A DNA stretch of 64,000 nt. Origin: Thermococcus profundus (GTDB lineage Archaea; Methanobacteriota_B; Thermococci; Thermococcales; Thermococcaceae). The notes under the pieces are model-generated. The model was not told where the DNA came from. It was given only the letters and a program-made list of their open reading frames with translations, and searched no databases. Every line of letters starts with the position of its first letter. The first letter of the stretch is position 1. Position numbers and translations under genes: made by a program. Positions 1 to 64,000 of the stretch are shown here, in pieces. The DNA lies in contig NZ_CP014862.1 in the NCBI RefSeq assembly GCF_002214585.1, positions 1,054,001 to 1,118,000 of the forward strand, written 5' to 3'.

Positions 1-490
1 GGCCAACTGGAGTTAGTCGGTACCCGTTTTCGACTTCCTCAACACTAAAGTGTACCTCCTGCATAACACTCTCGGAAGGTTTTCCCCTCCAGAGGAGGTC
101 GAGGGAGCCGGGGGTGCCGTTCTTGAACCGTATCAGAAGGGACACGTGGTTCCAACCCTTTTTGAATCCGGTGTCTGTTGAGTAGGTGGGTATCAGGTAA
201 GTGTTGTTCCCCAGGGGAAAGGCGCTCATGTTGACGACATCATTACTCGCCTTTAGGAGTATTAAAGTCCGCTCCTTGGTCATGAAAATGGACCTGTTGC
301 TGGGCAATATGTAGTATTCTGCAACCCTGAGGGACACGGCCTTCCAATCGGCAATTGCCTTCGATCCTTCGGGTTCTACTTGGATGGTGAACCGGCTTTC
401 GTTTTTGTCCTCACCCACTCTAAGCGTGCACCCGCTTGAGAATACTATTACGGCCAGGAGCAGGGCGAAGACTGCCCACCGTTTTTTCAT
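1..490 (-). CDS. Secreted lipoprotein, partial (3' end outside window)
   Basis: The open frame begins at an ATG at 488-490 on the minus strand and runs off the left edge without a stop, giving 163 codons. Residues 1-20 form a lysine/arginine-led hydrophobic signal peptide ending in a lipobox (FSSGC), so the mature protein should be lipid-anchored at the conserved Cys. The rest is hydrophilic beta-type sequence with several Asn-x-Ser/Thr sites and no motif I recognise. It diverges from the hydrogenase protease gene across an AT-rich promoter region (491-598). Function is unknown; the signal peptide and lipobox are seen directly. Confidence 0.75.
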   Translation of the reverse strand, partial: MKKRWAVFALLLAVIVFSSGCTLRVGEDKNESRFTIQVEPEGSKAIADWKAVSLRVAEYYILPSNRSIFMTKERTLILLKASNDVVNMSAFPLGNNTYLIPTYSTDTGFKKGWNHVSLLIRFKNGTPGSLDLLWRGKPSESVMQEVHFSVEEVENGYRLTPVG

Positions 491-598
491 CTTTATCCCC
501 CCACTTATAGATGTCATGACTATGCTTTATAGTTAGTTGAGTATTTAAGCTTTTCAATGGGTTTAAAAGTATCCTCTCGAAGTATGTCCGGTGGGAGA

Positions 599-1045
599 AT
601 GAGAGCCCTGATCCTAGCCCTCGGAAACGAGCTGATGAAGGACGACGGGGTTGGTCTCAAAGCCGGCAGAATCCTCGCGGAGAAGGGATACAACGTCCTT
701 GAGGTTGGAACGGACATATTCCGCCTGGCCAGCCACTACCGGGGAGAGGAGAGGCTCATAATCATAGACGCCATACTGAGCGACAAGCTGAGGCCAGGTG
801 AGGTAGTCCACTTCTCAGGGGAAGAAGTCTTCGAGAAGCTGAAGGCTGAAATCCGGAGCGCCCACTTCATGGGCGCGATAGACGGCCTCAAACTCCTCAT
901 GGCGCTCGATGAGAGGCTGAAAGGGGTGGAAATCCACTTTATAGGTGTTGTGGCCAAGGACATAGATCTTGGAATGGAGCTGAGCGATGAGGTGGATGGA
1001 GCAGTCCCGAAGGTCGTCGAGATGGTTGAAAGACTTGCCAAATAG
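599..1045 (+). CDS. [NiFe]-hydrogenase maturation endopeptidase (M52/HycI family)
   Basis: The 148-residue product begins MRALILALGNELMKDDGVG, the N-terminal signature of nickel-dependent hydrogenase proteases, with the conserved Asp/Glu ligands in GNELMKDDG and in TDIF. These enzymes clip the C-terminal tail of the large subunit once the NiFe centre is inserted. The probable client is the large subunit at 8973-10220, whose last four residues follow the DPCxxCxxH motif. In-frame ATGs at 557 and 584 exist, but GGTGGGA at 590-596 places the start at 599. It is separated from the hydrogenase operon by the leftward three-gene oxidoreductase operon. Confidence 0.85.
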   Translation: MRALILALGNELMKDDGVGLKAGRILAEKGYNVLEVGTDIFRLASHYRGEERLIIIDAILSDKLRPGEVVHFSGEEVFEKLKAEIRSAHFMGAIDGLKLLMALDERLKGVEIHFIGVVAKDIDLGMELSDEVDGAVPKVVEMVERLAK

Positions 1046-1074
1046 GGATCTAATGAGAACTCAAATTGAAAGAA

Positions 1075-3936
1075 TCAGGAGAAGAGCCCAGTGATCGTGC
1101 TCTCCTCCTCCACGGCCTTTTTCACCTTCAGCTCCATTCCGAAGGCGTTAGTAACGGTGCCCTCCTTGGCGGCCCAGAGGCCTGCGGGAAGGACCAGGAC
1201 GTCTCCCCTCAGCTCCTTCTCGGCCCTTCCAACCACGACGTAGGCCCTGCTCTCCGGAATTCCCGTTACACCCGCCTTGATGAGTCCGGCGGCGTTCACT
1301 CCCTCGTGGAGGATCAGCGTCGGGACGTCGAGCGGCTCAGCCGGCCCCTCAAGTATCGCGACATCGTAGCCCTCCTCAACCATCTCCTTGCCCTTCAGGA
1401 GTATTTTGAGGAGCGGGTACTTTTCGGGGTCTGCCTTCAGGAGGACGCGCCTTGCCTTTCTGACCTCCTCAAGGGTGGCCGTTGAGAGCCCGCCCTCAAC
1501 TGTTGAACCTATAGGAATGCCACGCTTCTCAGCGAACTCCTTGAAGAAGGTTATCTCCTCATTTGTCAGTTCCGGCGTAAGGATGAGTGCGTAGTCGTTC
1601 TCCTCCATGAACCTCTTGGCTTCCTCCCAGCTCACGGACTTTCCGTTGAGGAGTGGCTGGATTAAATCCTCTGCCCAGGGTCTGGCGAAGCGGCAGAGGT
1701 CGCAGAGGTGTTTGTTCCAGCTATCCTCTGCCCTCGAAGCCCTAACGAGCATGCCGTCGTAGACCTCTATGTTCATCTCGCAGGCGAAGGAACAGCCGTT
1801 GCAGACGGTTTTGATGGGGGTGGTCTTCCACGGGCCGGGCTTGACGAAAGGCAACCTCTCCGTTATCGCTCCAACGGGACAGACGTCTATGGTCTCACCG
1901 ATAAAGAGCCCTTCAACGTCCCCCAGCGTCTCGCCGAGGGGCGGCGAAATCCTCGTCTTGAAGCCGCGGAAGAGGTAGTCGAGGACTCCCTCACCGGCAA
2001 CGTCGTGGGTAAAGCGAACGCACTGGCCGCAGAGGACGCACTTGTTGTTGTCGAGGACAACGAACGAGTGGCTCTCGTCGATCTCAAACTTGTTCTGCTC
2101 ACCCCCGAAAGTATCCTGCTCCGCGTTGTAGAGCGTGGCATACTCCCTCAGCTTGCACCTGAAGACCTCCATACAGCCGCAGCTCATGCACCTCTTGGCC
2201 TCTTCAAGAACCTGCTCCTCAGTTAGGGAAGGCTCGACCTCCTCGAAGTTCCCCTTCCTGATTTCGGGATCGAGGAGCTCCACCCTCGCCCTCGGTTTTC
2301 TCTCAACGCCCTCGTAGTCCTTCTCCGTGACCTTCTTCCAGTGGTTGTAGGGCCTCAGGTCGAAGAGCACGCGGTAAAGGTCATCGTCGGCCAGAACTTT
2401 CTCGATGTGCTTCTCGGGCTCAAGCAGAACTTCCCTAGCCTTCTCAAGCTTGCCCTTGAGGTAGAGGTCTATCATCAAAGCGGCTCTTCTCCCCGTGGCG
2501 ATGCTCTCTATGACCGTTGAAGGCCCGAGGACGAGGTCTCCGCCGGCGAAGACACCCGGAATGCTAGTCTGAAGGGTTACCTCATCAACAACGGCCCTCC
2601 CGCGCTTCGCCTCTATGCCGAGACCCCTGAGGAAGTCCTCGTCGCAGTACTGGCCTATCGCCAGGATGACGTTGTCGGCCTTAACGCGGAACTCTGAACC
2701 CTCTATCGGTATCGGCCTCCTCCTGTCGCTTGCGTCCGGCTCTCCGAGGTGCATTTTTATTAGCTCGACTTCCTCAACTTTGCCGTCTCCGAGTATTCTG
2801 ACCGGGTTCGTGAGGAAGAGGAACTCGACGCCCTCCTCGATTGCCTCCTCAACTTCCCTCGGGTTGGCCGGCATCTCCGCCCTGGAGCGGCGGTAGACGA
2901 CGGTAACCTTAGCTCCAAGCCTCAAAGCCGTCCTCGCGACGTCCATGGCAGTGTTCCCGCCGCCGACTACTATAACGCGCTCGCCGAGCTCAACCTTCTC
3001 GCCGGTGTTGACCCTCCTGAGGAACTCTATGCCGTGCATCACTCCACCAAGCTCCTCTCCTGGAATGCCCATCCTCCTGCTCCTCCAGGCCCCGACGCCG
3101 AGGAAGACGGCATCGTACTCCTCACGGAGCTCCTCAAGGGTAACGTCCCTCCCGAGGGCGGTGTTAGTCTTCACTTCAATGCCAGTGCCGATGACGGTCG
3201 CTATGTCCCTGTCGAGGACGTCCCTCGGGAGCCTATAGGGCGGGATTCCGTAGCGCATCATGCCGCCCAGCTTCGGCATGGCCTCGATTATCGTTACCTC
3301 GTGGCCCATAGTGCGAAGGTAGTAGGCACAGGCAAGGCCAGCTGGCCCACCGCCAACCACTGCTACCCTCTTTCCGGTCGAAGGGGGAATCTCGGGCATC
3401 CACGGGCCGTGCTCAAGGTCGTAATCAGCGGCAAAGCGCTTGAGCTGTCTTATCGCTAAAGGCTCGTCAACTAGGTTCCTCCTGCAGGCCTCCTCACAGA
3501 AGGCAGGGCAGACCCTCCCGAGAACCGCCGGGAGAATGTACTTCTCCTTCATCAGCTTCACAGCCTCGTGGTACTTGCCCATCGCTATCAACGCAAGGTA
3601 CCCCTGAACGTCGCTGTGGGCGGGACACGCGTCCTGGCACGGCCCTATACAGTCGCCGTAGTGGTCTGAGAGGATCAGTTCAAGGGCAGTCTTCCTCATC
3701 GAGATAACTTCTTTGCTCAAGGTCTCGACGGAAAGCCCTTCCATCGGTTTGAGGGTACAGGATGTCGTTACTCCCCTCGGCGTGCTAACAAGGCAAAGCC
3801 TACAGGAGCCGTAGGGGTCGAGCTCCTCGCTGTAGCAGAAGCCCGGAACGTGCTCCCCAATTTCCCTGAGAAACTCTATGAGGGGCTTTCCATCGGGAAC
3901 CTCCGTTTCCTTACCGTTGAGGATAATCTTGACCAT
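1075..3936 (-). CDS. Multidomain 2Fe2S / GltD-like FAD-NAD(P)H / NuoG-like iron-sulfur oxidoreductase
   Basis: The 953-residue protein is a fusion. Residues 1-75 are a 2Fe2S ferredoxin domain (Cys about 34, 45, 48, 60). A glutamate-synthase small-subunit-like part follows, with cysteine-rich CIGPCQDACPAH, two Rossmann motifs (VVGGGPAGLACAYYL, VVGGGNTAMDVA) and IPGVFAGGD. A NuoG/formate-dehydrogenase-like tail has CVLCGQC and a CNGCSFAC...CDLC cluster-binding module, but no full molybdopterin domain. Such fusions pair with NuoE/NuoF proteins in electron-bifurcating NAD(P)H:ferredoxin enzymes (Nfn/Bfu type; family recalled, not searched). The ATG at 3936 shares one base with the stop of the upstream gene (TGATG), so translation is coupled. 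Substrate is inferred, not shown. Confidence 0.82.
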   Translation of the reverse strand: MVKIILNGKETEVPDGKPLIEFLREIGEHVPGFCYSEELDPYGSCRLCLVSTPRGVTTSCTLKPMEGLSVETLSKEVISMRKTALELILSDHYGDCIGPCQDACPAHSDVQGYLALIAMGKYHEAVKLMKEKYILPAVLGRVCPAFCEEACRRNLVDEPLAIRQLKRFAADYDLEHGPWMPEIPPSTGKRVAVVGGGPAGLACAYYLRTMGHEVTIIEAMPKLGGMMRYGIPPYRLPRDVLDRDIATVIGTGIEVKTNTALGRDVTLEELREEYDAVFLGVGAWRSRRMGIPGEELGGVMHGIEFLRRVNTGEKVELGERVIVVGGGNTAMDVARTALRLGAKVTVVYRRSRAEMPANPREVEEAIEEGVEFLFLTNPVRILGDGKVEEVELIKMHLGEPDASDRRRPIPIEGSEFRVKADNVILAIGQYCDEDFLRGLGIEAKRGRAVVDEVTLQTSIPGVFAGGDLVLGPSTVIESIATGRRAALMIDLYLKGKLEKAREVLLEPEKHIEKVLADDDLYRVLFDLRPYNHWKKVTEKDYEGVERKPRARVELLDPEIRKGNFEEVEPSLTEEQVLEEAKRCMSCGCMEVFRCKLREYATLYNAEQDTFGGEQNKFEIDESHSFVVLDNNKCVLCGQCVRFTHDVAGEGVLDYLFRGFKTRISPPLGETLGDVEGLFIGETIDVCPVGAITERLPFVKPGPWKTTPIKTVCNGCSFACEMNIEVYDGMLVRASRAEDSWNKHLCDLCRFARPWAEDLIQPLLNGKSVSWEEAKRFMEENDYALILTPELTNEEITFFKEFAEKRGIPIGSTVEGGLSTATLEEVRKARRVLLKADPEKYPLLKILLKGKEMVEEGYDVAILEGPAEPLDVPTLILHEGVNAAGLIKAGVTGIPESRAYVVVGRAEKELRGDVLVLPAGLWAAKEGTVTNAFGMELKVKKAVEEESTITGLFS

Positions 3937-5738
3937 CACTCATCCCTCCCGGTGAGGATCTCTATAGCGTTGAACCGGCACACCTCGTAGCAGGTGCCGC
4001 ACTTGATACACGCCTCTTGGTCAATGAAGTGGGGCTTGAGCCTCTCGCCGCTGATAGCTTTGACCGGGCAGAATATCGCGCAGGCGGTACAGCCGGTACA
4101 CTTGTCGGCGATTATGACGTACCTTATGAGCGGCTTGCAGACCTTTGCCGGACAGCGGCCGTTTATGTGCTCGATGTATTCTTCCCTGAAGTAGCGGAGC
4201 GTCGTTAGGACGGGGTTTGGAGCCGTCTGCCCGAGCCCGCAGAGCGAGCCGGCCTTAACCTGGTAGGCGAGCCTCTCAAGCTTTTCAAGATCCTCCTCGG
4301 TCGCCTCTCCCCTCGTGAACTTGTCAAGGATTTCCCACATCCTCTTGGTGCCTATGCGGCAGAAGGTACACTTGCCGCAGGATTCCTTAACCGTGAAGTC
4401 GAGGAAGAACTTGGCAACGTCGACCATACAGGTGTCCTCGTCCATGACGACCATTCCGCCGCTGCCCATTATAGCTCCCGTCGCGTTCACGCTCTCGTAG
4501 TCAACGGGAGTGTCAAAGAGCTCTTCCGGAATACAGCCGCCCGAAGGGCCGCCGAGCTGGACAGCCTTGATCCTCTTGCCCGTCTTCGTCCCCCCGCCGA
4601 TCTCGTAGAGTATCTCGCGGAGCGTTATTCCCATCGGAACCTCAACGTTGCCGCCGTGCTTTATCTTGCCCGACAGCGCGAAGACCTTGGTGCCTTTGCT
4701 CTTTTCCGTTCCAAGGGAGGCGTAAGCTTCCCAGCCGTGCCTTATTATCCAGGGCACGTTCGCCCATGTTTCCACGTTGTTTATGTTGGTCGGCTTTCCG
4801 AAGAGCCCCTTCTGGGCGGGGTAGGGCGGCCTTGGCCTCGGCATGCCGCGCTTTCCTTCAATCGAGGCTATGAGTGCCGTCTCCTCACCACAGACAAACG
4901 CCCCGGCACCCTCTTTGATGACTATGTCAAAGGAGAACCCGCTACCGAGGATGTTCTCGCCGAGGAAGCCCCTCTCCCTCGCCTGCTGGAGGGCTATCTT
5001 CAGCCTTCTTATGGCCAGCGGGTACTCTGCTCTCACGTAGATGAAGCCCTTTGTAGCCCCGATCGCGTAGGCACCTATTATCATACCCTCGATAACTCTG
5101 TGAGGGTCGCCCTCAAGGACGTTCCTGTCCATGAACGCTCCGGGGTCGCCCTCATCGGCGTTGCAGACTATGTACTTCTCGTCCCCCTTTGCTTGGCGGG
5201 TGAACTTCCACTTCAGACCAGTTGGGAATCCCGCACCGCCTCTACCCCTGAGGCCCGATTTGGTGATTACCTCTATTATCTCCTCGGGCTCCATCTTGAG
5301 GGCCTTTTTGAGGGCCTCGTAACCGCCAACGGCTATGTACTCGTCTATGTTCTCGGGATCTATGTAGCCGGAGTTTTCGAGGACGATCTTCTTCTGCTTG
5401 GCAAAATAGCCATCAACGTCCCACGTCTTTCTCTCGCCGTTCTCCCACCAGTCGCGCTTGACTACCCACTCCTCCACCGGTTTTCCGTTGATGACGTGCT
5501 CCTCTATGATCCTCGGGACTTTCTTCGGGTCAACGTGACCGTAGGTAATGATCCCGTCCCCTGTGATTACGTCAACCAGCGGCTCTCGGTAGCACATGCC
5601 GACGCAGCCGACTATCTTGAGCTTGATGTCTAGCTCCCTCTCCTCAAGTTCCCTCTTTATCGCCTCGTAGGTCTCCTTTGCCCCGGCCGCTATTCCGCAC
5701 GAGTTCATGCCGACCGCTATGGCCTTGACCTCAGACAT
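3936..5738 (-). CDS. NuoF/HydB-like flavin oxidoreductase subunit
   Basis: This 600-residue protein has the order of bifurcating-type NuoF/HydB subunits. An N-terminal thioredoxin-like 2Fe2S domain (residues 1-100, NSCG and VGCVGMC cysteines) precedes the FMN/NADH domain (GRGGAGFP, GAGAFVCGEETA). Then come a SLBB region, the N3-type 4Fe4S motif SCGKCTFCRIGT with distal SLCGLGQ, and a C-terminal two-cluster ferredoxin domain (CTGCTACAIFCP, CIKCGTCYEVC). It should bind NAD(P)H and pass electrons between FMN and ferredoxin. It overlaps the NuoE-like gene by 8 bases and shares a base with the downstream fusion gene, so the three subunits are coupled. Confidence 0.9.
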   Translation of the reverse strand: MSEVKAIAVGMNSCGIAAGAKETYEAIKRELEERELDIKLKIVGCVGMCYREPLVDVITGDGIITYGHVDPKKVPRIIEEHVINGKPVEEWVVKRDWWENGERKTWDVDGYFAKQKKIVLENSGYIDPENIDEYIAVGGYEALKKALKMEPEEIIEVITKSGLRGRGGAGFPTGLKWKFTRQAKGDEKYIVCNADEGDPGAFMDRNVLEGDPHRVIEGMIIGAYAIGATKGFIYVRAEYPLAIRRLKIALQQARERGFLGENILGSGFSFDIVIKEGAGAFVCGEETALIASIEGKRGMPRPRPPYPAQKGLFGKPTNINNVETWANVPWIIRHGWEAYASLGTEKSKGTKVFALSGKIKHGGNVEVPMGITLREILYEIGGGTKTGKRIKAVQLGGPSGGCIPEELFDTPVDYESVNATGAIMGSGGMVVMDEDTCMVDVAKFFLDFTVKESCGKCTFCRIGTKRMWEILDKFTRGEATEEDLEKLERLAYQVKAGSLCGLGQTAPNPVLTTLRYFREEYIEHINGRCPAKVCKPLIRYVIIADKCTGCTACAIFCPVKAISGERLKPHFIDQEACIKCGTCYEVCRFNAIEILTGRDE

Positions 5739-6195
5739 CGAGCTTCCCCTCCCTGAGCTGCTTCATCAGCTTCCTCACCTTCTCCGGATTGAGCTTGCCG
5801 AAGACCTTCTCATTGATCATTATGACCGGCGCGAGGCTGCAGCAGCCGAGACAGGCGACGCGCTCAAGCGTGACAAGGCCGTCCTCCGTCGTCTGGCCCT
5901 CCTCTATGCCGAGCTCCTCCTTTATGGATCTGGCTATGTTGACAGCTCCGTTGACGTGGCAAGCAGTGCCGTGGCAGATTTTGACGACGTACTTCCCGAG
6001 CGGCTCGAAGCGGAACTGGGCGTAGAAGGTCGCGACACCGTAAACCCAGCTGAGTGGAAGCCCAAGGTAGTTCGCTATCTCCTCCATAGCCTCCCGGGGG
6101 AGGTATCCAAAGCGCTCCTGCGTGCGCTGGAGGAGCGGAATAAGCGAGCTCGGCTCTGGGGGATAAGAGCGTATGTAGCCGAAATCAGACGCCAT
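5731..6195 (-). CDS. NuoE-like 2Fe2S subunit
   Basis: The 154-residue product is a thioredoxin-like 2Fe2S protein of the NuoE/HydC family: a helical N-terminus, then cysteine pairs in CHGTACHVNGA and CLGCCSLAPVI that ligate one cluster. It is the first gene of the leftward operon and should shuttle electrons to the NuoF-like partner. A GTG at 6207 gives 158 residues, but GGTGAGG at 6198-6204 fits the ATG at 6195 better. A TATA-like TTTTATAAAC lies at 6241-6250 and the SurR tandem site is just upstream of that. Confidence 0.9.
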   Translation of the reverse strand: MASDFGYIRSYPPEPSSLIPLLQRTQERFGYLPREAMEEIANYLGLPLSWVYGVATFYAQFRFEPLGKYVVKICHGTACHVNGAVNIARSIKEELGIEEGQTTEDGLVTLERVACLGCCSLAPVIMINEKVFGKLNPEKVRKLMKQLREGKLDV

Positions 6196-6240
6196 TTTCC
6201 TCACCACGTACCACCATTTTAGAAAAACCTCGACTCCAAT

Positions 6241-6250
6241 GTTTATAAAA
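6241..6250 (-). promoter_or_regulatory. TATA box of the leftward NuoE-like operon
   Basis: TTTTATAAAC on the minus strand, about 45 bases before the NuoE-like start, fits an archaeal TATA box with a transcription start near 6220. The SurR tandem site begins 17 bases upstream of it, the usual place for an archaeal activator. Confidence 0.55.
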
Positions 6251-6266
6251 GTGCACTAAAGTACAA

Positions 6267-6297
6267 GTTTGTAACATTTGGTTCAGAACCATTTGTT
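6267..6297. promoter_or_regulatory. Tandem SurR binding site between two divergent redox operons
   Basis: Two full extended SurR motifs GTTn3AACn5GTT overlap by one half-site: GTTTGTAACATTTGGTT at 6267-6283 and GTTCAGAACCATTTGTT at 6281-6297. SurR is known to activate hydrogenase promoters in Pyrococcus furiosus when elemental sulfur is absent. Here the site lies between TATA-like elements of the leftward oxidoreductase operon (6241-6250) and the rightward hydrogenase operon (candidates 6306-6314 or 6320-6330). It could therefore control both. A surR gene is present at 47116-47832. Confidence 0.8.
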
Positions 6298-6362
6298 TGG
6301 AAAATCCTTAAATCGGTGCTTTACAAATATCAAGTATAAGGGCCTATACGGCGGTGGTGCCA

Positions 6363-7367
6363 TTGAGATATATAAAACTTCCTTCCGAAAATTTTGAGAC
6401 CTTCTTCAATTCGCTTAGGGAGTGGGGCAAAATCTATGGGCCAGTTAAGAAGGGGGAGGTTTATTCTTTCCAGGAGGTTCAGGGGGCCGGGGACATGGCC
6501 CTCGACTACAACAGGACAATGCTACCGCCGAAGAAGTTCTTCGTGAGACCAAGGGACCAGATACTCCACCTAAAGAACGGTAGATGGGAAAACGGTGTCG
6601 ATGATGAAAGGTTCGTTCTCTTCGGCCTCCACTCCTGCGACATCCACGGCCTTAAGATACTCGACAAGGTGTACCTTGGAGAACCGGCCGACCCATACTA
6701 CAAGGCAAGGCGCAAGAACGCACTCATAATTGGGATAAGCTGCATGCCCGACGAGTACTGCTTCTGCAAGAGCCTGGGAACCGACTTTGCCATGGACGGC
6801 TTTGACCTCTTCCTCCACGAGCTTCCGGATGGATGGCTCGTTCGCGTGGGGAGCGTGAGGGGGCATGAAATAGCCTGGGAGAACGAGGAACTCTTTGACG
6901 AGGTCACCGAGGAGGACATCCAGCACTTCAAGGAGTTCGAGGAGAGGCGCGCTTCTTCATTCCAGAGAAAGCTCAGCAAAGAAGGTTTGGCAGACATGCT
7001 TGACCTGGCCTACAACAGTCCCGTATGGAAGAAGTACGCGGACATATGCCTCGCCTGCGGCAACTGCAACATGGTTTGCCCCACTTGCCGCTGTTACGAG
7101 GTGTGTGACAAATGGATCAACGCCTACGAGGCTGTGAGGGAGAGGCGCTACGATTCCTGCTTCATGGAGAGCCATGGTCTCGTTGCCGGCGGCCACAACT
7201 TCAGGCCTACGCGATTGGACCGCTTCAGGCACCGCTACTACTGCAAGAGCTACTTCGACCCCTCAGCGGGCTTCAACTGCGTCGGCTGTGGGAGGTGTGA
7301 CGAGTTCTGTCCGGCCGGGATAGAGCACGTTAAGGTTCTCGACGAGGTGAGGGGGTCCCTGCAATGA
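6363..7367 (+). CDS. hydB: Sulfhydrogenase beta subunit (iron-sulfur electron transfer)
   Basis: The 334-residue product matches the beta subunit of Thermococcales soluble hydrogenase/sulfhydrogenase (FrhB/AsrA-like). A cysteine-rich middle region (CMPDEYCFC) is followed by two 4Fe4S motifs, CLACGNCNMVCPTC and CVGCGRCDEFCPA, near the C-terminus. It carries electrons between the gamma flavoprotein and the delta/alpha hydrogenase module in the cytosol. GGTGGTG at 6353-6359 favours the TTG at 6363, giving MRYIKLP; GTGs at 6354 and 6357 are alternatives. The shorter length than the SHI beta subunit suggests the SHII type, from memory. Its stop overlaps hydG by ATGA. Confidence 0.88.
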   Translation: MRYIKLPSENFETFFNSLREWGKIYGPVKKGEVYSFQEVQGAGDMALDYNRTMLPPKKFFVRPRDQILHLKNGRWENGVDDERFVLFGLHSCDIHGLKILDKVYLGEPADPYYKARRKNALIIGISCMPDEYCFCKSLGTDFAMDGFDLFLHELPDGWLVRVGSVRGHEIAWENEELFDEVTEEDIQHFKEFEERRASSFQRKLSKEGLADMLDLAYNSPVWKKYADICLACGNCNMVCPTCRCYEVCDKWINAYEAVRERRYDSCFMESHGLVAGGHNFRPTRLDRFRHRYYCKSYFDPSAGFNCVGCGRCDEFCPAGIEHVKVLDEVRGSLQ

Positions 7368-8239
7368 GCGAAAACCCCTACGTTTCCCATGAGGCGCGCA
7401 TTCTGGAGGTAAAAGACTTAACTCCCAGGGAGAAGCTCTTCACCCTCCGCTTCGTTGACCCAGAGGTGGGAGAAAACTTCAACTTCAAGCCGGGCCAGTT
7501 TGTCATAGTGGACGTTCGGGGCTTCGGCGAGTTCCCGATAAGCCTCTGCTCATCCCCAACCAGGAAAGGCTACATCCAGCTCTGCATAAGGAAAGCCGGC
7601 AGGATGACGAAGTTCGTCCATAAAATGCGGGAGGGGGAGATAGTTGGCATTAGGGGGCCCTACGGCAACGACTTCCCAATGGAAGAGATGGAGGACTCAA
7701 ACCTCGTTCTTGTCGCTGGCGGCCTCGGGATGGCGCCCCTGAGGTCAGTCCTGTGGTATGCCATTGACTCAGGGAGATATGAACAGATCTGGCTCTTCTA
7801 CGGGACTAAGGCCTACGAAGACCTGCTCTTCCGCGACGAGGTAGTCCACCTACTAAAGCATGGGGATGCCGTGAACTGCAAAGTGAAGCTCGCCTACGAG
7901 GTTGAGAGTCCCTCGTGCGTCTACCTTGAGAAGGGCTTCTCGGACAGGGTTTGCCGGGGCGTTGTGACGGACCTCTTCCGCGGTGAGGAGTTCGACGTTG
8001 AGAACACCTACGCCCTCATCTGCGGCCCTCCGATAATGTACAAGTTCGTAGTGAGGGAGCTCCTGAACAGGAAACTCTCTCCCGGGAGGATTTACATGAC
8101 CCTTGAAAGGAGAATGCGGTGCGGAATAGGCAAGTGCGGCCACTGCGTTGTTGGGACGAGCACGAGTCTCAAGTACGTCTGCAAAGACGGACCTGTCTTC
8201 ACCTATTGGGACGCGCTCTCCACAAGGGGGTTGATATGA
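7364..8239 (+). CDS. hydG: Sulfhydrogenase gamma subunit (FAD/NAD(P)H-binding)
   Basis: A 291-residue ferredoxin-NADP reductase-type flavoprotein. The FAD-binding barrel contains FPISLCSSP, and the nucleotide domain has VAGGLGMAPLRSV and ICGPPIMY. A C-terminal 2Fe2S motif (MRCGIGKCGHC...C) is typical of the PyrK/HydG family. It exchanges electrons with NAD(P)H and passes them to HydB. It starts in an ATGA overlap with hydB and ends overlapping hydD by four bases, so the operon is translationally coupled. Confidence 0.92.
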   Translation: MSENPYVSHEARILEVKDLTPREKLFTLRFVDPEVGENFNFKPGQFVIVDVRGFGEFPISLCSSPTRKGYIQLCIRKAGRMTKFVHKMREGEIVGIRGPYGNDFPMEEMEDSNLVLVAGGLGMAPLRSVLWYAIDSGRYEQIWLFYGTKAYEDLLFRDEVVHLLKHGDAVNCKVKLAYEVESPSCVYLEKGFSDRVCRGVVTDLFRGEEFDVENTYALICGPPIMYKFVVRELLNRKLSPGRIYMTLERRMRCGIGKCGHCVVGTSTSLKYVCKDGPVFTYWDALSTRGLI

Positions 8240-8976
8240 TGGGGAAGCTCAAACTCGGAGTTTTCGAGCTGACGGACTGCGGAGGCTGTGCCCTCAACGT
8301 GCTTTTCCTCTACGAGAGGCTCTTCGACCTCCTGGAGTACTACGAGATAGGCGAGTTCCACATGGCGAGCAGCCTTCAAGATGGTGGCCATTACGACGTT
8401 GCCCTCGTTACAGGAACGGTTTCCACCCACAGGGATCTCGAAGTTCTCAGGGAAGCGAGAAACCGCTCGGACTACCTCATAGCCCTCGGGACCTGCGCGA
8501 CACATGGCAGCGTGCAGGGAAGTGTTGAAATGCCGATTAAAGAGAAGCTGAAAGCGATTTACGGAGATGAGGGCAACCCGATGCGGGCGATGGACTCGAA
8601 GCCGGTCGTCGAGTACGTGGCCGTGGATTTGGCAATTCCTGGCTGTCCCTACGACAAGGAGGAGCTGTACCAGGCGCTCATGAACATAGCGAAGGGCATA
8701 GATCCGGTTCGTCCAGACTACCCCGTCTGCGTCGAGTGCAAGCTCAACGAGTACGAGTGTGTTCTGGTGAAGAAGGGCCTCCCATGCCTCGGCCCGATAA
8801 CCCTAGGCGGCTGCAACGCGGTCTGCATAAAGTCCGGTCTCGGCTGTATCGGCTGCAGGGGCCCACTGCCGGGCGAGGTGAATCCAGCGAGCGAGTACGA
8901 GATACTCAAGAGCAAGGGCTACGATGACGAGTACATCATGAAGAAGTTCAAGACCTTCGCGAGGTGGAAGCCATGA
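8236..8976 (+). CDS. hydD: Sulfhydrogenase delta subunit ([NiFe]-hydrogenase small subunit)
   Basis: The 246-residue protein is a hydrogenase small subunit without signal peptide, hence cytosolic. ELTDCGGCALNV and GTCATHGSVQ, with GCPYDKEEL, supply the proximal cluster ligands. A cysteine-rich C-terminal half (CVECKLNEYEC, CLGPITLGGC, CIGCRGP) should hold further 4Fe4S clusters. It relays electrons between HydB and the NiFe site of HydA. The start is ATG 8236 (ATGATG), with GGGGG upstream; ATG 8239 is equally possible. Its 3' end overlaps hydA by ATGA. Confidence 0.92.
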   Translation: MMGKLKLGVFELTDCGGCALNVLFLYERLFDLLEYYEIGEFHMASSLQDGGHYDVALVTGTVSTHRDLEVLREARNRSDYLIALGTCATHGSVQGSVEMPIKEKLKAIYGDEGNPMRAMDSKPVVEYVAVDLAIPGCPYDKEELYQALMNIAKGIDPVRPDYPVCVECKLNEYECVLVKKGLPCLGPITLGGCNAVCIKSGLGCIGCRGPLPGEVNPASEYEILKSKGYDDEYIMKKFKTFARWKP

Positions 8977-10220
8977 TAATCGAGATTGGGGAGTTCACCC
9001 GTGTAGAGGGGAACGGGAAGGCCGAGATAATCATAGAGGACGGCGAAGTGAAGGACGTGAGACTGAAGATCGTTGAGGGGCCGCGCTTCTTCGAACTCCT
9101 CACTCTCGGGAGGCACTACTACGATGTACCAGACCTTGAGGCGAGGATATGCGCCATATGCTATCTCGCCCACAGTGTCGCATCGGTCATGGGGATAGAG
9201 AGGGCCTTCGGAGTTGAGGTTCCGGAGGAGATTCAGCTGTTAAGGGAGCTTGGTCTCATCGGGGAGTTCCTTGAGAGCCACGCATTGCACCTTTACCTCC
9301 TCGTCGCCCCTGATGTCTTCGGCTATCCCGATGCCATTAGGATGGCAAGCAAGCACGGCGAGCTTGTGAAGGAAGGGATAGCACTCAAAGCCTTCGGGAA
9401 CAGATTGAGGGAGCTGATAGGCGGGAGGGAGATAGGCGGGATAAACGTCAAGCCAGGTGGCTTCGGGCGTTATCAGACTACTGAAGAGCTTGAGACAATT
9501 GAGGAAGAAAGTGGGGCTCTGCTGAGGCTCGCTAAAAGGGCTGTGAGGCTCTTCGCGTCGCTTGAGCCCTACGGCGAAAGGGCGGAGCACTTCGTAGCCA
9601 CCAACGGCTACCTGTGGGGAGAGAGACTGATCGCCGAGGACAAGGAACCGTTCCACTACACCGAGAGAATAGAGGAGCACTCCCTCGTTTACAGCTTCGC
9701 CAAGCAGAGTTGCTACAACGGCGAGAGCTTCCTCGTTGGTTCCCTCGCAAGGCTCCTGCTAAAGAGCGATCAGCTGACGCCGGAGGCGAAGAGGCTCTTC
9801 AAGGAGCACGAAGATAAGCTTTCAACGGGATACGTCAGCTACAACAACCTTGCCCAGGCTATCGAGCTAGTTTACTCCCTTGAGCGGGCAGGAGAGATAG
9901 CGAAGATTCTCCTCGACCGCGGCATCTCCGGCGAAAACGTTCCAGTGGAGCCGAGGGAAGGGGAAGGAATAGGGTACGTTGAGGCACCGAGGGGAGTTCT
10001 GATACACCACTACCGCACCGATTCCAAGGGCAGAATCGTGCACTCGAACATCATAACGCCAACGGCGCTCAACCACGCCATGATTGAGGAGAGCCTGCTG
10101 AAGGAGGCTAGGGTTCTCTACGGTGAGGCCGATGAGGAGGAGATGATAGGCAGACTGGAGGAGACGGTAAGGGCCTTCGACCCATGCATATCCTGCTCGG
10201 TTCACATAGTGAAGCTTTGA
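8973..10220 (+). CDS. hydA: Sulfhydrogenase alpha subunit ([NiFe]-hydrogenase large subunit)
   Basis: A 415-residue NiFe large subunit. The four active-site cysteines are in RICAICYLAHS (C60, C63) and DPCISCSVH (C405, C408). The last four residues, IVKL after H411, form the tail expected to be removed by the maturation protease, here encoded at 599-1045. It catalyses H2 formation or uptake with NAD(P)H, and in homologues also sulfur reduction. GAGGTGG six bases before ATG 8973 sets the start. A T-rich run follows the stop. Confidence 0.94.
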   Translation: MIIEIGEFTRVEGNGKAEIIIEDGEVKDVRLKIVEGPRFFELLTLGRHYYDVPDLEARICAICYLAHSVASVMGIERAFGVEVPEEIQLLRELGLIGEFLESHALHLYLLVAPDVFGYPDAIRMASKHGELVKEGIALKAFGNRLRELIGGREIGGINVKPGGFGRYQTTEELETIEEESGALLRLAKRAVRLFASLEPYGERAEHFVATNGYLWGERLIAEDKEPFHYTERIEEHSLVYSFAKQSCYNGESFLVGSLARLLLKSDQLTPEAKRLFKEHEDKLSTGYVSYNNLAQAIELVYSLERAGEIAKILLDRGISGENVPVEPREGEGIGYVEAPRGVLIHHYRTDSKGRIVHSNIITPTALNHAMIEESLLKEARVLYGEADEEEMIGRLEETVRAFDPCISCSVHIVKL

Positions 10221-10222
10221 AG

Positions 10223-10238
10223 TTTTCTTTTTTCTTCT
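10223..10238 (+). terminator. T-rich terminator after hydA
   Basis: The stop codon of hydA is followed at once by a run of Ts broken by single bases, without a strong hairpin. Poly-T tracts of this kind end transcription in Thermococcales. Confidence 0.45.
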
Positions 10239-10273
10239 GAGATCCTATGGAGATGGGAACGTTTTTAACCTTA

Positions 10274-10303
10274 ATATCGATTTTCGATATCGGTGTTCGA
10301 TAT
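10274..10303. promoter_or_regulatory. Candidate autoregulatory operator of the PadR gene
   Basis: ATATCGA (10274-10280) and TCGATAT (10284-10290) are a perfect inverted repeat, and TTCGATAT recurs at 10283-10290 and 10296-10303. The element covers the presumed TATA/start region of the PadR gene and ends on its ATG, so a repressor bound here would block its own promoter. Confidence 0.6.
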
Positions 10304-10601
10304 GATCCGGCGCGTTCTCCTTGGCTTCATGGGTCTGCACATCCTCCACCATGCGAGCCGGGAGGAGATCACGGGAAAGTTCGTGATGGAGGAACTGGAA
10401 AAGCACGGCTATAAAACGAGTCCCGGGACGATCTATCCCCTCCTCCACAAAATGGAGGACATGGGGCTTCTTCAGAGCAGAACCGAGGTGAGGAACGGAA
10501 AGCGGGTGCGCCTCTATCGAGCAACCCCGAAGGGGGAAGAACTGCTTGAAAAAGCCAGGAAAAAGGTCAAGGAACTCTGCACTGAAATCCTGGGGGAATG
10601 A
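10302..10601 (+). CDS. PadR-family transcriptional regulator
   Basis: The 99-residue protein is a winged-helix DNA-binding protein of the PadR type. HASREEITGKFVMEELEKHG forms the helices before the recognition element, and SPGTIYPLLHKMEDMGLL is the family signature. GKRVRLYRATPKGEELLEKARKK is the wing and dimer helix. PadR proteins usually repress an adjacent transporter; here the next gene, three bases downstream, is an MFS transporter. GTG 10293 is an alternative start, but the promoter spacing suggests a leaderless ATG at 10302. Confidence 0.85.
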   Translation: MIRRVLLGFMGLHILHHASREEITGKFVMEELEKHGYKTSPGTIYPLLHKMEDMGLLQSRTEVRNGKRVRLYRATPKGEELLEKARKKVKELCTEILGE

Positions 10602-10604
10602 GGT

Positions 10605-11807
10605 ATGGAGGATAGAGAATCCTCAAAGGCCAACGAAAGGAGGATCTTTGGGATAAGCTGGAACGTTTTCGTTCTGGGTCTCGTCAGCTTCCTCAACGAC
10701 ATGAGCAGCGAGATGATAAGCCCGGTGGTTCCAAAGTACCTCACGGACGTCCTCAAAACGGGTGAACTCCTCGGTGGAACGCTGATGGGAGCAATAGAGA
10801 GCTTGAGCTCACTCTTCAAGGTGGCCTTTGGCTACATCAGCGACAGGTTCAGGAAGAGGAAAGTCTTCATCTTCACTGGCTATGCACTCTCAGCCTTTTC
10901 AAAGGGTGCGCTGGCCTTTACCCGGTACTGGTGGGACTTTCTAAGCTTGAGGATCCTTGACCGCGTCGGTAAGGGCATAAGAACTGCCCCAAGGGATGCC
11001 CTTATAGCGGAGTCCTCGGAAAAGGGGAAAACTGGAAAGTCCTTCGGCTTCCACAGAATGATGGATACCCTCGGCGCCGTCACCGGCCCGCTCGTCGGAA
11101 TAGCGCTCCTCTACCTGATGCGCGGCATGATCGCCGAGAAGGCCTACCGCTACCTCTTCCTGTTCTCCGCAGTTCCGGGGCTGCTCTCCCTTCTGATAAT
11201 AGCCCTCTTTGTAAAGGAACGCGGTAGAGAAGTCAGGAAAAAGATAACAGGAATTTCCGCGCTGAAAAGCAGAAACCTCAGGCTCTTTCTGGCGGTGGTT
11301 GCAGTCGGGGCCCTTGGAAGGTACAGCTACGCATTTACCCTGTGGAAGGCCTCTGAACTGGGGTACTCGCTCAGGGATGAGATGGCCTTCTACGCCCTCT
11401 TCAACCTCATGTACGCGGCCGCGGCCTATCCGATCGGCTTTTACTCCGACAGGGTGGGGAAAAGGAAACTGATAACGGTCGGCTTCATGATAGCAGCGCT
11501 GGCCTCTCTGGCTTTTGCCTACGCAGAGGACCTGCCCTCACTCATAGCCGCCTTCGTCCTCTACGGCCTCTACATCGCTATTGAGGATACGGTTCCAAGG
11601 GCGTACATGGCGGATCTGGCCGGGGACTTTGAGAAGGGGACGGTGATAGGTACCTACCACACGGTCTTTGGCATCTTCGTCTTTCCCGCTTCGGTCGTGG
11701 CGGGCTACCTGTGGCAGAACTACTCCCTCAGCCACTCCTTCCTCTACGCCGCGGCAATGAACCTCCTTGCCTTTGTCATGATGCTCTCAGTTCCGGAGAG
11801 AGATTGA
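10605..11807 (+). CDS. MFS transporter, probable efflux pump
   Basis: A 400-residue protein of about 12 membrane segments of the major facilitator superfamily. SDRFRKRK (loop 2-3) and SDRVGKRKLI (loop 8-9) are the MFS signature loops, and FHRMMDTLGAVTGPLVG resembles motif C of exporters. It follows the PadR gene by three bases and is surely cotranscribed, suggesting ligand-induced export of a toxic compound. The substrate cannot be read from sequence. Confidence 0.85.
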   Translation: MEDRESSKANERRIFGISWNVFVLGLVSFLNDMSSEMISPVVPKYLTDVLKTGELLGGTLMGAIESLSSLFKVAFGYISDRFRKRKVFIFTGYALSAFSKGALAFTRYWWDFLSLRILDRVGKGIRTAPRDALIAESSEKGKTGKSFGFHRMMDTLGAVTGPLVGIALLYLMRGMIAEKAYRYLFLFSAVPGLLSLLIIALFVKERGREVRKKITGISALKSRNLRLFLAVVAVGALGRYSYAFTLWKASELGYSLRDEMAFYALFNLMYAAAAYPIGFYSDRVGKRKLITVGFMIAALASLAFAYAEDLPSLIAAFVLYGLYIAIEDTVPRAYMADLAGDFEKGTVIGTYHTVFGIFVFPASVVAGYLWQNYSLSHSFLYAAAMNLLAFVMMLSVPERD

Positions 11808-11893
11808 CATTTTTTCAATTTCTGACCCTTCTTTCTATTCAATCTTGTCAAAAAGACTAAAAAGGGTCCCTTAAACTTACTTCGGTGAGAGCT

Positions 11894-12898
11894 TTGAAGA
11901 TCCTAGTACTGGGCACCGGCGGGACGATAGCCAGTGCAAGGACGGAGATGGGGTATAAGGCCACCCTCGGCGTTGATGAAGTTCTTCAATTGGCTGGAAT
12001 TGAGAAGCGGGACGGTTTTGAGGTGGAGACGCGTGATGTGCTCAACCTGGACAGCACCCTGCTCCAGCCAGAGGACTGGGAGGTCATAGGGAGGGCCGTC
12101 TTTGAGGCCTTCTCCGAGTACGATGGGATAGTCATCACACACGGCACAGATACCCTCGCGTACACCTCCTCAGCCCTGAGCTTCATCCTGAGGAATCCGC
12201 CCGTTCCCGTCGTTTTAACTGGTTCGATGCTCCCGATAACCGAGCCGGGGAGCGACGCCCCCAGAAACCTGAGGACTGCTTTGACGTTTGCGCAGAAGGG
12301 GTTTCCAGGGATATACGTCGCCTTCATGGACAAGATAATGCTGGGGACGCGCGTTTCTAAAGTCCACTCCCTCGGCCTGAACGCATTCCAGAGCATAAAC
12401 TATCCCGATGTTGCCTACGTGAAGGGAGGCGAACTGCTGATAAGACACAGACCGAGGGTCTTTGGAAAGGGAGAGCCCGAATTCGATCCCCCCGTTGACC
12501 CCAACGTCGTTCACCTCCGCTTAACCCCAGGTCTCTCTCCGGAGGTGTTCTTGAAGATCTCAGAAGCCGTCGATGGGATAGTCCTTGAAGGCTATGGGGC
12601 CGGGGGGATTCCCTACAGGGGAAGGGATCTTCTCTCGGCAGTCTCCAGAACGGCCTCGCAGAAACCCGTTGTCATGACCACTCAAGCCCTCCACGGGGGT
12701 GTGGATCTAACGAAGTACGAGGTTGGGAGGAGGGCCCTGGAGGCCGGCGTCATCCCAGCCTACGATATGACAAAGGAGGCGACCCTGGTAAAGCTGATGT
12801 GGGCCCTGGGCCACACCAAGGAGGTCGAGAACGTCAGGAGAATCATGACAACGAACATAGCAGGGGAGCTCAGCATCGAAAAGGAAAGGCTTGGGTGA
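11894..12898 (+). CDS. L-asparaginase, type I
   Basis: This 334-residue protein has both asparaginase threonine motifs: GTGGTIAS at the N-terminus and ITHGTDTLAYT near residue 85, followed by TGSMLPI and NLRTALTFA. It should hydrolyse asparagine to aspartate and ammonia. The C-terminal domain GYGAGGIPYRGRD is also typical. GTG 11885 is possible, but GGTGA at 11884-11888 fits a TTG start at 11894 giving MKILVLGTGGT. It is not accompanied by gatE, so a GatD role in tRNA amidation is less likely. Confidence 0.82.
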   Translation: MKILVLGTGGTIASARTEMGYKATLGVDEVLQLAGIEKRDGFEVETRDVLNLDSTLLQPEDWEVIGRAVFEAFSEYDGIVITHGTDTLAYTSSALSFILRNPPVPVVLTGSMLPITEPGSDAPRNLRTALTFAQKGFPGIYVAFMDKIMLGTRVSKVHSLGLNAFQSINYPDVAYVKGGELLIRHRPRVFGKGEPEFDPPVDPNVVHLRLTPGLSPEVFLKISEAVDGIVLEGYGAGGIPYRGRDLLSAVSRTASQKPVVMTTQALHGGVDLTKYEVGRRALEAGVIPAYDMTKEATLVKLMWALGHTKEVENVRRIMTTNIAGELSIEKERLG

Positions 12899-13178
12899 TC
12901 AACCCAGAATTTTCACTTAGTTCTCGTTCCCAGCTGGGGGAGTCTCTGACTCTCTGGGGAGTAGATGAATTCGATGGTAGAGTCCGAGGATGGAATGTAT
13001 TGACAAGATTCAAAATTTATTCTTAATTTTATCAAGTTTTATGGGTTTTTCCGGAACTTATTTATAGAAAAAACGCGTATTTTATCTAGTAAAATCATGA
13101 TCTCCGATTCCTTTTCTTCTTGAGTCGGAGATCCCAGTTCATTGAATTTTAATCATCTCCGCATTGGGAGGTAGGGAG
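12899..13178 (+). promoter_or_regulatory. Promoter and structured 5' leader of the giant surface protein
   Basis: No gene is visible in this AT-rich gap. ACTTATTTATAG near 13057-13068 is a likely TATA box. A 6-bp inverted repeat (ATTTTA/TAAAAT, 13079-13095) and a perfect 9-bp inverted repeat GATCTCCGA/TCGGAGATC (13099-13107 and 13125-13133) lie downstream of it, so the second would form a hairpin in the mRNA leader. A strong GGGAGGTAGGGAG ribosome site precedes ATG 13179. Confidence 0.55.
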
Positions 13179-16100
13179 ATGAGGCGAGAAAAATTCGTCT
13201 CCTGCTTGTTTTTGGTTATCGTTCTAGCGTCCAGCCTCCAGGTTCTAAACTACGACCGGGCAGGTGCTTTTCCAGTGGTGCACAACGTCAACACGGGCGA
13301 GATTTTTCAGAGCATACAGGAAGCAATAGACGACCCTGAAACCAAAGACGGGCACGTCATCGAGCTCGATCCAGGAAATTACAGGGAGAGCGTGGTCGTC
13401 AGCAAAGGGGTGATCATACGCTCCGCATCGGGAAACCCGGAGGATGTCATCATAGAGACCTCCGAGCCAGGGGTTCCGGTATTCAGGATTACCCACGACA
13501 ACGCGGCCATAAAAGCCGTCACCCTCACAGGAGCCAAGAAAAGCGGGACTTACGCGGTGGTAGTTGAGAAAAAGGTATACAACTGCCAGATCATCAACGT
13601 CAGGATATTCTCAAGCTACGGAGGAATTTACCTCGACGAAGGGGGAGCTAACCACAGGGTAGCTATGGGCTACTTTGAGAGCGTCGCCATTCCAGTAACC
13701 CTCAACTCCGTCTCGACCACCGAGGTCTCCATGAACTTCATGAAGGGTCCCGATAGGGGGGTTGTGCTGCTGTCATCAAGCAGAAACTCCATCACAAACA
13801 ACACCATAACAGACCCAATCTACAACGGCATCCTGCTGAGAGACGGCTCGGCCGTCAACGACGTAAGCGGGAACGCCATTTCAGGCAGTCAGGGGGACGG
13901 GATAATGCTCTACGCGAGCCACAACAACACTATCGAGTCCAACAACCTGACCCAGAACGTTCGTGGGCTTGAGATAGTCGGAGGGAGTCAGGGGAACATC
14001 GTCAGGGACAACTTCATCACCGGGAACGACCTTGGGGTCTACATCGCTGACACTAACGGAAACCTGCTCTACAACAACTACCTCTCGAACGGCCAAAACG
14101 CCCGGGACATGGGAGAGAACTACTGGAACACCACGAAGAGGGATGGCCCAAACATAGTGGGCGGCCCCTACATAGGCGGCAACTACTGGAGCGACTACGG
14201 GGGAGTTGACAAGGACGGCGACGGGATAGGCGACACAGAGGTTCCCCACATCTCCGGTGGGGGCGTGAGAACCGGGGACTGGCTTCCCCTCGTCAAGACG
14301 AGGCCCGAAGGGGGCCTTCCGGACTTGATTGTAACGGACATCTGGAAAGAGGGCGGAAAGCTCTGGTTCCAGGTGAGGAACGTCGGAGATGGTGACTCAG
14401 GCCCCTTCGATGTGGCCCTCCTCCTAAACGGTGAACCCGTGAAAACTCTCAGCGTTGAAGGCCTCAAGGCCGGGGAGTTCAGGGATGGAAGCTTCGACCT
14501 GCCCGAATGCCACGAGGGAGTTCTGAATGTAGGCGTGTGGGCAGATTCAGGCGGAAAAGTCCACGAGGGCGACGAGGAGAACAACGCCCGCCTTGAGGAG
14601 TGGAAGTGCGACGAGGAGCCGCCGAGGATAGTTGGCCTGAAGGTGGTGGAGGTCGGAAGGGACTACGCGGTTATCTTCGTCGGCACGAGCGAGGAGAGCA
14701 GGGTAAAGGTGAAGTACAGCCCGGACACGCTCCCAAGCGAGGTTGTCGACGACGAACTCAAGGAGAAGCACGTCATAAGGCTTGAAGGATTGCAATCGGG
14801 AACGCTCTACTGGTTCATTGCGGAGGTCTCGGACGGGAGTGGAAACTCGGCCGTCTCCGAAAAGGCCTTCTTCAAGACGCTACCGGTTCCGGACGGAGAA
14901 AAGCCGACTGTTGAGCACCTAACGCTCCCCATGAGACCAGGAAAGCCGCTTAGGGCTTACGTGAGCGACAACACCGGTGTTGACAGGGTGGAGTTCTACG
15001 TGGACGGAAGGCTTGTGGGGGTTGACTACTCCCCGGGGAACTTCTCCATGATGTACCTCACCCCCGGAATCCTCGGGATGGCCGGGATTGGTGGGGAGAA
15101 CTACTACACGGAACACGAGGTCATGGTGAGGGTGTGCGACATTAGTGGACTGTGTGACAACATAACCGAGGTATGGAGGCCCTCCTACGATGTCCAGAGC
15201 GTTGAAGTGGAAGTCGTTTCCCCGCCCGACCGCTACACGATGAGCACCATCCAGGCGAACAGCACGGGAAGCGTTGAGGTGAGCGTTTACGCCGCTGAAT
15301 ACGAGCTATCCATGAGGGACTGCCCCTCCTCGGAGCTGGGCCAGCTCATGTGCCTCAACAGCCCGGGAGAGCTCATCCCCCATCCAGTTGACAGCCTAAC
15401 CCTCTACATATTCGGGCCAGAGGACTACGAGGTTAAGAGGGTTTTCTACCCCCACACGGACGAAGACACCACCTTCACCTACGAGTGGGACGTGAGGAAC
15501 CTCGAGCCTGGGCTGTATCTCATAGCGGCCATGGCCAACTCAACCAACGGGGAGAGCTACTTCTCAAGGGCTGTAACGGTCGAGATAGCTTCCCCCCGGA
15601 AGGAGTACTCCTTCCACCAGGAGGTCAGGAGGGTTGGAAACTACTTCAACGTCACGCTAAGCGTTAGGAACACGGGGGAGGTCCCCATAAGATTAAACGA
15701 AATAACGGAGACCCTAAAGGGCTTCCAGGCTGTTGTCAAGGACGGAGCCGGCTACACCATGAGGGGGCGCTACTACGTGGAAGGGCAGTATGAAGAGGTC
15801 ACCTTCAGCTTCAACAACACCATCCTCGAGCCGGGGGAAATGGCGAGGGCGAGCTACCTTGCGGTTCCCATTCTGTATTCCCATACGGTCTACAGGGGAA
15901 TCGGTGTACCCGTTGTGGTCGAGGTTGATGGAGACCTGGAGACCTTCCACCCATCCCAGACCGTAAGGGGTGAAGGGGGTCTCGAGGGCATATACGATGC
16001 CGCGATAAACGCAATGAGGCAGAGCGACTACCTCATAGTCACGAACCCCGAGAACCTATACTATACAAACGAAAACACAAGCAATGTCCAGAAGGTTTTC

Positions 16101-19100
16101 TCGGCGATGGCGGAACTGGCCACCCTCCGGAACGGCGTTATAGGCTACCTCGGGGGAGGGGGAAAGATAAGGAAAGACGTTAAGAAGGCGCTCATAGCAA
16201 TCGGCGACCCCAACGGAGATGGAAAGGGCGACATCGTGATATACCATCCCGACAGCGGAAAGCTCGTAGTTCACAGCCTCCTGGGCGGTGAAGAGAGCGC
16301 AGAGCTGGCGAAAGGAGCTGGAGGGTTAGCCCTTCACGACCTCGACGATGACGGAAAGGACGAGATAATCCTTGCCGGGGAGTACGGGTTCGTGAAGGTG
16401 TACGGCAAGGAGCGGGTTAGGGACAAAAACGGGAACCAGAAGGAGAAGTACGTGGAAGAGAGCTATTCCCCCAATACAAGAGCGGAAGGGCAAGCGGACG
16501 TTGCCTGCGGGTACGTTTATGGGTCAACGATATTCGACGTGTACCCCACCTGCGCGGTGCTGGACGGCTCCCACGTGTACCTGATAACATCCAGTCTCCA
16601 GGAACCCATTCGGCTTCTCTCTGGTGAACATGACATTGGAACGGACAGAGGTAAGAGGGTCTTCTTTGCCGACGTGGGCGGCGACAAGGGAGACAGTCTG
16701 CTCGTCCTGCTCTCAACGGGGGAGCTCAGGGAGTACTACATCATAGCCGATTCGCTGGAGCTTCGGAGAACAATCCAGGTTCCCTACTCAGACGACAACG
16801 GCTACGCCACAGGCGACATAGACGGCGATGGAATGGATGAGTTCGTTGTCTTTGATGCGGAAAACAATAAGATTGAAGTCTACACAATGGACGGCCTTGA
16901 GGAGGAAGTCCCCTTCTACTTTGGAACAACCCATGAGATTTCCATAGGGTCCGGAAGCATGGCCACCCCAATATCCGCCTACGTCGGGAGCGTTATCATG
17001 GGCGGTATCAGGATTGGAAACGTCCTTCCCGGAAGGGGCGAGGAAATAATCTTCCCCAGCTCCGACGGTGAGTGGCTGGAATTCCACACATGGGACGAGC
17101 TTCAAAACTTTGAGCCGCTGTCCTTCACGCTCATACAGGAGTGGAGCAACTACCTCACGGACGGCTGGCTCGACCACGGCTACCTCGTCATAGTGGGCGA
17201 GACGGAGATAGTGCCGGCGCTTAAGGCGAGCTACAACCCGATATGGCTCGACTGGGGTAGGGTGAAGGTCATCAGGACAACCGACGTCCCCTACGCCAAC
17301 ACCGAGGGAGACGTCCTTGACCCCGAGCTGATAGTTGCGAGGTTCCCGGGAAACAAGGCGGGCGACATACTCAAGGGCATGGAGAACGCCATAGCCGTGG
17401 CGAGGGGGGAGTGCTCCTTCGACCGCTCCCACGCGCTCATACTATCGGGATGGCCCGAGTCGAGGGGCGGCGGCTCAGATCATATTGACTTCTATGAGAC
17501 CAGCCTTGCGGTTTACAGGGCACTTAGAGATCAGGGCACCAATGTGGCGATTCTTAGAAGCACCCAGTACCCGGACGAGGAAGTGAACAGCCGTAAAGTA
17601 TCACACAGGGAAGACGTCGTGAACGCTTTCTTCACCATTGCCCGCGAGAGGGACATAATACACCTCGAGGGACACGGAAACTGGAACGTGATAGATGATC
17701 TCTACGTCAGTGACTTCTCGGGAAGGGCGGAACCCTTCGGCGGAACCTGTCCCTTCGTTTACGCGGAGTCCTGCCTGACAGGGGACTACACGAAGGGGAA
17801 GAGCGTGGCCGAGGCATTCCTCCAGGCCGGGGCGGCCGTCTACCTGGGATCAACTGAACTTGTCTGGAGTGCACCGTGGACGGCAAGGGCCAAGAGGCTC
17901 TACCGGAAGTGGGACTCCGGAGAAAGCATAGGCATGGCCCTCAGGGAGCTGAAGAGGGAGATGGGAGGCTGGGAACTTGAAGACGATACGGACATGGTAT
18001 GGGTGCTTGAGATGCACCTCTACGGCGACCCCAAGCTTGGATTGGGAGTATCCACACCAGAGGAGAGGAGAAACTCGGGAACCCCGAAGAGCCTGGAGTT
18101 GCAGACTCCGGAGTACAGCATAGAGAGGACGGACGAAGGTGATGTGATGAGCATCGAGGACGGCTCCTACGTGGAAGTGCCCGGCAACCCCCTGCTCCCC
18201 TACTACACCTACACCCTCAATGTTCCTGCCGGGAGCAGGGTAACAAGTGTGAGACTTGTGGAGAAGGAGGTCAGGGAGAGGGTGCCCCTAAACCCGGCCA
18301 TCGCGAGGATCGGAAGGCTCGGAGGGGAGGCAACATCCAACTCCACCACCGTTAACCTCACCCTTCCGGACTACAGGTGGCGCATCATCGAGAACCCCGA
18401 TGGCAGCACAACGCTCGTCATAAAGGTGTTCCCCGTCAAGTACAACGAGCTCACCGGAGAGGCTACGATCTACGGCTCCCACCGCTTCGAGATATCCTAT
18501 GTCGAGACCGGGGTGAGGCTTGAATCCTTGGTGCTCAGCGGGGAGAGGATAAAGCGCGGGGATACCATCAAAGCGGGCCTCATCCTCACGAACAGGGAAA
18601 GGGACGACGTTGTATTAACCGCGAGGATCAGAAAGGCTTCGGACAACTCCGTGGCCTTCGAAGCTCCGGCGAGGCTCCTCGAAGGCTTCGGCGGCGTCGG
18701 AAGGTTCTCGATGGAGTTCGGCACGGAGGGCCTTGAGGGAGGGGAGTACTACGTTGAGATGGAGGTGAGGGATAAGGGAGGAAACGTCCTCGACAGGAAG
18801 ACTGCCTACTTCAGCGTGAGCTTTGCCGAGCTGGTGGTGAGCCTGTATCCAGCAGGGGAGCTCTCTCCGGGGGAGGAGTTCACGGGCGTGATGGAGATAA
18901 CCAACGTAGGTGACCTTCCGGTTAGCGGAAGCGCGCACATAACCTCTTCCGAGGGGGAGGAACTTGTCAGGAACGTGACGGTGATGCCCGGCCAGAGGGT
19001 AACCGTGGAGGGAACCTTTACTGCCGGAAAGGAGTGGGCTAACCTAACCGGCTACGTCCTGTACGATGGAACGATGAGCGAGCCAGCTTACTTCTCGCTC

Positions 19101-19331
19101 TCCTTTGCAAAGCCCGAAGAAGAAAAGCCGCCTGAGACTACCACAACAGCCCCATCCTCCACGTCATCTCCTTCACCATCGCCAACAAGTTCATCAACGA
19201 CTCCCCCTGAGGAGAGCCCCTCAACAACCCCAGGGACACCGGGGCCCACGATCCCCGGAGGGATGATGAGGATTGCCGCACTGCTCCTCGGAGCCCTTGT
19301 CCTCTTCGCCATCCTCCTGAAGAGGAGGTGA
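13179..19331 (+). CDS. Giant surface-anchored protein with beta-helix, CARDB, FG-GAP-like and gingipain-type (C25) peptidase domains
   Basis: A 2050-residue exported protein. In order: signal peptide (1-30); NosD-like parallel beta-helix (about 85-365); CARDB-type domain (380-477); fibronectin III-like domain (478-570); further Ig-like domains; Asp-rich FG-GAP/VCBS-like repeats (DPNGDGKGD, DLDDDGKDE, DIDGDGMDE; about 1005-1240). The C25 peptidase region is about 1320-1625, with His 1499 in LEGHGNWN and Cys 1532 in YAESCLTG as the likely catalytic pair. More beta-sandwich domains, a Ser/Thr/Pro linker (1977-2027) and a final membrane helix ending KRR follow. It is probably a cell-surface cysteine protease. 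ATG 13179 is chosen for its ribosome site; the in-frame TTG at 13164 is rejected. Confidence 0.85.
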   Translation: MRREKFVSCLFLVIVLASSLQVLNYDRAGAFPVVHNVNTGEIFQSIQEAIDDPETKDGHVIELDPGNYRESVVVSKGVIIRSASGNPEDVIIETSEPGVPVFRITHDNAAIKAVTLTGAKKSGTYAVVVEKKVYNCQIINVRIFSSYGGIYLDEGGANHRVAMGYFESVAIPVTLNSVSTTEVSMNFMKGPDRGVVLLSSSRNSITNNTITDPIYNGILLRDGSAVNDVSGNAISGSQGDGIMLYASHNNTIESNNLTQNVRGLEIVGGSQGNIVRDNFITGNDLGVYIADTNGNLLYNNYLSNGQNARDMGENYWNTTKRDGPNIVGGPYIGGNYWSDYGGVDKDGDGIGDTEVPHISGGGVRTGDWLPLVKTRPEGGLPDLIVTDIWKEGGKLWFQVRNVGDGDSGPFDVALLLNGEPVKTLSVEGLKAGEFRDGSFDLPECHEGVLNVGVWADSGGKVHEGDEENNARLEEWKCDEEPPRIVGLKVVEVGRDYAVIFVGTSEESRVKVKYSPDTLPSEVVDDELKEKHVIRLEGLQSGTLYWFIAEVSDGSGNSAVSEKAFFKTLPVPDGEKPTVEHLTLPMRPGKPLRAYVSDNTGVDRVEFYVDGRLVGVDYSPGNFSMMYLTPGILGMAGIGGENYYTEHEVMVRVCDISGLCDNITEVWRPSYDVQSVEVEVVSPPDRYTMSTIQANSTGSVEVSVYAAEYELSMRDCPSSELGQLMCLNSPGELIPHPVDSLTLYIFGPEDYEVKRVFYPHTDEDTTFTYEWDVRNLEPGLYLIAAMANSTNGESYFSRAVTVEIASPRKEYSFHQEVRRVGNYFNVTLSVRNTGEVPIRLNEITETLKGFQAVVKDGAGYTMRGRYYVEGQYEEVTFSFNNTILEPGEMARASYLAVPILYSHTVYRGIGVPVVVEVDGDLETFHPSQTVRGEGGLEGIYDAAINAMRQSDYLIVTNPENLYYTNENTSNVQKVFSAMAELATLRNGVIGYLGGGGKIRKDVKKALIAIGDPNGDGKGDIVIYHPDSGKLVVHSLLGGEESAELAKGAGGLALHDLDDDGKDEIILAGEYGFVKVYGKERVRDKNGNQKEKYVEESYSPNTRAEGQADVACGYVYGSTIFDVYPTCAVLDGSHVYLITSSLQEPIRLLSGEHDIGTDRGKRVFFADVGGDKGDSLLVLLSTGELREYYIIADSLELRRTIQVPYSDDNGYATGDIDGDGMDEFVVFDAENNKIEVYTMDGLEEEVPFYFGTTHEISIGSGSMATPISAYVGSVIMGGIRIGNVLPGRGEEIIFPSSDGEWLEFHTWDELQNFEPLSFTLIQEWSNYLTDGWLDHGYLVIVGETEIVPALKASYNPIWLDWGRVKVIRTTDVPYANTEGDVLDPELIVARFPGNKAGDILKGMENAIAVARGECSFDRSHALILSGWPESRGGGSDHIDFYETSLAVYRALRDQGTNVAILRSTQYPDEEVNSRKVSHREDVVNAFFTIARERDIIHLEGHGNWNVIDDLYVSDFSGRAEPFGGTCPFVYAESCLTGDYTKGKSVAEAFLQAGAAVYLGSTELVWSAPWTARAKRLYRKWDSGESIGMALRELKREMGGWELEDDTDMVWVLEMHLYGDPKLGLGVSTPEERRNSGTPKSLELQTPEYSIERTDEGDVMSIEDGSYVEVPGNPLLPYYTYTLNVPAGSRVTSVRLVEKEVRERVPLNPAIARIGRLGGEATSNSTTVNLTLPDYRWRIIENPDGSTTLVIKVFPVKYNELTGEATIYGSHRFEISYVETGVRLESLVLSGERIKRGDTIKAGLILTNRERDDVVLTARIRKASDNSVAFEAPARLLEGFGGVGRFSMEFGTEGLEGGEYYVEMEVRDKGGNVLDRKTAYFSVSFAELVVSLYPAGELSPGEEFTGVMEITNVGDLPVSGSAHITSSEGEELVRNVTVMPGQRVTVEGTFTAGKEWANLTGYVLYDGTMSEPAYFSLSFAKPEEEKPPETTTTAPSSTSSPSPSPTSSSTTPPEESPSTTPGTPGPTIPGGMMRIAALLLGALVLFAILLKRR

Positions 19332-19368
19332 GGCTTTCTTTTCCCCACTTTTAAAGGAGGAGTTCGGA

Positions 19369-19550
19369 ATGGAAAGGGTTCGAGTGGTATCGCTCGTTTT
19401 TGTTTTTCTGCTCTTTGCCGCCGTACCCGGCGCGGCCTGCCGCTGGTAGACTTGGACTCTGAAGAGGGGAACCTAGCCGCCTTGGATGAGGAGTTATTTC
19501 AAGAACTTCCTCCCCTAATACACTCAAGACTAAACTTTACAGAATTATAG
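19369..19550 (+). pseudogene. Frameshifted remnant of a small secreted protein
   Basis: AAAGGAGG (19353-19360) precedes ATG 19369, which opens a good signal peptide (MERVRVVSLVFVFLLFAAVP...) but stops at 19447-19449 after 26 codons. Shifting frame near the signal-peptide end continues for about 33 codons (PLVDLDSEEGNLAALDEELF...) to a stop at 19550. The intact ribosome site and continuing acidic frame suggest a recently broken gene, or a sequencing indel. The original function is unknown. Confidence 0.45.
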
Positions 19551-19566
19551 GGGGAGAAATTGGGGC

Positions 19567-19785
19567 TTAAGAACCCTCCAGCATTTTAATCTCTTCGTCC
19601 CCAACTATCAGAGGTCTCTTGGACTCTATAACGTAGCTCAGCTCCCATTTTACATCTCCTTTGTTCATGCCCTCCGCGTAGCGCTTTGCCTTCTCCTCTG
19701 CATCCTCAATGCTTGACGCTTCGATGATCCTCCTCACGTACCACTTCCTTTCTCCATATCTGAGCTTGAACTCGGCCATGTACAT
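19567..19785 (-). CDS. Small hypothetical protein
   Basis: A 72-residue soluble protein, MYMAEFKLRYGERKWYVRRI..., with alternating charged and hydrophobic residues and an alpha-helical middle (SSIEDAEEKAKRYAEGM). GGTGGTG lies 3-5 bases before ATG 19785; ATG 19779 is an alternative. The longer frame to 19923 is unlikely because it overlaps the moaB promoter. I do not recognise the family. It diverges from moaB. Confidence 0.6.
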   Translation of the reverse strand: MYMAEFKLRYGERKWYVRRIIEASSIEDAEEKAKRYAEGMNKGDVKWELSYVIESKRPLIVGDEEIKMLEGS

Positions 19786-19905
19786 CGACACCACCGCATT
19801 AAAATGCATCTGTCGGGTTAAAAATCCTTTCCCCGGGGTTAAACGATCTTCCTTAACAGGACAAAGGTTATTAACTGAAAAAATGAAACCAGTGCGGTGA
19901 AAAAG

Positions 19906-20418
19906 ATGGGAACCGAAGAGCACAAAAAGAAGGCCCCCAAGAGCTTCAAGTTCGCCGTCATAACCGTCAGCGACACGGCAAGCAGAGGGGAGAAGGAAGA
20001 CAAGAGTGGGAAGTTCCTCGTTGAGGAGCTTGAAAAAGCCGGCAATGAGAGGGTTCTCTACAAGATCGTGCCAGATGAGAAGATGGAGATTATTGGAGCT
20101 ATCGTTGATGCCTTCCGCGCCGGAGCCGATGTTGTTGTTACCTCGGGAGGGACAGGAATAGCGAGGAGGGACGTGACTATAGAGAGCCTCAGACCCCTTT
20201 TCGACAAAGAGCTATCATTCGGCGACATTTTCAGATTGGTGAGCTATGAGGAAATTGGAAGTGCCGCCCTAATGACGAGGGCAACTGGGGGAGTAATAAG
20301 AAGCTCGGGAAGGGCCATGGCAGTGTTCTGCCTTCCAGGGAGTCTTGGGGCCGCTAAAACTGGGATAAAACTCATACTGGCGGAGGCAGGGCACGTGCTA
20401 AAGCACGGCCGTGAATAG
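19906..20418 (+). CDS. moaB: Molybdenum cofactor biosynthesis protein MoaB/MogA
   Basis: The 170-residue protein is a MogA/MoaB family molybdopterin adenylyltransferase. FAVITVSDTASRGEKEDKSG opens the fold, VVTSGGTGIARRDVTIE is the pterin-binding signature, and CLPGSLGAAKTGI is the conserved C-terminal loop. It activates molybdopterin before metal insertion; in Thermococcales the metal is usually tungsten. GTG 19897 is in frame, but GGTGA at 19894-19898 supports ATG 19906. moeA lies 0.66 kb downstream. Confidence 0.9.
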   Translation: MGTEEHKKKAPKSFKFAVITVSDTASRGEKEDKSGKFLVEELEKAGNERVLYKIVPDEKMEIIGAIVDAFRAGADVVVTSGGTGIARRDVTIESLRPLFDKELSFGDIFRLVSYEEIGSAALMTRATGGVIRSSGRAMAVFCLPGSLGAAKTGIKLILAEAGHVLKHGRE

Positions 20419-20457
20419 TTTTAAGGACAAGTATGCAAGGATATAGTGGGTGGGAAC

Positions 20458-20619
20458 ATGGAAAAAGCGGATGCGGTGGGAACCCTCACCCCAAAAAATA
20501 GCAGTAACTCCTCGTTAAATCAGGACAAGAAACAAAAAATAAAACGGTTCAGAGGAATACTCGGGAAGATCAGCGAGGAGACAATACTATGGGCCATCAA
20601 GGAGGCTGAAGAACTTTGA
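20458..20619 (+). CDS. Probable VapB-type antitoxin
   Basis: A 53-codon frame from ATG 20458 (MEKADAVGTLTPKNSSNSSL...) ends in TGA 20617-20619, overlapping the TTG start of the PIN-domain gene. Its charged C-terminal half (RFRGILGKISEETILWAIKEAEEL) resembles the toxin-wrapping tail of small archaeal antitoxins. The N-terminus is Asn/Ser-rich with no clear DNA-binding fold. The assignment rests mainly on size, position and coupling to the toxin gene. Confidence 0.6.
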   Translation: MEKADAVGTLTPKNSSNSSLNQDKKQKIKRFRGILGKISEETILWAIKEAEEL

Positions 20620-21074
20620 GCGGCCTTCTATTCATCGACACCAGTGTCCTCGTGGAGTATTTGGTGGACGGTGAAAAAGCCGGAGTAGCTGAGGAAATAC
20701 TGCTGGGTTCCTGGGTATTTTTAACGTCCCCTACAGTTTACAGGGAAGCCTTGGGTGCGCTGGCCCTCATAGTCGGCAGAGAAAAGTTGGGAATAAAAGG
20801 AAAGCACAGCCTGAGAAAATTCGTGGCCAAGAAGGGATGGGAGCCGTTTTCGAAAGTGGTAGCATCTCTGAATGGCCTTCTTGATGAGCTTGGGATCGTT
20901 ATAGTCGGCGATTCATTTAGGAGAGATGAACTGTATGAGACAATGAAAAAATACAACTTGATGCCGTCTGATGCTCAGATCGTACTGACCTGTCAGAATC
21001 ACAACGTTAAAAACATTGCCACGTTTGATTCTGACTTTAAAAGGGTAAGCTGGCTTAAAACTCTGGGGGTGTAA
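20616..21074 (+). CDS. vapC: VapC-type PIN-domain ribonuclease toxin
   Basis: The 152-residue product has the PIN-domain acidic residues: Asp in LLFIDTSVLVEYL at the N-terminus, Glu in YREALGAL, Asp in PSDAQIVLTC, and IATFDSDFKRV at the C-terminus. Such proteins are Mg-dependent RNases that cut tRNA or rRNA when freed from antitoxin. Translation starts at TTG 20616, overlapping the antitoxin stop (TTGA). The pair sits between moaB and moeA; vapC ends two bases before moeA. Confidence 0.85.
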   Translation: MSGLLFIDTSVLVEYLVDGEKAGVAEEILLGSWVFLTSPTVYREALGALALIVGREKLGIKGKHSLRKFVAKKGWEPFSKVVASLNGLLDELGIVIVGDSFRRDELYETMKKYNLMPSDAQIVLTCQNHNVKNIATFDSDFKRVSWLKTLGV

Positions 21075-21076
21075 AT

Positions 21077-22267
21077 ATGAGGGAGTTCAAAAAGCTCACG
21101 CCTTATAAGGAGGCCCTTTCCCTCCTTCTGAACGATCTGGGGGAGATACCCGAAACCGAGGAGATTCCCCTGGATGAAGCCCTTTGGAGGGTTCTGGCCG
21201 AGGACATTGTATCGCCGATTGACCTTCCACCCTTCAGCAGGGCCGCTGTCGACGGCTACGCGGTTAGGGCTGAGGACACCTTCCCAGCTAGGGAATACAA
21301 CCCCGTCGAGATAAGGGTCGTTGACGAGATAATAGCCGGGGAAGAGAGCAACACCGAGGTTACCCCCGGAACGGCAGTCAAGCTTCTGACCGGTGCCAAA
21401 ATCCCTGAGGGGGCAAACGCAGTCCTCATGCATGAGATGGCCGAGAGGGACGGCGATGTAATCCGGGTTCTCAGACCGGTTGCACCGGGCCAGAACGTTG
21501 CGATGAAAGGCGAGGACGTACGGAAAGGAGAAGTTGTTCTAAGAAAGGGACATATCCTAAGGCCCCAGGATATCTCGATTTTAAAGGCGCTCGGCTTTAG
21601 GACAGTCAAAGTCAAGAGAAAGCCGAGAGTGGGGATAATAGTCACCGGAAGCGAGCTCATCGAGGAGTTTGATGAAGAGGCGCTGATGCACGGCAAAATC
21701 CTCGAGAGCAACTCGGTGATGCTCAAAGGGCTTGTTGAACAGTACTTCGGTGAGCCGAGGTTCTACGGTGTCTTTCCCGACGATGAAGGGGAGATCGGTA
21801 AGGCGATAGAGAAGGCCCAGGAGGAGAACGACCTCGTCCTTGTAACCGGTGGCTCCGCCTTTGGGGACATGGACTTTGCGCACAGGTTTGTTAAGCTCCT
21901 CTTCCACGGCACCACCATAAGGCCGGGTAGGCCCATCGGGTACGGCGAAAGGACGTTCGTGATGAGCGGCTATCCCGTCGCCGTCTTTGCTCAGTTCCAC
22001 CTCTACGTCAAGCACGCACTTGCGAAGCTTGTCGGGGCGAGGAACTACGAGGTGAAGGTCAGAGCAAGGCTCACTGAGAGGGTTCCGAGCCAGCTTGGGA
22101 GATACGAGTTCGTTAAAGTGTGGTATGAGAATGGAAAAGCGAAGCCGATAAAGAAGAAGGGGAGCGGCATAATAAGCTCCCTGGTGGAGAGCAACGGGTA
22201 CATAACCATTCCAGAGGACAGTGAGGGATATCTGGAAGGAGAAGAGGTTGAAGTGGTTCTCTATTAG
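21077..22267 (+). CDS. moeA: Molybdopterin molybdotransferase MoeA
   Basis: A 396-residue MoeA. LPPFSRAAVDGYAVRAED is the N-terminal signature, TGAKIPEGANAVLMHE lines the cofactor site, VGIIVTGSELIE begins the MoeA/MogA-like domain with TGGSAFGDMDFA, and GRPIGYGERTFVMSGYPVAVF follows. It inserts molybdate or tungstate into adenylylated molybdopterin. Thermococcales aldehyde:ferredoxin oxidoreductases need the tungsten form. The start follows vapC by two bases. Confidence 0.93.
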   Translation: MREFKKLTPYKEALSLLLNDLGEIPETEEIPLDEALWRVLAEDIVSPIDLPPFSRAAVDGYAVRAEDTFPAREYNPVEIRVVDEIIAGEESNTEVTPGTAVKLLTGAKIPEGANAVLMHEMAERDGDVIRVLRPVAPGQNVAMKGEDVRKGEVVLRKGHILRPQDISILKALGFRTVKVKRKPRVGIIVTGSELIEEFDEEALMHGKILESNSVMLKGLVEQYFGEPRFYGVFPDDEGEIGKAIEKAQEENDLVLVTGGSAFGDMDFAHRFVKLLFHGTTIRPGRPIGYGERTFVMSGYPVAVFAQFHLYVKHALAKLVGARNYEVKVRARLTERVPSQLGRYEFVKVWYENGKAKPIKKKGSGIISSLVESNGYITIPEDSEGYLEGEEVEVVLY

Positions 22268-22269
22268 CC

Positions 22270-22488
22270 TCAATCGGCCAGAAATACTTCCCATCTTGGT
22301 CTTTTTGTTATATCTCTGACTTCCTCTGGGATCTCGGAGAGGGATAGTGAATCCAGAACCTCAAGAACCTCGCTTATTTCTCGCTTTCTCTCTTCCATGA
22401 TGGCCTCCAGATAATCCGACCTGGCCCAGGGCAGAACCTCTTTGATCGGCTCTTGGTTTTTCCCCGTCACCACCGCCTTCATGGTCAT
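22270..22488 (-). CDS. Small hypothetical protein
   Basis: A 72-residue, Glu-rich soluble protein (MTMKAVVTGKNQEPIKEVLP...). A helical stretch (YLEAIMEERKREISEVLEVL) is followed by PEEVRDITKRPRWEVFLAD. A TTATATAC box near 22510-22517 lies about 25 bases upstream of ATG 22488, with no ribosome site, which suggests a leaderless mRNA. It converges with moeA two bases away. A small antitoxin-like or regulatory role is possible but unsupported. Confidence 0.55.
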   Translation of the reverse strand: MTMKAVVTGKNQEPIKEVLPWARSDYLEAIMEERKREISEVLEVLDSLSLSEIPEEVRDITKRPRWEVFLAD

Positions 22489-22590
22489 CGTCGTATTATG
22501 CAATTTGATAGTATATAAGGGTTTTCTATTCCAATTTTTCATTTAGCCAGTTTGCTACCGCAAAATATGTTAAACTACTGGGGATGGTAC

Positions 22591-23625
22591 TCAGAACACG
22601 TGGAGGGCTGTGGCTTTAAAGCTCACCCAGACCTCTTTCCCCTCCCCCAGTTCCATCTCAACCATCGAGGAGCGGGTTATGAAGGCCCTTAGCTGAAGAC
22701 CGTCCACGTTCAGGTGCACCCTCACCAGAGGGCCCAGCTCTTCGACTGACTCGACAACACCCCTGAATTCGTTTCTGGCGGAGCTTCTTAGGGGTTTTAG
22801 AGAGAGGATTATATCCTCCGGCCTCAGCCCGACCCTCATCCTCCCGCTGATCTCAATGGGAAGTTCTATCTTGATCCCGTTGGCTTTCAGTGTTCTCCCC
22901 TCTGCAGTCCCCTCGATTATGTTCTCGAAGCCCAGAAATCTGGCCACTTCTTCATTTGAAGGCCTTGAGAAGACGTCCCTCACTGAACCAACTTGAACGA
23001 GCCTCCCGTTGAGCATGACACCAACGCGATCCCCCAAACCAACGGCCTCTTCAAAGGAGTGGGTTACATGAATGGCAGTGAAGCCGATTTCCTTCCTCCA
23101 GCGCTTCATCTCCATCATCAGGGCTGAGCGCGTCTGAACGTCGAGGTTTGCAAAGGGCTCGTCGAGGAGTATCAGCGGCGGCTCCACGGCGAGCGCCCTC
23201 GCTATCGCCACGCGCTGCTGCTCTCCTCCACTCAGAGTTTTGGGCTTCCTGTGGAGCAGGTGACTTATCCCCAGCACTTCGGATATCTCGCGAACCTTCC
23301 TGCGGGTTTCTTCTTTTGGGACTTTTCTGACTTTTAGGCCGAATGCAATGTTGTCGTAAACGCTCATGTTTGGAAAGAGGGCGTAGTTCTGGGGCACGTA
23401 GGCGAGGCCGCGCTTTTCAGGAGGTAAGCCGGTAATGTCTACCCCATTCAGGAAGACCCTCCCAGAGTCCGGCTCGATTATCCCCGCTATCACTTCAAGG
23501 AGAACCGTCTTTCCGGCACCACTCGGGCCGAGTATTATGAAGTGCTCTCCCTCTTCAACGTCGAAGCTTATATCTCGCAGGTGGAACTCACTGTAGTCCT
23601 TTGATACGGACTTGACCTCAAGCAT
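22591..23625 (-). CDS. wtpC: Tungstate/molybdate ABC transporter ATP-binding protein
   Basis: A 344-residue ABC ATPase: Walker [10 protein letters not shown]-loop in [10 protein letters not shown], signature [15 protein letters not shown], Walker [13 protein letters not shown] and switch His in [11 protein letters not shown]-terminal TOBE-like regulatory domain (about 250-344) follows, as in WtpC/ModC. It should drive tungstate import for the tungstopterin made by the adjacent moaB/moeA products. It overlaps wtpB by 8 bases. Confidence 0.88.
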
Positions 23626-24364
23626 CCTTCATCCTCCCGGCCATCCATCTAAGAATGACGAAGACCGTAAGGCTCATGGCTATCAGAACAACGGAGATCG
23701 GCCTTGAGGCCCTCAGTCCGTAGTTGTTGAAGTACTCCAAAACGAGAACCTGGGCAGTCTTGGGGTAGTAGGCGACGACGAGTATCGCTCCGACTTCGCT
23801 TATGGCCCTGGCCCACGTCATTATGGCCCCGCTGAATATTGAGGGAAGCGCCATTGGAAGGGACACTGAGAAGAAGGCCCTGAACCTCGATGCGCCCAGG
23901 GTTCTTGCCACGCTCTCGAGCTTCTCATCGACGGCGAGGAATCCATCCCTGGCGGCGTTGATTGTGAAGGGTGCCGAAACGAAGAGCATCGCCGCTATTA
24001 TCCCTGTGTAGCTGTCCAGGATGGATTTCGAGAACGTGACGAGGAGCATTATACCGACGACCGAGTGGGGTATCACTATAGGGACGTCCATCAAGGCCTG
24101 AACCAGGCTTTTGCCGGGGAATTCGAGCCTAGCCAGCGAGTAGCCTAGAGGGATCCCCAGGATGAGCGCTATTAACGCCGTCGCGGTCGCCGTTAGGAGG
24201 GAGTTCTTGAGTGCCTCAACCACAGTCGGATCGTGGATGGTTTTCCTGAGCATGCCAATGTCGAAGGCCTGTTTTTCAAATATCACTATGAGTGGGAGGG
24301 CTATGTACACTACCAGGAAGCTCCCAATGGCCGCGAAGAGGTAGAGGGTGTAATCGCGCCTCAT
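23618..24364 (-). CDS. wtpB: Tungstate/molybdate ABC transporter permease
   Basis: A 248-residue inner-membrane permease with about six helices. The EAA loop reads [31 protein letters not shown], the segment that docks on the ATPase. It belongs with the ModB/WtpB group. TTAAATACTAG about 25-35 bases upstream is a probable TATA box. The substrate-binding protein WtpA, normally the first gene of the operon, is not found upstream. Confidence 0.85.
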
Positions 24365-24579
24365 TGCAGAGTCCCTATGGAAATTCTAGTATTTAAGGGT
24401 TCTGGAGGAGTTAAATAAGTTCGTTAACGGATCTGGCTGAAGAGCGGATCGCGGGCGGGGAAGTCAGGGTCATTCTTATATAACCAAAGGGAATCGGTGT
24501 TGGATATTATATTTGGAAATCATCGGAGGAACACTGAATATTCTTTTACATCTTCGCCGTTTCAATTCTTGGGTAGACC

Positions 24580-25089
24580 TCAGGTCACGCAATAGCCGAA
24601 AATATGGTAGTGCAGAAATGACTCAAAGTAACTCAGGGGCAGGCCGATCAGAGAAATCAGCGTGGACAGGAAGAAGTTCCCCCGCGAGATGATTAGCAGG
24701 GCCACCCACACGAGAAGCCAAAAGGTGATGTAGATTAATCTAGGGGGAATTATGGATTTTGGAGACAGTTCCTTACGGATCAGGTTTTCTACGCCCCTCT
24801 CGTTCTTGATAAGATACTTCTTCGGCTCCGGCCATCCCCTCCTCTTCATCCCCCTGTCGCCCATGGCAAGGAACGCCTCTCCTCCTTTAAACAGAAGGAG
24901 ATAAATGTAGGGCTTCTCGCTTGGTAGAACAAGGGATTCGACGTCAAAATCAGCGGAAAGGGCAACGCTTAAGTTGTGGAAGCTAAATCCCCATTCATTC
25001 AGAACCCGGAGGACTTCCTCAGGCTTCTCATCCTTGAACTTGAAGACCAGTCCTTTGTACCTGGGCCTTGTGACGCGTTCGAGGAACAC
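24580..25089 (-). CDS. Hypothetical membrane protein with soluble N-terminal domain
   Basis: The 169-residue product has a soluble alpha/beta N-terminal part (ERVTRPRYKGLVFKFKDEKP...; about 1-115) and two C-terminal membrane helices (YITFWLLVWVALLII and LSTLISLIGLPLSYF). GGTGGT at 25095-25100 favours GTG 25089 over GTG 25098. No family is recognised. It stands alone, diverging from the MutS-related gene. Confidence 0.65.
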   Translation of the reverse strand: MFLERVTRPRYKGLVFKFKDEKPEEVLRVLNEWGFSFHNLSVALSADFDVESLVLPSEKPYIYLLLFKGGEAFLAMGDRGMKRRGWPEPKKYLIKNERGVENLIRKELSPKSIIPPRLIYITFWLLVWVALLIISRGNFFLSTLISLIGLPLSYFESFLHYHIFGYCVT

Positions 25090-25194
25090 GATGACCACCC
25101 TAGAGAATCGTTTTTAGATTACTAATCATGTTTATAAAGCTGTCGGCGCGAACCATCAGGTAACTTTTTTAGGGGGGCCGCCATTCTCCAAACG

Positions 25195-26922
25195 ATGAAG
25201 CTCAGGATGAACCCGGAGGCTAAAGCCGTCTACCGCTCCATCCGCGACGAGATCAAGAGGCGGTTAGTCTTGGAACCAAGTGCGGCTTTTCTAGACCGTT
25301 TTGAACCAACCTCCGACCCTGGTGAGATAACCCGAAGACAGAAGTACCTCCGGGATAACCTCCCAAAAGTCCGGAGGGAGCTGTTGGAGTATATACCCAG
25401 AGTGAGAGCGATAAAGCTCCGCAGGGACTACCTCCATGACAGGATCCTCATAGTGGATGAAAGCGAGGTTGAGAAGGCCGAGAAGCTCGGCCTCTGCGAG
25501 GTCTCTTCAGATCCAAGGGACGCTGAGGGCTATCCCCTGGTTCTCAGCACCGTGGGTTACGGCATCGATGTCGATCTGGCTCCATCCCAGATAGCGCCGG
25601 AGCTCTACATCCTCCCACTTTGGGAAAATCGGGAGACGCTGACGGCCCTTGAGGAGATAGGCAGGCTGACTGGTGAGGGAAGCATTGCAGGACAGATACT
25701 CTCGGCCATCGGGGATATCGAAGCCGTCATGGAAAAGAGAACCTTATTGGACGGTCTCGAAGAGCTGGTGGCCCAGAAGGAGAGGGAGCTGAACGAGAGG
25801 ATCTCGGAGAGGCTTGAGAAGTTCAGCCTGACGTTGAGCGGAAGGGATCTCCTTTCATTCCTGAACGAGCTGAAAGAAGGAAATTACGAGGCCATATTCC
25901 GGCACTTCGGGGACGTCGAGAGCGAGATCATGGCTATGATAAGCGAGGCAGAGATGGAGCTGGGGGAGAAACTGGGGGTAAGCTTTGAGATATTCTCGCG
26001 GGAAGAACTCTACCCGGTGAGGGCTCCGCCGGAGAGGATTGAAATCCTAAGGGAAGAGCTTGAGAATGAGCTGAAAGTTGAATTATACCTCAAGAGCCGG
26101 GAAGCCGTTGAAAAGATACGTCCCCTCCTTCCAGCGCTGAAAGAGGAGATCGATAGGGTTTATGAACTCGACTTCCTCAGGGCGGTTAAGGAGTTCACTG
26201 AGGGCTTCTCCTTCCCGGAGATGTGGAGTGGAGGCCTTGCATTCGTCCGGGGGAGGCACATATCCATAAACGACCCTCAACCTGTCAGCTACGTGGTGGG
26301 AAAAACGCCGCATGAGTTTGATGTCCGCGGAGCTAACGCAATCGAGGACGAGAGGATAGTGATATTGACCGGAGCTAACAGCGGCGGAAAAACCAGCCTC
26401 CTTGAACTGATAACGCAGATAGTCGTTCTGACCCACATGGGGTTTCCAGTTCCGGCCGAGAGGGCCTGGATTGAGCCCCTTGAGGAGGTTTTCTTCTTCA
26501 GGAGAAAGAGGAGTGTTTATGGTGCAGGGGCCTTTGAAACAGCTCTCCGCTCCTTCGTAAGGGCTCTAAAGGGCGATGGGAGAAAGCTCATCCTAATAGA
26601 CGAGTTCGAGGCCATCACCGAGCCTGGTGCAGCCGTTAAGATAATCGGGGAACTCCTTAAGGTGGCGAATGAGAAGGATTTCTACGTTGTGATAGTCTCT
26701 CACCTGGGAGAGGATCTGAAGAAGGAGCTCCCCTTTGCGAGAGTGGACGGAATAGAGGCCAAGGGACTGGATGAAAACCTGAACTTGATAGTGGACAGAC
26801 AGCCTGTGTTTGGAAAGCTCGGGAGGAGCACACCGGAGCTCATAGTGGAGAGGCTCGCGAGAAAGAAGCGGGGAACGGAAAGGGAGATATTCGAGAGGGT
26901 TCTAAGGGCTTTTAGGGAATAA
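25195..26922 (+). CDS. MutS-related DNA-binding ATPase
   Basis: A 575-residue protein of the archaeal MutS/MutS2-related group. The N-terminal half is largely helical, with a long coiled coil (about 165-300) like the MutS clamp and lever. The C-terminal ATPase has Walker A LTGANSGGKTSLLE, Walker B KLILIDEFEAITEPGAA and VVIVSHLGEDL. It lacks the MutS mismatch-recognition domain and the MutS2 Smr nuclease. It probably acts on branched or recombining DNA, or in genome maintenance. Confidence 0.8.
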   Translation: MKLRMNPEAKAVYRSIRDEIKRRLVLEPSAAFLDRFEPTSDPGEITRRQKYLRDNLPKVRRELLEYIPRVRAIKLRRDYLHDRILIVDESEVEKAEKLGLCEVSSDPRDAEGYPLVLSTVGYGIDVDLAPSQIAPELYILPLWENRETLTALEEIGRLTGEGSIAGQILSAIGDIEAVMEKRTLLDGLEELVAQKERELNERISERLEKFSLTLSGRDLLSFLNELKEGNYEAIFRHFGDVESEIMAMISEAEMELGEKLGVSFEIFSREELYPVRAPPERIEILREELENELKVELYLKSREAVEKIRPLLPALKEEIDRVYELDFLRAVKEFTEGFSFPEMWSGGLAFVRGRHISINDPQPVSYVVGKTPHEFDVRGANAIEDERIVILTGANSGGKTSLLELITQIVVLTHMGFPVPAERAWIEPLEEVFFFRRKRSVYGAGAFETALRSFVRALKGDGRKLILIDEFEAITEPGAAVKIIGELLKVANEKDFYVVIVSHLGEDLKKELPFARVDGIEAKGLDENLNLIVDRQPVFGKLGRSTPELIVERLARKKRGTEREIFERVLRAFRE

Positions 26923-27038
26923 AGGATGTGTAGGTTCTTGTGTATGTAGTTACCACACTTTTTGGTTGTTGGAATATTACTTAGACCCATTAGAAATCCT
27001 TAAATACTATGAGAACCTAGACGTTTGGGGGATGAGCC

Positions 27039-28298
27039 ATGAAGGGCAAAGCTACGGCATTGATGTCACCATCAATAGCTTTTATCTTCACTGTTGCACC
27101 TGCGGCCTTCGCGGGCCTCTTGGGGGCACTGATCGGCGGAGTACTGGGAATAGCGGTGGCGTTCTTCCTCACCAAGGACGCCTTCGAGGTAAAGGAGATA
27201 CCCACCGACGTTCTAAGATACAAGCGCGAAATAGATGAGCAGATAAAGGCCATAACAGAGATCCTCGACAGGATAGCGGAGGGAGACCTGACGGTTGAGG
27301 ATACGGAGCTCTCAGGCCACCTCGGAGAGATAAGAGAGGCGGTAGAGAAGATGCGCAAGAACCTTCAGAACATGGTTATGGCAATACAAGACGCCACTGA
27401 GACCGTGGTGGAGAGGAGCAAGCTCATCAAGGAAAACGTTGAGCAGATAAGCGAGGCCATACAGCAGGTTGCAGAGGCCATAAACCAGGTCAGCATTGAG
27501 GCCCAGCGCGAGCAGGAGAACATCAACCAGATGACCGAGACCATGAGGTACATAGACGATATTGGAAAGGAGACAGTCAGCACCATGGAGGAGTTTGAGA
27601 GCTCAATGCAGGAAGCCGTTTCCCTCGCCAGAGACGGCGGCCAGAAGGGGCAGGAGGCGGTGAATCAGATCGAAGAGATAAGGAACATGATGGGCAAGAT
27701 CGATGAGACAGTTAGAGGAGTCGCCGAGATGGGCAAAAACATAGCCAACATTACGAACGTCATTACCAATATTGCCGAGCAGACTAATCTCTTAGCTCTG
27801 AACGCGGCTATAGAAGCGGCCAGGGCCGGTGAAGCTGGAAAGGGCTTCGCGGTGGTTGCGGATGAGATAAGGAAGCTGGCTGAAGAGAGCAAGAGTGCCG
27901 CCGACGACATCAGAAACATAGTCAACAAGATAATGGAGAAGATACAGGAGAGCGTTGAGGTGACTGCCAAGAGTGCCGAGACAGTCGAGCAGTCAACTGA
28001 GGTCCTCAAGGAGAGCGTTTCCTACCTCACGAGCATAGCGGATCTGATGGCCGAGATGGAGGTCAAGGCCAACGAGCTGAAGAACAAAGTCCTTGAGGAG
28101 GGCGAGAAGATAGAGGAGGGCCTTAGGTTCCTTGAGAACCTTGCCGCCAGCGCTGAGGAGACGACGGCAGCGGCAGAAGAGGTAAGTGCAGCGGCAGAGG
28201 AACAGACGTCGGCCCTCGAAGAGGTCCGTGCGGCGATAGCCGAATTTGAGAGGGTCGTTGAGAATCTAGAGGCAGTCGTCCACAGGTTCAAAGTTTGA
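27039..28298 (+). CDS. Methyl-accepting chemotaxis protein
   Basis: The 419-residue chemoreceptor has two adjacent N-terminal membrane helices ([18 protein letters not shown] and [15 protein letters not shown]) with almost no external domain. A HAMP-like segment ([14 protein letters not shown]) and a long coiled coil follow. The signalling hairpin ([20 protein letters not shown], then [18 protein letters not shown]) binds CheA/CheW. Without a periplasmic sensor it probably reads membrane or cytoplasmic energy state. CTTAAATACTAT near 26998-27009 is the likely TATA box. No other che genes are in the window. Confidence 0.93.
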
Positions 28299-29663
28299 TC
28301 AGACCTTTACCGTTTTCCACTTCCCTTTTCTGAAGATCCACCAGTAGAAGGCCGCGCTTGTGAACGTTTCAAGACTCATTGCAAGCCACGCCGCTATTAC
28401 TCCCAATCCCTCAAAGTGGAAACCGAAGAAATTGAAACCAAAGCCTAGCAGATATGCAGGGACTATCCTGAAGAGGAGCTTACTCACTGCCGTTACGTAC
28501 ATGGGGCTCTTGGTATCGCCGGCTCCCCTTAGGGAACCGCTGAGGACGAACACCCAGCCGAGCGGGATCTCGCTTATCCCAACGATTATGAGGTAGATGC
28601 TCGCGAGCCTGAGAACCTCCGAGTAGTTGGGGTCGCTGGGGTTGAGGAAAGGCATGACAAGGTACCTGGGAAAGACTATCAGGACGAACGCCATAACCGA
28701 CATAAAAGCAGTTACCATCTTAAGGGCTTCTTTAACTGTCTTCTCTGCCTTCTTTGGGTCCCCTTCGCCTAGGCTCTGTCCCACGAGTGCTGAAGCTGCC
28801 ACGTTGAAGCCGAAGGCGGGCATGTAGGCTATGCTCTCGACCCTGAGTCCGATCTGGTGGGCGGCGAGGGCAACGTCGCCAAAGCGCGTTACTATGCTCA
28901 TGTAAAGGAAGTTGTAGAAGCTGAAGAGGCCCCTCTCGACGAGCGCTGGAATGCCGATTCTCAATATCCTCTTCGCCATGTTGACCTCTATGCGCCAGTG
29001 TGGTTTGAGTGTGAGGATCAACCTGTTGTCCAAAAGGAGATACGTCCCAATGAGGAAGGCGGTGCTTATCCCTATCCCCGACGCCCATGCGGCTCCCACG
29101 GGCCCTAGCTTTGGAAACCCAAACTTTCCGTAGATCAGAAGGTAATCAAAGGTGGCGTTTATTACGTTCATCAAAATCCCGAGTTTCATTGGGGTCTTGG
29201 TATCTCCTGCTCCCCTGAGGGCGGAGTAAAAGGAGAACGCAACGAACCGAATCGGATAAAATAGAAAGACCACCTTGAGATAAGAGTAAGCCAGCGACAG
29301 GAGCTCTCCCTTGGCCCCCATTATCCTGAGGACATCGTCGCCGAAGAACCAGCCGAAGAGGAGAACCGGAATTCCGAGGAGGAGGGAAAGATAGAGGCTC
29401 TGCTCCAGCACCCGCTCTGCACTATCGAAGTCCTTTGCCCCAACGAACCTCGCGACGAGGGCCAGCGTTCCAATGGAAACCGCCATCATGATGGGCATCA
29501 TGAACCAGCTCACCTGGCCTCCGAGGCCCACAGAAGCGACCGCCAGAGCGCTCACATGACCGACCATAAGCATGTCAACTAGGTTGAGGAGGGTCTGCGA
29601 GATGTTCCCCATTATGGCCGGCCACGCTAAAGACCACAGTCTCTTCCTGAGATCGGCGTCCAT
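28299..29663 (-). CDS. MATE-family multidrug/Na+ efflux transporter
   Basis: A 454-residue protein with about 12 membrane helices and the two-fold MATE repeat: LAWPAIMGNISQTLLNLVDMLMVGHV in the first half and RIGIPALVERGLFSFYNFLYM in the second. It resembles the archaeal MATE group (as in P. furiosus), driven by H+ or Na+. It converges with the chemoreceptor, whose stop is the adjacent base. Confidence 0.9.
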   Translation of the reverse strand: MDADLRKRLWSLAWPAIMGNISQTLLNLVDMLMVGHVSALAVASVGLGGQVSWFMMPIMMAVSIGTLALVARFVGAKDFDSAERVLEQSLYLSLLLGIPVLLFGWFFGDDVLRIMGAKGELLSLAYSYLKVVFLFYPIRFVAFSFYSALRGAGDTKTPMKLGILMNVINATFDYLLIYGKFGFPKLGPVGAAWASGIGISTAFLIGTYLLLDNRLILTLKPHWRIEVNMAKRILRIGIPALVERGLFSFYNFLYMSIVTRFGDVALAAHQIGLRVESIAYMPAFGFNVAASALVGQSLGEGDPKKAEKTVKEALKMVTAFMSVMAFVLIVFPRYLVMPFLNPSDPNYSEVLRLASIYLIIVGISEIPLGWVFVLSGSLRGAGDTKSPMYVTAVSKLLFRIVPAYLLGFGFNFFGFHFEGLGVIAAWLAMSLETFTSAAFYWWIFRKGKWKTVKV

Positions 29664-29782
29664 GATGCCACCCTACGATAATAATCTACACGATAAAAGA
29701 ACGGTAGAATATTTAAGAGTTTTCCTTGGGTGAAAAGCTATGCAGAAAAACGGATCAGAACGGGTAGAAAAGACAAAGGGGC

Positions 29783-30193
29783 TCACTCGCCCCTGATCTT
29801 CATGATCTTGATCCTGCCGAGGGTCTCCCAGTACTCGACGTTTATGCCCTCGGTGAGCTGGTCCTTGATATCGTCCTCGACGCCGGTCTCGATCGGGACG
29901 TCGAAGGTCTCGTAGGTCTCCATGTCCATAAGCTGGACTGTGTCGGGGGTGAGGGCTATAATCTGGCCGACCCTCTTGTCGATGATCGGAACCTCAACCT
30001 CGGCGCTGGTGGGCTTGACGATGCTCCTGACCTTCTTGTCGAAGATTCCAACCGCCTCTATCCTGGCCTTGGCCGAACCGTGCTTGCCGGGTGAGGAAAC
30101 GGTTATGTTGGCGATTCTGCAGGGCTCACCATCGATGAGGATGTACCTTCCGGGCTTGAGCTTGCTGACCTGAACCTTGGTCTTGTCTCCCAT
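29783..30193 (-). CDS. eif5A: Translation factor aIF5A
   Basis: The 136-residue protein is archaeal IF5A. The N-terminal SH3-like barrel carries the modification loop [11 protein letters not shown], whose Lys37 is the deoxyhypusine/hypusine site. The C-terminal OB fold is about residues 72-136. It relieves ribosome stalling at polyproline and other hard junctions. A consensus AAGGAGGT lies just before ATG 30193, consistent with high expression. Confidence 0.95.
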
Positions 30194-30259
30194 TTTCCAT
30201 ACCTCCTTAAAACGTTCTACGTGGAGTCTGAAAGGGCATTTAAAAAATTTTTGAAAACA

Positions 30260-31828
30260 TCAGCGGCCACCCCTGGACTGGGCCAGAAGGTAGCCGTTGA
30301 AGAGGAGGGGCAGGAACAGCATGAGGCTTAACAAAACACCGAGGGTTACGTAGGTTCCCCCGGTCTTCAGCATGTAGTAGACACCAGCTAGGCCAACGAG
30401 GAGGGTTCCCAGTATCGCCGCTGTTACTGTTCCCCTATCAAAGGGTGAGGCTCCTTTGATCAGTGGAACGGCCTCTATGGCCATGATGATGGCACCTACG
30501 GCGAAGGGAACGGTCAGGAGCATCTCGCGGATTCCCACAACTATCGAGATAAGCCCAAGGACTGCCGTGCCAGCACTCAAAAACGTGACGCTCCCGACCC
30601 TCCTGAGCTGGAAGACCTCCGCCGAGATCTGAGCACCTATCTCTACGAGGACTATGAGGGTGGTGAACCCGGCGAGGAAGAGCGAGCTCATGAGAAGGAA
30701 TATTATGTTTGATGCTTCTGGGAGTTTGCTCTCCCTAATGACCTTGGAGAGGAAGTAGAAGTTTTCGATGGCCCTCATTGGGGGCTGGGTGCTACTGTTT
30801 GCATAAATCTGAGCTTTGCGCGCCGTCTGAAGCTTTTTGTTGGCCACCGTAAGCGTCTGATTCATCCTGGCTAGGGTCTGGTTCATCTTTTTGAGGGTCT
30901 CTTTCAACTGCTGCTGCTTTTTGAGGATCTCGATAGCCTTGTTTGGATCGGACTCGGGGTTTGAGAATATCCTGGCAAGTTCCTCATGGATCTTGCTGTA
31001 CTGGATCTTGGCGCTCTGGTAGTTCCTGTACTCCGTCATGTATGTCGTGTACGCGTCGTCGTAGCTCTGGTAAGCCGCACCTATGGCGTAGGCGGTCGTC
31101 AGTGCGGCCGCAAAGCTCAGGATTATCTGAAGGATTATCACGGCACCCAGGAGCTTCTTGAGGTCAAGCTCTGCCGGAGCGAAGCTCCCCAAAACATAGT
31201 AAACACCCGCACCTAGACCGAGGCTCAGCAAAACCGTGATGAACATGAGCACGAGGCCCCTCACGGTGAGCGGGTGGTTGAAGGAGAATATGGCATCGCG
31301 ATAGGCGTTCAGTTGCTGAAGGGCGTTCTCCGTTCTGACGAAGCTGTGAACTTCCTGGCGCATGACCAGCGTCGCGGCGATGGCGAATATTATGAAGAGA
31401 ACAGCCATGGCCCCTATGAACTCAACAGAGCGGCCTTTGAGGAGCACCAAGAAGACCCATATAACAAGGATGACGCCTATAATAACGGAGGCAAGGGCCC
31501 TGCTGTTGAGCTCAAAGATCTCCCCCAGGGCGCGGGAGGAGAAGTAGAGGGTCAGGCCGCCCATTATCATAAGGAACATCAAGAGGGTGAGCGTTACCGC
31601 TGGAAAGCGGGCGACTTTAACGAAAAATTCGTGGATCAGATACCTCGTCCTGCGCGTTGCCTCAAGCTCGCTGAATATCAGGAGGAGCCCGATGGCGAGA
31701 ACGATCAGCGAGATAGCGAAGCCCTTGAGTCCGAAGGTTATGTAGTACTTCGGCATCAGCAGGAAGTTCCATATTCCGAGAACGTATCCGGTTATTAGGA
31801 GAGCCATCAGGATTGATATCTTCCTCAT
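30260..31828 (-). CDS. Large polytopic membrane protein with coiled-coil insertion
   Basis: A 522-residue membrane protein with about 11-13 hydrophobic helices. Between two of them lies a roughly 100-residue hydrophilic segment (YQSYDDAYTTYMTEYRNYQS... to QTARKAQIYANSS) predicted as coiled coil and containing NQT sequons, so it may face outward. The ribosome site GGGGTGGTC favours ATG 31828 over the frame start at 31837. I do not recognise a family; it may be a Thermococcales-specific envelope protein. Confidence 0.7.
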   Translation of the reverse strand: MRKISILMALLITGYVLGIWNFLLMPKYYITFGLKGFAISLIVLAIGLLLIFSELEATRRTRYLIHEFFVKVARFPAVTLTLLMFLMIMGGLTLYFSSRALGEIFELNSRALASVIIGVILVIWVFLVLLKGRSVEFIGAMAVLFIIFAIAATLVMRQEVHSFVRTENALQQLNAYRDAIFSFNHPLTVRGLVLMFITVLLSLGLGAGVYYVLGSFAPAELDLKKLLGAVIILQIILSFAAALTTAYAIGAAYQSYDDAYTTYMTEYRNYQSAKIQYSKIHEELARIFSNPESDPNKAIEILKKQQQLKETLKKMNQTLARMNQTLTVANKKLQTARKAQIYANSSTQPPMRAIENFYFLSKVIRESKLPEASNIIFLLMSSLFLAGFTTLIVLVEIGAQISAEVFQLRRVGSVTFLSAGTAVLGLISIVVGIREMLLTVPFAVGAIIMAIEAVPLIKGASPFDRGTVTAAILGTLLVGLAGVYYMLKTGGTYVTLGVLLSLMLFLPLLFNGYLLAQSRGGR

Positions 31829-31939
31829 TTTGACCACCCCAATTCAATTCCCTGGCAGTGGGGGAAGTTGTGTTTAAAAATATAAAAGCGTTATGGGCTC
31901 TAAGATTTTTGGGGACACAAAGTCATGGAGGGCAACGTT

Positions 31940-32587
31940 ATGAAAATCCTTGGAATAACGGACGTCCACGGTAAGACATCGAAGGTGATGAAGCTCGTTG
32001 AGGTGATTGATGATGTATCCCCGAGCATCGTAATGATCGCGGGGGATATAACAAATTTTGGAAACTCCGACCGCGCGAAAAAGGTTCTCGAACCCTTAAC
32101 GACCCTTGAAGTTCCAATAGTTGCGGTCTTCGGGAACTGCGACGGAAGGGACGTGCCCGGCATTTTGGAAGAGATGGGGATACTAGCCCACGGAAGGAGA
32201 GTGGAGGTAAACGGGCTCGGGATCGTGGGGATCGGTGGATCCAACGTAACACCATTCGGCACGATTTGGGAGCTTACGGAGGATGAGATAGGCTCAATCC
32301 TGGAGAAGAACTACCTGCCCGGCAATGTCATTCTGAGCCACGCCCCTCCCTACGGAACCCGGGCGGACAGGACCCACTCCGGGGTTCACGTTGGAAGCAG
32401 GGCACTGAGAATGTTCATCGAGGAAAAACAGCCGCCCTTCGTCCTAACTGGGCACATCCACGAGGCGAGATCCGTAGATAGAATCGGGAGAACTCTAATC
32501 ATAAACCCCGGGCCGCTGTTCAGGGGGTACTACGCGGTAATTAAGATTGAAAAGGATAGAGTGGAAGCGAAACTAGAGAAGCTGTGA
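31940..32587 (+). CDS. Metallophosphoesterase
   Basis: The 215-residue enzyme has the calcineurin-like metal motifs: GITDVHG (DxH), AGDITNFG (GDxxN-type), FGNCDG (GNCD), SHAPP and GHIHEA (GHxH). It should use two divalent metals to hydrolyse a phosphodiester or phosphomonoester; the substrate is unknown. GGAGG at 31928-31932 supports ATG 31940 over ATG 31925. It converges with the aldolase gene, which ends at the next base. Confidence 0.88.
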   Translation: MKILGITDVHGKTSKVMKLVEVIDDVSPSIVMIAGDITNFGNSDRAKKVLEPLTTLEVPIVAVFGNCDGRDVPGILEEMGILAHGRRVEVNGLGIVGIGGSNVTPFGTIWELTEDEIGSILEKNYLPGNVILSHAPPYGTRADRTHSGVHVGSRALRMFIEEKQPPFVLTGHIHEARSVDRIGRTLIINPGPLFRGYYAVIKIEKDRVEAKLEKL

Positions 32588-33433
32588 TCAGATCAGCCCC
32601 TCCGCCTTCGCCGCCTCTTCCGGCTCCTCGTTCCTGTGTATGACCCTGATGAGGGCCTTTATGAACGGCTCGGGGTTCTCACGCTGGAAGATGTTCCTTC
32701 CAACGACGGCCCCAGATCCTCCAGCCTCGATGACCTCCCACACCAGCTTGAGGAAGTCCACTGGATTTTCTGTCTTCGCCCCGCCGCTGAGGAGAACCGG
32801 CACTCCAGCGGCGGCATCGACGACCTTGGCGAAGGTCTCCCTCGAGCCAGTCCAGTAGGTCTTTATCATGTCGGCACCGGTCTCGGCCGCCGCTCTTGCG
32901 CCGTACATAACAACCCTGTAGTCCTCCTTTTTGCCGTACTTCTCGTTGATGTACGGACCCCTCGGATAGGCGAACTGCACAACAGGGAAGCCGAGGTCGT
33001 GGGCGTAGCTCGCTATCTCGGCGAACTGGCGCATCATAACGTCTTCAGCTGGACTGCCCCAGTAGACAGTAGCCGCTATGGCATCGGCGCCGAGCTTTAC
33101 CGCGTCCTCGACAAAACCCAGCTGGCTCTGGAGGAGCTGTTCATCCTTCGGCCTGAGGTTGGTCTTGCTGGTTAGCTTTATCATCAGCCCCCTGTCGGGC
33201 TTGACCTCATCGCCGGCCATCCTTACGATGCCGGGGAGCATCATGACGCCGTCCACGCCCGCCCGCATGACCTTCCTCACGATGACCCTCGGGTTCACGT
33301 GCTCCCAGACGGGCTCGAAGTCTGTCGGTCCGTGTTCAAAGCCGTGATCCATTGCGAATATCAGTGCCCTTCCGTCCCTGCGGAAGAAGCGCTTCAGCCT
33401 TCTCCTAACACCAACGCTCTGGTATGCATCCAT
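32588..33433 (-). CDS. fba: Archaeal class I fructose-bisphosphate aldolase
   Basis: A 281-residue DhnA-type aldolase. [14 protein letters not shown] is the phosphate-binding start of the barrel, and [19 protein letters not shown] contains the Schiff-base lysine. [13 protein letters not shown] and [15 protein letters not shown] bind the second phosphate. It works in gluconeogenesis; glycolysis in Thermococcales runs through ADP-dependent kinases and GAPOR. GGTGATT just before ATG 33433 sets the start; a longer frame to 33490 is rejected. Confidence 0.92.
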
Positions 33434-33548
33434 AGTAATCACCGTGAGTGATATATGTTGGTGATGATTTAAGGTTTTTGCCTTCACCAAAATGTCAAGA
33501 TAACTACAGCAAAGCTTATATCAGATCATGACAGGATTAAACAGTGCA

Positions 33549-33593
33549 ATGAAGGCCCACTGGCTTGAGTCGGGCATTAAATTTAAGGGGTGA
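33549..33593 (+). CDS. Possible 14-codon upstream ORF of the aspartate transporter
   Basis: ATG 33549 opens [14 protein letters not shown] and stops at TGA 33591-33593, inside the GGGGTGA ribosome site of the transporter gene. A TATA-like GCTTATATC near 33512-33520 would start transcription about 10 bases before this ATG. It may be a translated leader coupled to the transporter, or chance. Confidence 0.25.
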
Positions 33594-33598
33594 TCCCA

Positions 33599-34885
33599 AT
33601 GGGTAAGAGTCTGTTTCGGCGCTATCTAGACTACCCAATTCTCCAGAAGATTCTCTGGGGATTGATACTGGGTGCCATCGTTGGTCTGGCTCTTGGAAAA
33701 GCCGGTTACGCCGATGCCACCAAGGCGTATATCAAGCCCTTCGGCGACCTCTTCGTCCGCCTGCTGAAAATGCTCGTGATGCCCATTGTGCTCGCGTCCC
33801 TGGTGGTGGGTGCGGCGAGCATCAGCCCGGCGAGGCTCGGCAGGGTTGGCGTCAAGATCGTCGTCTACTACCTCATAACCTCGGCCTTCGCCGTCTTCTT
33901 TGGCCTCATCATGGGCAGGCTCTTCAGCGTTGGAACGGGAATCCACCTCGGAACCGGAACCGGCAAGGCTATAGAGGCCAAGGCGCCGTCGCTGGTTGAT
34001 ACCCTGCTTAACATAGTACCAACCAACCCCTTCGGTTCGCTCGCCAAGGGTGAGGTTCTCCCGGTGATCTTTTTTGCGATAGTCCTGGGCATAGCGATAA
34101 CCTACCTCATGAACCGTGAGGACGAGAGGATCAGAACATCTGGAACCACACTCCTCAGGGTCTTTGACGGTCTCGCCGAGGCCATGTACCTCATAGTGGC
34201 GGGTGTCATGCAGTACGCTCCGATAGGCGTTTTTGCCCTCATAGCCTACGTCATGGCGGAGCAGGGGACGAAGGTGGTTGGGCCTCTCGCCAAGGTAGTT
34301 CTGGCCGTCTACGTCGGCCTGACCCTCCAGATACTCCTAGTCTACTTCGTCCTGCTTAAGATATTTGGCATCGATCCAATGAAGTTCATTAGGAAGGCCA
34401 AGGACGCCATGGTGACGGCGTTCGTTACGAGGAGCTCGAGCGGAACCCTTCCAGTTACCATGCGCGTTGCTGAGGAGGAGATGGGCGTTGACAAGGGAAT
34501 CTACTCCTTCACACTCCCGCTTGGCGCGACAATAAACATGGACGGAACGGCCCTCTACCAGGGTGTCACTGTGCTCTTCGTCGCCAACGCCATCGGCCAC
34601 CCACTAACCCTAGGCCAGCAGCTCGTCGTCGTCCTAACGGCGGTTTTGGCGTCGATAGGAACAGCGGGCGTCCCTGGTGCCGGGGCCATAATGCTCGCCA
34701 TGGTTCTCCAGAGCGTCGGCCTTGAGCTCACAGCGGGCAGTCCAGTGGCATTGGCCTATGCAATGATCCTTGGAATCGACGCCATCCTGGACATGGGCAG
34801 AACCATGGTCAACGTGACCGGTGACCTTGCAGGAACCACGATAGTTGCCAAAACAGAGGGAGAGCTGGACGAGAGCAAGTGGTGA
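33599..34885 (+). CDS. Sodium-coupled aspartate/glutamate symporter (GltPh/GltTk type)
   Basis: The 428-residue transporter closely resembles GltTk and GltPh as remembered, for example [10 protein letters not shown] at the N-terminus and a DESKW tail. Key elements are hairpin 1 [12 protein letters not shown], the TM7 motif [13 protein letters not shown] and hairpin 2 [18 protein letters not shown]8 has [17 protein letters not shown] with the substrate-binding Asp, Arg and Asn. It imports L-aspartate with three Na+. ATG 33599 is supported by GGGGTGA. Confidence 0.94.
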
Positions 34886-34908
34886 GCTTTCCTTTTCCTC
34901 CACTTTTC
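34886..34908 (+). terminator. T-rich terminator after the aspartate transporter
   Basis: A pyrimidine tract rich in T runs (CTTTCC, TTTTCC, ACTTTTC) directly follows the stop codon, a usual Thermococcales termination signal. Confidence 0.35.
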
Positions 34909-34957
34909 TTGGGATACTGTTTTAAGAGCACTTCCCCAATTCGGCCCGGTGGGGTCG

Positions 34958-35656
34958 TTGGAGTGGAAGATTATTCACCTTGAGGAAGTTGATTCTACCA
35001 ACGAATACGCCAAGAAAATAGCCGGAACTTCCCCCGAGGGCACTGTTGTAGTCGCAAAAAGACAGAGCTCCGGCAGAGGGAGAAAAGGTCGGTCCTGGGC
35101 TTCTCCTGAGGGGGGCCTGTGGATGAGCGTCGTTCTAAAACCAGGAAAGATAGACCCGAGGCTGGCCTTCGTCGGGGCCCTCGCGGTTGTGGATGTCCTC
35201 GGAGATTTTGGCATAAATTCTGGAATCAAGTGGCCCAACGACGTCTGGGTCGGCGGAAGGAAGATAGCGGGCATACTCGTGGAGGGAAGGGGGAGCGAGT
35301 ACGCGGTTCTCGGGATAGGCCTCAACGTCAACAACCCCATCCCGGAGGAGCTTAAGGAAAGCGCCACCTCGATGATGCATCACGTTGGAAGGGGGCTCCC
35401 CCTTGAAAAAGTCCTAGAAAGGCTCCTGTTCCATTTGGGTGGATGGTATCGGGTCTACCTGGAGCGACCCGATCTGCTCATGGCGAAGGTCCGCGAGAGG
35501 ACGTTCATACTTGGAAAAACAGTGCGGGTGGTGGAAGAGCACAGCGTCATTACCGGGCGCGCCCTCGACGTTCTGGACGACGGTTCTCTCCTTCTTGAGG
35601 TGGGAGGTGAGCTGAGACGGGTGATCTACGGGGACGTCTCAATTCGGCCCATTTGA
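34958..35656 (+). CDS. birA: Biotin--[acetyl-CoA carboxylase] ligase
   Basis: A 232-residue biotin protein ligase without the DNA-binding domain of BirA. EEVDSTNEYAK starts the catalytic core, KRQSSGRGRKGRSWASPEGG is the biotinyl-AMP loop, IKWPNDVWVGGRKIAGILVE and GIGLNVNNP complete the active site, and a small SH3-like domain ends it. It should biotinylate the decarboxylase/carboxylase carrier protein. GTG 34949 (235 residues) is an alternative; GGTGGGG at 34949-34954 favours TTG 34958. Confidence 0.9.
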   Translation: MEWKIIHLEEVDSTNEYAKKIAGTSPEGTVVVAKRQSSGRGRKGRSWASPEGGLWMSVVLKPGKIDPRLAFVGALAVVDVLGDFGINSGIKWPNDVWVGGRKIAGILVEGRGSEYAVLGIGLNVNNPIPEELKESATSMMHHVGRGLPLEKVLERLLFHLGGWYRVYLERPDLLMAKVRERTFILGKTVRVVEEHSVITGRALDVLDDGSLLLEVGGELRRVIYGDVSIRPI

Positions 35657-35737
35657 CTGGATGCTTTTGCTGGGAATAAGGTTAAATACCCGTACGTGGC
35701 GCTATGTAGCGGTAAAGTCTGAAGGAGGTAATAGGTA

Positions 35738-37174
35738 ATGTTAATGAGAAAGCTTTCTGCCCTTTTGCTGGGTTTAATCCTCCTCGCCCCGGCCTTTGGA
35801 CTGGCCCTGGGGAACGGGGATGTGCAGGACGATGGGAACACGTTCGTTCAGGATTACACGTTCCATGTGAGGCTTTTTGAAAACGGAGACGCCAACATAA
35901 CCATAACTACCACGTGGCTCGCCCCGAAGAGTGAGATCCGCAACCTAGTGGAGAAGTACCTCAACTACACGAACGGTAGCCTGTCAGAGGCCATTGAGAT
36001 CTACAAACAAAACCAGCTCCAGTCCATCCAGCGGGGCCTCGAGAGTATGGGCGTTAAAATCGAGAACGCCAGCATTCGGGTTTTCAACTTTGACAGTGGG
36101 GACAACATAACCATGGTCTTCAACGCGATTGGTAGGGGGGTCTCAAAGTACTACTCCCACGGCAACTTCTGGGAGGTCCTCGTTGATCCCACCAGGGGTT
36201 TCTCGACGGCCTTCCCGGACACCGGCTACCCCTTTGGAATCAGGATGCACAGCAAATTCATAGTTGACCTTCCGACGAACGCGACGCTCCTTTCCTACCC
36301 AACTGGCTACCGGAAAACCTACAACCAGAGCTCCTTCGAGGTCGTGCCCGATATCGAGGGCAACACCGTGATAGTTGAGTCAAAGATCAACCTTGAGCCC
36401 TACCTCTCCAACGAGGGGTACCAGTGGCTCTTTGGCGACTACAAGGGGTTCTCCATAACCTACCAAACGCCCTACAAGGGCAACGAGACCTACACCAAGA
36501 GGATCATGAGGGAGCACGTCACGGTTGAGGTTCTGAAGAACGGAACCACGATACTGACCATGAGGGATGAGTACGTGGAACCCATGGGCGAAATACTCAT
36601 GAAGAAGCTTCAGATCCTCCAGTACGGCAAACAGAAATTCGAGCAGCAGCTCCTTAAGTACCATGCCCAGATGTTCGCCCAGATGGGCGCCGTTGTGGAG
36701 GGTGCGGGGATCAACATCAAGAACCTCAACACCACCGACCCCCTCGTCGTCGAGGCCAGGTACATACTGTCCAACTACACAAAGCTCGTGAACGGCACGT
36801 ACGTCCTCACCCTCAACCCCACCATGGGTCTCAAGGATATGGTCTACCTCAGAACTGGTTCCGAGTTCAACTACTCCTTCAGCGCCGAGATAAAGCTTCC
36901 CAAGGGCTGGAAGTTCGTTTCCTATCCGAACAGCACCACAAGGAACGTTCACGGCAACACCTTCGTGATGAACGTGAAGCCCGAGGGCAACCGCCTCATC
37001 ATCAACGCCACGACGTTCCTGTTCTATGGTGCATCGGAAGAAGACGTCAACAGCCTCCTCGGTGAAGTAGGCTCCGTTGAGGTGAAGTTTAAGAAGGGCA
37101 GGAGCGGCATCTGCGGTCCTGCATTCTTAGTCGGGCTTGCGATAGTGCCCCTTCTGCTGAGAAGGCGCCGCTGA
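35738..37174 (+). CDS. Exported surface protein with CGP-CTERM anchor
   Basis: A 478-residue protein with an N-terminal signal peptide (RKLSALLLGLILLAPAFGLA), a long beta-rich ectodomain with many Asn-x-Ser/Thr sequons, and the C-terminal sorting tag GICGPAFLVGLAIVPLLL followed by RRRR. CGP-CTERM is a Thermococcales-specific surface sorting signal. The body is not recognised. GGAGGT at 35722-35727 precedes ATG 35738. It is monocistronic. Confidence 0.82.
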   Translation: MLMRKLSALLLGLILLAPAFGLALGNGDVQDDGNTFVQDYTFHVRLFENGDANITITTTWLAPKSEIRNLVEKYLNYTNGSLSEAIEIYKQNQLQSIQRGLESMGVKIENASIRVFNFDSGDNITMVFNAIGRGVSKYYSHGNFWEVLVDPTRGFSTAFPDTGYPFGIRMHSKFIVDLPTNATLLSYPTGYRKTYNQSSFEVVPDIEGNTVIVESKINLEPYLSNEGYQWLFGDYKGFSITYQTPYKGNETYTKRIMREHVTVEVLKNGTTILTMRDEYVEPMGEILMKKLQILQYGKQKFEQQLLKYHAQMFAQMGAVVEGAGINIKNLNTTDPLVVEARYILSNYTKLVNGTYVLTLNPTMGLKDMVYLRTGSEFNYSFSAEIKLPKGWKFVSYPNSTTRNVHGNTFVMNVKPEGNRLIINATTFLFYGASEEDVNSLLGEVGSVEVKFKKGRSGICGPAFLVGLAIVPLLLRRRR

Positions 37175-37239
37175 GCGGCTTTCCTTCTTCTGCTCTTTTC
37201 GATATCCATTTAAATGAAAACTCCAAACTCCTTTGGGTG

Positions 37240-37890
37240 ATGAAGGTGACGAGGAAGCTCTACTACGAGAACGCCTACTTGAAGGAGGCAAAGGCGAAGG
37301 TTCTGGAAGTGAGGGACAGCGCCCTACTTCTCGACCAGACGATATTTTACCCGACAGGTGGCGGCCAGCCCCACGACAGGGGGACGATAAACGGCGTTGA
37401 AGTCCTCGATGTTTACAAGGATGAGGAAGGCAACGTCTGGCACGTCGTTGCCGAGCCTGAGAAGTTCAAGGTTGGAGATGAAGTCGAGCTAAAGATAGAC
37501 TGGGACTACCGCTACAAGCTGATGAGAATACACAGCGCTATGCACCTTCTCGACCACGTGCTCAACGAAGTCCTAGGAAAGGGCAACTGGAGGCTCTACG
37601 GGAGCGGAATGAGTGCCGAGAAGGGGAGATATGACATAGAGTATCCGGAGAACGTGAACCAGTACAAGGAGAGGATAATCGAGCTCTTCAACCGCTACGT
37701 CGATGAAGGTGGCGAGATGAAGATATGGTGGGAGGGAGAAACGCGCTACACCCAGATAAGGGACTTTGAGCCTATTCCCTGCGGCGGGACTCACGTGAGG
37801 GACATAAAGGAGATCGGCCACCTGAAAAAGCTCAAGCGCTCCAGCCTCGGAAAGGGAAAACAGAGGCTAGAGATATGGCTTGAGGAGTGA
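37240..37890 (+). CDS. alaXM: Alanyl-tRNA editing protein AlaX-M
   Basis: The 216-residue protein is a free-standing AlaRS editing domain. FYPTGGGQPHDRG is the Gly-rich motif of AlaX-M, HSAMHLLDHVL supplies the HxxxH zinc ligands and PCGGTHVRDIKEIG the CxxxH ligands. It hydrolyses mischarged Ser-tRNA(Ala), and also Gly. Sequence and length agree with Pyrococcus AlaX-M as remembered. ATG 37240 is chosen; GTG 37237 directly precedes it. Confidence 0.93.
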   Translation: MKVTRKLYYENAYLKEAKAKVLEVRDSALLLDQTIFYPTGGGQPHDRGTINGVEVLDVYKDEEGNVWHVVAEPEKFKVGDEVELKIDWDYRYKLMRIHSAMHLLDHVLNEVLGKGNWRLYGSGMSAEKGRYDIEYPENVNQYKERIIELFNRYVDEGGEMKIWWEGETRYTQIRDFEPIPCGGTHVRDIKEIGHLKKLKRSSLGKGKQRLEIWLEE

Positions 37891-37911
37891 GCATCTGGGT
37901 TTTCTGAATCC

Positions 37912-38568
37912 TCACTCCTTTTGAATGCTGATTTCGCACCCGTAGTCTTCGGGGAATATGGACTTGACAACCTGGAGACCAATCTTTTCCCGAGAAAAGA
38001 CGACCATAAGGGCCCGTGTGGCGTGTTCCCGGAGTTCCTTCAGCGTTTCAAGGGGTATAATGTCCGCATTGACCATATAGATGGTTATTTTCTCCCTCTT
38101 TCCAAGGTGAGGCCGTATTAGATATCCGAATATGCCCTCGATCTCTCGCGGATCTCCCCTCTTGCTCGAAAGAATCTTTTCAAAGCCGACCACGATCCTG
38201 AAGAGATGCTCGCCCTCTACTTTGGCCAGCAGTTCCTCGTAGTGCTTCTTTCTAACTGGAGGCTCTTTGGTCATATCAACCCTTCCGACCACCTTCCCCG
38301 TGGGCAGGATCCCACCCATCTTTATCACTGCGGCGCTGTCAATAATGGAGGTGTCCCCTCCGGACAGGAGGATGTGGGTTCTAAAAACGTGGAGCTGATC
38401 GAGGTCGTCAACTATGATAAAGCCCTTCCCGCTCTTCAGCACACCACGGATCAAGGCCTGGAACACGAGGTAAGCGGGCTCTTCCGAGCGATATTCGACG
38501 ACCACGTCTTCTCCTGGCCTCAGTCTTTCAATAAAGTCAGAAAGGGTGAGATGTTGACTCTCACACAT
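37912..38568 (-). CDS. Hypothetical protein, resembles DUF257 family
   Basis: A 218-residue soluble alpha/beta protein (MCESQHLTLSDFIERLRPGE...). Features such as SKGDPREIEG-like loops and a YLVFQALIRGVLKSGKGFIIVDDLDQLHVF-type strand-helix pattern recall the Thermococcales-specific DUF257 family, a RecA-like fold without Walker motifs. Family placement is from memory and uncertain. No operon partner; it converges with alaXM. Confidence 0.65.
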   Translation of the reverse strand: MCESQHLTLSDFIERLRPGEDVVVEYRSEEPAYLVFQALIRGVLKSGKGFIIVDDLDQLHVFRTHILLSGGDTSIIDSAAVIKMGGILPTGKVVGRVDMTKEPPVRKKHYEELLAKVEGEHLFRIVVGFEKILSSKRGDPREIEGIFGYLIRPHLGKREKITIYMVNADIIPLETLKELREHATRALMVVFSREKIGLQVVKSIFPEDYGCEISIQKE

Positions 38569-38700
38569 AGAGATCCCCCATGTTTACACTACCAAAAAGA
38601 GAATAAAAACCTTTTTAGTCCCTATGGTTTTTCAAAAGATGCTGCACGCCGACAGAGGAGAAAAAAACTTTTAGGAGGTCAAAAAGAAAGAAAAGGGAGA

Positions 38701-39000
38701 TCATCCGCACGTCAGGAGGCCAATGAGTATCAGAATGAATCCGAGGATGTTGCCCGTAAGCAGGTCACCACCAATGGGAGGGTTAGCTTTCCTTTGGCCT
38801 CCTTGACTTTTCCTTCATCAAACAGCTTCTCGGCCTCCGCTAGGGGGTGTGTTATCAGGAAGTAGGTCAACAGTACAACTATAACCAAGAGCCCCAGACC
38901 TACCGCTGCAGATCCCACCCCCAGGAGAAGTGCTATGGGCACTATACCGAGCAGTACCCCAAGCCAGACCAGTATTCTAGTTGCTTTCAGTATTCCGCAT
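38701..39000 (-). pseudogene. Broken small membrane-protein gene
   Basis: One frame spans 38730-39003 but has no good start and ends in non-membrane sequence (VVTCLRATSSDSF). Reading ATG 38998-39000 gives MRNTESN then a stop. The other frame resumes TRILVWLGVLLGIVPIALLL, runs through two membrane helices and KLFDEGKVKEAKGKLTLP, and a one-base shift then gives GGDLLTGNILGFILILIG...TCG and a stop at 38701. Two frameshifts thus restore a compact protein of about 100 residues with three membrane helices. It is a decayed gene or carries sequencing indels. Confidence 0.6.
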
Positions 39001-39007
39001 CCCTAGT

Positions 39008-39106
39008 CATCCTTCCCCATGGCAGACATGGGGGATTTCAACAACGTTCACGGGCGATCCCTGAGGCGCCCGTGGATGCCAACCACCCGGGGAAGGATGG
39101 TTGGCA
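39008..39106. other. Structured non-coding element with mutually exclusive stems
   Basis: CATCCTTCCCC (39008-39018) pairs perfectly over 11 bp with GGGGAAGGATG (39089-39099). That stem competes with hairpin CCCCATG/CATGGGG (39015-39033) and with TGCCAACCA/TGGTTGGCA (39077-39085 and 39098-39106). ACGGGCG/CGCCCGT (39050-39056 and 39067-39073) fits both folds. It could be a small RNA or the relic end of an IS200/IS605-type element (hairpin followed by ATTTCAAC). A palindromic TATA-like ACTTATAAGT lies at 39130-39139. Confidence 0.5.
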
Positions 39107-39421
39107 CCGGCATAAATAGGTTATATTGATACTTATAAGTGTTACGTTTTATTTTTGGCTGTGGAATATTTTTCTGACGATATTGCTTATGCAATCTTGT
39201 TAACATGTCCCCTCGGACATGCCCCAATAGGCCAGATTGCCAGTAGATTCCAGCCTCGGGATATGAACTCCAAAATATATCCGCCGTGGCATTGTGCATT
39301 AGGGGGAATAGTAACTTTTAGAGTAATAACCTGGATCACTTATCCTGAAACCGACCGCTTCTCTTCCATGAAGGGAAAATGGTCTGCTTGAGGAAAAGTC
39401 AAAGGTTCCCGTTTCTCTCGT
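39107..39421. other. Gene-free AT-rich stretch with a nested hairpin
   Basis: No convincing gene. ACTTATAAGT (39130-39139) could be a TATA box in either direction. A two-tier hairpin has an outer stem GCAATCT/AGATTGC (39191-39197 and 39234-39240) and an inner stem CATGTCC/GGACATG (39204-39210 and 39215-39221). A rightward 79-codon frame here has poor coding character. A small RNA is possible. Confidence 0.4.
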
Positions 39422-40423
39422 TCACCTGGCCTTCTCGAACACATAGAAGTACCGCTCAAGACTCTTGTGAACCCTCTGGTAGTACATCCCTACCGTCCTG
39501 AACCCCACAGCTTCGGCCTCCCCCTTCCCGTCGAACTCTATCGGAAACGCTATCGCGAGCCTGCCGCCGTCCTCAAGCACGTTGTAGATGCTTCTCAGAG
39601 CCTTTCTGTAAAGCTCGTCTCTCTTTCTTCCAGCGAGTGTCGCGGCGGTTCCGTAGGGCGGATCGGTAGCTACCGCCTCAAACTTCTTGTTCGGGAATAG
39701 CTCCTCCAGCCGCGTAGCATCTCCTAGCTCCAGGGTGTAGTCTCTCACTCCGTAGTTCCTGAGGTTGGTCTCGGCCCCTTCTACCATCTCTGGCCTTATA
39801 TCCACTCCGTAGACCTTCAGGCCGAGCAGGCCTGCCTCTATGAGTATTCCGCCGGCACCCATGAATGGATCTAGTATTTCCCGCTTCGCCTTCGTCAGGT
39901 TCACGAGGGCCCTTGAAAAGCGCGGATGGAGAGAAATTGGCCTGAAGAACGGCCTGTGGTGGGCCTTCCTCCTTTCGAAGTCTTTGGGGTCAAAGTAGCG
40001 GAGCCTTATCCCTGCGTAGAGCTTCTCGCCGCAGTAGGCCCTCACTAGATTATCCGGCTTTGAGAGGTTAACCTTGAACCCTTTGGAGTGTATAACCCCA
40101 CCCAGCTTCCGAGGAAGGTCTAAAACGTCGTGTTCGCAGTTGGCCATAGTCTCTGTATCCACTTTGAAAGTCCCCTCTATCGGCCATTCCACTTCATCGG
40201 CCTTTTTGAGGAGTTCATCAACGGAATCCGCCTCGATGGTGAGCTCTCCATACTCGTGGGCTAATCCGAGCCTGTCGAGAAACGGGTAAGCTTTCTCATC
40301 AGCCTCGACCTTGAGGAGGAGGTAGTCCTCCCCGGTTATCTTACCGCCGCCCAGCTCAAGCATTGCCCTGACTTCATCCCTTGCCATCTCGGGCAGACTT
40401 CCGAGTATCTCCACGTAAAGCAT
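39422..40423 (-). CDS. tRNA (guanine(10)-N2)-dimethyltransferase (Trm-G10)
   Basis: A 333-residue protein with an N-terminal THUMP-type domain (about 1-150) and a C-terminal Rossmann methyltransferase. [15 protein letters not shown] binds S-adenosylmethionine and [10 protein letters not shown] is the catalytic N/DPPY motif. It methylates G10 of tRNA, which stabilises tRNA folding in hyperthermophiles. It is the last gene of a leftward run with queE and a small upstream gene; spacing to queE is 9 bases. Confidence 0.9.
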
Positions 40424-40432
40424 TCAACCACC

Positions 40433-41194
40433 TCACAGGACGTTGAGGTACTTGTGAACCTGGAAGCTGAGCCCGACGTTCTTCCTCCCCATTATTTGGG
40501 CCGCCTCGCGGTAGAGCCCCATCAGCTTTTCCTGAGTTATGTTGATGGGCTCCCTCGGCTGGATGACGAGCGGGGCAAGGTCTTTCAGCAGTGAAGCGTA
40601 CCAGCGGACGTTCTCCACTTTAGTCTCTCTAGTAACGACGAGCTTGGCATAGGTTTTCACTCCAGCTTCCTTCAGGATCCTTATGCTCTCCACTTCACGA
40701 AGGACAAGACCCTTCCAGTCCTCCGTCGCTCTGGCCGTCTCGTCCTTTATGTCGACGCTCGCGTAGTCCGTCAGCGGCGCTACTTCTCTAATCAGCTCTG
40801 GAAGACCCCCATGGGTCTCGAGGAAGTTGTCGAAGTCGAGCTCCTTCATTCTCCCCATCAGAGCTTTCAGGGGCTTTACCTGGAGTGTTGGCTCACCACC
40901 GGTGTAGCTTATGGAGTGGATATCCCCTGTATCGAGCCTTAAGACCGCATCAACCACCTCATCAACGCTCGCCGGGTTTGGCTTGTACTTGAACTTTCCC
41001 GTGAAGGGCTCAACCTCGTACCTCCAGCGGGAAACGTGGGAAGCATCGATGTACTCCTTTGAATCGCACCAAAGGCAGTGAAGGTCGCAGCCGGCGAAGC
41101 GAACGAATATCTGCCTCCGTCCGAACGCTGAGCCTTCGACGCTTCCGCCTTCCCCCTGCCAGCTGTTGAAGACCTCCGCCATGATGACTTTCAT
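40433..41194 (-). CDS. queE: 7-carboxy-7-deazaguanine synthase QueE
   Basis: The 253-residue radical-SAM enzyme has the cluster motif CDLHCLWCDSK (CxxxCxxC) preceded by FNSWQGEGGS, and the SAM-binding SYTGGEPTLQ. It makes the deazaguanine ring precursor of archaeosine, a tRNA modification at G15. It thus shares a tRNA-modification theme with the next gene (Trm-G10). Confidence 0.93.
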   Translation of the reverse strand: MKVIMAEVFNSWQGEGGSVEGSAFGRRQIFVRFAGCDLHCLWCDSKEYIDASHVSRWRYEVEPFTGKFKYKPNPASVDEVVDAVLRLDTGDIHSISYTGGEPTLQVKPLKALMGRMKELDFDNFLETHGGLPELIREVAPLTDYASVDIKDETARATEDWKGLVLREVESIRILKEAGVKTYAKLVVTRETKVENVRWYASLLKDLAPLVIQPREPINITQEKLMGLYREAAQIMGRKNVGLSFQVHKYLNVL

Positions 41195-41203
41195 CGTATC
41201 ACC

Positions 41204-41464
41204 TCAAAGCTCATCGACGTCCACTCCCTTCACATGCTCGCTCACAAAACCCTCCAGAATTTCAACCCTTACTTCCCTATTCTCACCCCTCATGTCGGCC
41301 ATTAGCCTTACAGCCCTCGCGTAGTCCCAAAGGCGCCTCTTGGCGCTTTCCTCTGCCCTCTCTGCCATAACGATGAGTTCCCTCTCCTCGGGATGGGCGC
41401 TCATCCACTTCACAACCTTTCTCGCATCCTCCTCTGTGAAGAGGCCCCTCTTTTTAAACAGCAT
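41204..41464 (-). CDS. Small hypothetical protein
   Basis: An 86-residue, highly charged helical protein (MLFKKRGLFTEEDARKVVKW...). GGAGGGTGG upstream supports ATG 41464 over ATG 41479. It lies 9 bases before queE and is probably cotranscribed with queE and the tRNA methyltransferase. No family is recognised. Confidence 0.65.
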   Translation of the reverse strand: MLFKKRGLFTEEDARKVVKWMSAHPEERELIVMAERAEESAKRRLWDYARAVRLMADMRGENREVRVEILEGFVSEHVKGVDVDEL

Positions 41465-41521
41465 CCTGCCACCCTCCATGGCTATGTGATTGTTTAATCA
41501 TGTGATTAAATAATTAAACGA

Positions 41522-42022
41522 TTAAACATATTTGAGCAGGACTTCCACGGCTTCCTCGAAGAGCTCCTTTTCCTCCCCATCGAGAACGCTTTCAAGGTAG
41601 TGAACGGCCGAAATATCCAGGATCACGTAGGCGGTGTTTCTGTCAAGTCCTAGGTCGTAGGCGTCGTAGTAGACCCTCTTCTCTCCCAGGGCTTCGTTCA
41701 TGAGGTCGACAAAGTTGGCTATGTCCTCGACGCTCAGTTCGTCCCACTTGCTCTCCATCTCGTCAAAGTACTCCTCTAGGGTTTTTATCGTCTCAAGGTC
41801 GAGCTTGAGAGTTCCTTCAACGAAGGGGAACTCCCCTACACGAAAAACCTTGAGACCCTCCTCGTCTCTCACCGCTATATTGTTCCACAGAACGATCCCT
41901 TTTACGGGGTTGCGTCCATACCTGCCCTCCAAGTAGGAGAATCTCTCAAGGACGAAGTCCATGTCGTCTATAAAAATCTCCTCGTCATTGAAATGGATTA
42001 TCTTGCTCACCGTTCCGACCAT
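41522..42022 (-). CDS. Hypothetical acidic protein
   Basis: A 166-residue soluble protein, MVGTVSKIIHFNDEEIFIDD..., very rich in Glu and Asp, with mixed beta and helix pattern and no cysteines. GGTG before ATG 42022 favours that start over GTG 42031. The 57-base gap to the next leftward gene is almost pure A/T with repeated GATTAAA and probably holds that gene's promoter. Function unknown. Confidence 0.65.
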   Translation of the reverse strand: MVGTVSKIIHFNDEEIFIDDMDFVLERFSYLEGRYGRNPVKGIVLWNNIAVRDEEGLKVFRVGEFPFVEGTLKLDLETIKTLEEYFDEMESKWDELSVEDIANFVDLMNEALGEKRVYYDAYDLGLDRNTAYVILDISAVHYLESVLDGEEKELFEEAVEVLLKYV

Positions 42023-42240
42023 ATCACGCACCGCTCTGAGTTTGGCATGCGGTATTAAAGGCTATCGGCCCGTCAGGTTTTTAGTCGGGTGAGTCTATTA
42101 CTAATGCCCGACGAGTATCGGGTTGCGATGAAGTCGGGACCCCCAGGGGGGCGACATTCCCAAAGCCCCCCTTTCGCTTCCTCCAAGGGCCTTTCCGCAG
42201 GATTTTTATATGCCCTCCCGTACAACGTTGAGGTGTTGTC

Positions 42241-44424
42241 ATGGTCACGCTCATCATCGCGGAGAAGCCCAACGTTGCCAGGAAGATAGCCTATGCACTG
42301 GCAGAAGGCAAGCCGGTTAGAAAAACCATTGGGAAGGTGAGCTACTACGAGTTCACCCGCGATGGGAAGAGGATAATCGTGGCTCCTGCCGTCGGGCATC
42401 TCTTCTCCCTCGCCCCCAAGGTGAAGACCTACGGCTACCCGATCTTCGATATCGAATGGGTGCCCGTTTATGTGGCTGAAAAAGGAAAGAGCTATGCGAG
42501 GGACTACATAAAGGCCCTCGCAACCCTGGCAAAGCGGGCCGATGAATTCGTGGTTGCCTGCGACTATGATACCGAGGGTGAGGTGATAGGTTATACCGCT
42601 TTGAAATACGCCTGCGGCGTCGATCCGTCAAAGGCAAAGCGCATGAAGTTCTCTGCCCTGACAAAGAAAGACCTCCTGAAGGCCTGGTACAACCTCGAAC
42701 CGACTATCAACTTCGGCATGGCCGATGCTGGTGTTGCCAGGCACGTCCTAGACTGGTACTGGGGCGTCAACCTCTCAAGGGCCCTCACATCGGCCATAAA
42801 GCGCGCAAGTGGGAAATGGATGGTTCTCTCGACTGGAAGGGTTCAGGGGCCGACCCTGAAGTTTCTGGTCGAGAGGGAGAAGGAGATCCAGAACTTCAAG
42901 CCGACACCGTACTGGGTCATCAAGATGACTCTGGAGAAGAACGGGGGGCAGTACACCGCCAACTACGAGAAGGAGCGCATCCTCGACGAGAATGAGGCCA
43001 AGAGGATAGTCGAGGAAGCTAAGAAGGGGCCTGCTTTTGTGGAGAAGGTAGAAATCAAGCAGCAGAAAAGGAATCCCCCCGTGCCCTTCGACCTCGGAAC
43101 CCTCCAGAGGGAAGCCTATTCCGCCTTCGGCTACACTCCAAAGAAGACTCTGGAGATAGCACAGAAGCTGTACGAGAAGGGCCTTCAATCGTACCCGAGA
43201 ACAAGCTCCCAGAAGCTCCCCAAGAACCTCAACTTCAGAACAATACTCCAGAATCTCGCCAAGTTGCCCGAGTACAAGCCCTTTGCCCACGAGCTTCTGG
43301 GTAAGGAGAAGCTCAAGCCCGTCGAAGGAAAAAAGGATGACCCGGCGCATCCGGCCATATATCCAACCGGCGAGCTTCCAAAGCCCAGCGACCTCACTAA
43401 GGATGAGGGGAACATCTACGACCTCGTTGTGAGACGCTTTCTGGCGCTCTTCATGGAGCCCGCATTGAGGGAGACGATGAAGGTCATCATAAACTCCAAC
43501 AACCACCGCTTTATCCTCAGCGGGGCGAGAACCGTCAAGGAGGGCTGGCTGAAAGTATACGGCAAGTACGTTAAATTTGACGAGGTTATCCTTCCCGCTT
43601 TCAAGGAAGGAGAACCCGTCAGGGTCATTCAGATAAAGCGCGAGAAGAAGAAGACCAAACCGCCAGCGCGCTACTCTCCAGCGGCGGTCATTAAGAAGAT
43701 GGAAGACCTCGGCATAGGAACCAAAGCGACGCGCGCCCAGATCTTGGAAACCCTCTACCAGAGGGGATACATAGAAGGCAAGCGGAAGATAAAGGTTACC
43801 CCTCTTGGGATGCGTGTTGTCGAAGCCCTGGAGAAGAACGTACCCGACATAGTCAGCGTTGAACTGACGAGAGCCTTTGAGGAGAAGATGGAGGAGATAA
43901 TGGCAGGGAAAGCGAACAAGGATCAGGTCATCGAGGAGAGTAAAGACCAGCTGGTTAAGATCCTCCAGATCTTCAAGGAGAAGGAGCTTGACATCGGCAG
44001 GATTCTCCTGGAGAGCACCGGGACTGGGGTAACGACAAGTAAAGAGACCGCAAAGAAGGCCAGAGCAGTGAAGGAACTCACCGAGGATGAGGAGAAGGAG
44101 ATCCAAAAAGCTGTGGATGGGGAATCCGCATCCGGATCTTCCAGAAAGATTGAACGTAAGCCCCTCGTGATCGGTAAGTGCCCCAAGTGCGGCGGCGATT
44201 TGGTCGTTAGGTACAACAGGAAGACCGGAAAGCGCTTCGTCGGCTGTTCGAACTGGCCCAAGTGCGACGTAACTTACCCCCTCCTCCAGCGGGGTGAAAT
44301 AATTCCAACCAACAAGACCTGCTGTGGTGGGGCGCCCGTCGTGAAGATCCGCGAGAAGGGCCGCGAGTACGAGATATGCGTTGATATGAACTGCAAGGAC
44401 TGGAGCAGAAAGAAAAAGAAGTAG
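42241..44424 (+). CDS. topA: DNA topoisomerase I (type IA)
   Basis: A 727-residue type IA topoisomerase. The TOPRIM domain begins [17 protein letters not shown] and has the DxD region [12 protein letters not shown]. The catalytic tyrosine is in [30 protein letters not shown] closes the core, and C-terminal zinc fingers ([13 protein letters not shown]...CSNWPKC and CCGG...C...C) contact DNA. It relaxes negative supercoils. GAGGTG precedes ATG 42241; TTTTTATATG near 42206-42215 is a likely TATA box. Confidence 0.95.
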
Positions 44425-44799
44425 TCAGAGTGCGCTGAGGGAGATTCCCATAAGAACAAACAGTGCGAACGCGATCATGATCTCCACTACGATCGTCATT
44501 ATCACGGCCAAGAACGCCCTGAGCCAACCCGTGTCGAAAACTGTCTTTACCACCCAGATATAGGCTATTGGTGCCAGTATCCATCCAAGGACGGGAATAA
44601 TGCCGATGACCATTGCGAGAATCCCGCCTCCAACAACCGCCACCACGGATTTGCCGATCGTGGCTTTTTCTATACCAACCAGCTTCGCCCCGAGGTATAA
44701 GAAGAAGCCCGCTATAAAGAGCGCTATGAATATTGCCAGCAGTCCAAGGGCGCCAATTGCACCTACGGCTATTATACCGGGCCCAGCATGTCCTGGCAT
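44425..44799 (-). CDS. Small polytopic membrane protein
   Basis: A 124-residue hydrophobic protein with three or four membrane helices (AVGAIGALGLLAIFIALFIA, VVAVVGGGILAMVIGIIPVL, AFLAVIMTIVVEIMIAFALF). It has Gly-rich helices and no recognised motif. It converges with topA, its stop being the adjacent base. Function unknown. Confidence 0.7.
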   Translation of the reverse strand: MPGHAGPGIIAVGAIGALGLLAIFIALFIAGFFLYLGAKLVGIEKATIGKSVVAVVGGGILAMVIGIIPVLGWILAPIAYIWVVKTVFDTGWLRAFLAVIMTIVVEIMIAFALFVLMGISLSAL

Positions 44800-44938
44800 G
44801 CTTCACCACCCCCTTACGAAAAATTGGGCCTTCAACATCTTCATTATTGATCGATGGGCTATATTAGGGTTTTGATGGTCCATGCTCCACGAAGAAAACC
44901 TTATTAGCGAACAAGTTGAAGTTTTCAGGAGTGGTTGC

Positions 44939-45748
44939 ATGGGCGAGGGGCTTGCTGAGGATGAACGTGTCCCAAGGGTTCTGCTGGACAGTGCGAGGGA
45001 GGTACTTGGCCAGCTCAGGGAGAGGGTGCTGAACAGAACTGTGGATTTGGGGCTTCTTCTAGATGTCCAGTCCCTTTTCATCCTGGGGCTTTCAGATGCA
45101 AGCCTCTACGCCTTCGCGCTCCGGTTTGATGATCTGGTTGAGGAATCCTACGGGATCTTCCGTGAAGGGTATGTCCTGCTGAAGCATAACGGGCTCCTCG
45201 TAAGCGATCCCGAACTTGATCTCCAGCTTGGCATGCTGAAAAATTTGGATGTTAAAAGGGGATTTTCGCTCGACCGGCGGCTTTCAATGCTCGGAAGCCC
45301 CAGGGAGATACAGGTGTGGGTGAACAGGATAATCAAACTGAGGAACGCCTTGTATGGAGTTTTCCCACGCGACCCTCTGCGGGAGCTTGGCTATGGAATG
45401 TCCAAGGAAGATAGGAAGTTCCCCATGCTTCTAAAGGCCGTTACGCGGGTTTATGAGATGAGTCCCCCGACCGTTGAGGCCCTGGCGAAGTTGCTCTACC
45501 TTGAGATGGAGCTTGGATTAGACCCCTCCAAACTTCCCTGCAGGAACGGCCGCTGTGAGGAGATTCTCTCCCTCGGAAGCGTTGAGGGTTTTGAAGTCGT
45601 GAATTCCGGGGACGTTGAGCTTTACTACCGCTTCAAAGAGGGGAAGCATCTGGATTCTCCGTGGGGCAGAATCACCATGGGGGAGCCGGTTGAGATAGTA
45701 ATATTCTCAAAGGAAAAGAAAAGGGGCTTCAGGTGCGTCAGAAGTTAA
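44939..45748 (+). CDS. Hypothetical soluble protein
   Basis: The 269-residue helical protein ([20 protein letters not shown]...) has no membrane segment. A CRNGRCEE motif near residue 200 could bind metal or form a disulfide, and the C-terminal domain is beta-rich. AGGAGTGG before ATG 44939 supports that start over ATG 44882. It converges with the lipid reductase, overlapping it by 4 bases at the stops. No family is recognised. Confidence 0.65.
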
Positions 45749-46932
45749 AGAAGCTGCCTGAGCAGGGAGATCCTGCGCTTGCTGAGGAGGACCTTCGGGT
45801 GCTTGAGGAGTGCTTTGATAACCTCCCCGTAGTCGCCTCCCGCTATCTTCTCCGCGTCGGCGCCGCTGAGAACCTGAATAAACAGGTCGAGGTCCTCGTC
45901 GGTGAGCTTCTCGGTTACCTTTCTGACCTTGAGGACTTTTTCAAGCCTCTTTCCGTCGGTCTCCCACCACTCCTTGGTGTAGTTCTGGAGGAGGGCAATG
46001 TTCTCCTCTTCGAGGGCCCTGTTTATCCACTTGCTCGCTATAGTTCCTGCTTCCATGGCCTCGGCCATTCCGCCGCCGTGCATCGGGTTGACCTGCCTGG
46101 CGGCATCGCCGACGACGATAACGTTGTCCTTGGCAAGCTCCTTGACGAAGCCGCCAACTGGAACAACGCCGACGTTAACCTCGAGTATCTTCTTAGCTGG
46201 AATGTTGTTCTCCTTGAGCCACTTGTCGAGGTAGTACTTGGCGGTCTCCGGGTGGTCTGAGGCTATACCAATGCCAACGTTTGCCCGGTCCTCGTCCTTC
46301 GGGAAGACCCATACGTAGCCGCGCGGAGCGACCTCGTTGCCGAACCAGAGGTGTATGAGGTCTGGGTCGTAGCCCTCTATGAGCATCTCGTACTCATAGC
46401 TTGAGTCGAACTCATGCGGGGGAGCGTAGGTGTTTATCCCAGCTTTTCTGGCTATGGTGCTCTCAACACCGTCGGCGGCGACGATTATATCAGCATAAAT
46501 CTCAACGGGCTCATTCTCGTGCTTGGCCTTGATTCCAACGACTTTACCGTCCTTCCTGATGACATCGAGGGCCTCTGTCCTTGAGAGGACATCTGCTCCG
46601 GCCTTTGCCGCATAGTAAGCTAGCATCTTGTCGAAGACCTTTCTCTCAAGGATTACGCCGCTGGCTTCCTTGTACCTGAGCTCCAGCTCGTGGCCGCTTG
46701 GGGAGTAGAGCTTGGCACCATAAATCTCACGGTTTATGTAGCGCTTGTCGTAGGGGATGTCGTACTTGTCGAAGACCTTTATGCTTATGCCCTCAGCACA
46801 CTGCTTGGGTGAACCAATGGCAGGCTTCTTATCGATGAGAAGGACCGAGTGACCGGCTTTAGCAACGTTCCTGGCTATTATCGGGCCGGCTATTCCCGCA
46901 CCGACCACAACGACATCGTATTTCCAGCTCAT
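45745..46932 (-). CDS. Digeranylgeranylglycerophospholipid reductase
   Basis: A 395-residue flavoprotein of the geranylgeranyl reductase family. [27 protein letters not shown] is the FAD Rossmann motif, PKQCAEGIS the conserved Cys loop, and [17 protein letters not shown] the second FAD motif. It saturates the isoprenoid chains of archaeal ether lipids. It overlaps the upstream ferredoxin gene by 4 bases, so that ferredoxin may be its electron donor. Confidence 0.92.
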
Positions 46933-47132
46933 TCTTTCACCTCCAGGGGTTCAGCGCTGAGCGCTCCAACGGGGCATGCGTTGATGCATATCCTGCAGCT
47001 TATGCACTTGTCCTGGAAGAACTCCCAGCCGCTCGAGTGGACTTCAATGGCGAGGGTCGGGCAAACACCGGCACAGCCGCCGCAGAGGTAGCACTTATCC
47101 TCGTTGACTACGACTCTAATCTTCTCCGGCAT
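46929..47132 (-). CDS. Ferredoxin, 2x[4Fe-4S]
   Basis: A 67-residue ferredoxin with [12 protein letters not shown] and [12 protein letters not shown] motifs. It is the middle gene of the surR-ferredoxin-reductase operon and probably donates electrons to the lipid reductase downstream. GGTGA five bases before ATG 47132 sets the start, within the 3' end of surR; GTG 47141 is an alternative. Confidence 0.9.
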
Positions 47133-47832
47133 TGGTTTCACCGCCGTTCCTTTGTTTCAGCCTTTCTTCGTCGATTTTAATGAGGCCGTCTTTTATTATT
47201 AACGGTACGAATCTGTCCAGTTCCTGGGCCTTCACGAGAACTTCCCTCTCCTTGAGGTTGAGCCTGTCGGAGAGCTCGTCTACAGTTGCTTCCCCTGTGA
47301 GAAGGACGTAGTGGAGAATGGCCAGTTGCGTCATGTCGCCGATCTCACTGAGGTAGGTCTCTTTGATCCTCGCCATCAGTCTGTCCCTCTTGTGCTCGAT
47401 GCTCTGCAGGAGCGAGAGAACTTTGTTGAGCTCCCTGGTCAGCCCCAGGAACGCTTCTATCTGGGAGTGGAGGTCCTCAATCTCAACGTCAAAAGAAGAG
47501 ACGTCAACCGTGGCCCTCTCAAGCGAGCCTCCGTCGAGGTCGAGCCCAGTGTACCAGAACACGTTGGGGGTTATCGTTGTTACGAACGTTTTTGATATGT
47601 TTATCTCGTAGTACTTTCTGGCGGGGCCGATGAAGGGCCCTTCCCTCTCGTAGGAGCGGAGGATTCCTTCTCTCTCCATGATCTTGAGGTGCTTGGCAAC
47701 GGCGGTCGAAGAAACGCTAACTTTGTTGCTCAAGAAGCTGAAATAGCACTCGGTACAAGTCAGATGGCTTAAAAGGTCTCGGCGGACCTTGTTTCCCAGG
47801 ATGTAAAACACGTCCGGTCCTGTCTCAGGCAT
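47116..47832 (-). CDS. surR: Redox-responsive transcription regulator SurR
   Basis: The 238-residue ArsR-type winged-helix protein matches Pyrococcus SurR as remembered: FYILGNKVRRDLLSHLTCTEC, then SVSSTAVAKHLKIMEREG. The redox switch is C26xxC29; oxidation by sulfur releases DNA. Reduced SurR activates hydrogenase genes and represses sulfur-reduction genes at GTTn3AAC. Its own promoter carries an exact extended site (47882-47898) next to the TATA box. ATG 47832 fits the family N-terminus; the frame start at 47844 does not. Confidence 0.93.
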   Translation of the reverse strand: MPETGPDVFYILGNKVRRDLLSHLTCTECYFSFLSNKVSVSSTAVAKHLKIMEREGILRSYEREGPFIGPARKYYEINISKTFVTTITPNVFWYTGLDLDGGSLERATVDVSSFDVEIEDLHSQIEAFLGLTRELNKVLSLLQSIEHKRDRLMARIKETYLSEIGDMTQLAILHYVLLTGEATVDELSDRLNLKEREVLVKAQELDRFVPLIIKDGLIKIDEERLKQRNGGETNAGED

Positions 47833-47881
47833 GACCCACACCACCCAAATCTGTGACGTAAAGCTTATATAGTGAACATTT

Positions 47882-47898
47882 AACCTTAGGTTGCAAAC
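47882..47898 (-). promoter_or_regulatory. SurR site between surR and pdo
   Basis: The minus strand reads GTTTGCAACCTAAGGTT, an exact GTTn3AACn5GTT. It lies just upstream of the surR TATA-like CTATATAAGC (about 47867-47876) and about 40 bases before the pdo TATA-like GTTATAAAC. Autoregulation of surR and control of pdo are both likely. Confidence 0.82.
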
Positions 47899-47967
47899 CG
47901 GGGATTATGCTCCTGGCTAGGTTTCACTCGAAACGTTATAAACCTTTAGATATGGAGGTGTTTGGAC

Positions 47968-48648
47968 ATGGGACTGATTAGCGATGCCGACAAGAAGGTA
48001 ATTAAGGAGGAGTTCTTTTCAAAGATAACCAACCCCGTTAAGATCATCGGCTTCACAGGTAAGGAGCACTGCCAGTACTGCGACCAGCTCAAGCAGCTCG
48101 TTCAGGAGCTCGCCGAGCTCAGCGACAAGCTCAGCTTTGAGTTCTACGACTTCGACACTGAGGAGGGCAGGAAGATAGCGGAGCAGTACAGGATCGACCG
48201 CGCTCCAGCTGTAACCATAACCCAGGACGGCAGGGACATGGGCGTTCGCTTCTTCGGCCTTCCGGCCGGCCACGAGTTCGCGGCATTCCTTGAGGACATA
48301 GTAGATGTCAGCAACGCCACCACAGACCTCATGCCCGAGAGCAAGGAGGAGCTCGCCAAGATCGAGAAAGACGTCAGGATACTCGTCTTCGTTACCCCGA
48401 CCTGCCCGTACTGCCCGCTCGCCGTCAGGATGGCCCACAAGTTCGCCATCGAGAACACCAACGCCGGCAAGGGCAAGATTCTTGGAGACATGGTCGAGGC
48501 CATCGAGTACCCGGAGTGGGCCGACAAGTACAGCGTCATGGCGGTTCCGAAGATCGTCATCCAGGTGGACGGCGAGGACAAGGTTCAGTTCGAGGGCGCC
48601 TATCCTGAGAAGATGTTCATGGAGAAACTTTTGGCTGCCCTCGAGTGA
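47968..48648 (+). CDS. pdo: Protein disulfide oxidoreductase Pdo (glutaredoxin-like)
   Basis: The 226-residue protein has two thioredoxin folds, with CQYC in the first half and CPYC in the second, as in Pyrococcus PDO. It reduces or forms protein disulfides in the cytosol with a thioredoxin reductase-like partner, and divergent pairing with surR suggests it resets the SurR CxxC switch. GGAGGTG at 47954-47960 places the start at ATG 47968 rather than TTG 47962. Confidence 0.94.
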   Translation: MGLISDADKKVIKEEFFSKITNPVKIIGFTGKEHCQYCDQLKQLVQELAELSDKLSFEFYDFDTEEGRKIAEQYRIDRAPAVTITQDGRDMGVRFFGLPAGHEFAAFLEDIVDVSNATTDLMPESKEELAKIEKDVRILVFVTPTCPYCPLAVRMAHKFAIENTNAGKGKILGDMVEAIEYPEWADKYSVMAVPKIVIQVDGEDKVQFEGAYPEKMFMEKLLAALE

Positions 48649-48650
48649 TG

Positions 48651-48679
48651 CCTTCTCCTTTTTGTTCGTTTTCTTCCCT
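48651..48679 (+). terminator. T-rich terminator after pdo
   Basis: A pyrimidine tract with TTTTTG and GTTTTC runs directly follows the pdo stop codon. Confidence 0.35.
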
Positions 48680-48770
48680 CTGGCTTCCGTGTTAATTCGG
48701 CGCCTTTCTAGGATCGAGTTTTCACGGAAAAGTTATAAATCCTCCTACTCAGCCCATATTGGGGGAGCCA

Positions 48771-49697
48771 ATGGGCATGAGGATCGGCGGTGTAAACGTC
48801 AGGTTTACCGGTGAACTCGACGACGGTTTTGAGGACGCTTTTGGTGGGCTCTTCGCGAGGCGCTACCTCCCCGACGTAAGACCGGGTGAAGGAGACCCCC
48901 AGGTTGTAATTGAGCGCTTTAAAGGTAGCGAGTTCAGGGTCTTCAGCGCGGCCTACGACTACCTTGGAAGGGACGAGTACAAAATAGAGTCGGGGGTTCC
49001 CTCCGCCTACGGCAACGAGGCCCCGGTGTTCTTCATACTTCAGGCTGCGGCAAGGGCCGCCGCGAAGTCTGGAAGGATGTTCGTAACTGACTCCGTCGGC
49101 GTCGTTGCACCCGGCGGCAAGGCTATTTTGTTCGTGGGTTATCCCCACACCGGCAAGAGCACGATGTCCGTTCTCGCCCTTTCCCAGGGACTCCCGGTTC
49201 TGAGCACGGAAAACACCGTAGTCGAGGTCAGGGACGGAAAGCTCTACATCGTTGGCGGGACCGACGTTCTCGTCTACGACCCGCGCGTTGAGGGCATCTA
49301 CGACGTCGACGTTCCCTACGACGAGCAGACTAGGAGCGGCTACAGGATAAAGGACCTGAGGAACGACCTCGAGAGAAAGCGCCTCCTTGAAAAGGGCGTT
49401 GAGATAGACATGATGGTGGTCCTTCACGCGGCATTCAACTGCATGGAGGCCAGCTTCTCCAGGATAAAGGGGAGGAAGGTCAGGAAGACCCTCTGGTACT
49501 TCTCGACAGCGCTCATGAAGGGCCTCGACTACTACGAGCCCGCACCGCTCCACGTCCCGATGAACGAGGAGATAAGTAACAACCTTCGCGAGTTCCTGGA
49601 AACGGCATCGGAGAACTACTCTAACAGAATGTACGAGGCCTTCGGCAACCACAGGACGGTTTTCGAGAGGGTTCTTGAGATGGAGTCCCTCCCATGA
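48771..49697 (+). CDS. P-loop protein, HPr-kinase-like
   Basis: A 308-residue soluble protein with a Walker A-like FVGYPHTGKSTMSVLAL near residue 130 and an acidic segment STENTVVEV soon after. The layout (N-terminal beta domain, then P-loop with a Gly-rich strand before it) recalls HPr kinase/phosphorylase and related archaeal serine kinases, but no exact match is claimed. GGGGGAG before ATG 48771 supports that start. Monocistronic, with a TTATAAATCC TATA-like box near 48733-48742. Confidence 0.65.
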   Translation: MGMRIGGVNVRFTGELDDGFEDAFGGLFARRYLPDVRPGEGDPQVVIERFKGSEFRVFSAAYDYLGRDEYKIESGVPSAYGNEAPVFFILQAAARAAAKSGRMFVTDSVGVVAPGGKAILFVGYPHTGKSTMSVLALSQGLPVLSTENTVVEVRDGKLYIVGGTDVLVYDPRVEGIYDVDVPYDEQTRSGYRIKDLRNDLERKRLLEKGVEIDMMVVLHAAFNCMEASFSRIKGRKVRKTLWYFSTALMKGLDYYEPAPLHVPMNEEISNNLREFLETASENYSNRMYEAFGNHRTVFERVLEMESLP

Positions 49698-49777
49698 CGC
49701 CCCTCTGAGTTTTTCATTGATCTGAAGTGTGATCTGGGAAACGCGTATAACTTCATCCGTCCCTATTCAATTAGGTG

Positions 49778-50668
49778 ATGGGGGTGGATGTTGGAACGGC
49801 TGAGGATGTTAGGATCTACGTTCTTGCCGATGACTACGCTGGATATAACAGTCCATTCTGGGCACAGCATGGGGTTTCTTTTCTCATCGACGCGCAATCG
49901 GGGGGAATCAGGCGGAGGATCCTTTTCGACACGGCCTCCTACGCCGAGCCGATCCTGTTCAACATGAAACTGCTCAAGCTCGATCCCGGCGAGATAGACG
50001 CAGTCCTCCTCTCTCACAGCCACTTCGACCACACAGGGGGCCTTTTGGGCATCATGCGGGAGATAAAAAGGGAAGTGCCGGTGTTTGCCCACCCCGATAT
50101 ATTCAAGGTGAGCTTTGCAATGGATCCGGAGTTCGTCTATGCTGGAATTCCGCCGCTCAGGGGAGGAACGAGGGAGAAAATCGAAGAGCTTGGAGGGATA
50201 TGGATCCTCAGCAGGGATCCTATACGGATAATGCCCGGGATCTTCACCCTCGGGGAGGTTCCGGTTGAGCAGAGGGCCGACTTCGAAAAGGAGACCTCGA
50301 TAGGGCTCTACAAACTTGAAGATGGAAGGGTGACTAAGGACGACGTAAGCGATGAGATAGGGCTTGCGATAAACACCAGAAAGGGGCTTGTCGTGGTTGG
50401 GGGCTGTTCCCATCCCGGCATTGTGAGTATGGTGAGGCGGGCAAGGGAGATAAGCGGAGTTGAGCGCGTTCATGCAGTTGTTGGCGGTTTTCACTTGATA
50501 GACGCTGACGATGAGAGGATTCAAAAGACCGTGGAGGCTCTGAAGGGGATGGGAGTTAAGAAGGTCTACGCCGGCCACTGCACGGGCCTTAAAGCTGAGG
50601 CTCTCTTTGCCAGTGAGTTCGGGGAGAACTTCGAAAAGCTCCACGCGGGGAAGGTGTTGGACCTTTAG
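49778..50668 (+). CDS. Metallo-beta-lactamase-fold hydrolase
   Basis: The 296-residue protein has the metal motif LLSHSHFDHTGGLL, a distal GGCSHPGI histidine and a C-terminal YAGHCTGLKAEALF loop. It resembles the archaeal group annotated as dihydropterin-ribofuranosyl-aminobenzene phosphate synthase, but substrates of this group vary. Starts are crowded (GTG 49775, ATG 49778, GTG 49784); ATG 49778 is used. It ends 13 bases before the decayed CRISPR repeat. Confidence 0.82.
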   Translation: MGVDVGTAEDVRIYVLADDYAGYNSPFWAQHGVSFLIDAQSGGIRRRILFDTASYAEPILFNMKLLKLDPGEIDAVLLSHSHFDHTGGLLGIMREIKREVPVFAHPDIFKVSFAMDPEFVYAGIPPLRGGTREKIEELGGIWILSRDPIRIMPGIFTLGEVPVEQRADFEKETSIGLYKLEDGRVTKDDVSDEIGLAINTRKGLVVVGGCSHPGIVSMVRRAREISGVERVHAVVGGFHLIDADDERIQKTVEALKGMGVKKVYAGHCTGLKAEALFASEFGENFEKLHAGKVLDL

Positions 50669-50681
50669 TGGAGCCTTTTCT

Positions 50682-52801
50682 AAATTTTGTCTATCTAGGT
50701 CTTATTGTAACCAGGGATCCTGGGCCCGTGTTGACGCAGTCATCGGGAAGCTTTCAATTCTCCTAGAGTCTTATTGCAACGTGCCCGTCCTCAGTTACTA
50801 AAACCACCTGCTTAAGCTTTCAATTCTCCTAGAGTCTTATTGCAACCCGTCACCCTTCTTTTTAACCCTCTTTTTGTCTTTCTTTCAATTCTCCTAGAGT
50901 CTTATTGCAACCTTTTTGATGTACTCGACGATCTGTTCGGCCATTTTGCTTTCAATTCTCCTAGAGTCTTATTGCAACAATAACTCTTTTAAGAATGTCC
51001 GGGGAAGCTCATATCTTTCAATTCTCCTAGAGTCTTATTGCAACGGCCTGCACTAGTGGGGGCCTCGGAGGTCAGCTACTCCCTTTCAATTCTCCTAGAG
51101 TCTTATTGCAACAAGCTCGCCGAGGCGTGGGAGCTCATGGGGACAGAGTACTTTCAATTCTCCTAGAGTCTTATTGCAACCTGCAAATTAGGGGATCCTG
51201 AACAGCCAAACTTTTACTTTCAATTCTCCTAGAGTCTTATTGCAACCATAGCTCCCTCACCCGAGGATCACCGCTAAGAGACCTTTCAATTCTCCTAGAG
51301 TCTTATTGCAACTGACCTCTCAGAGTTTCCGAAAGGCAATATTATTGATTCTTTCAATTCTCCTAGAGTCTTATTGCAACCTGATGGTGGAGTGTGTGCT
51401 ATCGACGAGCTTGATAAGACTTTCAATTCTCCTAGAGTCTTATTGCAACTGATTTTTCCGTCTTCCCGTTCCTTGAGGTGTACGATCTTTCAATTCTCCT
51501 AGAGTCTTATTGCAACAGCCCCCGCCCTACTCGTCGTCCCCAACTACGGAGGCCTTTCAATTCTCCTAAGAGTCTTATTGCAACCTTTCTTTTCATCTGC
51601 TTTACTGCCAACCAGAAAGTATCTTTCAATTCTCCTAGAGTCTTATTGCAACTATGACCTGAGCGGCAACACTGCCAGGTACCCAGCTAACTTTCAATTC
51701 TCCTAGAGTCTTATTGCAACCCTAACTGGACAATACCTACACTCCCAGTCAAAAACTTTCAATTCTCCTAGAGTCTTATTGCAACCGGACATTTCTCAAG
51801 CGGCGAGTGAGGGCTAGCCTTTCTTTCAATTCTCCTAGAGTCTTATTGCAACTTCAAAGTGGAGCTTCCGGCTTGTAGTGACGGCAATACCTTTCAATTC
51901 TCCTAGAGTCTTATTGCAACAGAGGAGAAGATTCAGGCGGCGCGGCAGCTCAAACAGACTTTCAATTCTCCTAGAGTCTTATTGCAACCCAGATCAGGGT
52001 GGGTGTACTCCTCTGGGAGGTTGCTCCTTTCAATTCTCCTAGAGTCTTATTGCAACTTTGAGGTTAAGGGCCTCTTTTCCTCCGATGTCGGCGTCTTTCA
52101 ATTCTCCTAGAGTCTTATTGCAACCTCATGCTGCTCTCATTGACCGGCTCAACCGTGACGCTCACTTTCAATTCTCCTAGAGTCTTATTGCAACTCCGAG
52201 GCCCTCTCCTTCTTCGAATGCTCTTATAATCTCCTTTCAATTCTCCTAGAGTCTTATTGCAACAAGAAGCTTAGGGCGGCGGGTTGGGAGCCGGACCCGG
52301 CTTTCAATTCTCCTAGAGTCTTATTGCAACGAATTCTACGTGAGGTATAAGGAGGCCTTCGAGCCTTCTTTCAATTCTCCTAGAGTCTTATTGCAACACA
52401 ACGGTGATCTGGAGGGAGCTAGGTATCTTGACAGTCCTTTCAATTCTCCTAGAGTCTTATTGCAACCTTTCGTTTGGACGATTGCGGTGGCTTCAACTTC
52501 ATCTTTCAATTCTCCTAGAGTCTTATTGCAACTTGACCGTCAAAGTAGTTTCTAATCACGTCCCTTACTGCATCTTTCAATTCTCCTAGAGTCTTATTGC
52601 AACCCTCCCACCGTTTCCATTTTCCACCCTCCTTTAAAGCTTTCAATTCTCCTAGAGTCTTATTGCAACTTGAGGGTGCAGGCTTCATAAATAGTTGCAT
52701 ACTCCCTTTCAATTCTCCTAGAGTCTTATTGCAACAGAAGCCCCTAAAAGGGACGGAGAAGGCTGAACCAACTTTCAATTCTCCTAGAGTCTTATTGCAA
52801 C
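50682..52801 (-). CRISPR. CRISPR array, 31 repeats plus one degenerate terminal repeat
   Basis: A 30-bp repeat (plus strand CTTTCAATTCTCC...TTATTGCAAC) occurs 31 times from 50751 to 52801, with spacers of about 35-41 bp. A decayed copy at 50682-50711 keeps only the GTCTTATTG-AAC half and marks the distal end. One repeat (51554-51584) has an extra A. In the minus-strand sense the repeat begins GTTGCAATAAG and ends ATTGAAAG, the usual 5' crRNA handle, so transcription runs leftward from a leader beyond 52801. Spacer origins cannot be read without a search. Confidence 0.98.
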
Positions 52802-53318
52802 AGGGCAGATTTTTCCTTCTTTTGCCTCCCTAAACTGATGAGAGCGTTCCAATCTTATAAGCTTTTCCGCAAAGGGCGCTTTAACGAGCCCCTAGAAACC
52901 CCCAATTTAGGAACCAAGAGGAGAGTTTACTTGCGGATCTTAGCTCTTGATCTCGTTATGCTGTTATGCACAACTGTGAACATAAGATCTCCCGGGCATT
53001 TTTAGGGGCTCAAACATTAATTGGTCTGTTCTCATGCTTTTTTATGCCAAAATATTCGATTTGCACGAGGAAGAGGTACTAAAGAAGGCATCACACCCCT
53101 CACTTCAAAATTTTGAAAAAATTTCGTCACAAAATCCTAAATATTCATAACTATTTGGTTGATAATAACAACAGGTTACTAAAGACTTCCAGGAACCAAT
53201 CAGCTGATATCTTCCAAATTAATTTGTTAATAAAACCCGCTTTGAACAACAGGATGCTTTAAACGTGATACGGCCAAAACTATAAAACAGTCGGGCCGTT
53301 AGCATATACGGTGATGGA
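52802..53318 (-). promoter_or_regulatory. CRISPR leader and cas2 promoter region
   Basis: This 517-base AT-rich stretch has no gene. On the minus strand GCTTATAAGA (52852-52861) is a TATA box placed to start array transcription about 25-30 bases before the first repeat. On the plus strand ACTATAAAAC (53279-53288) is the likely cas2 TATA box. Several A/T tracts (around 53100-53260) are typical of leaders that direct spacer insertion. Confidence 0.8.
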
Positions 53319-53576
53319 ATGTACGTCATAGTGGTCTACGACGTCTCGGTTGAACGGGTCAACAAAGTCAAAAAGTTTCTGCGTCAGCACCTCCATTGGG
53401 TCCAAAACAGCGTCTTTGAGGGTGAGGTGACGAGGGCGGAGTTTGAGCGCATAAGGGAGAAGATAAGAGAACTTATCAACGAGGATGAGGACTCCGTTGT
53501 CATCTACAAACTCCGCTCAATGCCAGAGAGGAAAATAATAGGGCTGGAGAAGAACCCCCTGGAGGACATTATCTAG
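53319..53576 (+). CDS. cas2: CRISPR adaptation protein Cas2
   Basis: An 85-residue Cas2 with the ferredoxin-like start MYVIVVYDVSVERVNKVKKF (Asp8), the NSVFEGEVTRAEF strand and a SVVIYKLRSM strand. It forms the Cas1-Cas2 integrase core. It is the only rightward cas gene here, lying next to the leader and overlapping the 3' end of the leftward cas4 by 8 bases. GGTGATGGA precedes ATG 53319. Confidence 0.95.
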   Translation: MYVIVVYDVSVERVNKVKKFLRQHLHWVQNSVFEGEVTRAEFERIREKIRELINEDEDSVVIYKLRSMPERKIIGLEKNPLEDII

Positions 53577-54243
53577 ACTTCTCCCATGGCTTATCTATCG
53601 CAGCACATATGGGTCTGAAGGGGCAAGAATCACATTCATCGGAACGACGGGGGGTTATCCACGCCGGGAACTTTCCCTGGTCAAGTTCCTCAACGCCCCT
53701 TATTACAACCCAGGCTCGCCTGAGTAATTTGTCGAATAATTCTTTGTCCTTCTCCACTTTGAAGTGTTTAAAGTCCAACCCATCTCTGTTAAAAACATAT
53801 ATGTAACCTTCCTCCAGGCCAGCCATGGTGAGGTAGGCGTTGAGTTGTTCTTTCCATGTCCATGATGGTTCCTCCATTTCCTTCAGGCTACCCGGCCCGT
53901 TTTCCTGATTGAAACCCTTGAGCTTGAACTCGAGTATTTTGTCTCCCAGTATTGCGTCGGCCCTCCCCACAAGGATCCATCCATCGGAGATCTTGTACTC
54001 CAATGGCACCTCAAACTCTATGTCGCCTACCTCCACATTCTCCTGAACCCACTTGTGAAGCAGAGTACCCAAGAGCATGTCTCCAGTGCGTTCATACTTG
54101 GACGTTCCGAGATATATTGAAAGAGCTGCCTTTCTGAGGCAGAAACTCAGAGAAGTGACCCATATCCTTCGTGGAGACTTTCTTCCGGCTATTTTGTCCT
54201 TTATCTCTCTGTTAAGTGTTTTAAGCTCGTCTGGGATTTCCAT
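53569..54243 (-). CDS. cas4: Cas4-family nuclease (I-A-associated copy)
   Basis: A 224-residue PD-(D/E)XK nuclease. GRADAILGDKILEFKLKG is the catalytic core. One cysteine in SFCLRKAA with CDSCPFRPIC near the C-terminus makes the four-Cys 4Fe4S site of Cas4/Csa1 proteins. It trims prespacers and selects the PAM. It is the last gene of the leftward I-A operon and follows cas6 directly (54243/54244). A second, divergent cas4 lies at 62310-62819. Confidence 0.9.
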   Translation of the reverse strand: MEIPDELKTLNREIKDKIAGRKSPRRIWVTSLSFCLRKAALSIYLGTSKYERTGDMLLGTLLHKWVQENVEVGDIEFEVPLEYKISDGWILVGRADAILGDKILEFKLKGFNQENGPGSLKEMEEPSWTWKEQLNAYLTMAGLEEGYIYVFNRDGLDFKHFKVEKDKELFDKLLRRAWVVIRGVEELDQGKFPAWITPRRSDECDSCPFRPICAAIDKPWEKSR

Positions 54244-55017
54244 TCACACCACCTCCACCATACCAAACCCGTGAGGATTCCTCATCCCAATTCCAAGATC
54301 GTACGCAACCCGGAGAAACTCCTCCTCACCCCACATTCTGAAATCAAACTCCCAGGCGCGGGCGTAGATTGGCTTTCCTGTTTTCTTGTCCCTCTTCATG
54401 AAAAACTTCTTGCTCTTTGGCCTCTTGGTCAGCACCTTGATCCTGAAGTCTCTCTCGTAGGGTTCACCGTAGACCATCATGTACTTGGACTTCAGGTTTT
54501 CAAAGAGGAGCTCCTTCCATAACTCGGGCTCGTCCTCAAAGGGACTGTTCGGCTGGCCAACAGGAGAGAGATCCCACTGTCGGAAGCCGTTGGGCGGGTT
54601 GTTGTGGTAGACGCTGACGGGTGAGAGGGTTTTAAAGCGCTTTCCCGACAGGCGTTTCGGGGTCTCTTCAAGCTCGGCCGTGTAGCTCTGGAGTTTCTGT
54701 CCTTTTACGTGAAGTTCGTTGGGTCCGTATCCAAGTCCCTCAATCAGAGTGCGGAGAATGGTAATTTCTGCAGAACCGACGTAGAGCTCCACCGTTCCCG
54801 ACTCAACTATAATGCCTTCACTAACGCTCTTGGCATTTCCCACGGGCCTGAACTTCGATGTGACGAACTTGACGTCCCTCTTGTTGTTGTGAATCCTGCC
54901 CGCGACTTCCCTATCGGCGAGCTCAATGGCGTGAAGGAGGAAGGAGTAGAGGTAGCGAGGATAGTTGTAGGGAATGAGGAAAGGAGGTTTGAAGCGGAGG
55001 AGAAGTTTAATCCTCAT
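54244..55017 (-). CDS. cas6: CRISPR RNA endonuclease Cas6
   Basis: A 257-residue RAMP protein starting MRIKLLLRFKPPFLIPYNYP and ending with the Gly-rich loop GIGMRNPHGFGMVEV. A histidine in the YSFLLHAIEL helix is a likely general acid. It cuts the array transcript within repeats, leaving the 8-nt handle. It overlaps csa3 by 11 bases. Confidence 0.93.
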   Translation of the reverse strand: MRIKLLLRFKPPFLIPYNYPRYLYSFLLHAIELADREVAGRIHNNKRDVKFVTSKFRPVGNAKSVSEGIIVESGTVELYVGSAEITILRTLIEGLGYGPNELHVKGQKLQSYTAELEETPKRLSGKRFKTLSPVSVYHNNPPNGFRQWDLSPVGQPNSPFEDEPELWKELLFENLKSKYMMVYGEPYERDFRIKVLTKRPKSKKFFMKRDKKTGKPIYARAWEFDFRMWGEEEFLRVAYDLGIGMRNPHGFGMVEVV

Positions 55018-55684
55018 AACATCTTTCCCCCTTGATCTTCAGGTAAAGCCTTCCAGCATTGGTTGCTTTATATCTTGGAGCCCTTCCATCGGGCTTTTCG
55101 GCTTTAACAAGACCGTATTTTGTCATTTCTTTCAGCTCATTACTGATAGTTGCCGGGGAAACCCCAAGCTCCTCAGATATCTTCCTCACACTTTTACCAT
55201 CAAGGAAGCCACAGATTATCCTTGTCCATCTTCTGTTGGATGGTGCTAGAAACGGCCCCAGTTCAAGAGAAATATGTCCTGAGAGGTTCTCAAAGTCGCT
55301 TTCTACTATAACTCTAACGTCCTCGATGGTCAAAAGTGCCAGGAGCGTGGATACAATGAGCGGCCTCATGCCACCCGAGAGGACTGCCAGAATGAGGCGA
55401 TCGTTGGTCAGGTTGTCGTTTATAGCGTGGGATATCTTGGTTACTATCTCCTCGCCGTTAAGAGGGACCTCCAGGATCACCATGTGCTCTCCCCCAATTA
55501 TGGGGGAGGTTATGTTTTTTATTGCGTTGATTGCGTTGACGGTTCTTTGCTCCCCCTGATATCCCTTAGGAACGATCGCCAAGAGCTTGTCCCCGGCTTC
55601 GAGCCCATTGGCGCCTTCCCTCTTTCTCACCAGTGCCCTAACAATGAACCTCTCATCAAAGCCCACCGGAAAGACCACGAGCAA
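55007..55684 (-). CDS. csa3: CRISPR transcription regulator Csa3 (CARF-wHTH)
   Basis: The 225-residue protein combines an N-terminal CARF domain (about 1-145, with LAVLSGGMRPL) and a C-terminal winged helix (KSVRKISEELGVSPATISNEL then DGRAPRYKATNAGRLYL). Csa3 proteins bind cyclic oligoadenylate and control cas or adaptation genes. The start is TTG 55684 after GGTGGG, overlapping cas3'' by 29 bases. Candidate target repeats lie upstream of csa5 (61167-61225). Confidence 0.9.
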   Translation of the reverse strand: MLVVFPVGFDERFIVRALVRKREGANGLEAGDKLLAIVPKGYQGEQRTVNAINAIKNITSPIIGGEHMVILEVPLNGEEIVTKISHAINDNLTNDRLILAVLSGGMRPLIVSTLLALLTIEDVRVIVESDFENLSGHISLELGPFLAPSNRRWTRIICGFLDGKSVRKISEELGVSPATISNELKEMTKYGLVKAEKPDGRAPRYKATNAGRLYLKIKGERCYED

Positions 55685-56318
55685 CGTCCCACCCCCTAAC
55701 GTTTAGGACTTCAAAGATCTCTCTTCCAAGGGTGCTGCCAGTTCCACCCCTGTTTAATGCCGCAGCGTAGTTGTCTGCAACGACCAGAGGAAGCAGAAGC
55801 GAATAAACGCCTTTCAGGTTTCTTCTCATGACTTCTTCTGCTTCTTGCATAAATTCATTCCACTTTTTCCATGGGAGTTCCCTAGGTAGCCTTTCTCCCG
55901 AAAGCTCTTCGAGTACGGATAAACAGTCATTACAAAGCTCAAGGTTCTTTGGTTTCTCAGGGCTTCTGTACCTAACCCAGTCGTGATGGTGGAGGAGTAT
56001 CGCGACGGACATTACATCCCCCACTCCCCCGTATTTCCCGAAGACCTCTCCCGCCACAAGAGCAGAATAAAACTCATGAAATCGGAACTTTTCCCGTCTT
56101 TTCTGAAATCCTTCGAGGCACTTTCCAACGTCGTGAATGATGTGGGTTTTTTTCAGAACTTCCCCTGCGAGCTTAGGATCCACGTTCAAAACCCTGGAGA
56201 GGAAGCTAGCATAGCCCCTGCGAAGATACAGTCCCTCAATGATATCGAGGCCCCGCCTTATGTGGGCTTCCATCGTTTCTACACATGTTCCATTCTCAAA
56301 ATATGCACACGCGTTCAT
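55656..56318 (-). CDS. cas3'': Cas3'' HD nuclease
   Basis: A 220-residue stand-alone HD-domain nuclease: first His in MEAHIRRGLDII, the HD pair in IIHDVGKCLEGF, then EFYSALVAGE and LLHHHDWVRY. It cuts the displaced DNA strand in type I-A interference together with the separate Cas3' helicase. Its start forms an ATGA overlap with the cas3' stop. Confidence 0.92.
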   Translation of the reverse strand: MNACAYFENGTCVETMEAHIRRGLDIIEGLYLRRGYASFLSRVLNVDPKLAGEVLKKTHIIHDVGKCLEGFQKRREKFRFHEFYSALVAGEVFGKYGGVGDVMSVAILLHHHDWVRYRSPEKPKNLELCNDCLSVLEELSGERLPRELPWKKWNEFMQEAEEVMRRNLKGVYSLLLPLVVADNYAAALNRGGTGSTLGREIFEVLNVRGWDVARGLSGGL

Positions 56319-57889
56319 TGGATACCACGCTCCCAGTCGTACTCGCCCGTGAAGACAACCTCAACGTTCTCTCCTAATGCAATTGATTTCGCCACTTTGT
56401 AGGCATCGTTTAAGTTCTGCATCTCTCCCTTCCAACCCTTTATCTCCACGACTCCCCTGGAGTAAAGCTCCACCAGCTTGGAGGGGCTTATCAGTACGGC
56501 TTCACCCCCCACTGAAAGCGGAATTAGGAATCCTCGCATAACCGGAGTGCCACTGGCGGTTAAGTGCTCTATCGCACTTAGAACATGGGGTGCTCTTTTG
56601 GTATGATCCGCCATGAGCTTGACAAGAGTCCCTTTGAGCTTCCGATTAACGTTCTTTGTGATGGATGTTAGCTTCTCCCCGTGAACCTCCGTAACTATTG
56701 CCTGATATGTGTCCGGCACCCTCGGAAGGAGCTGGCTTTCCTTCATCAACTTTACTGTCTTTTCGACTTTATCCTCTGGATATGGTCCGCAGGGTGCATC
56801 TTCAAGGACGACTATTTTCGCTTTCATTTCACTCCCATATCGGGCCACCCTTCCAAAGCGCTGGAGGAGGGAATTTATAGGTGCTCTGTCCGTGACCATA
56901 GTGTCAACTGAAAAGTCAACGCCCGCTTCGACCGCCTGCGTTCCGATGAGGAGGAAATTCCCATCTTTTATCCACTCTCTCAAGCGTCTGACAAGCTCCC
57001 GTTTGTGACTTGGTGTCATTCTGCCATGGATCAGCATAATTCCCTCGCTTTCAGGCCAAATATATGGATCGTTCTTGGCTTTGTTAAACAGCTCAACGGC
57101 TCTTTTAACCGAGTTCACTATAATTGCGTTTCTCTTTCCCGGTTCTATGAAATCGAGGGGATTTCCTTGCTTGAACTCGATATCAACCTCTTTTTTCAGC
57201 TCTCTCTCGATGAATGGATCGTCCTCCTGGGGGGATAAAACGCGGAAGTCGTAGCCGTTTTTCTTTGCGTATTTCTCGAAGATTCTCCTGTGAGCTTCCG
57301 ATAATGTGGCGGTCATAACCACGATGGGAACTTTCTGGGATGTGAGGAACTCAATAACTGATAGAAATGCAGTCACCATTGATTCGTCCTCAAGAAGGAA
57401 GTGGGCTTCATCGAAGATTATCAGCGAGGTCAGTATCGAGGCCTGGGTTAAGTAATCATAGCCAAACTCCAAGCCAGCTTTAATCCTGTGCCTCTTCTTT
57501 GTGTTGAGCTTTAGCAGATCCCATGTGAACGTGTCCGCGGTGGTGATGTTGAGCGGAAAGAGGTGGAGGAACTCACCGCTTGACCCCATCATCTTGGTTC
57601 TGGAGAACCCAAATGCCTCCTCCGCTGTTTTCTGGATGTCTTCTATGATCGAACGCATTGGGAGAACGTGAATTACCCTATCAAAGATGGAGGCGTCCCA
57701 AAGGGAGTGAACCGCCAGGGCAAAGCTTAGGAGAGTTTTTCCGTAGCCTGTGGGGGCCTGGAGAACTAAAAAAGGTGGATTCTCGGAGGAGGTGATAAGA
57801 TGAAATGCCTCCTCAAGTAGGGGCCTTCTCTCCGGCTCGAACCCCTTTGCCTCCGCGAGCTTCAGGAGTGCCTTCTCAAAAGCTTTCAA
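56315..57889 (-). CDS. cas3': Cas3' helicase
   Basis: The 524-residue superfamily 2 helicase has Walker A LQAPTGYGKTLLS, DEAH box IIFDEAHFLL, motif III MTATLSEAH, motif V GTQAVEAGVDFSVD and motif VI QRFGRVARYG. It unwinds target DNA recruited by Cascade. The TTG at 57889, in a TTGA overlap with the cas8a2 stop and after GGGGGTG, is the likely start; the frame extends to 57916 without support. Confidence 0.92.
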   Translation of the reverse strand: MKAFEKALLKLAEAKGFEPERRPLLEEAFHLITSSENPPFLVLQAPTGYGKTLLSFALAVHSLWDASIFDRVIHVLPMRSIIEDIQKTAEEAFGFSRTKMMGSSGEFLHLFPLNITTADTFTWDLLKLNTKKRHRIKAGLEFGYDYLTQASILTSLIIFDEAHFLLEDESMVTAFLSVIEFLTSQKVPIVVMTATLSEAHRRIFEKYAKKNGYDFRVLSPQEDDPFIERELKKEVDIEFKQGNPLDFIEPGKRNAIIVNSVKRAVELFNKAKNDPYIWPESEGIMLIHGRMTPSHKRELVRRLREWIKDGNFLLIGTQAVEAGVDFSVDTMVTDRAPINSLLQRFGRVARYGSEMKAKIVVLEDAPCGPYPEDKVEKTVKLMKESQLLPRVPDTYQAIVTEVHGEKLTSITKNVNRKLKGTLVKLMADHTKRAPHVLSAIEHLTASGTPVMRGFLIPLSVGGEAVLISPSKLVELYSRGVVEIKGWKGEMQNLNDAYKVAKSIALGENVEVVFTGEYDWERGIQ

Positions 57890-59085
57890 AGTAGCACCCC
57901 CAGGTGTTCCTGCCACATGAAGGTTTTCATAACCTTCCGAAACTCCCCACTTGCCCTGCCGCTACCCTCCAGAAGGGCCCTGCCCTGCCGGAACAGTCTG
58001 AAAACGGCGTCTCTGAGTAACTCCCGCCTTCCGCTGTTAATGGCCCTGTACAGGTCTTTGAGGAAGATATATGCCAACATCTCACCGTCACCGTTGACGC
58101 CCTTCCAGAGTTCCTTTTCTGCGATATCCACAAGGGCCCAGAGAGGGTATTTCCGAACCGTAGCGTTCCTATCTTTGAGCTCTACGAGAAGGGGCAGGCC
58201 TCCAATGCCGACGGACTCTATTCTCTTCACGTATTCGGTCATGTACTCGCTTAATCCCGTCAAGTTAAGCTGTATGGTCTTGAGCTCGGTGTAAACCTGT
58301 CCTTCAAGGCTTATCAGGTGTAGTGTCACAGGATAAACTTCCTCAGCGACGTTCCGTCCTTCCTCAGCGAGCTTCATCGCCAGCTTCATCTCGTAGAGCT
58401 CTTCCGTGCTCAGAGAGATTCTGCCCGAGGCTCCGGCACCTGTTAAGGGGAGGATACCTTTCTCAATGACATCCTCAACCTCATAGGGCCAGAAACCCTC
58501 AATCCCCGGCTTTGTCATCAGGTAGTACTTTCCCCCTATGAAGCCTGCGAAGCCCGTGAAGAAGCCTAAGGCTATAAAAGAGAACCACAGGGGATCCATG
58601 CGTATCTGGGCCTTCTGGCTGGTTGTAGGACTTAGAAATCCGCTCTGGCGTTCGTAATACTCCGGTTGCTTGATTATCGCCGGCAAAATGGCCTGCTCCC
58701 TGTTGTACACTACTCCGAGATATGTCCCGTTTTTATCTGTTTTTATTGTGGATAATGACTCAATTGGGTCTATCTTTCCGTCCCTGAGCAGTTTTATGGT
58801 TTCCTTAACCACAAGCTCAAAGAGTTCACCGTAGGTTTCAGGAGCACTCCTCCCGAACCATGCCTTCAGAACCTTGTCAAAGGAACTTCTGTCATTTCTT
58901 CCCATTTTTGAAGTGTGAACCTTCATCCTGTTACCAAGGGATTTCAATGCCCCCTCAATTGCATCGGCAAGCTCTTCTTCGTCGGGTTCAATCCCGGCGT
59001 CCATTATAACCCACGACATGCCCAAGGCGAGCAGTTCTCTGGTTAGACCTTCGTAGGGATAGCTTGAGAGAGCCTCAAGGAGCAA
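57886..59085 (-). CDS. cas8a2: Type I-A Cascade large subunit Cas8a2 (Csa4)
   Basis: The 399-residue protein has little recognisable motif content, but size, position between cas5 and cas3' and segments such as GFLSPTTSQKAQIRMDPLWFSFIALGFFTGF mark it as Cas8a2/Csa4. It recognises the PAM in type I-A. GGAGGTGG six bases upstream favours TTG 59085, which cuts the overlap with cas5 to 11 bases; ATG 59103 and 59139 are alternatives. Confidence 0.82.
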   Translation of the reverse strand: MLLEALSSYPYEGLTRELLALGMSWVIMDAGIEPDEEELADAIEGALKSLGNRMKVHTSKMGRNDRSSFDKVLKAWFGRSAPETYGELFELVVKETIKLLRDGKIDPIESLSTIKTDKNGTYLGVVYNREQAILPAIIKQPEYYERQSGFLSPTTSQKAQIRMDPLWFSFIALGFFTGFAGFIGGKYYLMTKPGIEGFWPYEVEDVIEKGILPLTGAGASGRISLSTEELYEMKLAMKLAEEGRNVAEEVYPVTLHLISLEGQVYTELKTIQLNLTGLSEYMTEYVKRIESVGIGGLPLLVELKDRNATVRKYPLWALVDIAEKELWKGVNGDGEMLAYIFLKDLYRAINSGRRELLRDAVFRLFRQGRALLEGSGRASGEFRKVMKTFMWQEHLGVLL

Positions 59086-59809
59086 GGACAACCACCTCCC
59101 CATCGAGTTCTGCAATCGACAGTCTCCCTTGGACCTCAACTGTTCCTTCGGGGTAAAACATTACCATGCGTTTGGCGTTGGAGTAGTCGCCGATTCCTGA
59201 GCGCCAGTCAACGACCATTTGGAGAGTTCCTTTACCCTGCACGTTAACTCCCTTAAAGGGGAATGCATATGCTGTTTTGACATTATTTGCCTCGCGAAGC
59301 TGCACTTTTCCTTTCTTCACGTCTTCAACGCTGACTATCGACTCTCTTGAGCCAAGCCTCGTTATTCCCCATGATGCTCTCTCTAGGTCTTTTGTACTGT
59401 AGGTACTCTCGGAGAGAACGTCCTCATCAACAAAATACGCGGCTGTTAGGGAGTTGGTGGAGTCTCCATAGAAAACTGCAAAGGGGAACGAAGTTACTGC
59501 ACTCTGTACTTTCCCGCGGTAAATTGTATTGATTTTCAGGAGGGAACCATAGAGCTTTGGTCTGCCCTCCGTCTTAATAGTGACCCACTTAAAGAGGCTC
59601 ATTACGGATTCCGCTTTGCTTTTGAAGTTTTTCTTCTCGTAAGTGGTCTCTCCTCTGTTGCCGCTGATGTGGAGGAGAGGGTACGCTATTGCACCTATCA
59701 GTGTGGTCGGTGGAACGTAACGCAGTGCAGTGCGCATCTTGCTCTGAGGGAGAGCGCGGAGGGCTATTATCCCGGTGGGCCTCAGCTGAACTTTTAAAAA
59801 TAAAGTCAA
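59075..59809 (-). CDS. cas5a: Cascade subunit Cas5 (I-A)
   Basis: A 244-residue RAMP protein with the Cas5 start MTLFLKVQLRPTGIIALRAL and YVPPTTLIGAIAYPLL. It caps the crRNA 5' handle in Cascade. GAGGTGG and its position 10 bases after the cas7 stop point to TTG 59809 as start; the longer frame to 59851 would overlap cas7. Confidence 0.9.
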   Translation of the reverse strand: MTLFLKVQLRPTGIIALRALPQSKMRTALRYVPPTTLIGAIAYPLLHISGNRGETTYEKKNFKSKAESVMSLFKWVTIKTEGRPKLYGSLLKINTIYRGKVQSAVTSFPFAVFYGDSTNSLTAAYFVDEDVLSESTYSTKDLERASWGITRLGSRESIVSVEDVKKGKVQLREANNVKTAYAFPFKGVNVQGKGTLQMVVDWRSGIGDYSNAKRMVMFYPEGTVEVQGRLSIAELDGEVVVLAP

Positions 59810-59819
59810 AGGAACCACC

Positions 59820-64000
<4,181 letters not shown>

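Follow-up and report, generated by a model that had tools for sequence, protein, structure and literature searches.

A putative SurR operator array shared by divergent NfnABC transhydrogenase and sulfhydrogenase II operons in Thermococcus profundus

Can one array of regulator sites set the expression of a hydrogenase and of a transhydrogenase together? This question is raised by a 31-bp intergenic sequence (positions 6267-6297) within the 64,000-nt stretch of Thermococcus profundus DNA that was analyzed as a whole, hereafter "the window," where it separates two divergent operons. In Thermococcales, the SurR regulon is marked by the motif GTTn3AAC or, in its long form, GTTn3AACn5GTT (Lipscomb 2009, 2017, as cited in PMC12162507 and PMC8595942), and an earlier inspection of the letters alone, the sequence-only reading, had proposed that such motifs at this place switch both operons on together when sulfur is absent.

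The identity of the two operons was borne out on both sides, i.e., a bifurcating-type oxidoreductase on the left and a hydrogenase on the right. All three left-hand products match the solved NfnABC (PDB 9n5u) over their length, with the nfnC product scoring 272 bits, and we assign nfnCBA as a predicted NfnABC, a bifurcating-type NADH/ferredoxin:NADP transhydrogenase of the Bfu family. The same full-length match relates it to the Nfn-Bfu enzyme of T. sibiricus, for which activity was demonstrated and which reduced ferredoxin with NADPH solely in the presence of NAD+ (PMC9304861). On the right, the reading frames of shyB, shyC, shyD, and shyA overlap, and all four products pass the curated NCBIfam equivalog cut-offs for sulfhydrogenase II (SHII), with scores/cut-offs of 708/690, 628/600, 478/460, and 773/700 bits, respectively. 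The gene starts proposed earlier, at 6195 and 6363, agree with ribosome-binding sites; among relatives, a TTG or ATG is conserved in place of the TTG at 6363. Both operons belong to a cluster of ~15 kb that comprises a sulfhydrogenase I operon, a HycI-type maturation protease, nfnCBA, and sulfhydrogenase II, and that extends beyond nfn over positions 557-1045 of the window and G000:C1:1048966-1053042, just outside it.

Besides NfnABC, the T. profundus genome encodes two NfnSL pairs. Both of them matched 5vj7, which we take to be the non-bifurcating Pyrococcus paralogue (Xfn/NfnII), better than NfnI (5jca), and because of this fit the genome appears to lack NfnI. Such a gene content is in line with the either/or distribution described in the Bfu-family paper, according to which Thermococcaceae carry either the NfnABC type or an unrelated NfnAB, and never both (PMC9304861). 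NfnABC and NfnSL are nonetheless not wholly unrelated, NfnA having a GltD-like domain that is 44-46% identical to NfnL.

The 31 bp of the array (GTTTGTAACATTTGGTTCAGAACCATTTGTT) follow the pattern GTTn3AACn5GTTn3AACn5GTT and thus hold five half-sites in the order GTT-AAC-GTT-AAC-GTT. As the sequence-only reading had it, two long motifs on the plus strand are exact (6267-6283, GTTTGTAACATTTGGTT, and 6281-6297, GTTCAGAACCATTTGTT) and have the GTT at 6281-6283 in common. The count of two had to be revised, however: because the two GTTn3AAC palindromes stand 5 bp apart, a further exact long motif runs on the minus strand from 6289 to 6273, which makes three overlapping motifs. We counted 4 long motifs in the window versus 0.29 expected, and 31 in the whole genome versus 5 for a reversed-pattern control, the genome-wide position statistics being based on pattern counts. 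A first-order Markov model of the intergenic region produced at least two long motifs in 0.018% of simulations, and from its composition this region should hold the exact 31-bp array 4.6e-7 times. Across 94 genomes of the family, we found 56 exact copies of the array versus 12 for the reversed control, 37 of these 56 at the shy/nfn locus.

Table 1. Coordinates of the genes and regulatory elements discussed in the text (positions in the window).
Feature	Position	Strand	Basis or remark
nfnA, 2Fe-2S + GltD-like NADP/FAD domain + partial NuoG/Fdh-like	1075..3939	-	9n5u chain A, 1789 bits
nfnB, NuoF-like, BfuB-type core subunit	3936..5738	-	9n5u chain B, 1254 bits
nfnC, NuoE-like, 2Fe-2S; start ATG 6195	5731..6195	-	PDB 9n5u chain C (NfnC), RBS
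TATA box of nfnCBA, TTTATAAA	6242..6249	-	sequence + conservation
Conserved element GTGCACTAAAGTACA, between operator and nfn TATA box of NfnABC loci	6251..6265	.	conserved; single exact genomic copy
Putative degenerate mirror-image sixth half-site, CTT on minus strand	6259..6261	-	CTT in 44/44 NfnABC loci
Putative SurR operator array, five half-sites	6267..6297	.	exact motif match + family-wide conservation at locus
Palindrome 1, GTTTGTAAC, nfn-side putative SurR dimer site	6267..6275	.	17 bp from nfn TATA box
Palindrome 2, GTTCAGAAC, shy-side putative SurR dimer site	6281..6289	.	17 bp from shy TATA box
Fifth half-site GTT, long-motif extension, beside shy BRE	6295..6297	+	in all intact SHII loci read
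TATA box of shyBCDA, CTTAAATC, A-rich BRE before it	6307..6314	+	sequence + conservation
shyB, sulfhydrogenase II beta; start TTG 6363	6363..7367	+	NCBIfam profile
shyC, sulfhydrogenase II gamma	7364..8239	+	NCBIfam profile
shyD, sulfhydrogenase II delta	8236..8976	+	NCBIfam profile
shyA, sulfhydrogenase II alpha (NiFe)	8964..10220	+	NCBIfam profile
surR, regulator, CTEC redox motif	47116..47844	-	NF047699, 391 bits (cut-off 250); PDB 2qlz, PF0095
Long SurR motif in surR/pdo intergenic region	47882..47898	-	exact motif

The array is flanked by the two divergent TATA boxes, as had been proposed, and it lies upstream of BRE/TATA at both promoters, where the boxes were called from sequence and conservation rather than from mapped transcription starts. 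The arrangement is that of a mirror: a dyad at 6278 is the common center of the TATA pair and of the palindrome pair. The mirror is broken farther out, where the right side carries the fifth half-site GTT and the matching left position reads CTT, which we infer to act as a degenerate sixth half-site. In NfnABC loci, palindrome 1 does not overlap the BRE/TATA of nfn, and the nfn promoter lacks an A-rich BRE; the position that such a BRE usually takes is occupied by GTGCACTAAAGTACA. On the minus strand, this element reads TGTACTTTAGTGCAC (6251-6265), with a near 10-bp direct repeat that extends into the TATA box. As an operator common to many genes, GTGCACTAAAGTACA was ruled out by its single exact copy in the genome.

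Conservation extends this picture to the family. Most of the 94 Thermococcaceae genomes contain a shyB of the SHII type, and at loci where the upstream sequence reaches the neighboring gene, the divergent neighbor is always nfn, be it nfnCBA or nfnSL. The nfn TATA box is offset by 17 bp in 44/44 NfnABC-type loci, and so is the shy TATA box in all 39 NfnABC loci that retain SHII. The array is conserved above background: half-site columns were 100% identical versus 59% for the array spacers and 54% for the farther left flank in 31 loci, a set selected for the exact array, the unselected evidence being a half-site table. The third and fifth half-sites are invariant in nearly all loci, and an AAC-to-CAC change is confined to the fourth one (in NfnABC loci of genera g4 and g2 and in one of g1). 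NfnSL loci carry one palindrome only, or lack the first or the fourth half-site, with a variable spacing to the nfn TATA box; in loci of the T. barophilus type, one exact palindrome suffices. The two korarchaeal SHII relatives (L169 and L170, Candidatus Methanodesulfokora; 68-71% ShyB identity) lack the array as well as an upstream Nfn, and these two loci speak against a spread of the operator together with SHII outside Thermococcales. Their ShyB similarity suggests a transfer to or from Thermococcales.

Whether the array also serves the transhydrogenase can be judged from five genomes in which NfnABC occurs and SHII is no longer intact (G018, which holds a pseudogene remnant, G024, G027, G049, and G057; G003, a sixth, was left out for its incomplete assembly and divergent NfnB). 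The shy TATA box is gone from its place in 5/5 of these genomes, and in the same five the exact array keeps its 17-bp distance to the nfn TATA box, palindrome 2 and the fifth half-site included. Because they lost the shy TATA box yet retain all five half-sites, the array serves nfn as well, and it is maintained for nfn even without shy, although some of the SHII losses look recent. The earlier proposal that the array is common to both operons therefore gains from two sides, i.e., the conserved 17-bp spacing to either promoter and the retention for nfn alone, and we regard the 31 bp as a putative SurR-type operator common to the divergent nfnCBA and shyBCDA. In a separate genome (G076; L153 832-1706), a transposase-like insertion splits shyB from the operator and removes the ShyB start, and nfnCBA retains the array.

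The regulator itself, SurR, is encoded inside the window (47116-47844) by a gene that carries the CxxC pair and is divergent from pdo; exact motifs and the surR gene together agree with the call of a SurR-type operator. Further long motifs of this genome are located at an Mrp/mbh-type operon and at a second Mrp operon, as well as at an NSR-type CoA-disulfide reductase, at hypA, and at both NfnSL pairs, a predicted set that resembles the known SurR regulon (PMC12162507, PMC8595942). With that regulon, the nfn/shy locus shares the exact motif, the presence of the regulator, an activator-type position upstream of TATA, and hydrogenase and Nfn targets; it differs in its tandem array of five half-sites and in the mirror geometry to two promoters. 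An identical 31-bp five-half-site architecture occurs at the mbh promoter of the same genome (C1:306375-306405), although next to genes other than nfn/shy. In three other genomes (G041, G068, and G069; loci L116, L114, and L115), the same 31-bp array with its five half-sites separates a sulfhydrogenase I operon from a divergent mbh operon, so that hydrogenase genes facing away from each other would share an array here, too.

The enzyme facing the hydrogenase appears to have been exchanged repeatedly. Mapped onto a tree of 62 ShyB sequences, the NfnABC/NfnSL label requires about nine changes, at least seven of them forced by well-supported branches, and it follows that the operator was retained as the enzyme next to it changed. 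Near-identical ShyB proteins with different partners were found in two pairs of genomes: in G077/G074, DNA identity stays above 90% over the operator and shyB but breaks down at the nfn promoter, and in G084/G079, it starts dropping within the operator. Chimeric binning cannot account for all partner swaps because some of the genomes are single-contig assemblies. In g4, the NfnSL loci hold a remnant of the NfnABC promoter (ATATACTTTA or similar), which suggests that NfnABC was replaced by NfnSL there. On balance, we lean toward the notion that the SurR operator beside shyB is a fixed regulatory socket, behind which the differently built three-subunit NfnABC and two-subunit NfnSL have been exchanged many times with breakpoints just past the operator, the operator staying with the hydrogenase operon.

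How would such an array act on its two promoters? According to a published rule, SurR activates without sulfur from sites that lie upstream of BRE/TATA and represses from sites that overlap BRE/TATA, and because both palindromes are in the activator position by this rule, the two operons would be activated together. When elemental sulfur is absent, reduced SurR dimers would occupy the two palindromes, which lie 14 bp apart, and with a palindrome in the activating position 17 bp upstream of each TATA box, one bound array would promote transcription in both directions. Sulfur would oxidize the CxxC pair of SurR, upon which the array would be vacated and both promoters would return to their basal level, such that the capacities of the hydrogenase (H2/NADPH) and of the NADH/ferredoxin/NADPH transhydrogenase would be set jointly. 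We think that this shared activation of nfnCBA and shyBCDA without sulfur is probably correct, where SurR occupancy, cooperative filling of the array, and activation are our inferred steps, with activation least certain for nfn. For the hydrogenase, sulfur is known to lower SHII in both T. onnurineus and P. furiosus; for NfnABC-type organisms, no sulfur-response data were found in the literature searched.

The array might instead work as an either/or switch, on which SurR activates shy while the transhydrogenase is repressed or barely responds. Data from T. onnurineus, the sole expression data found for the homologous locus, point in this direction, since in its proteome SHII gamma (TON_0054) was detected only without sulfur and SuDH I/NfnI (TON_0057) only on sulfur, and so does the T. 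piezophilus paper, whose authors group Nfn with the SurR-repressed genes (PMC8595942), as well as the SurR motifs near the starts of the other NfnSL genes in the T. profundus genome. The T. onnurineus locus is, however, of the NfnSL type, and because both its enzyme and its left promoter geometry are different, these data do not directly refute joint activation at NfnABC loci. Palindrome 1 at NfnABC loci, moreover, precedes the nfn TATA box by 17 bp and stays clear of BRE/TATA, as the mirror image of the activated shy promoter, and we consider an either/or switch unlikely. Against joint activation also speak deep-sea strains, in which some targets are regulated independently of SurR despite their motifs, and the nfn promoter itself, where an A-rich BRE is missing and the additional conserved element could belong to another factor. 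Upon mutation of surR in T. barophilus, SHII expression was lower at 40 MPa with sulfur, yet 18-fold up at 70 MPa.

Two independent, merely adjacent SurR sites would equally give each promoter a single palindrome at the same distance, with each operon relying on its own palindrome and no shared function, and the T. barophilus-type loci do manage with a single one. But palindrome 2 and the fifth half-site remain intact where SHII and the shy TATA box are lost, and it is the third and fifth half-sites that are invariant in nearly all loci, so that separate sites strike us as somewhat less likely again than an either/or switch. The strong conservation of GTGCACTAAAGTACA in NfnABC loci could hint at an operator for mainly another regulator, e.g., one that reads this element, with the SurR-like letters incidental. 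Against this speak the absence of the element from most NfnSL loci that bear the array, its single genomic copy, and the fact that the invariant letters are the SurR half-sites, which render it very improbable. Chance resemblance draws on GTTn3AAC being short and frequent (18 occurrences in the window versus 11.7 expected), but the minute expectation for the array in this region and a position conserved in dozens of species leave it practically no weight; with the Markov simulations, these justify the earlier judgment that chance is very unlikely. Joint activation through a shared operator thus remains our preferred reading.

Parts of this picture are already published for relatives, namely SurR control of SHII and, in T. 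piezophilus, one long motif each at SHII and at its neighbor NfnI. The T. piezophilus locus (PMC8595942, Table 2) is alike in its adjacent operons with a long motif for both (69 and 72 bp) and differs in its two-gene NfnI, as opposed to the three-subunit NfnABC and the complete first palindrome of T. profundus. For T. barophilus, the published table gives one long motif for SHII versus the tandem array here, and the retrieved passages of PMC9304861 do not discuss SurR control of the T. sibiricus Nfn-Bfu. Neither the tandem mirror array with its constant spacing, nor the persistence of the array once SHII is lost, nor the repeated in-place partner exchange was found in the SurR literature searched, a comparison that did not include the main 2017 SurR paper. 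With two mirror-image palindromes, each equidistant from its own TATA box, the locus would represent a precise architecture for bidirectional control in archaea, and it would tie the swapping of two kinds of transhydrogenase to a hydrogenase, with one redox-sensing regulator over them. Natural variants, which have either enzyme beside SHII or nfn alone, allow testing the H2/NADPH/ferredoxin balance as one SurR unit.

Elsewhere in the window, Rfam and tRNA scans gave a CRISPR array as their sole find, with 30 recognized repeats near surR/pdo (50751-52801, minus strand, Rfam CRISPR-DR6). Positions 13164-19331 encode a predicted surface protein of 2055 aa, whose C-terminal stalk, rich in Thr/Ser/Pro, and membrane anchor at the terminus were judged by eye.
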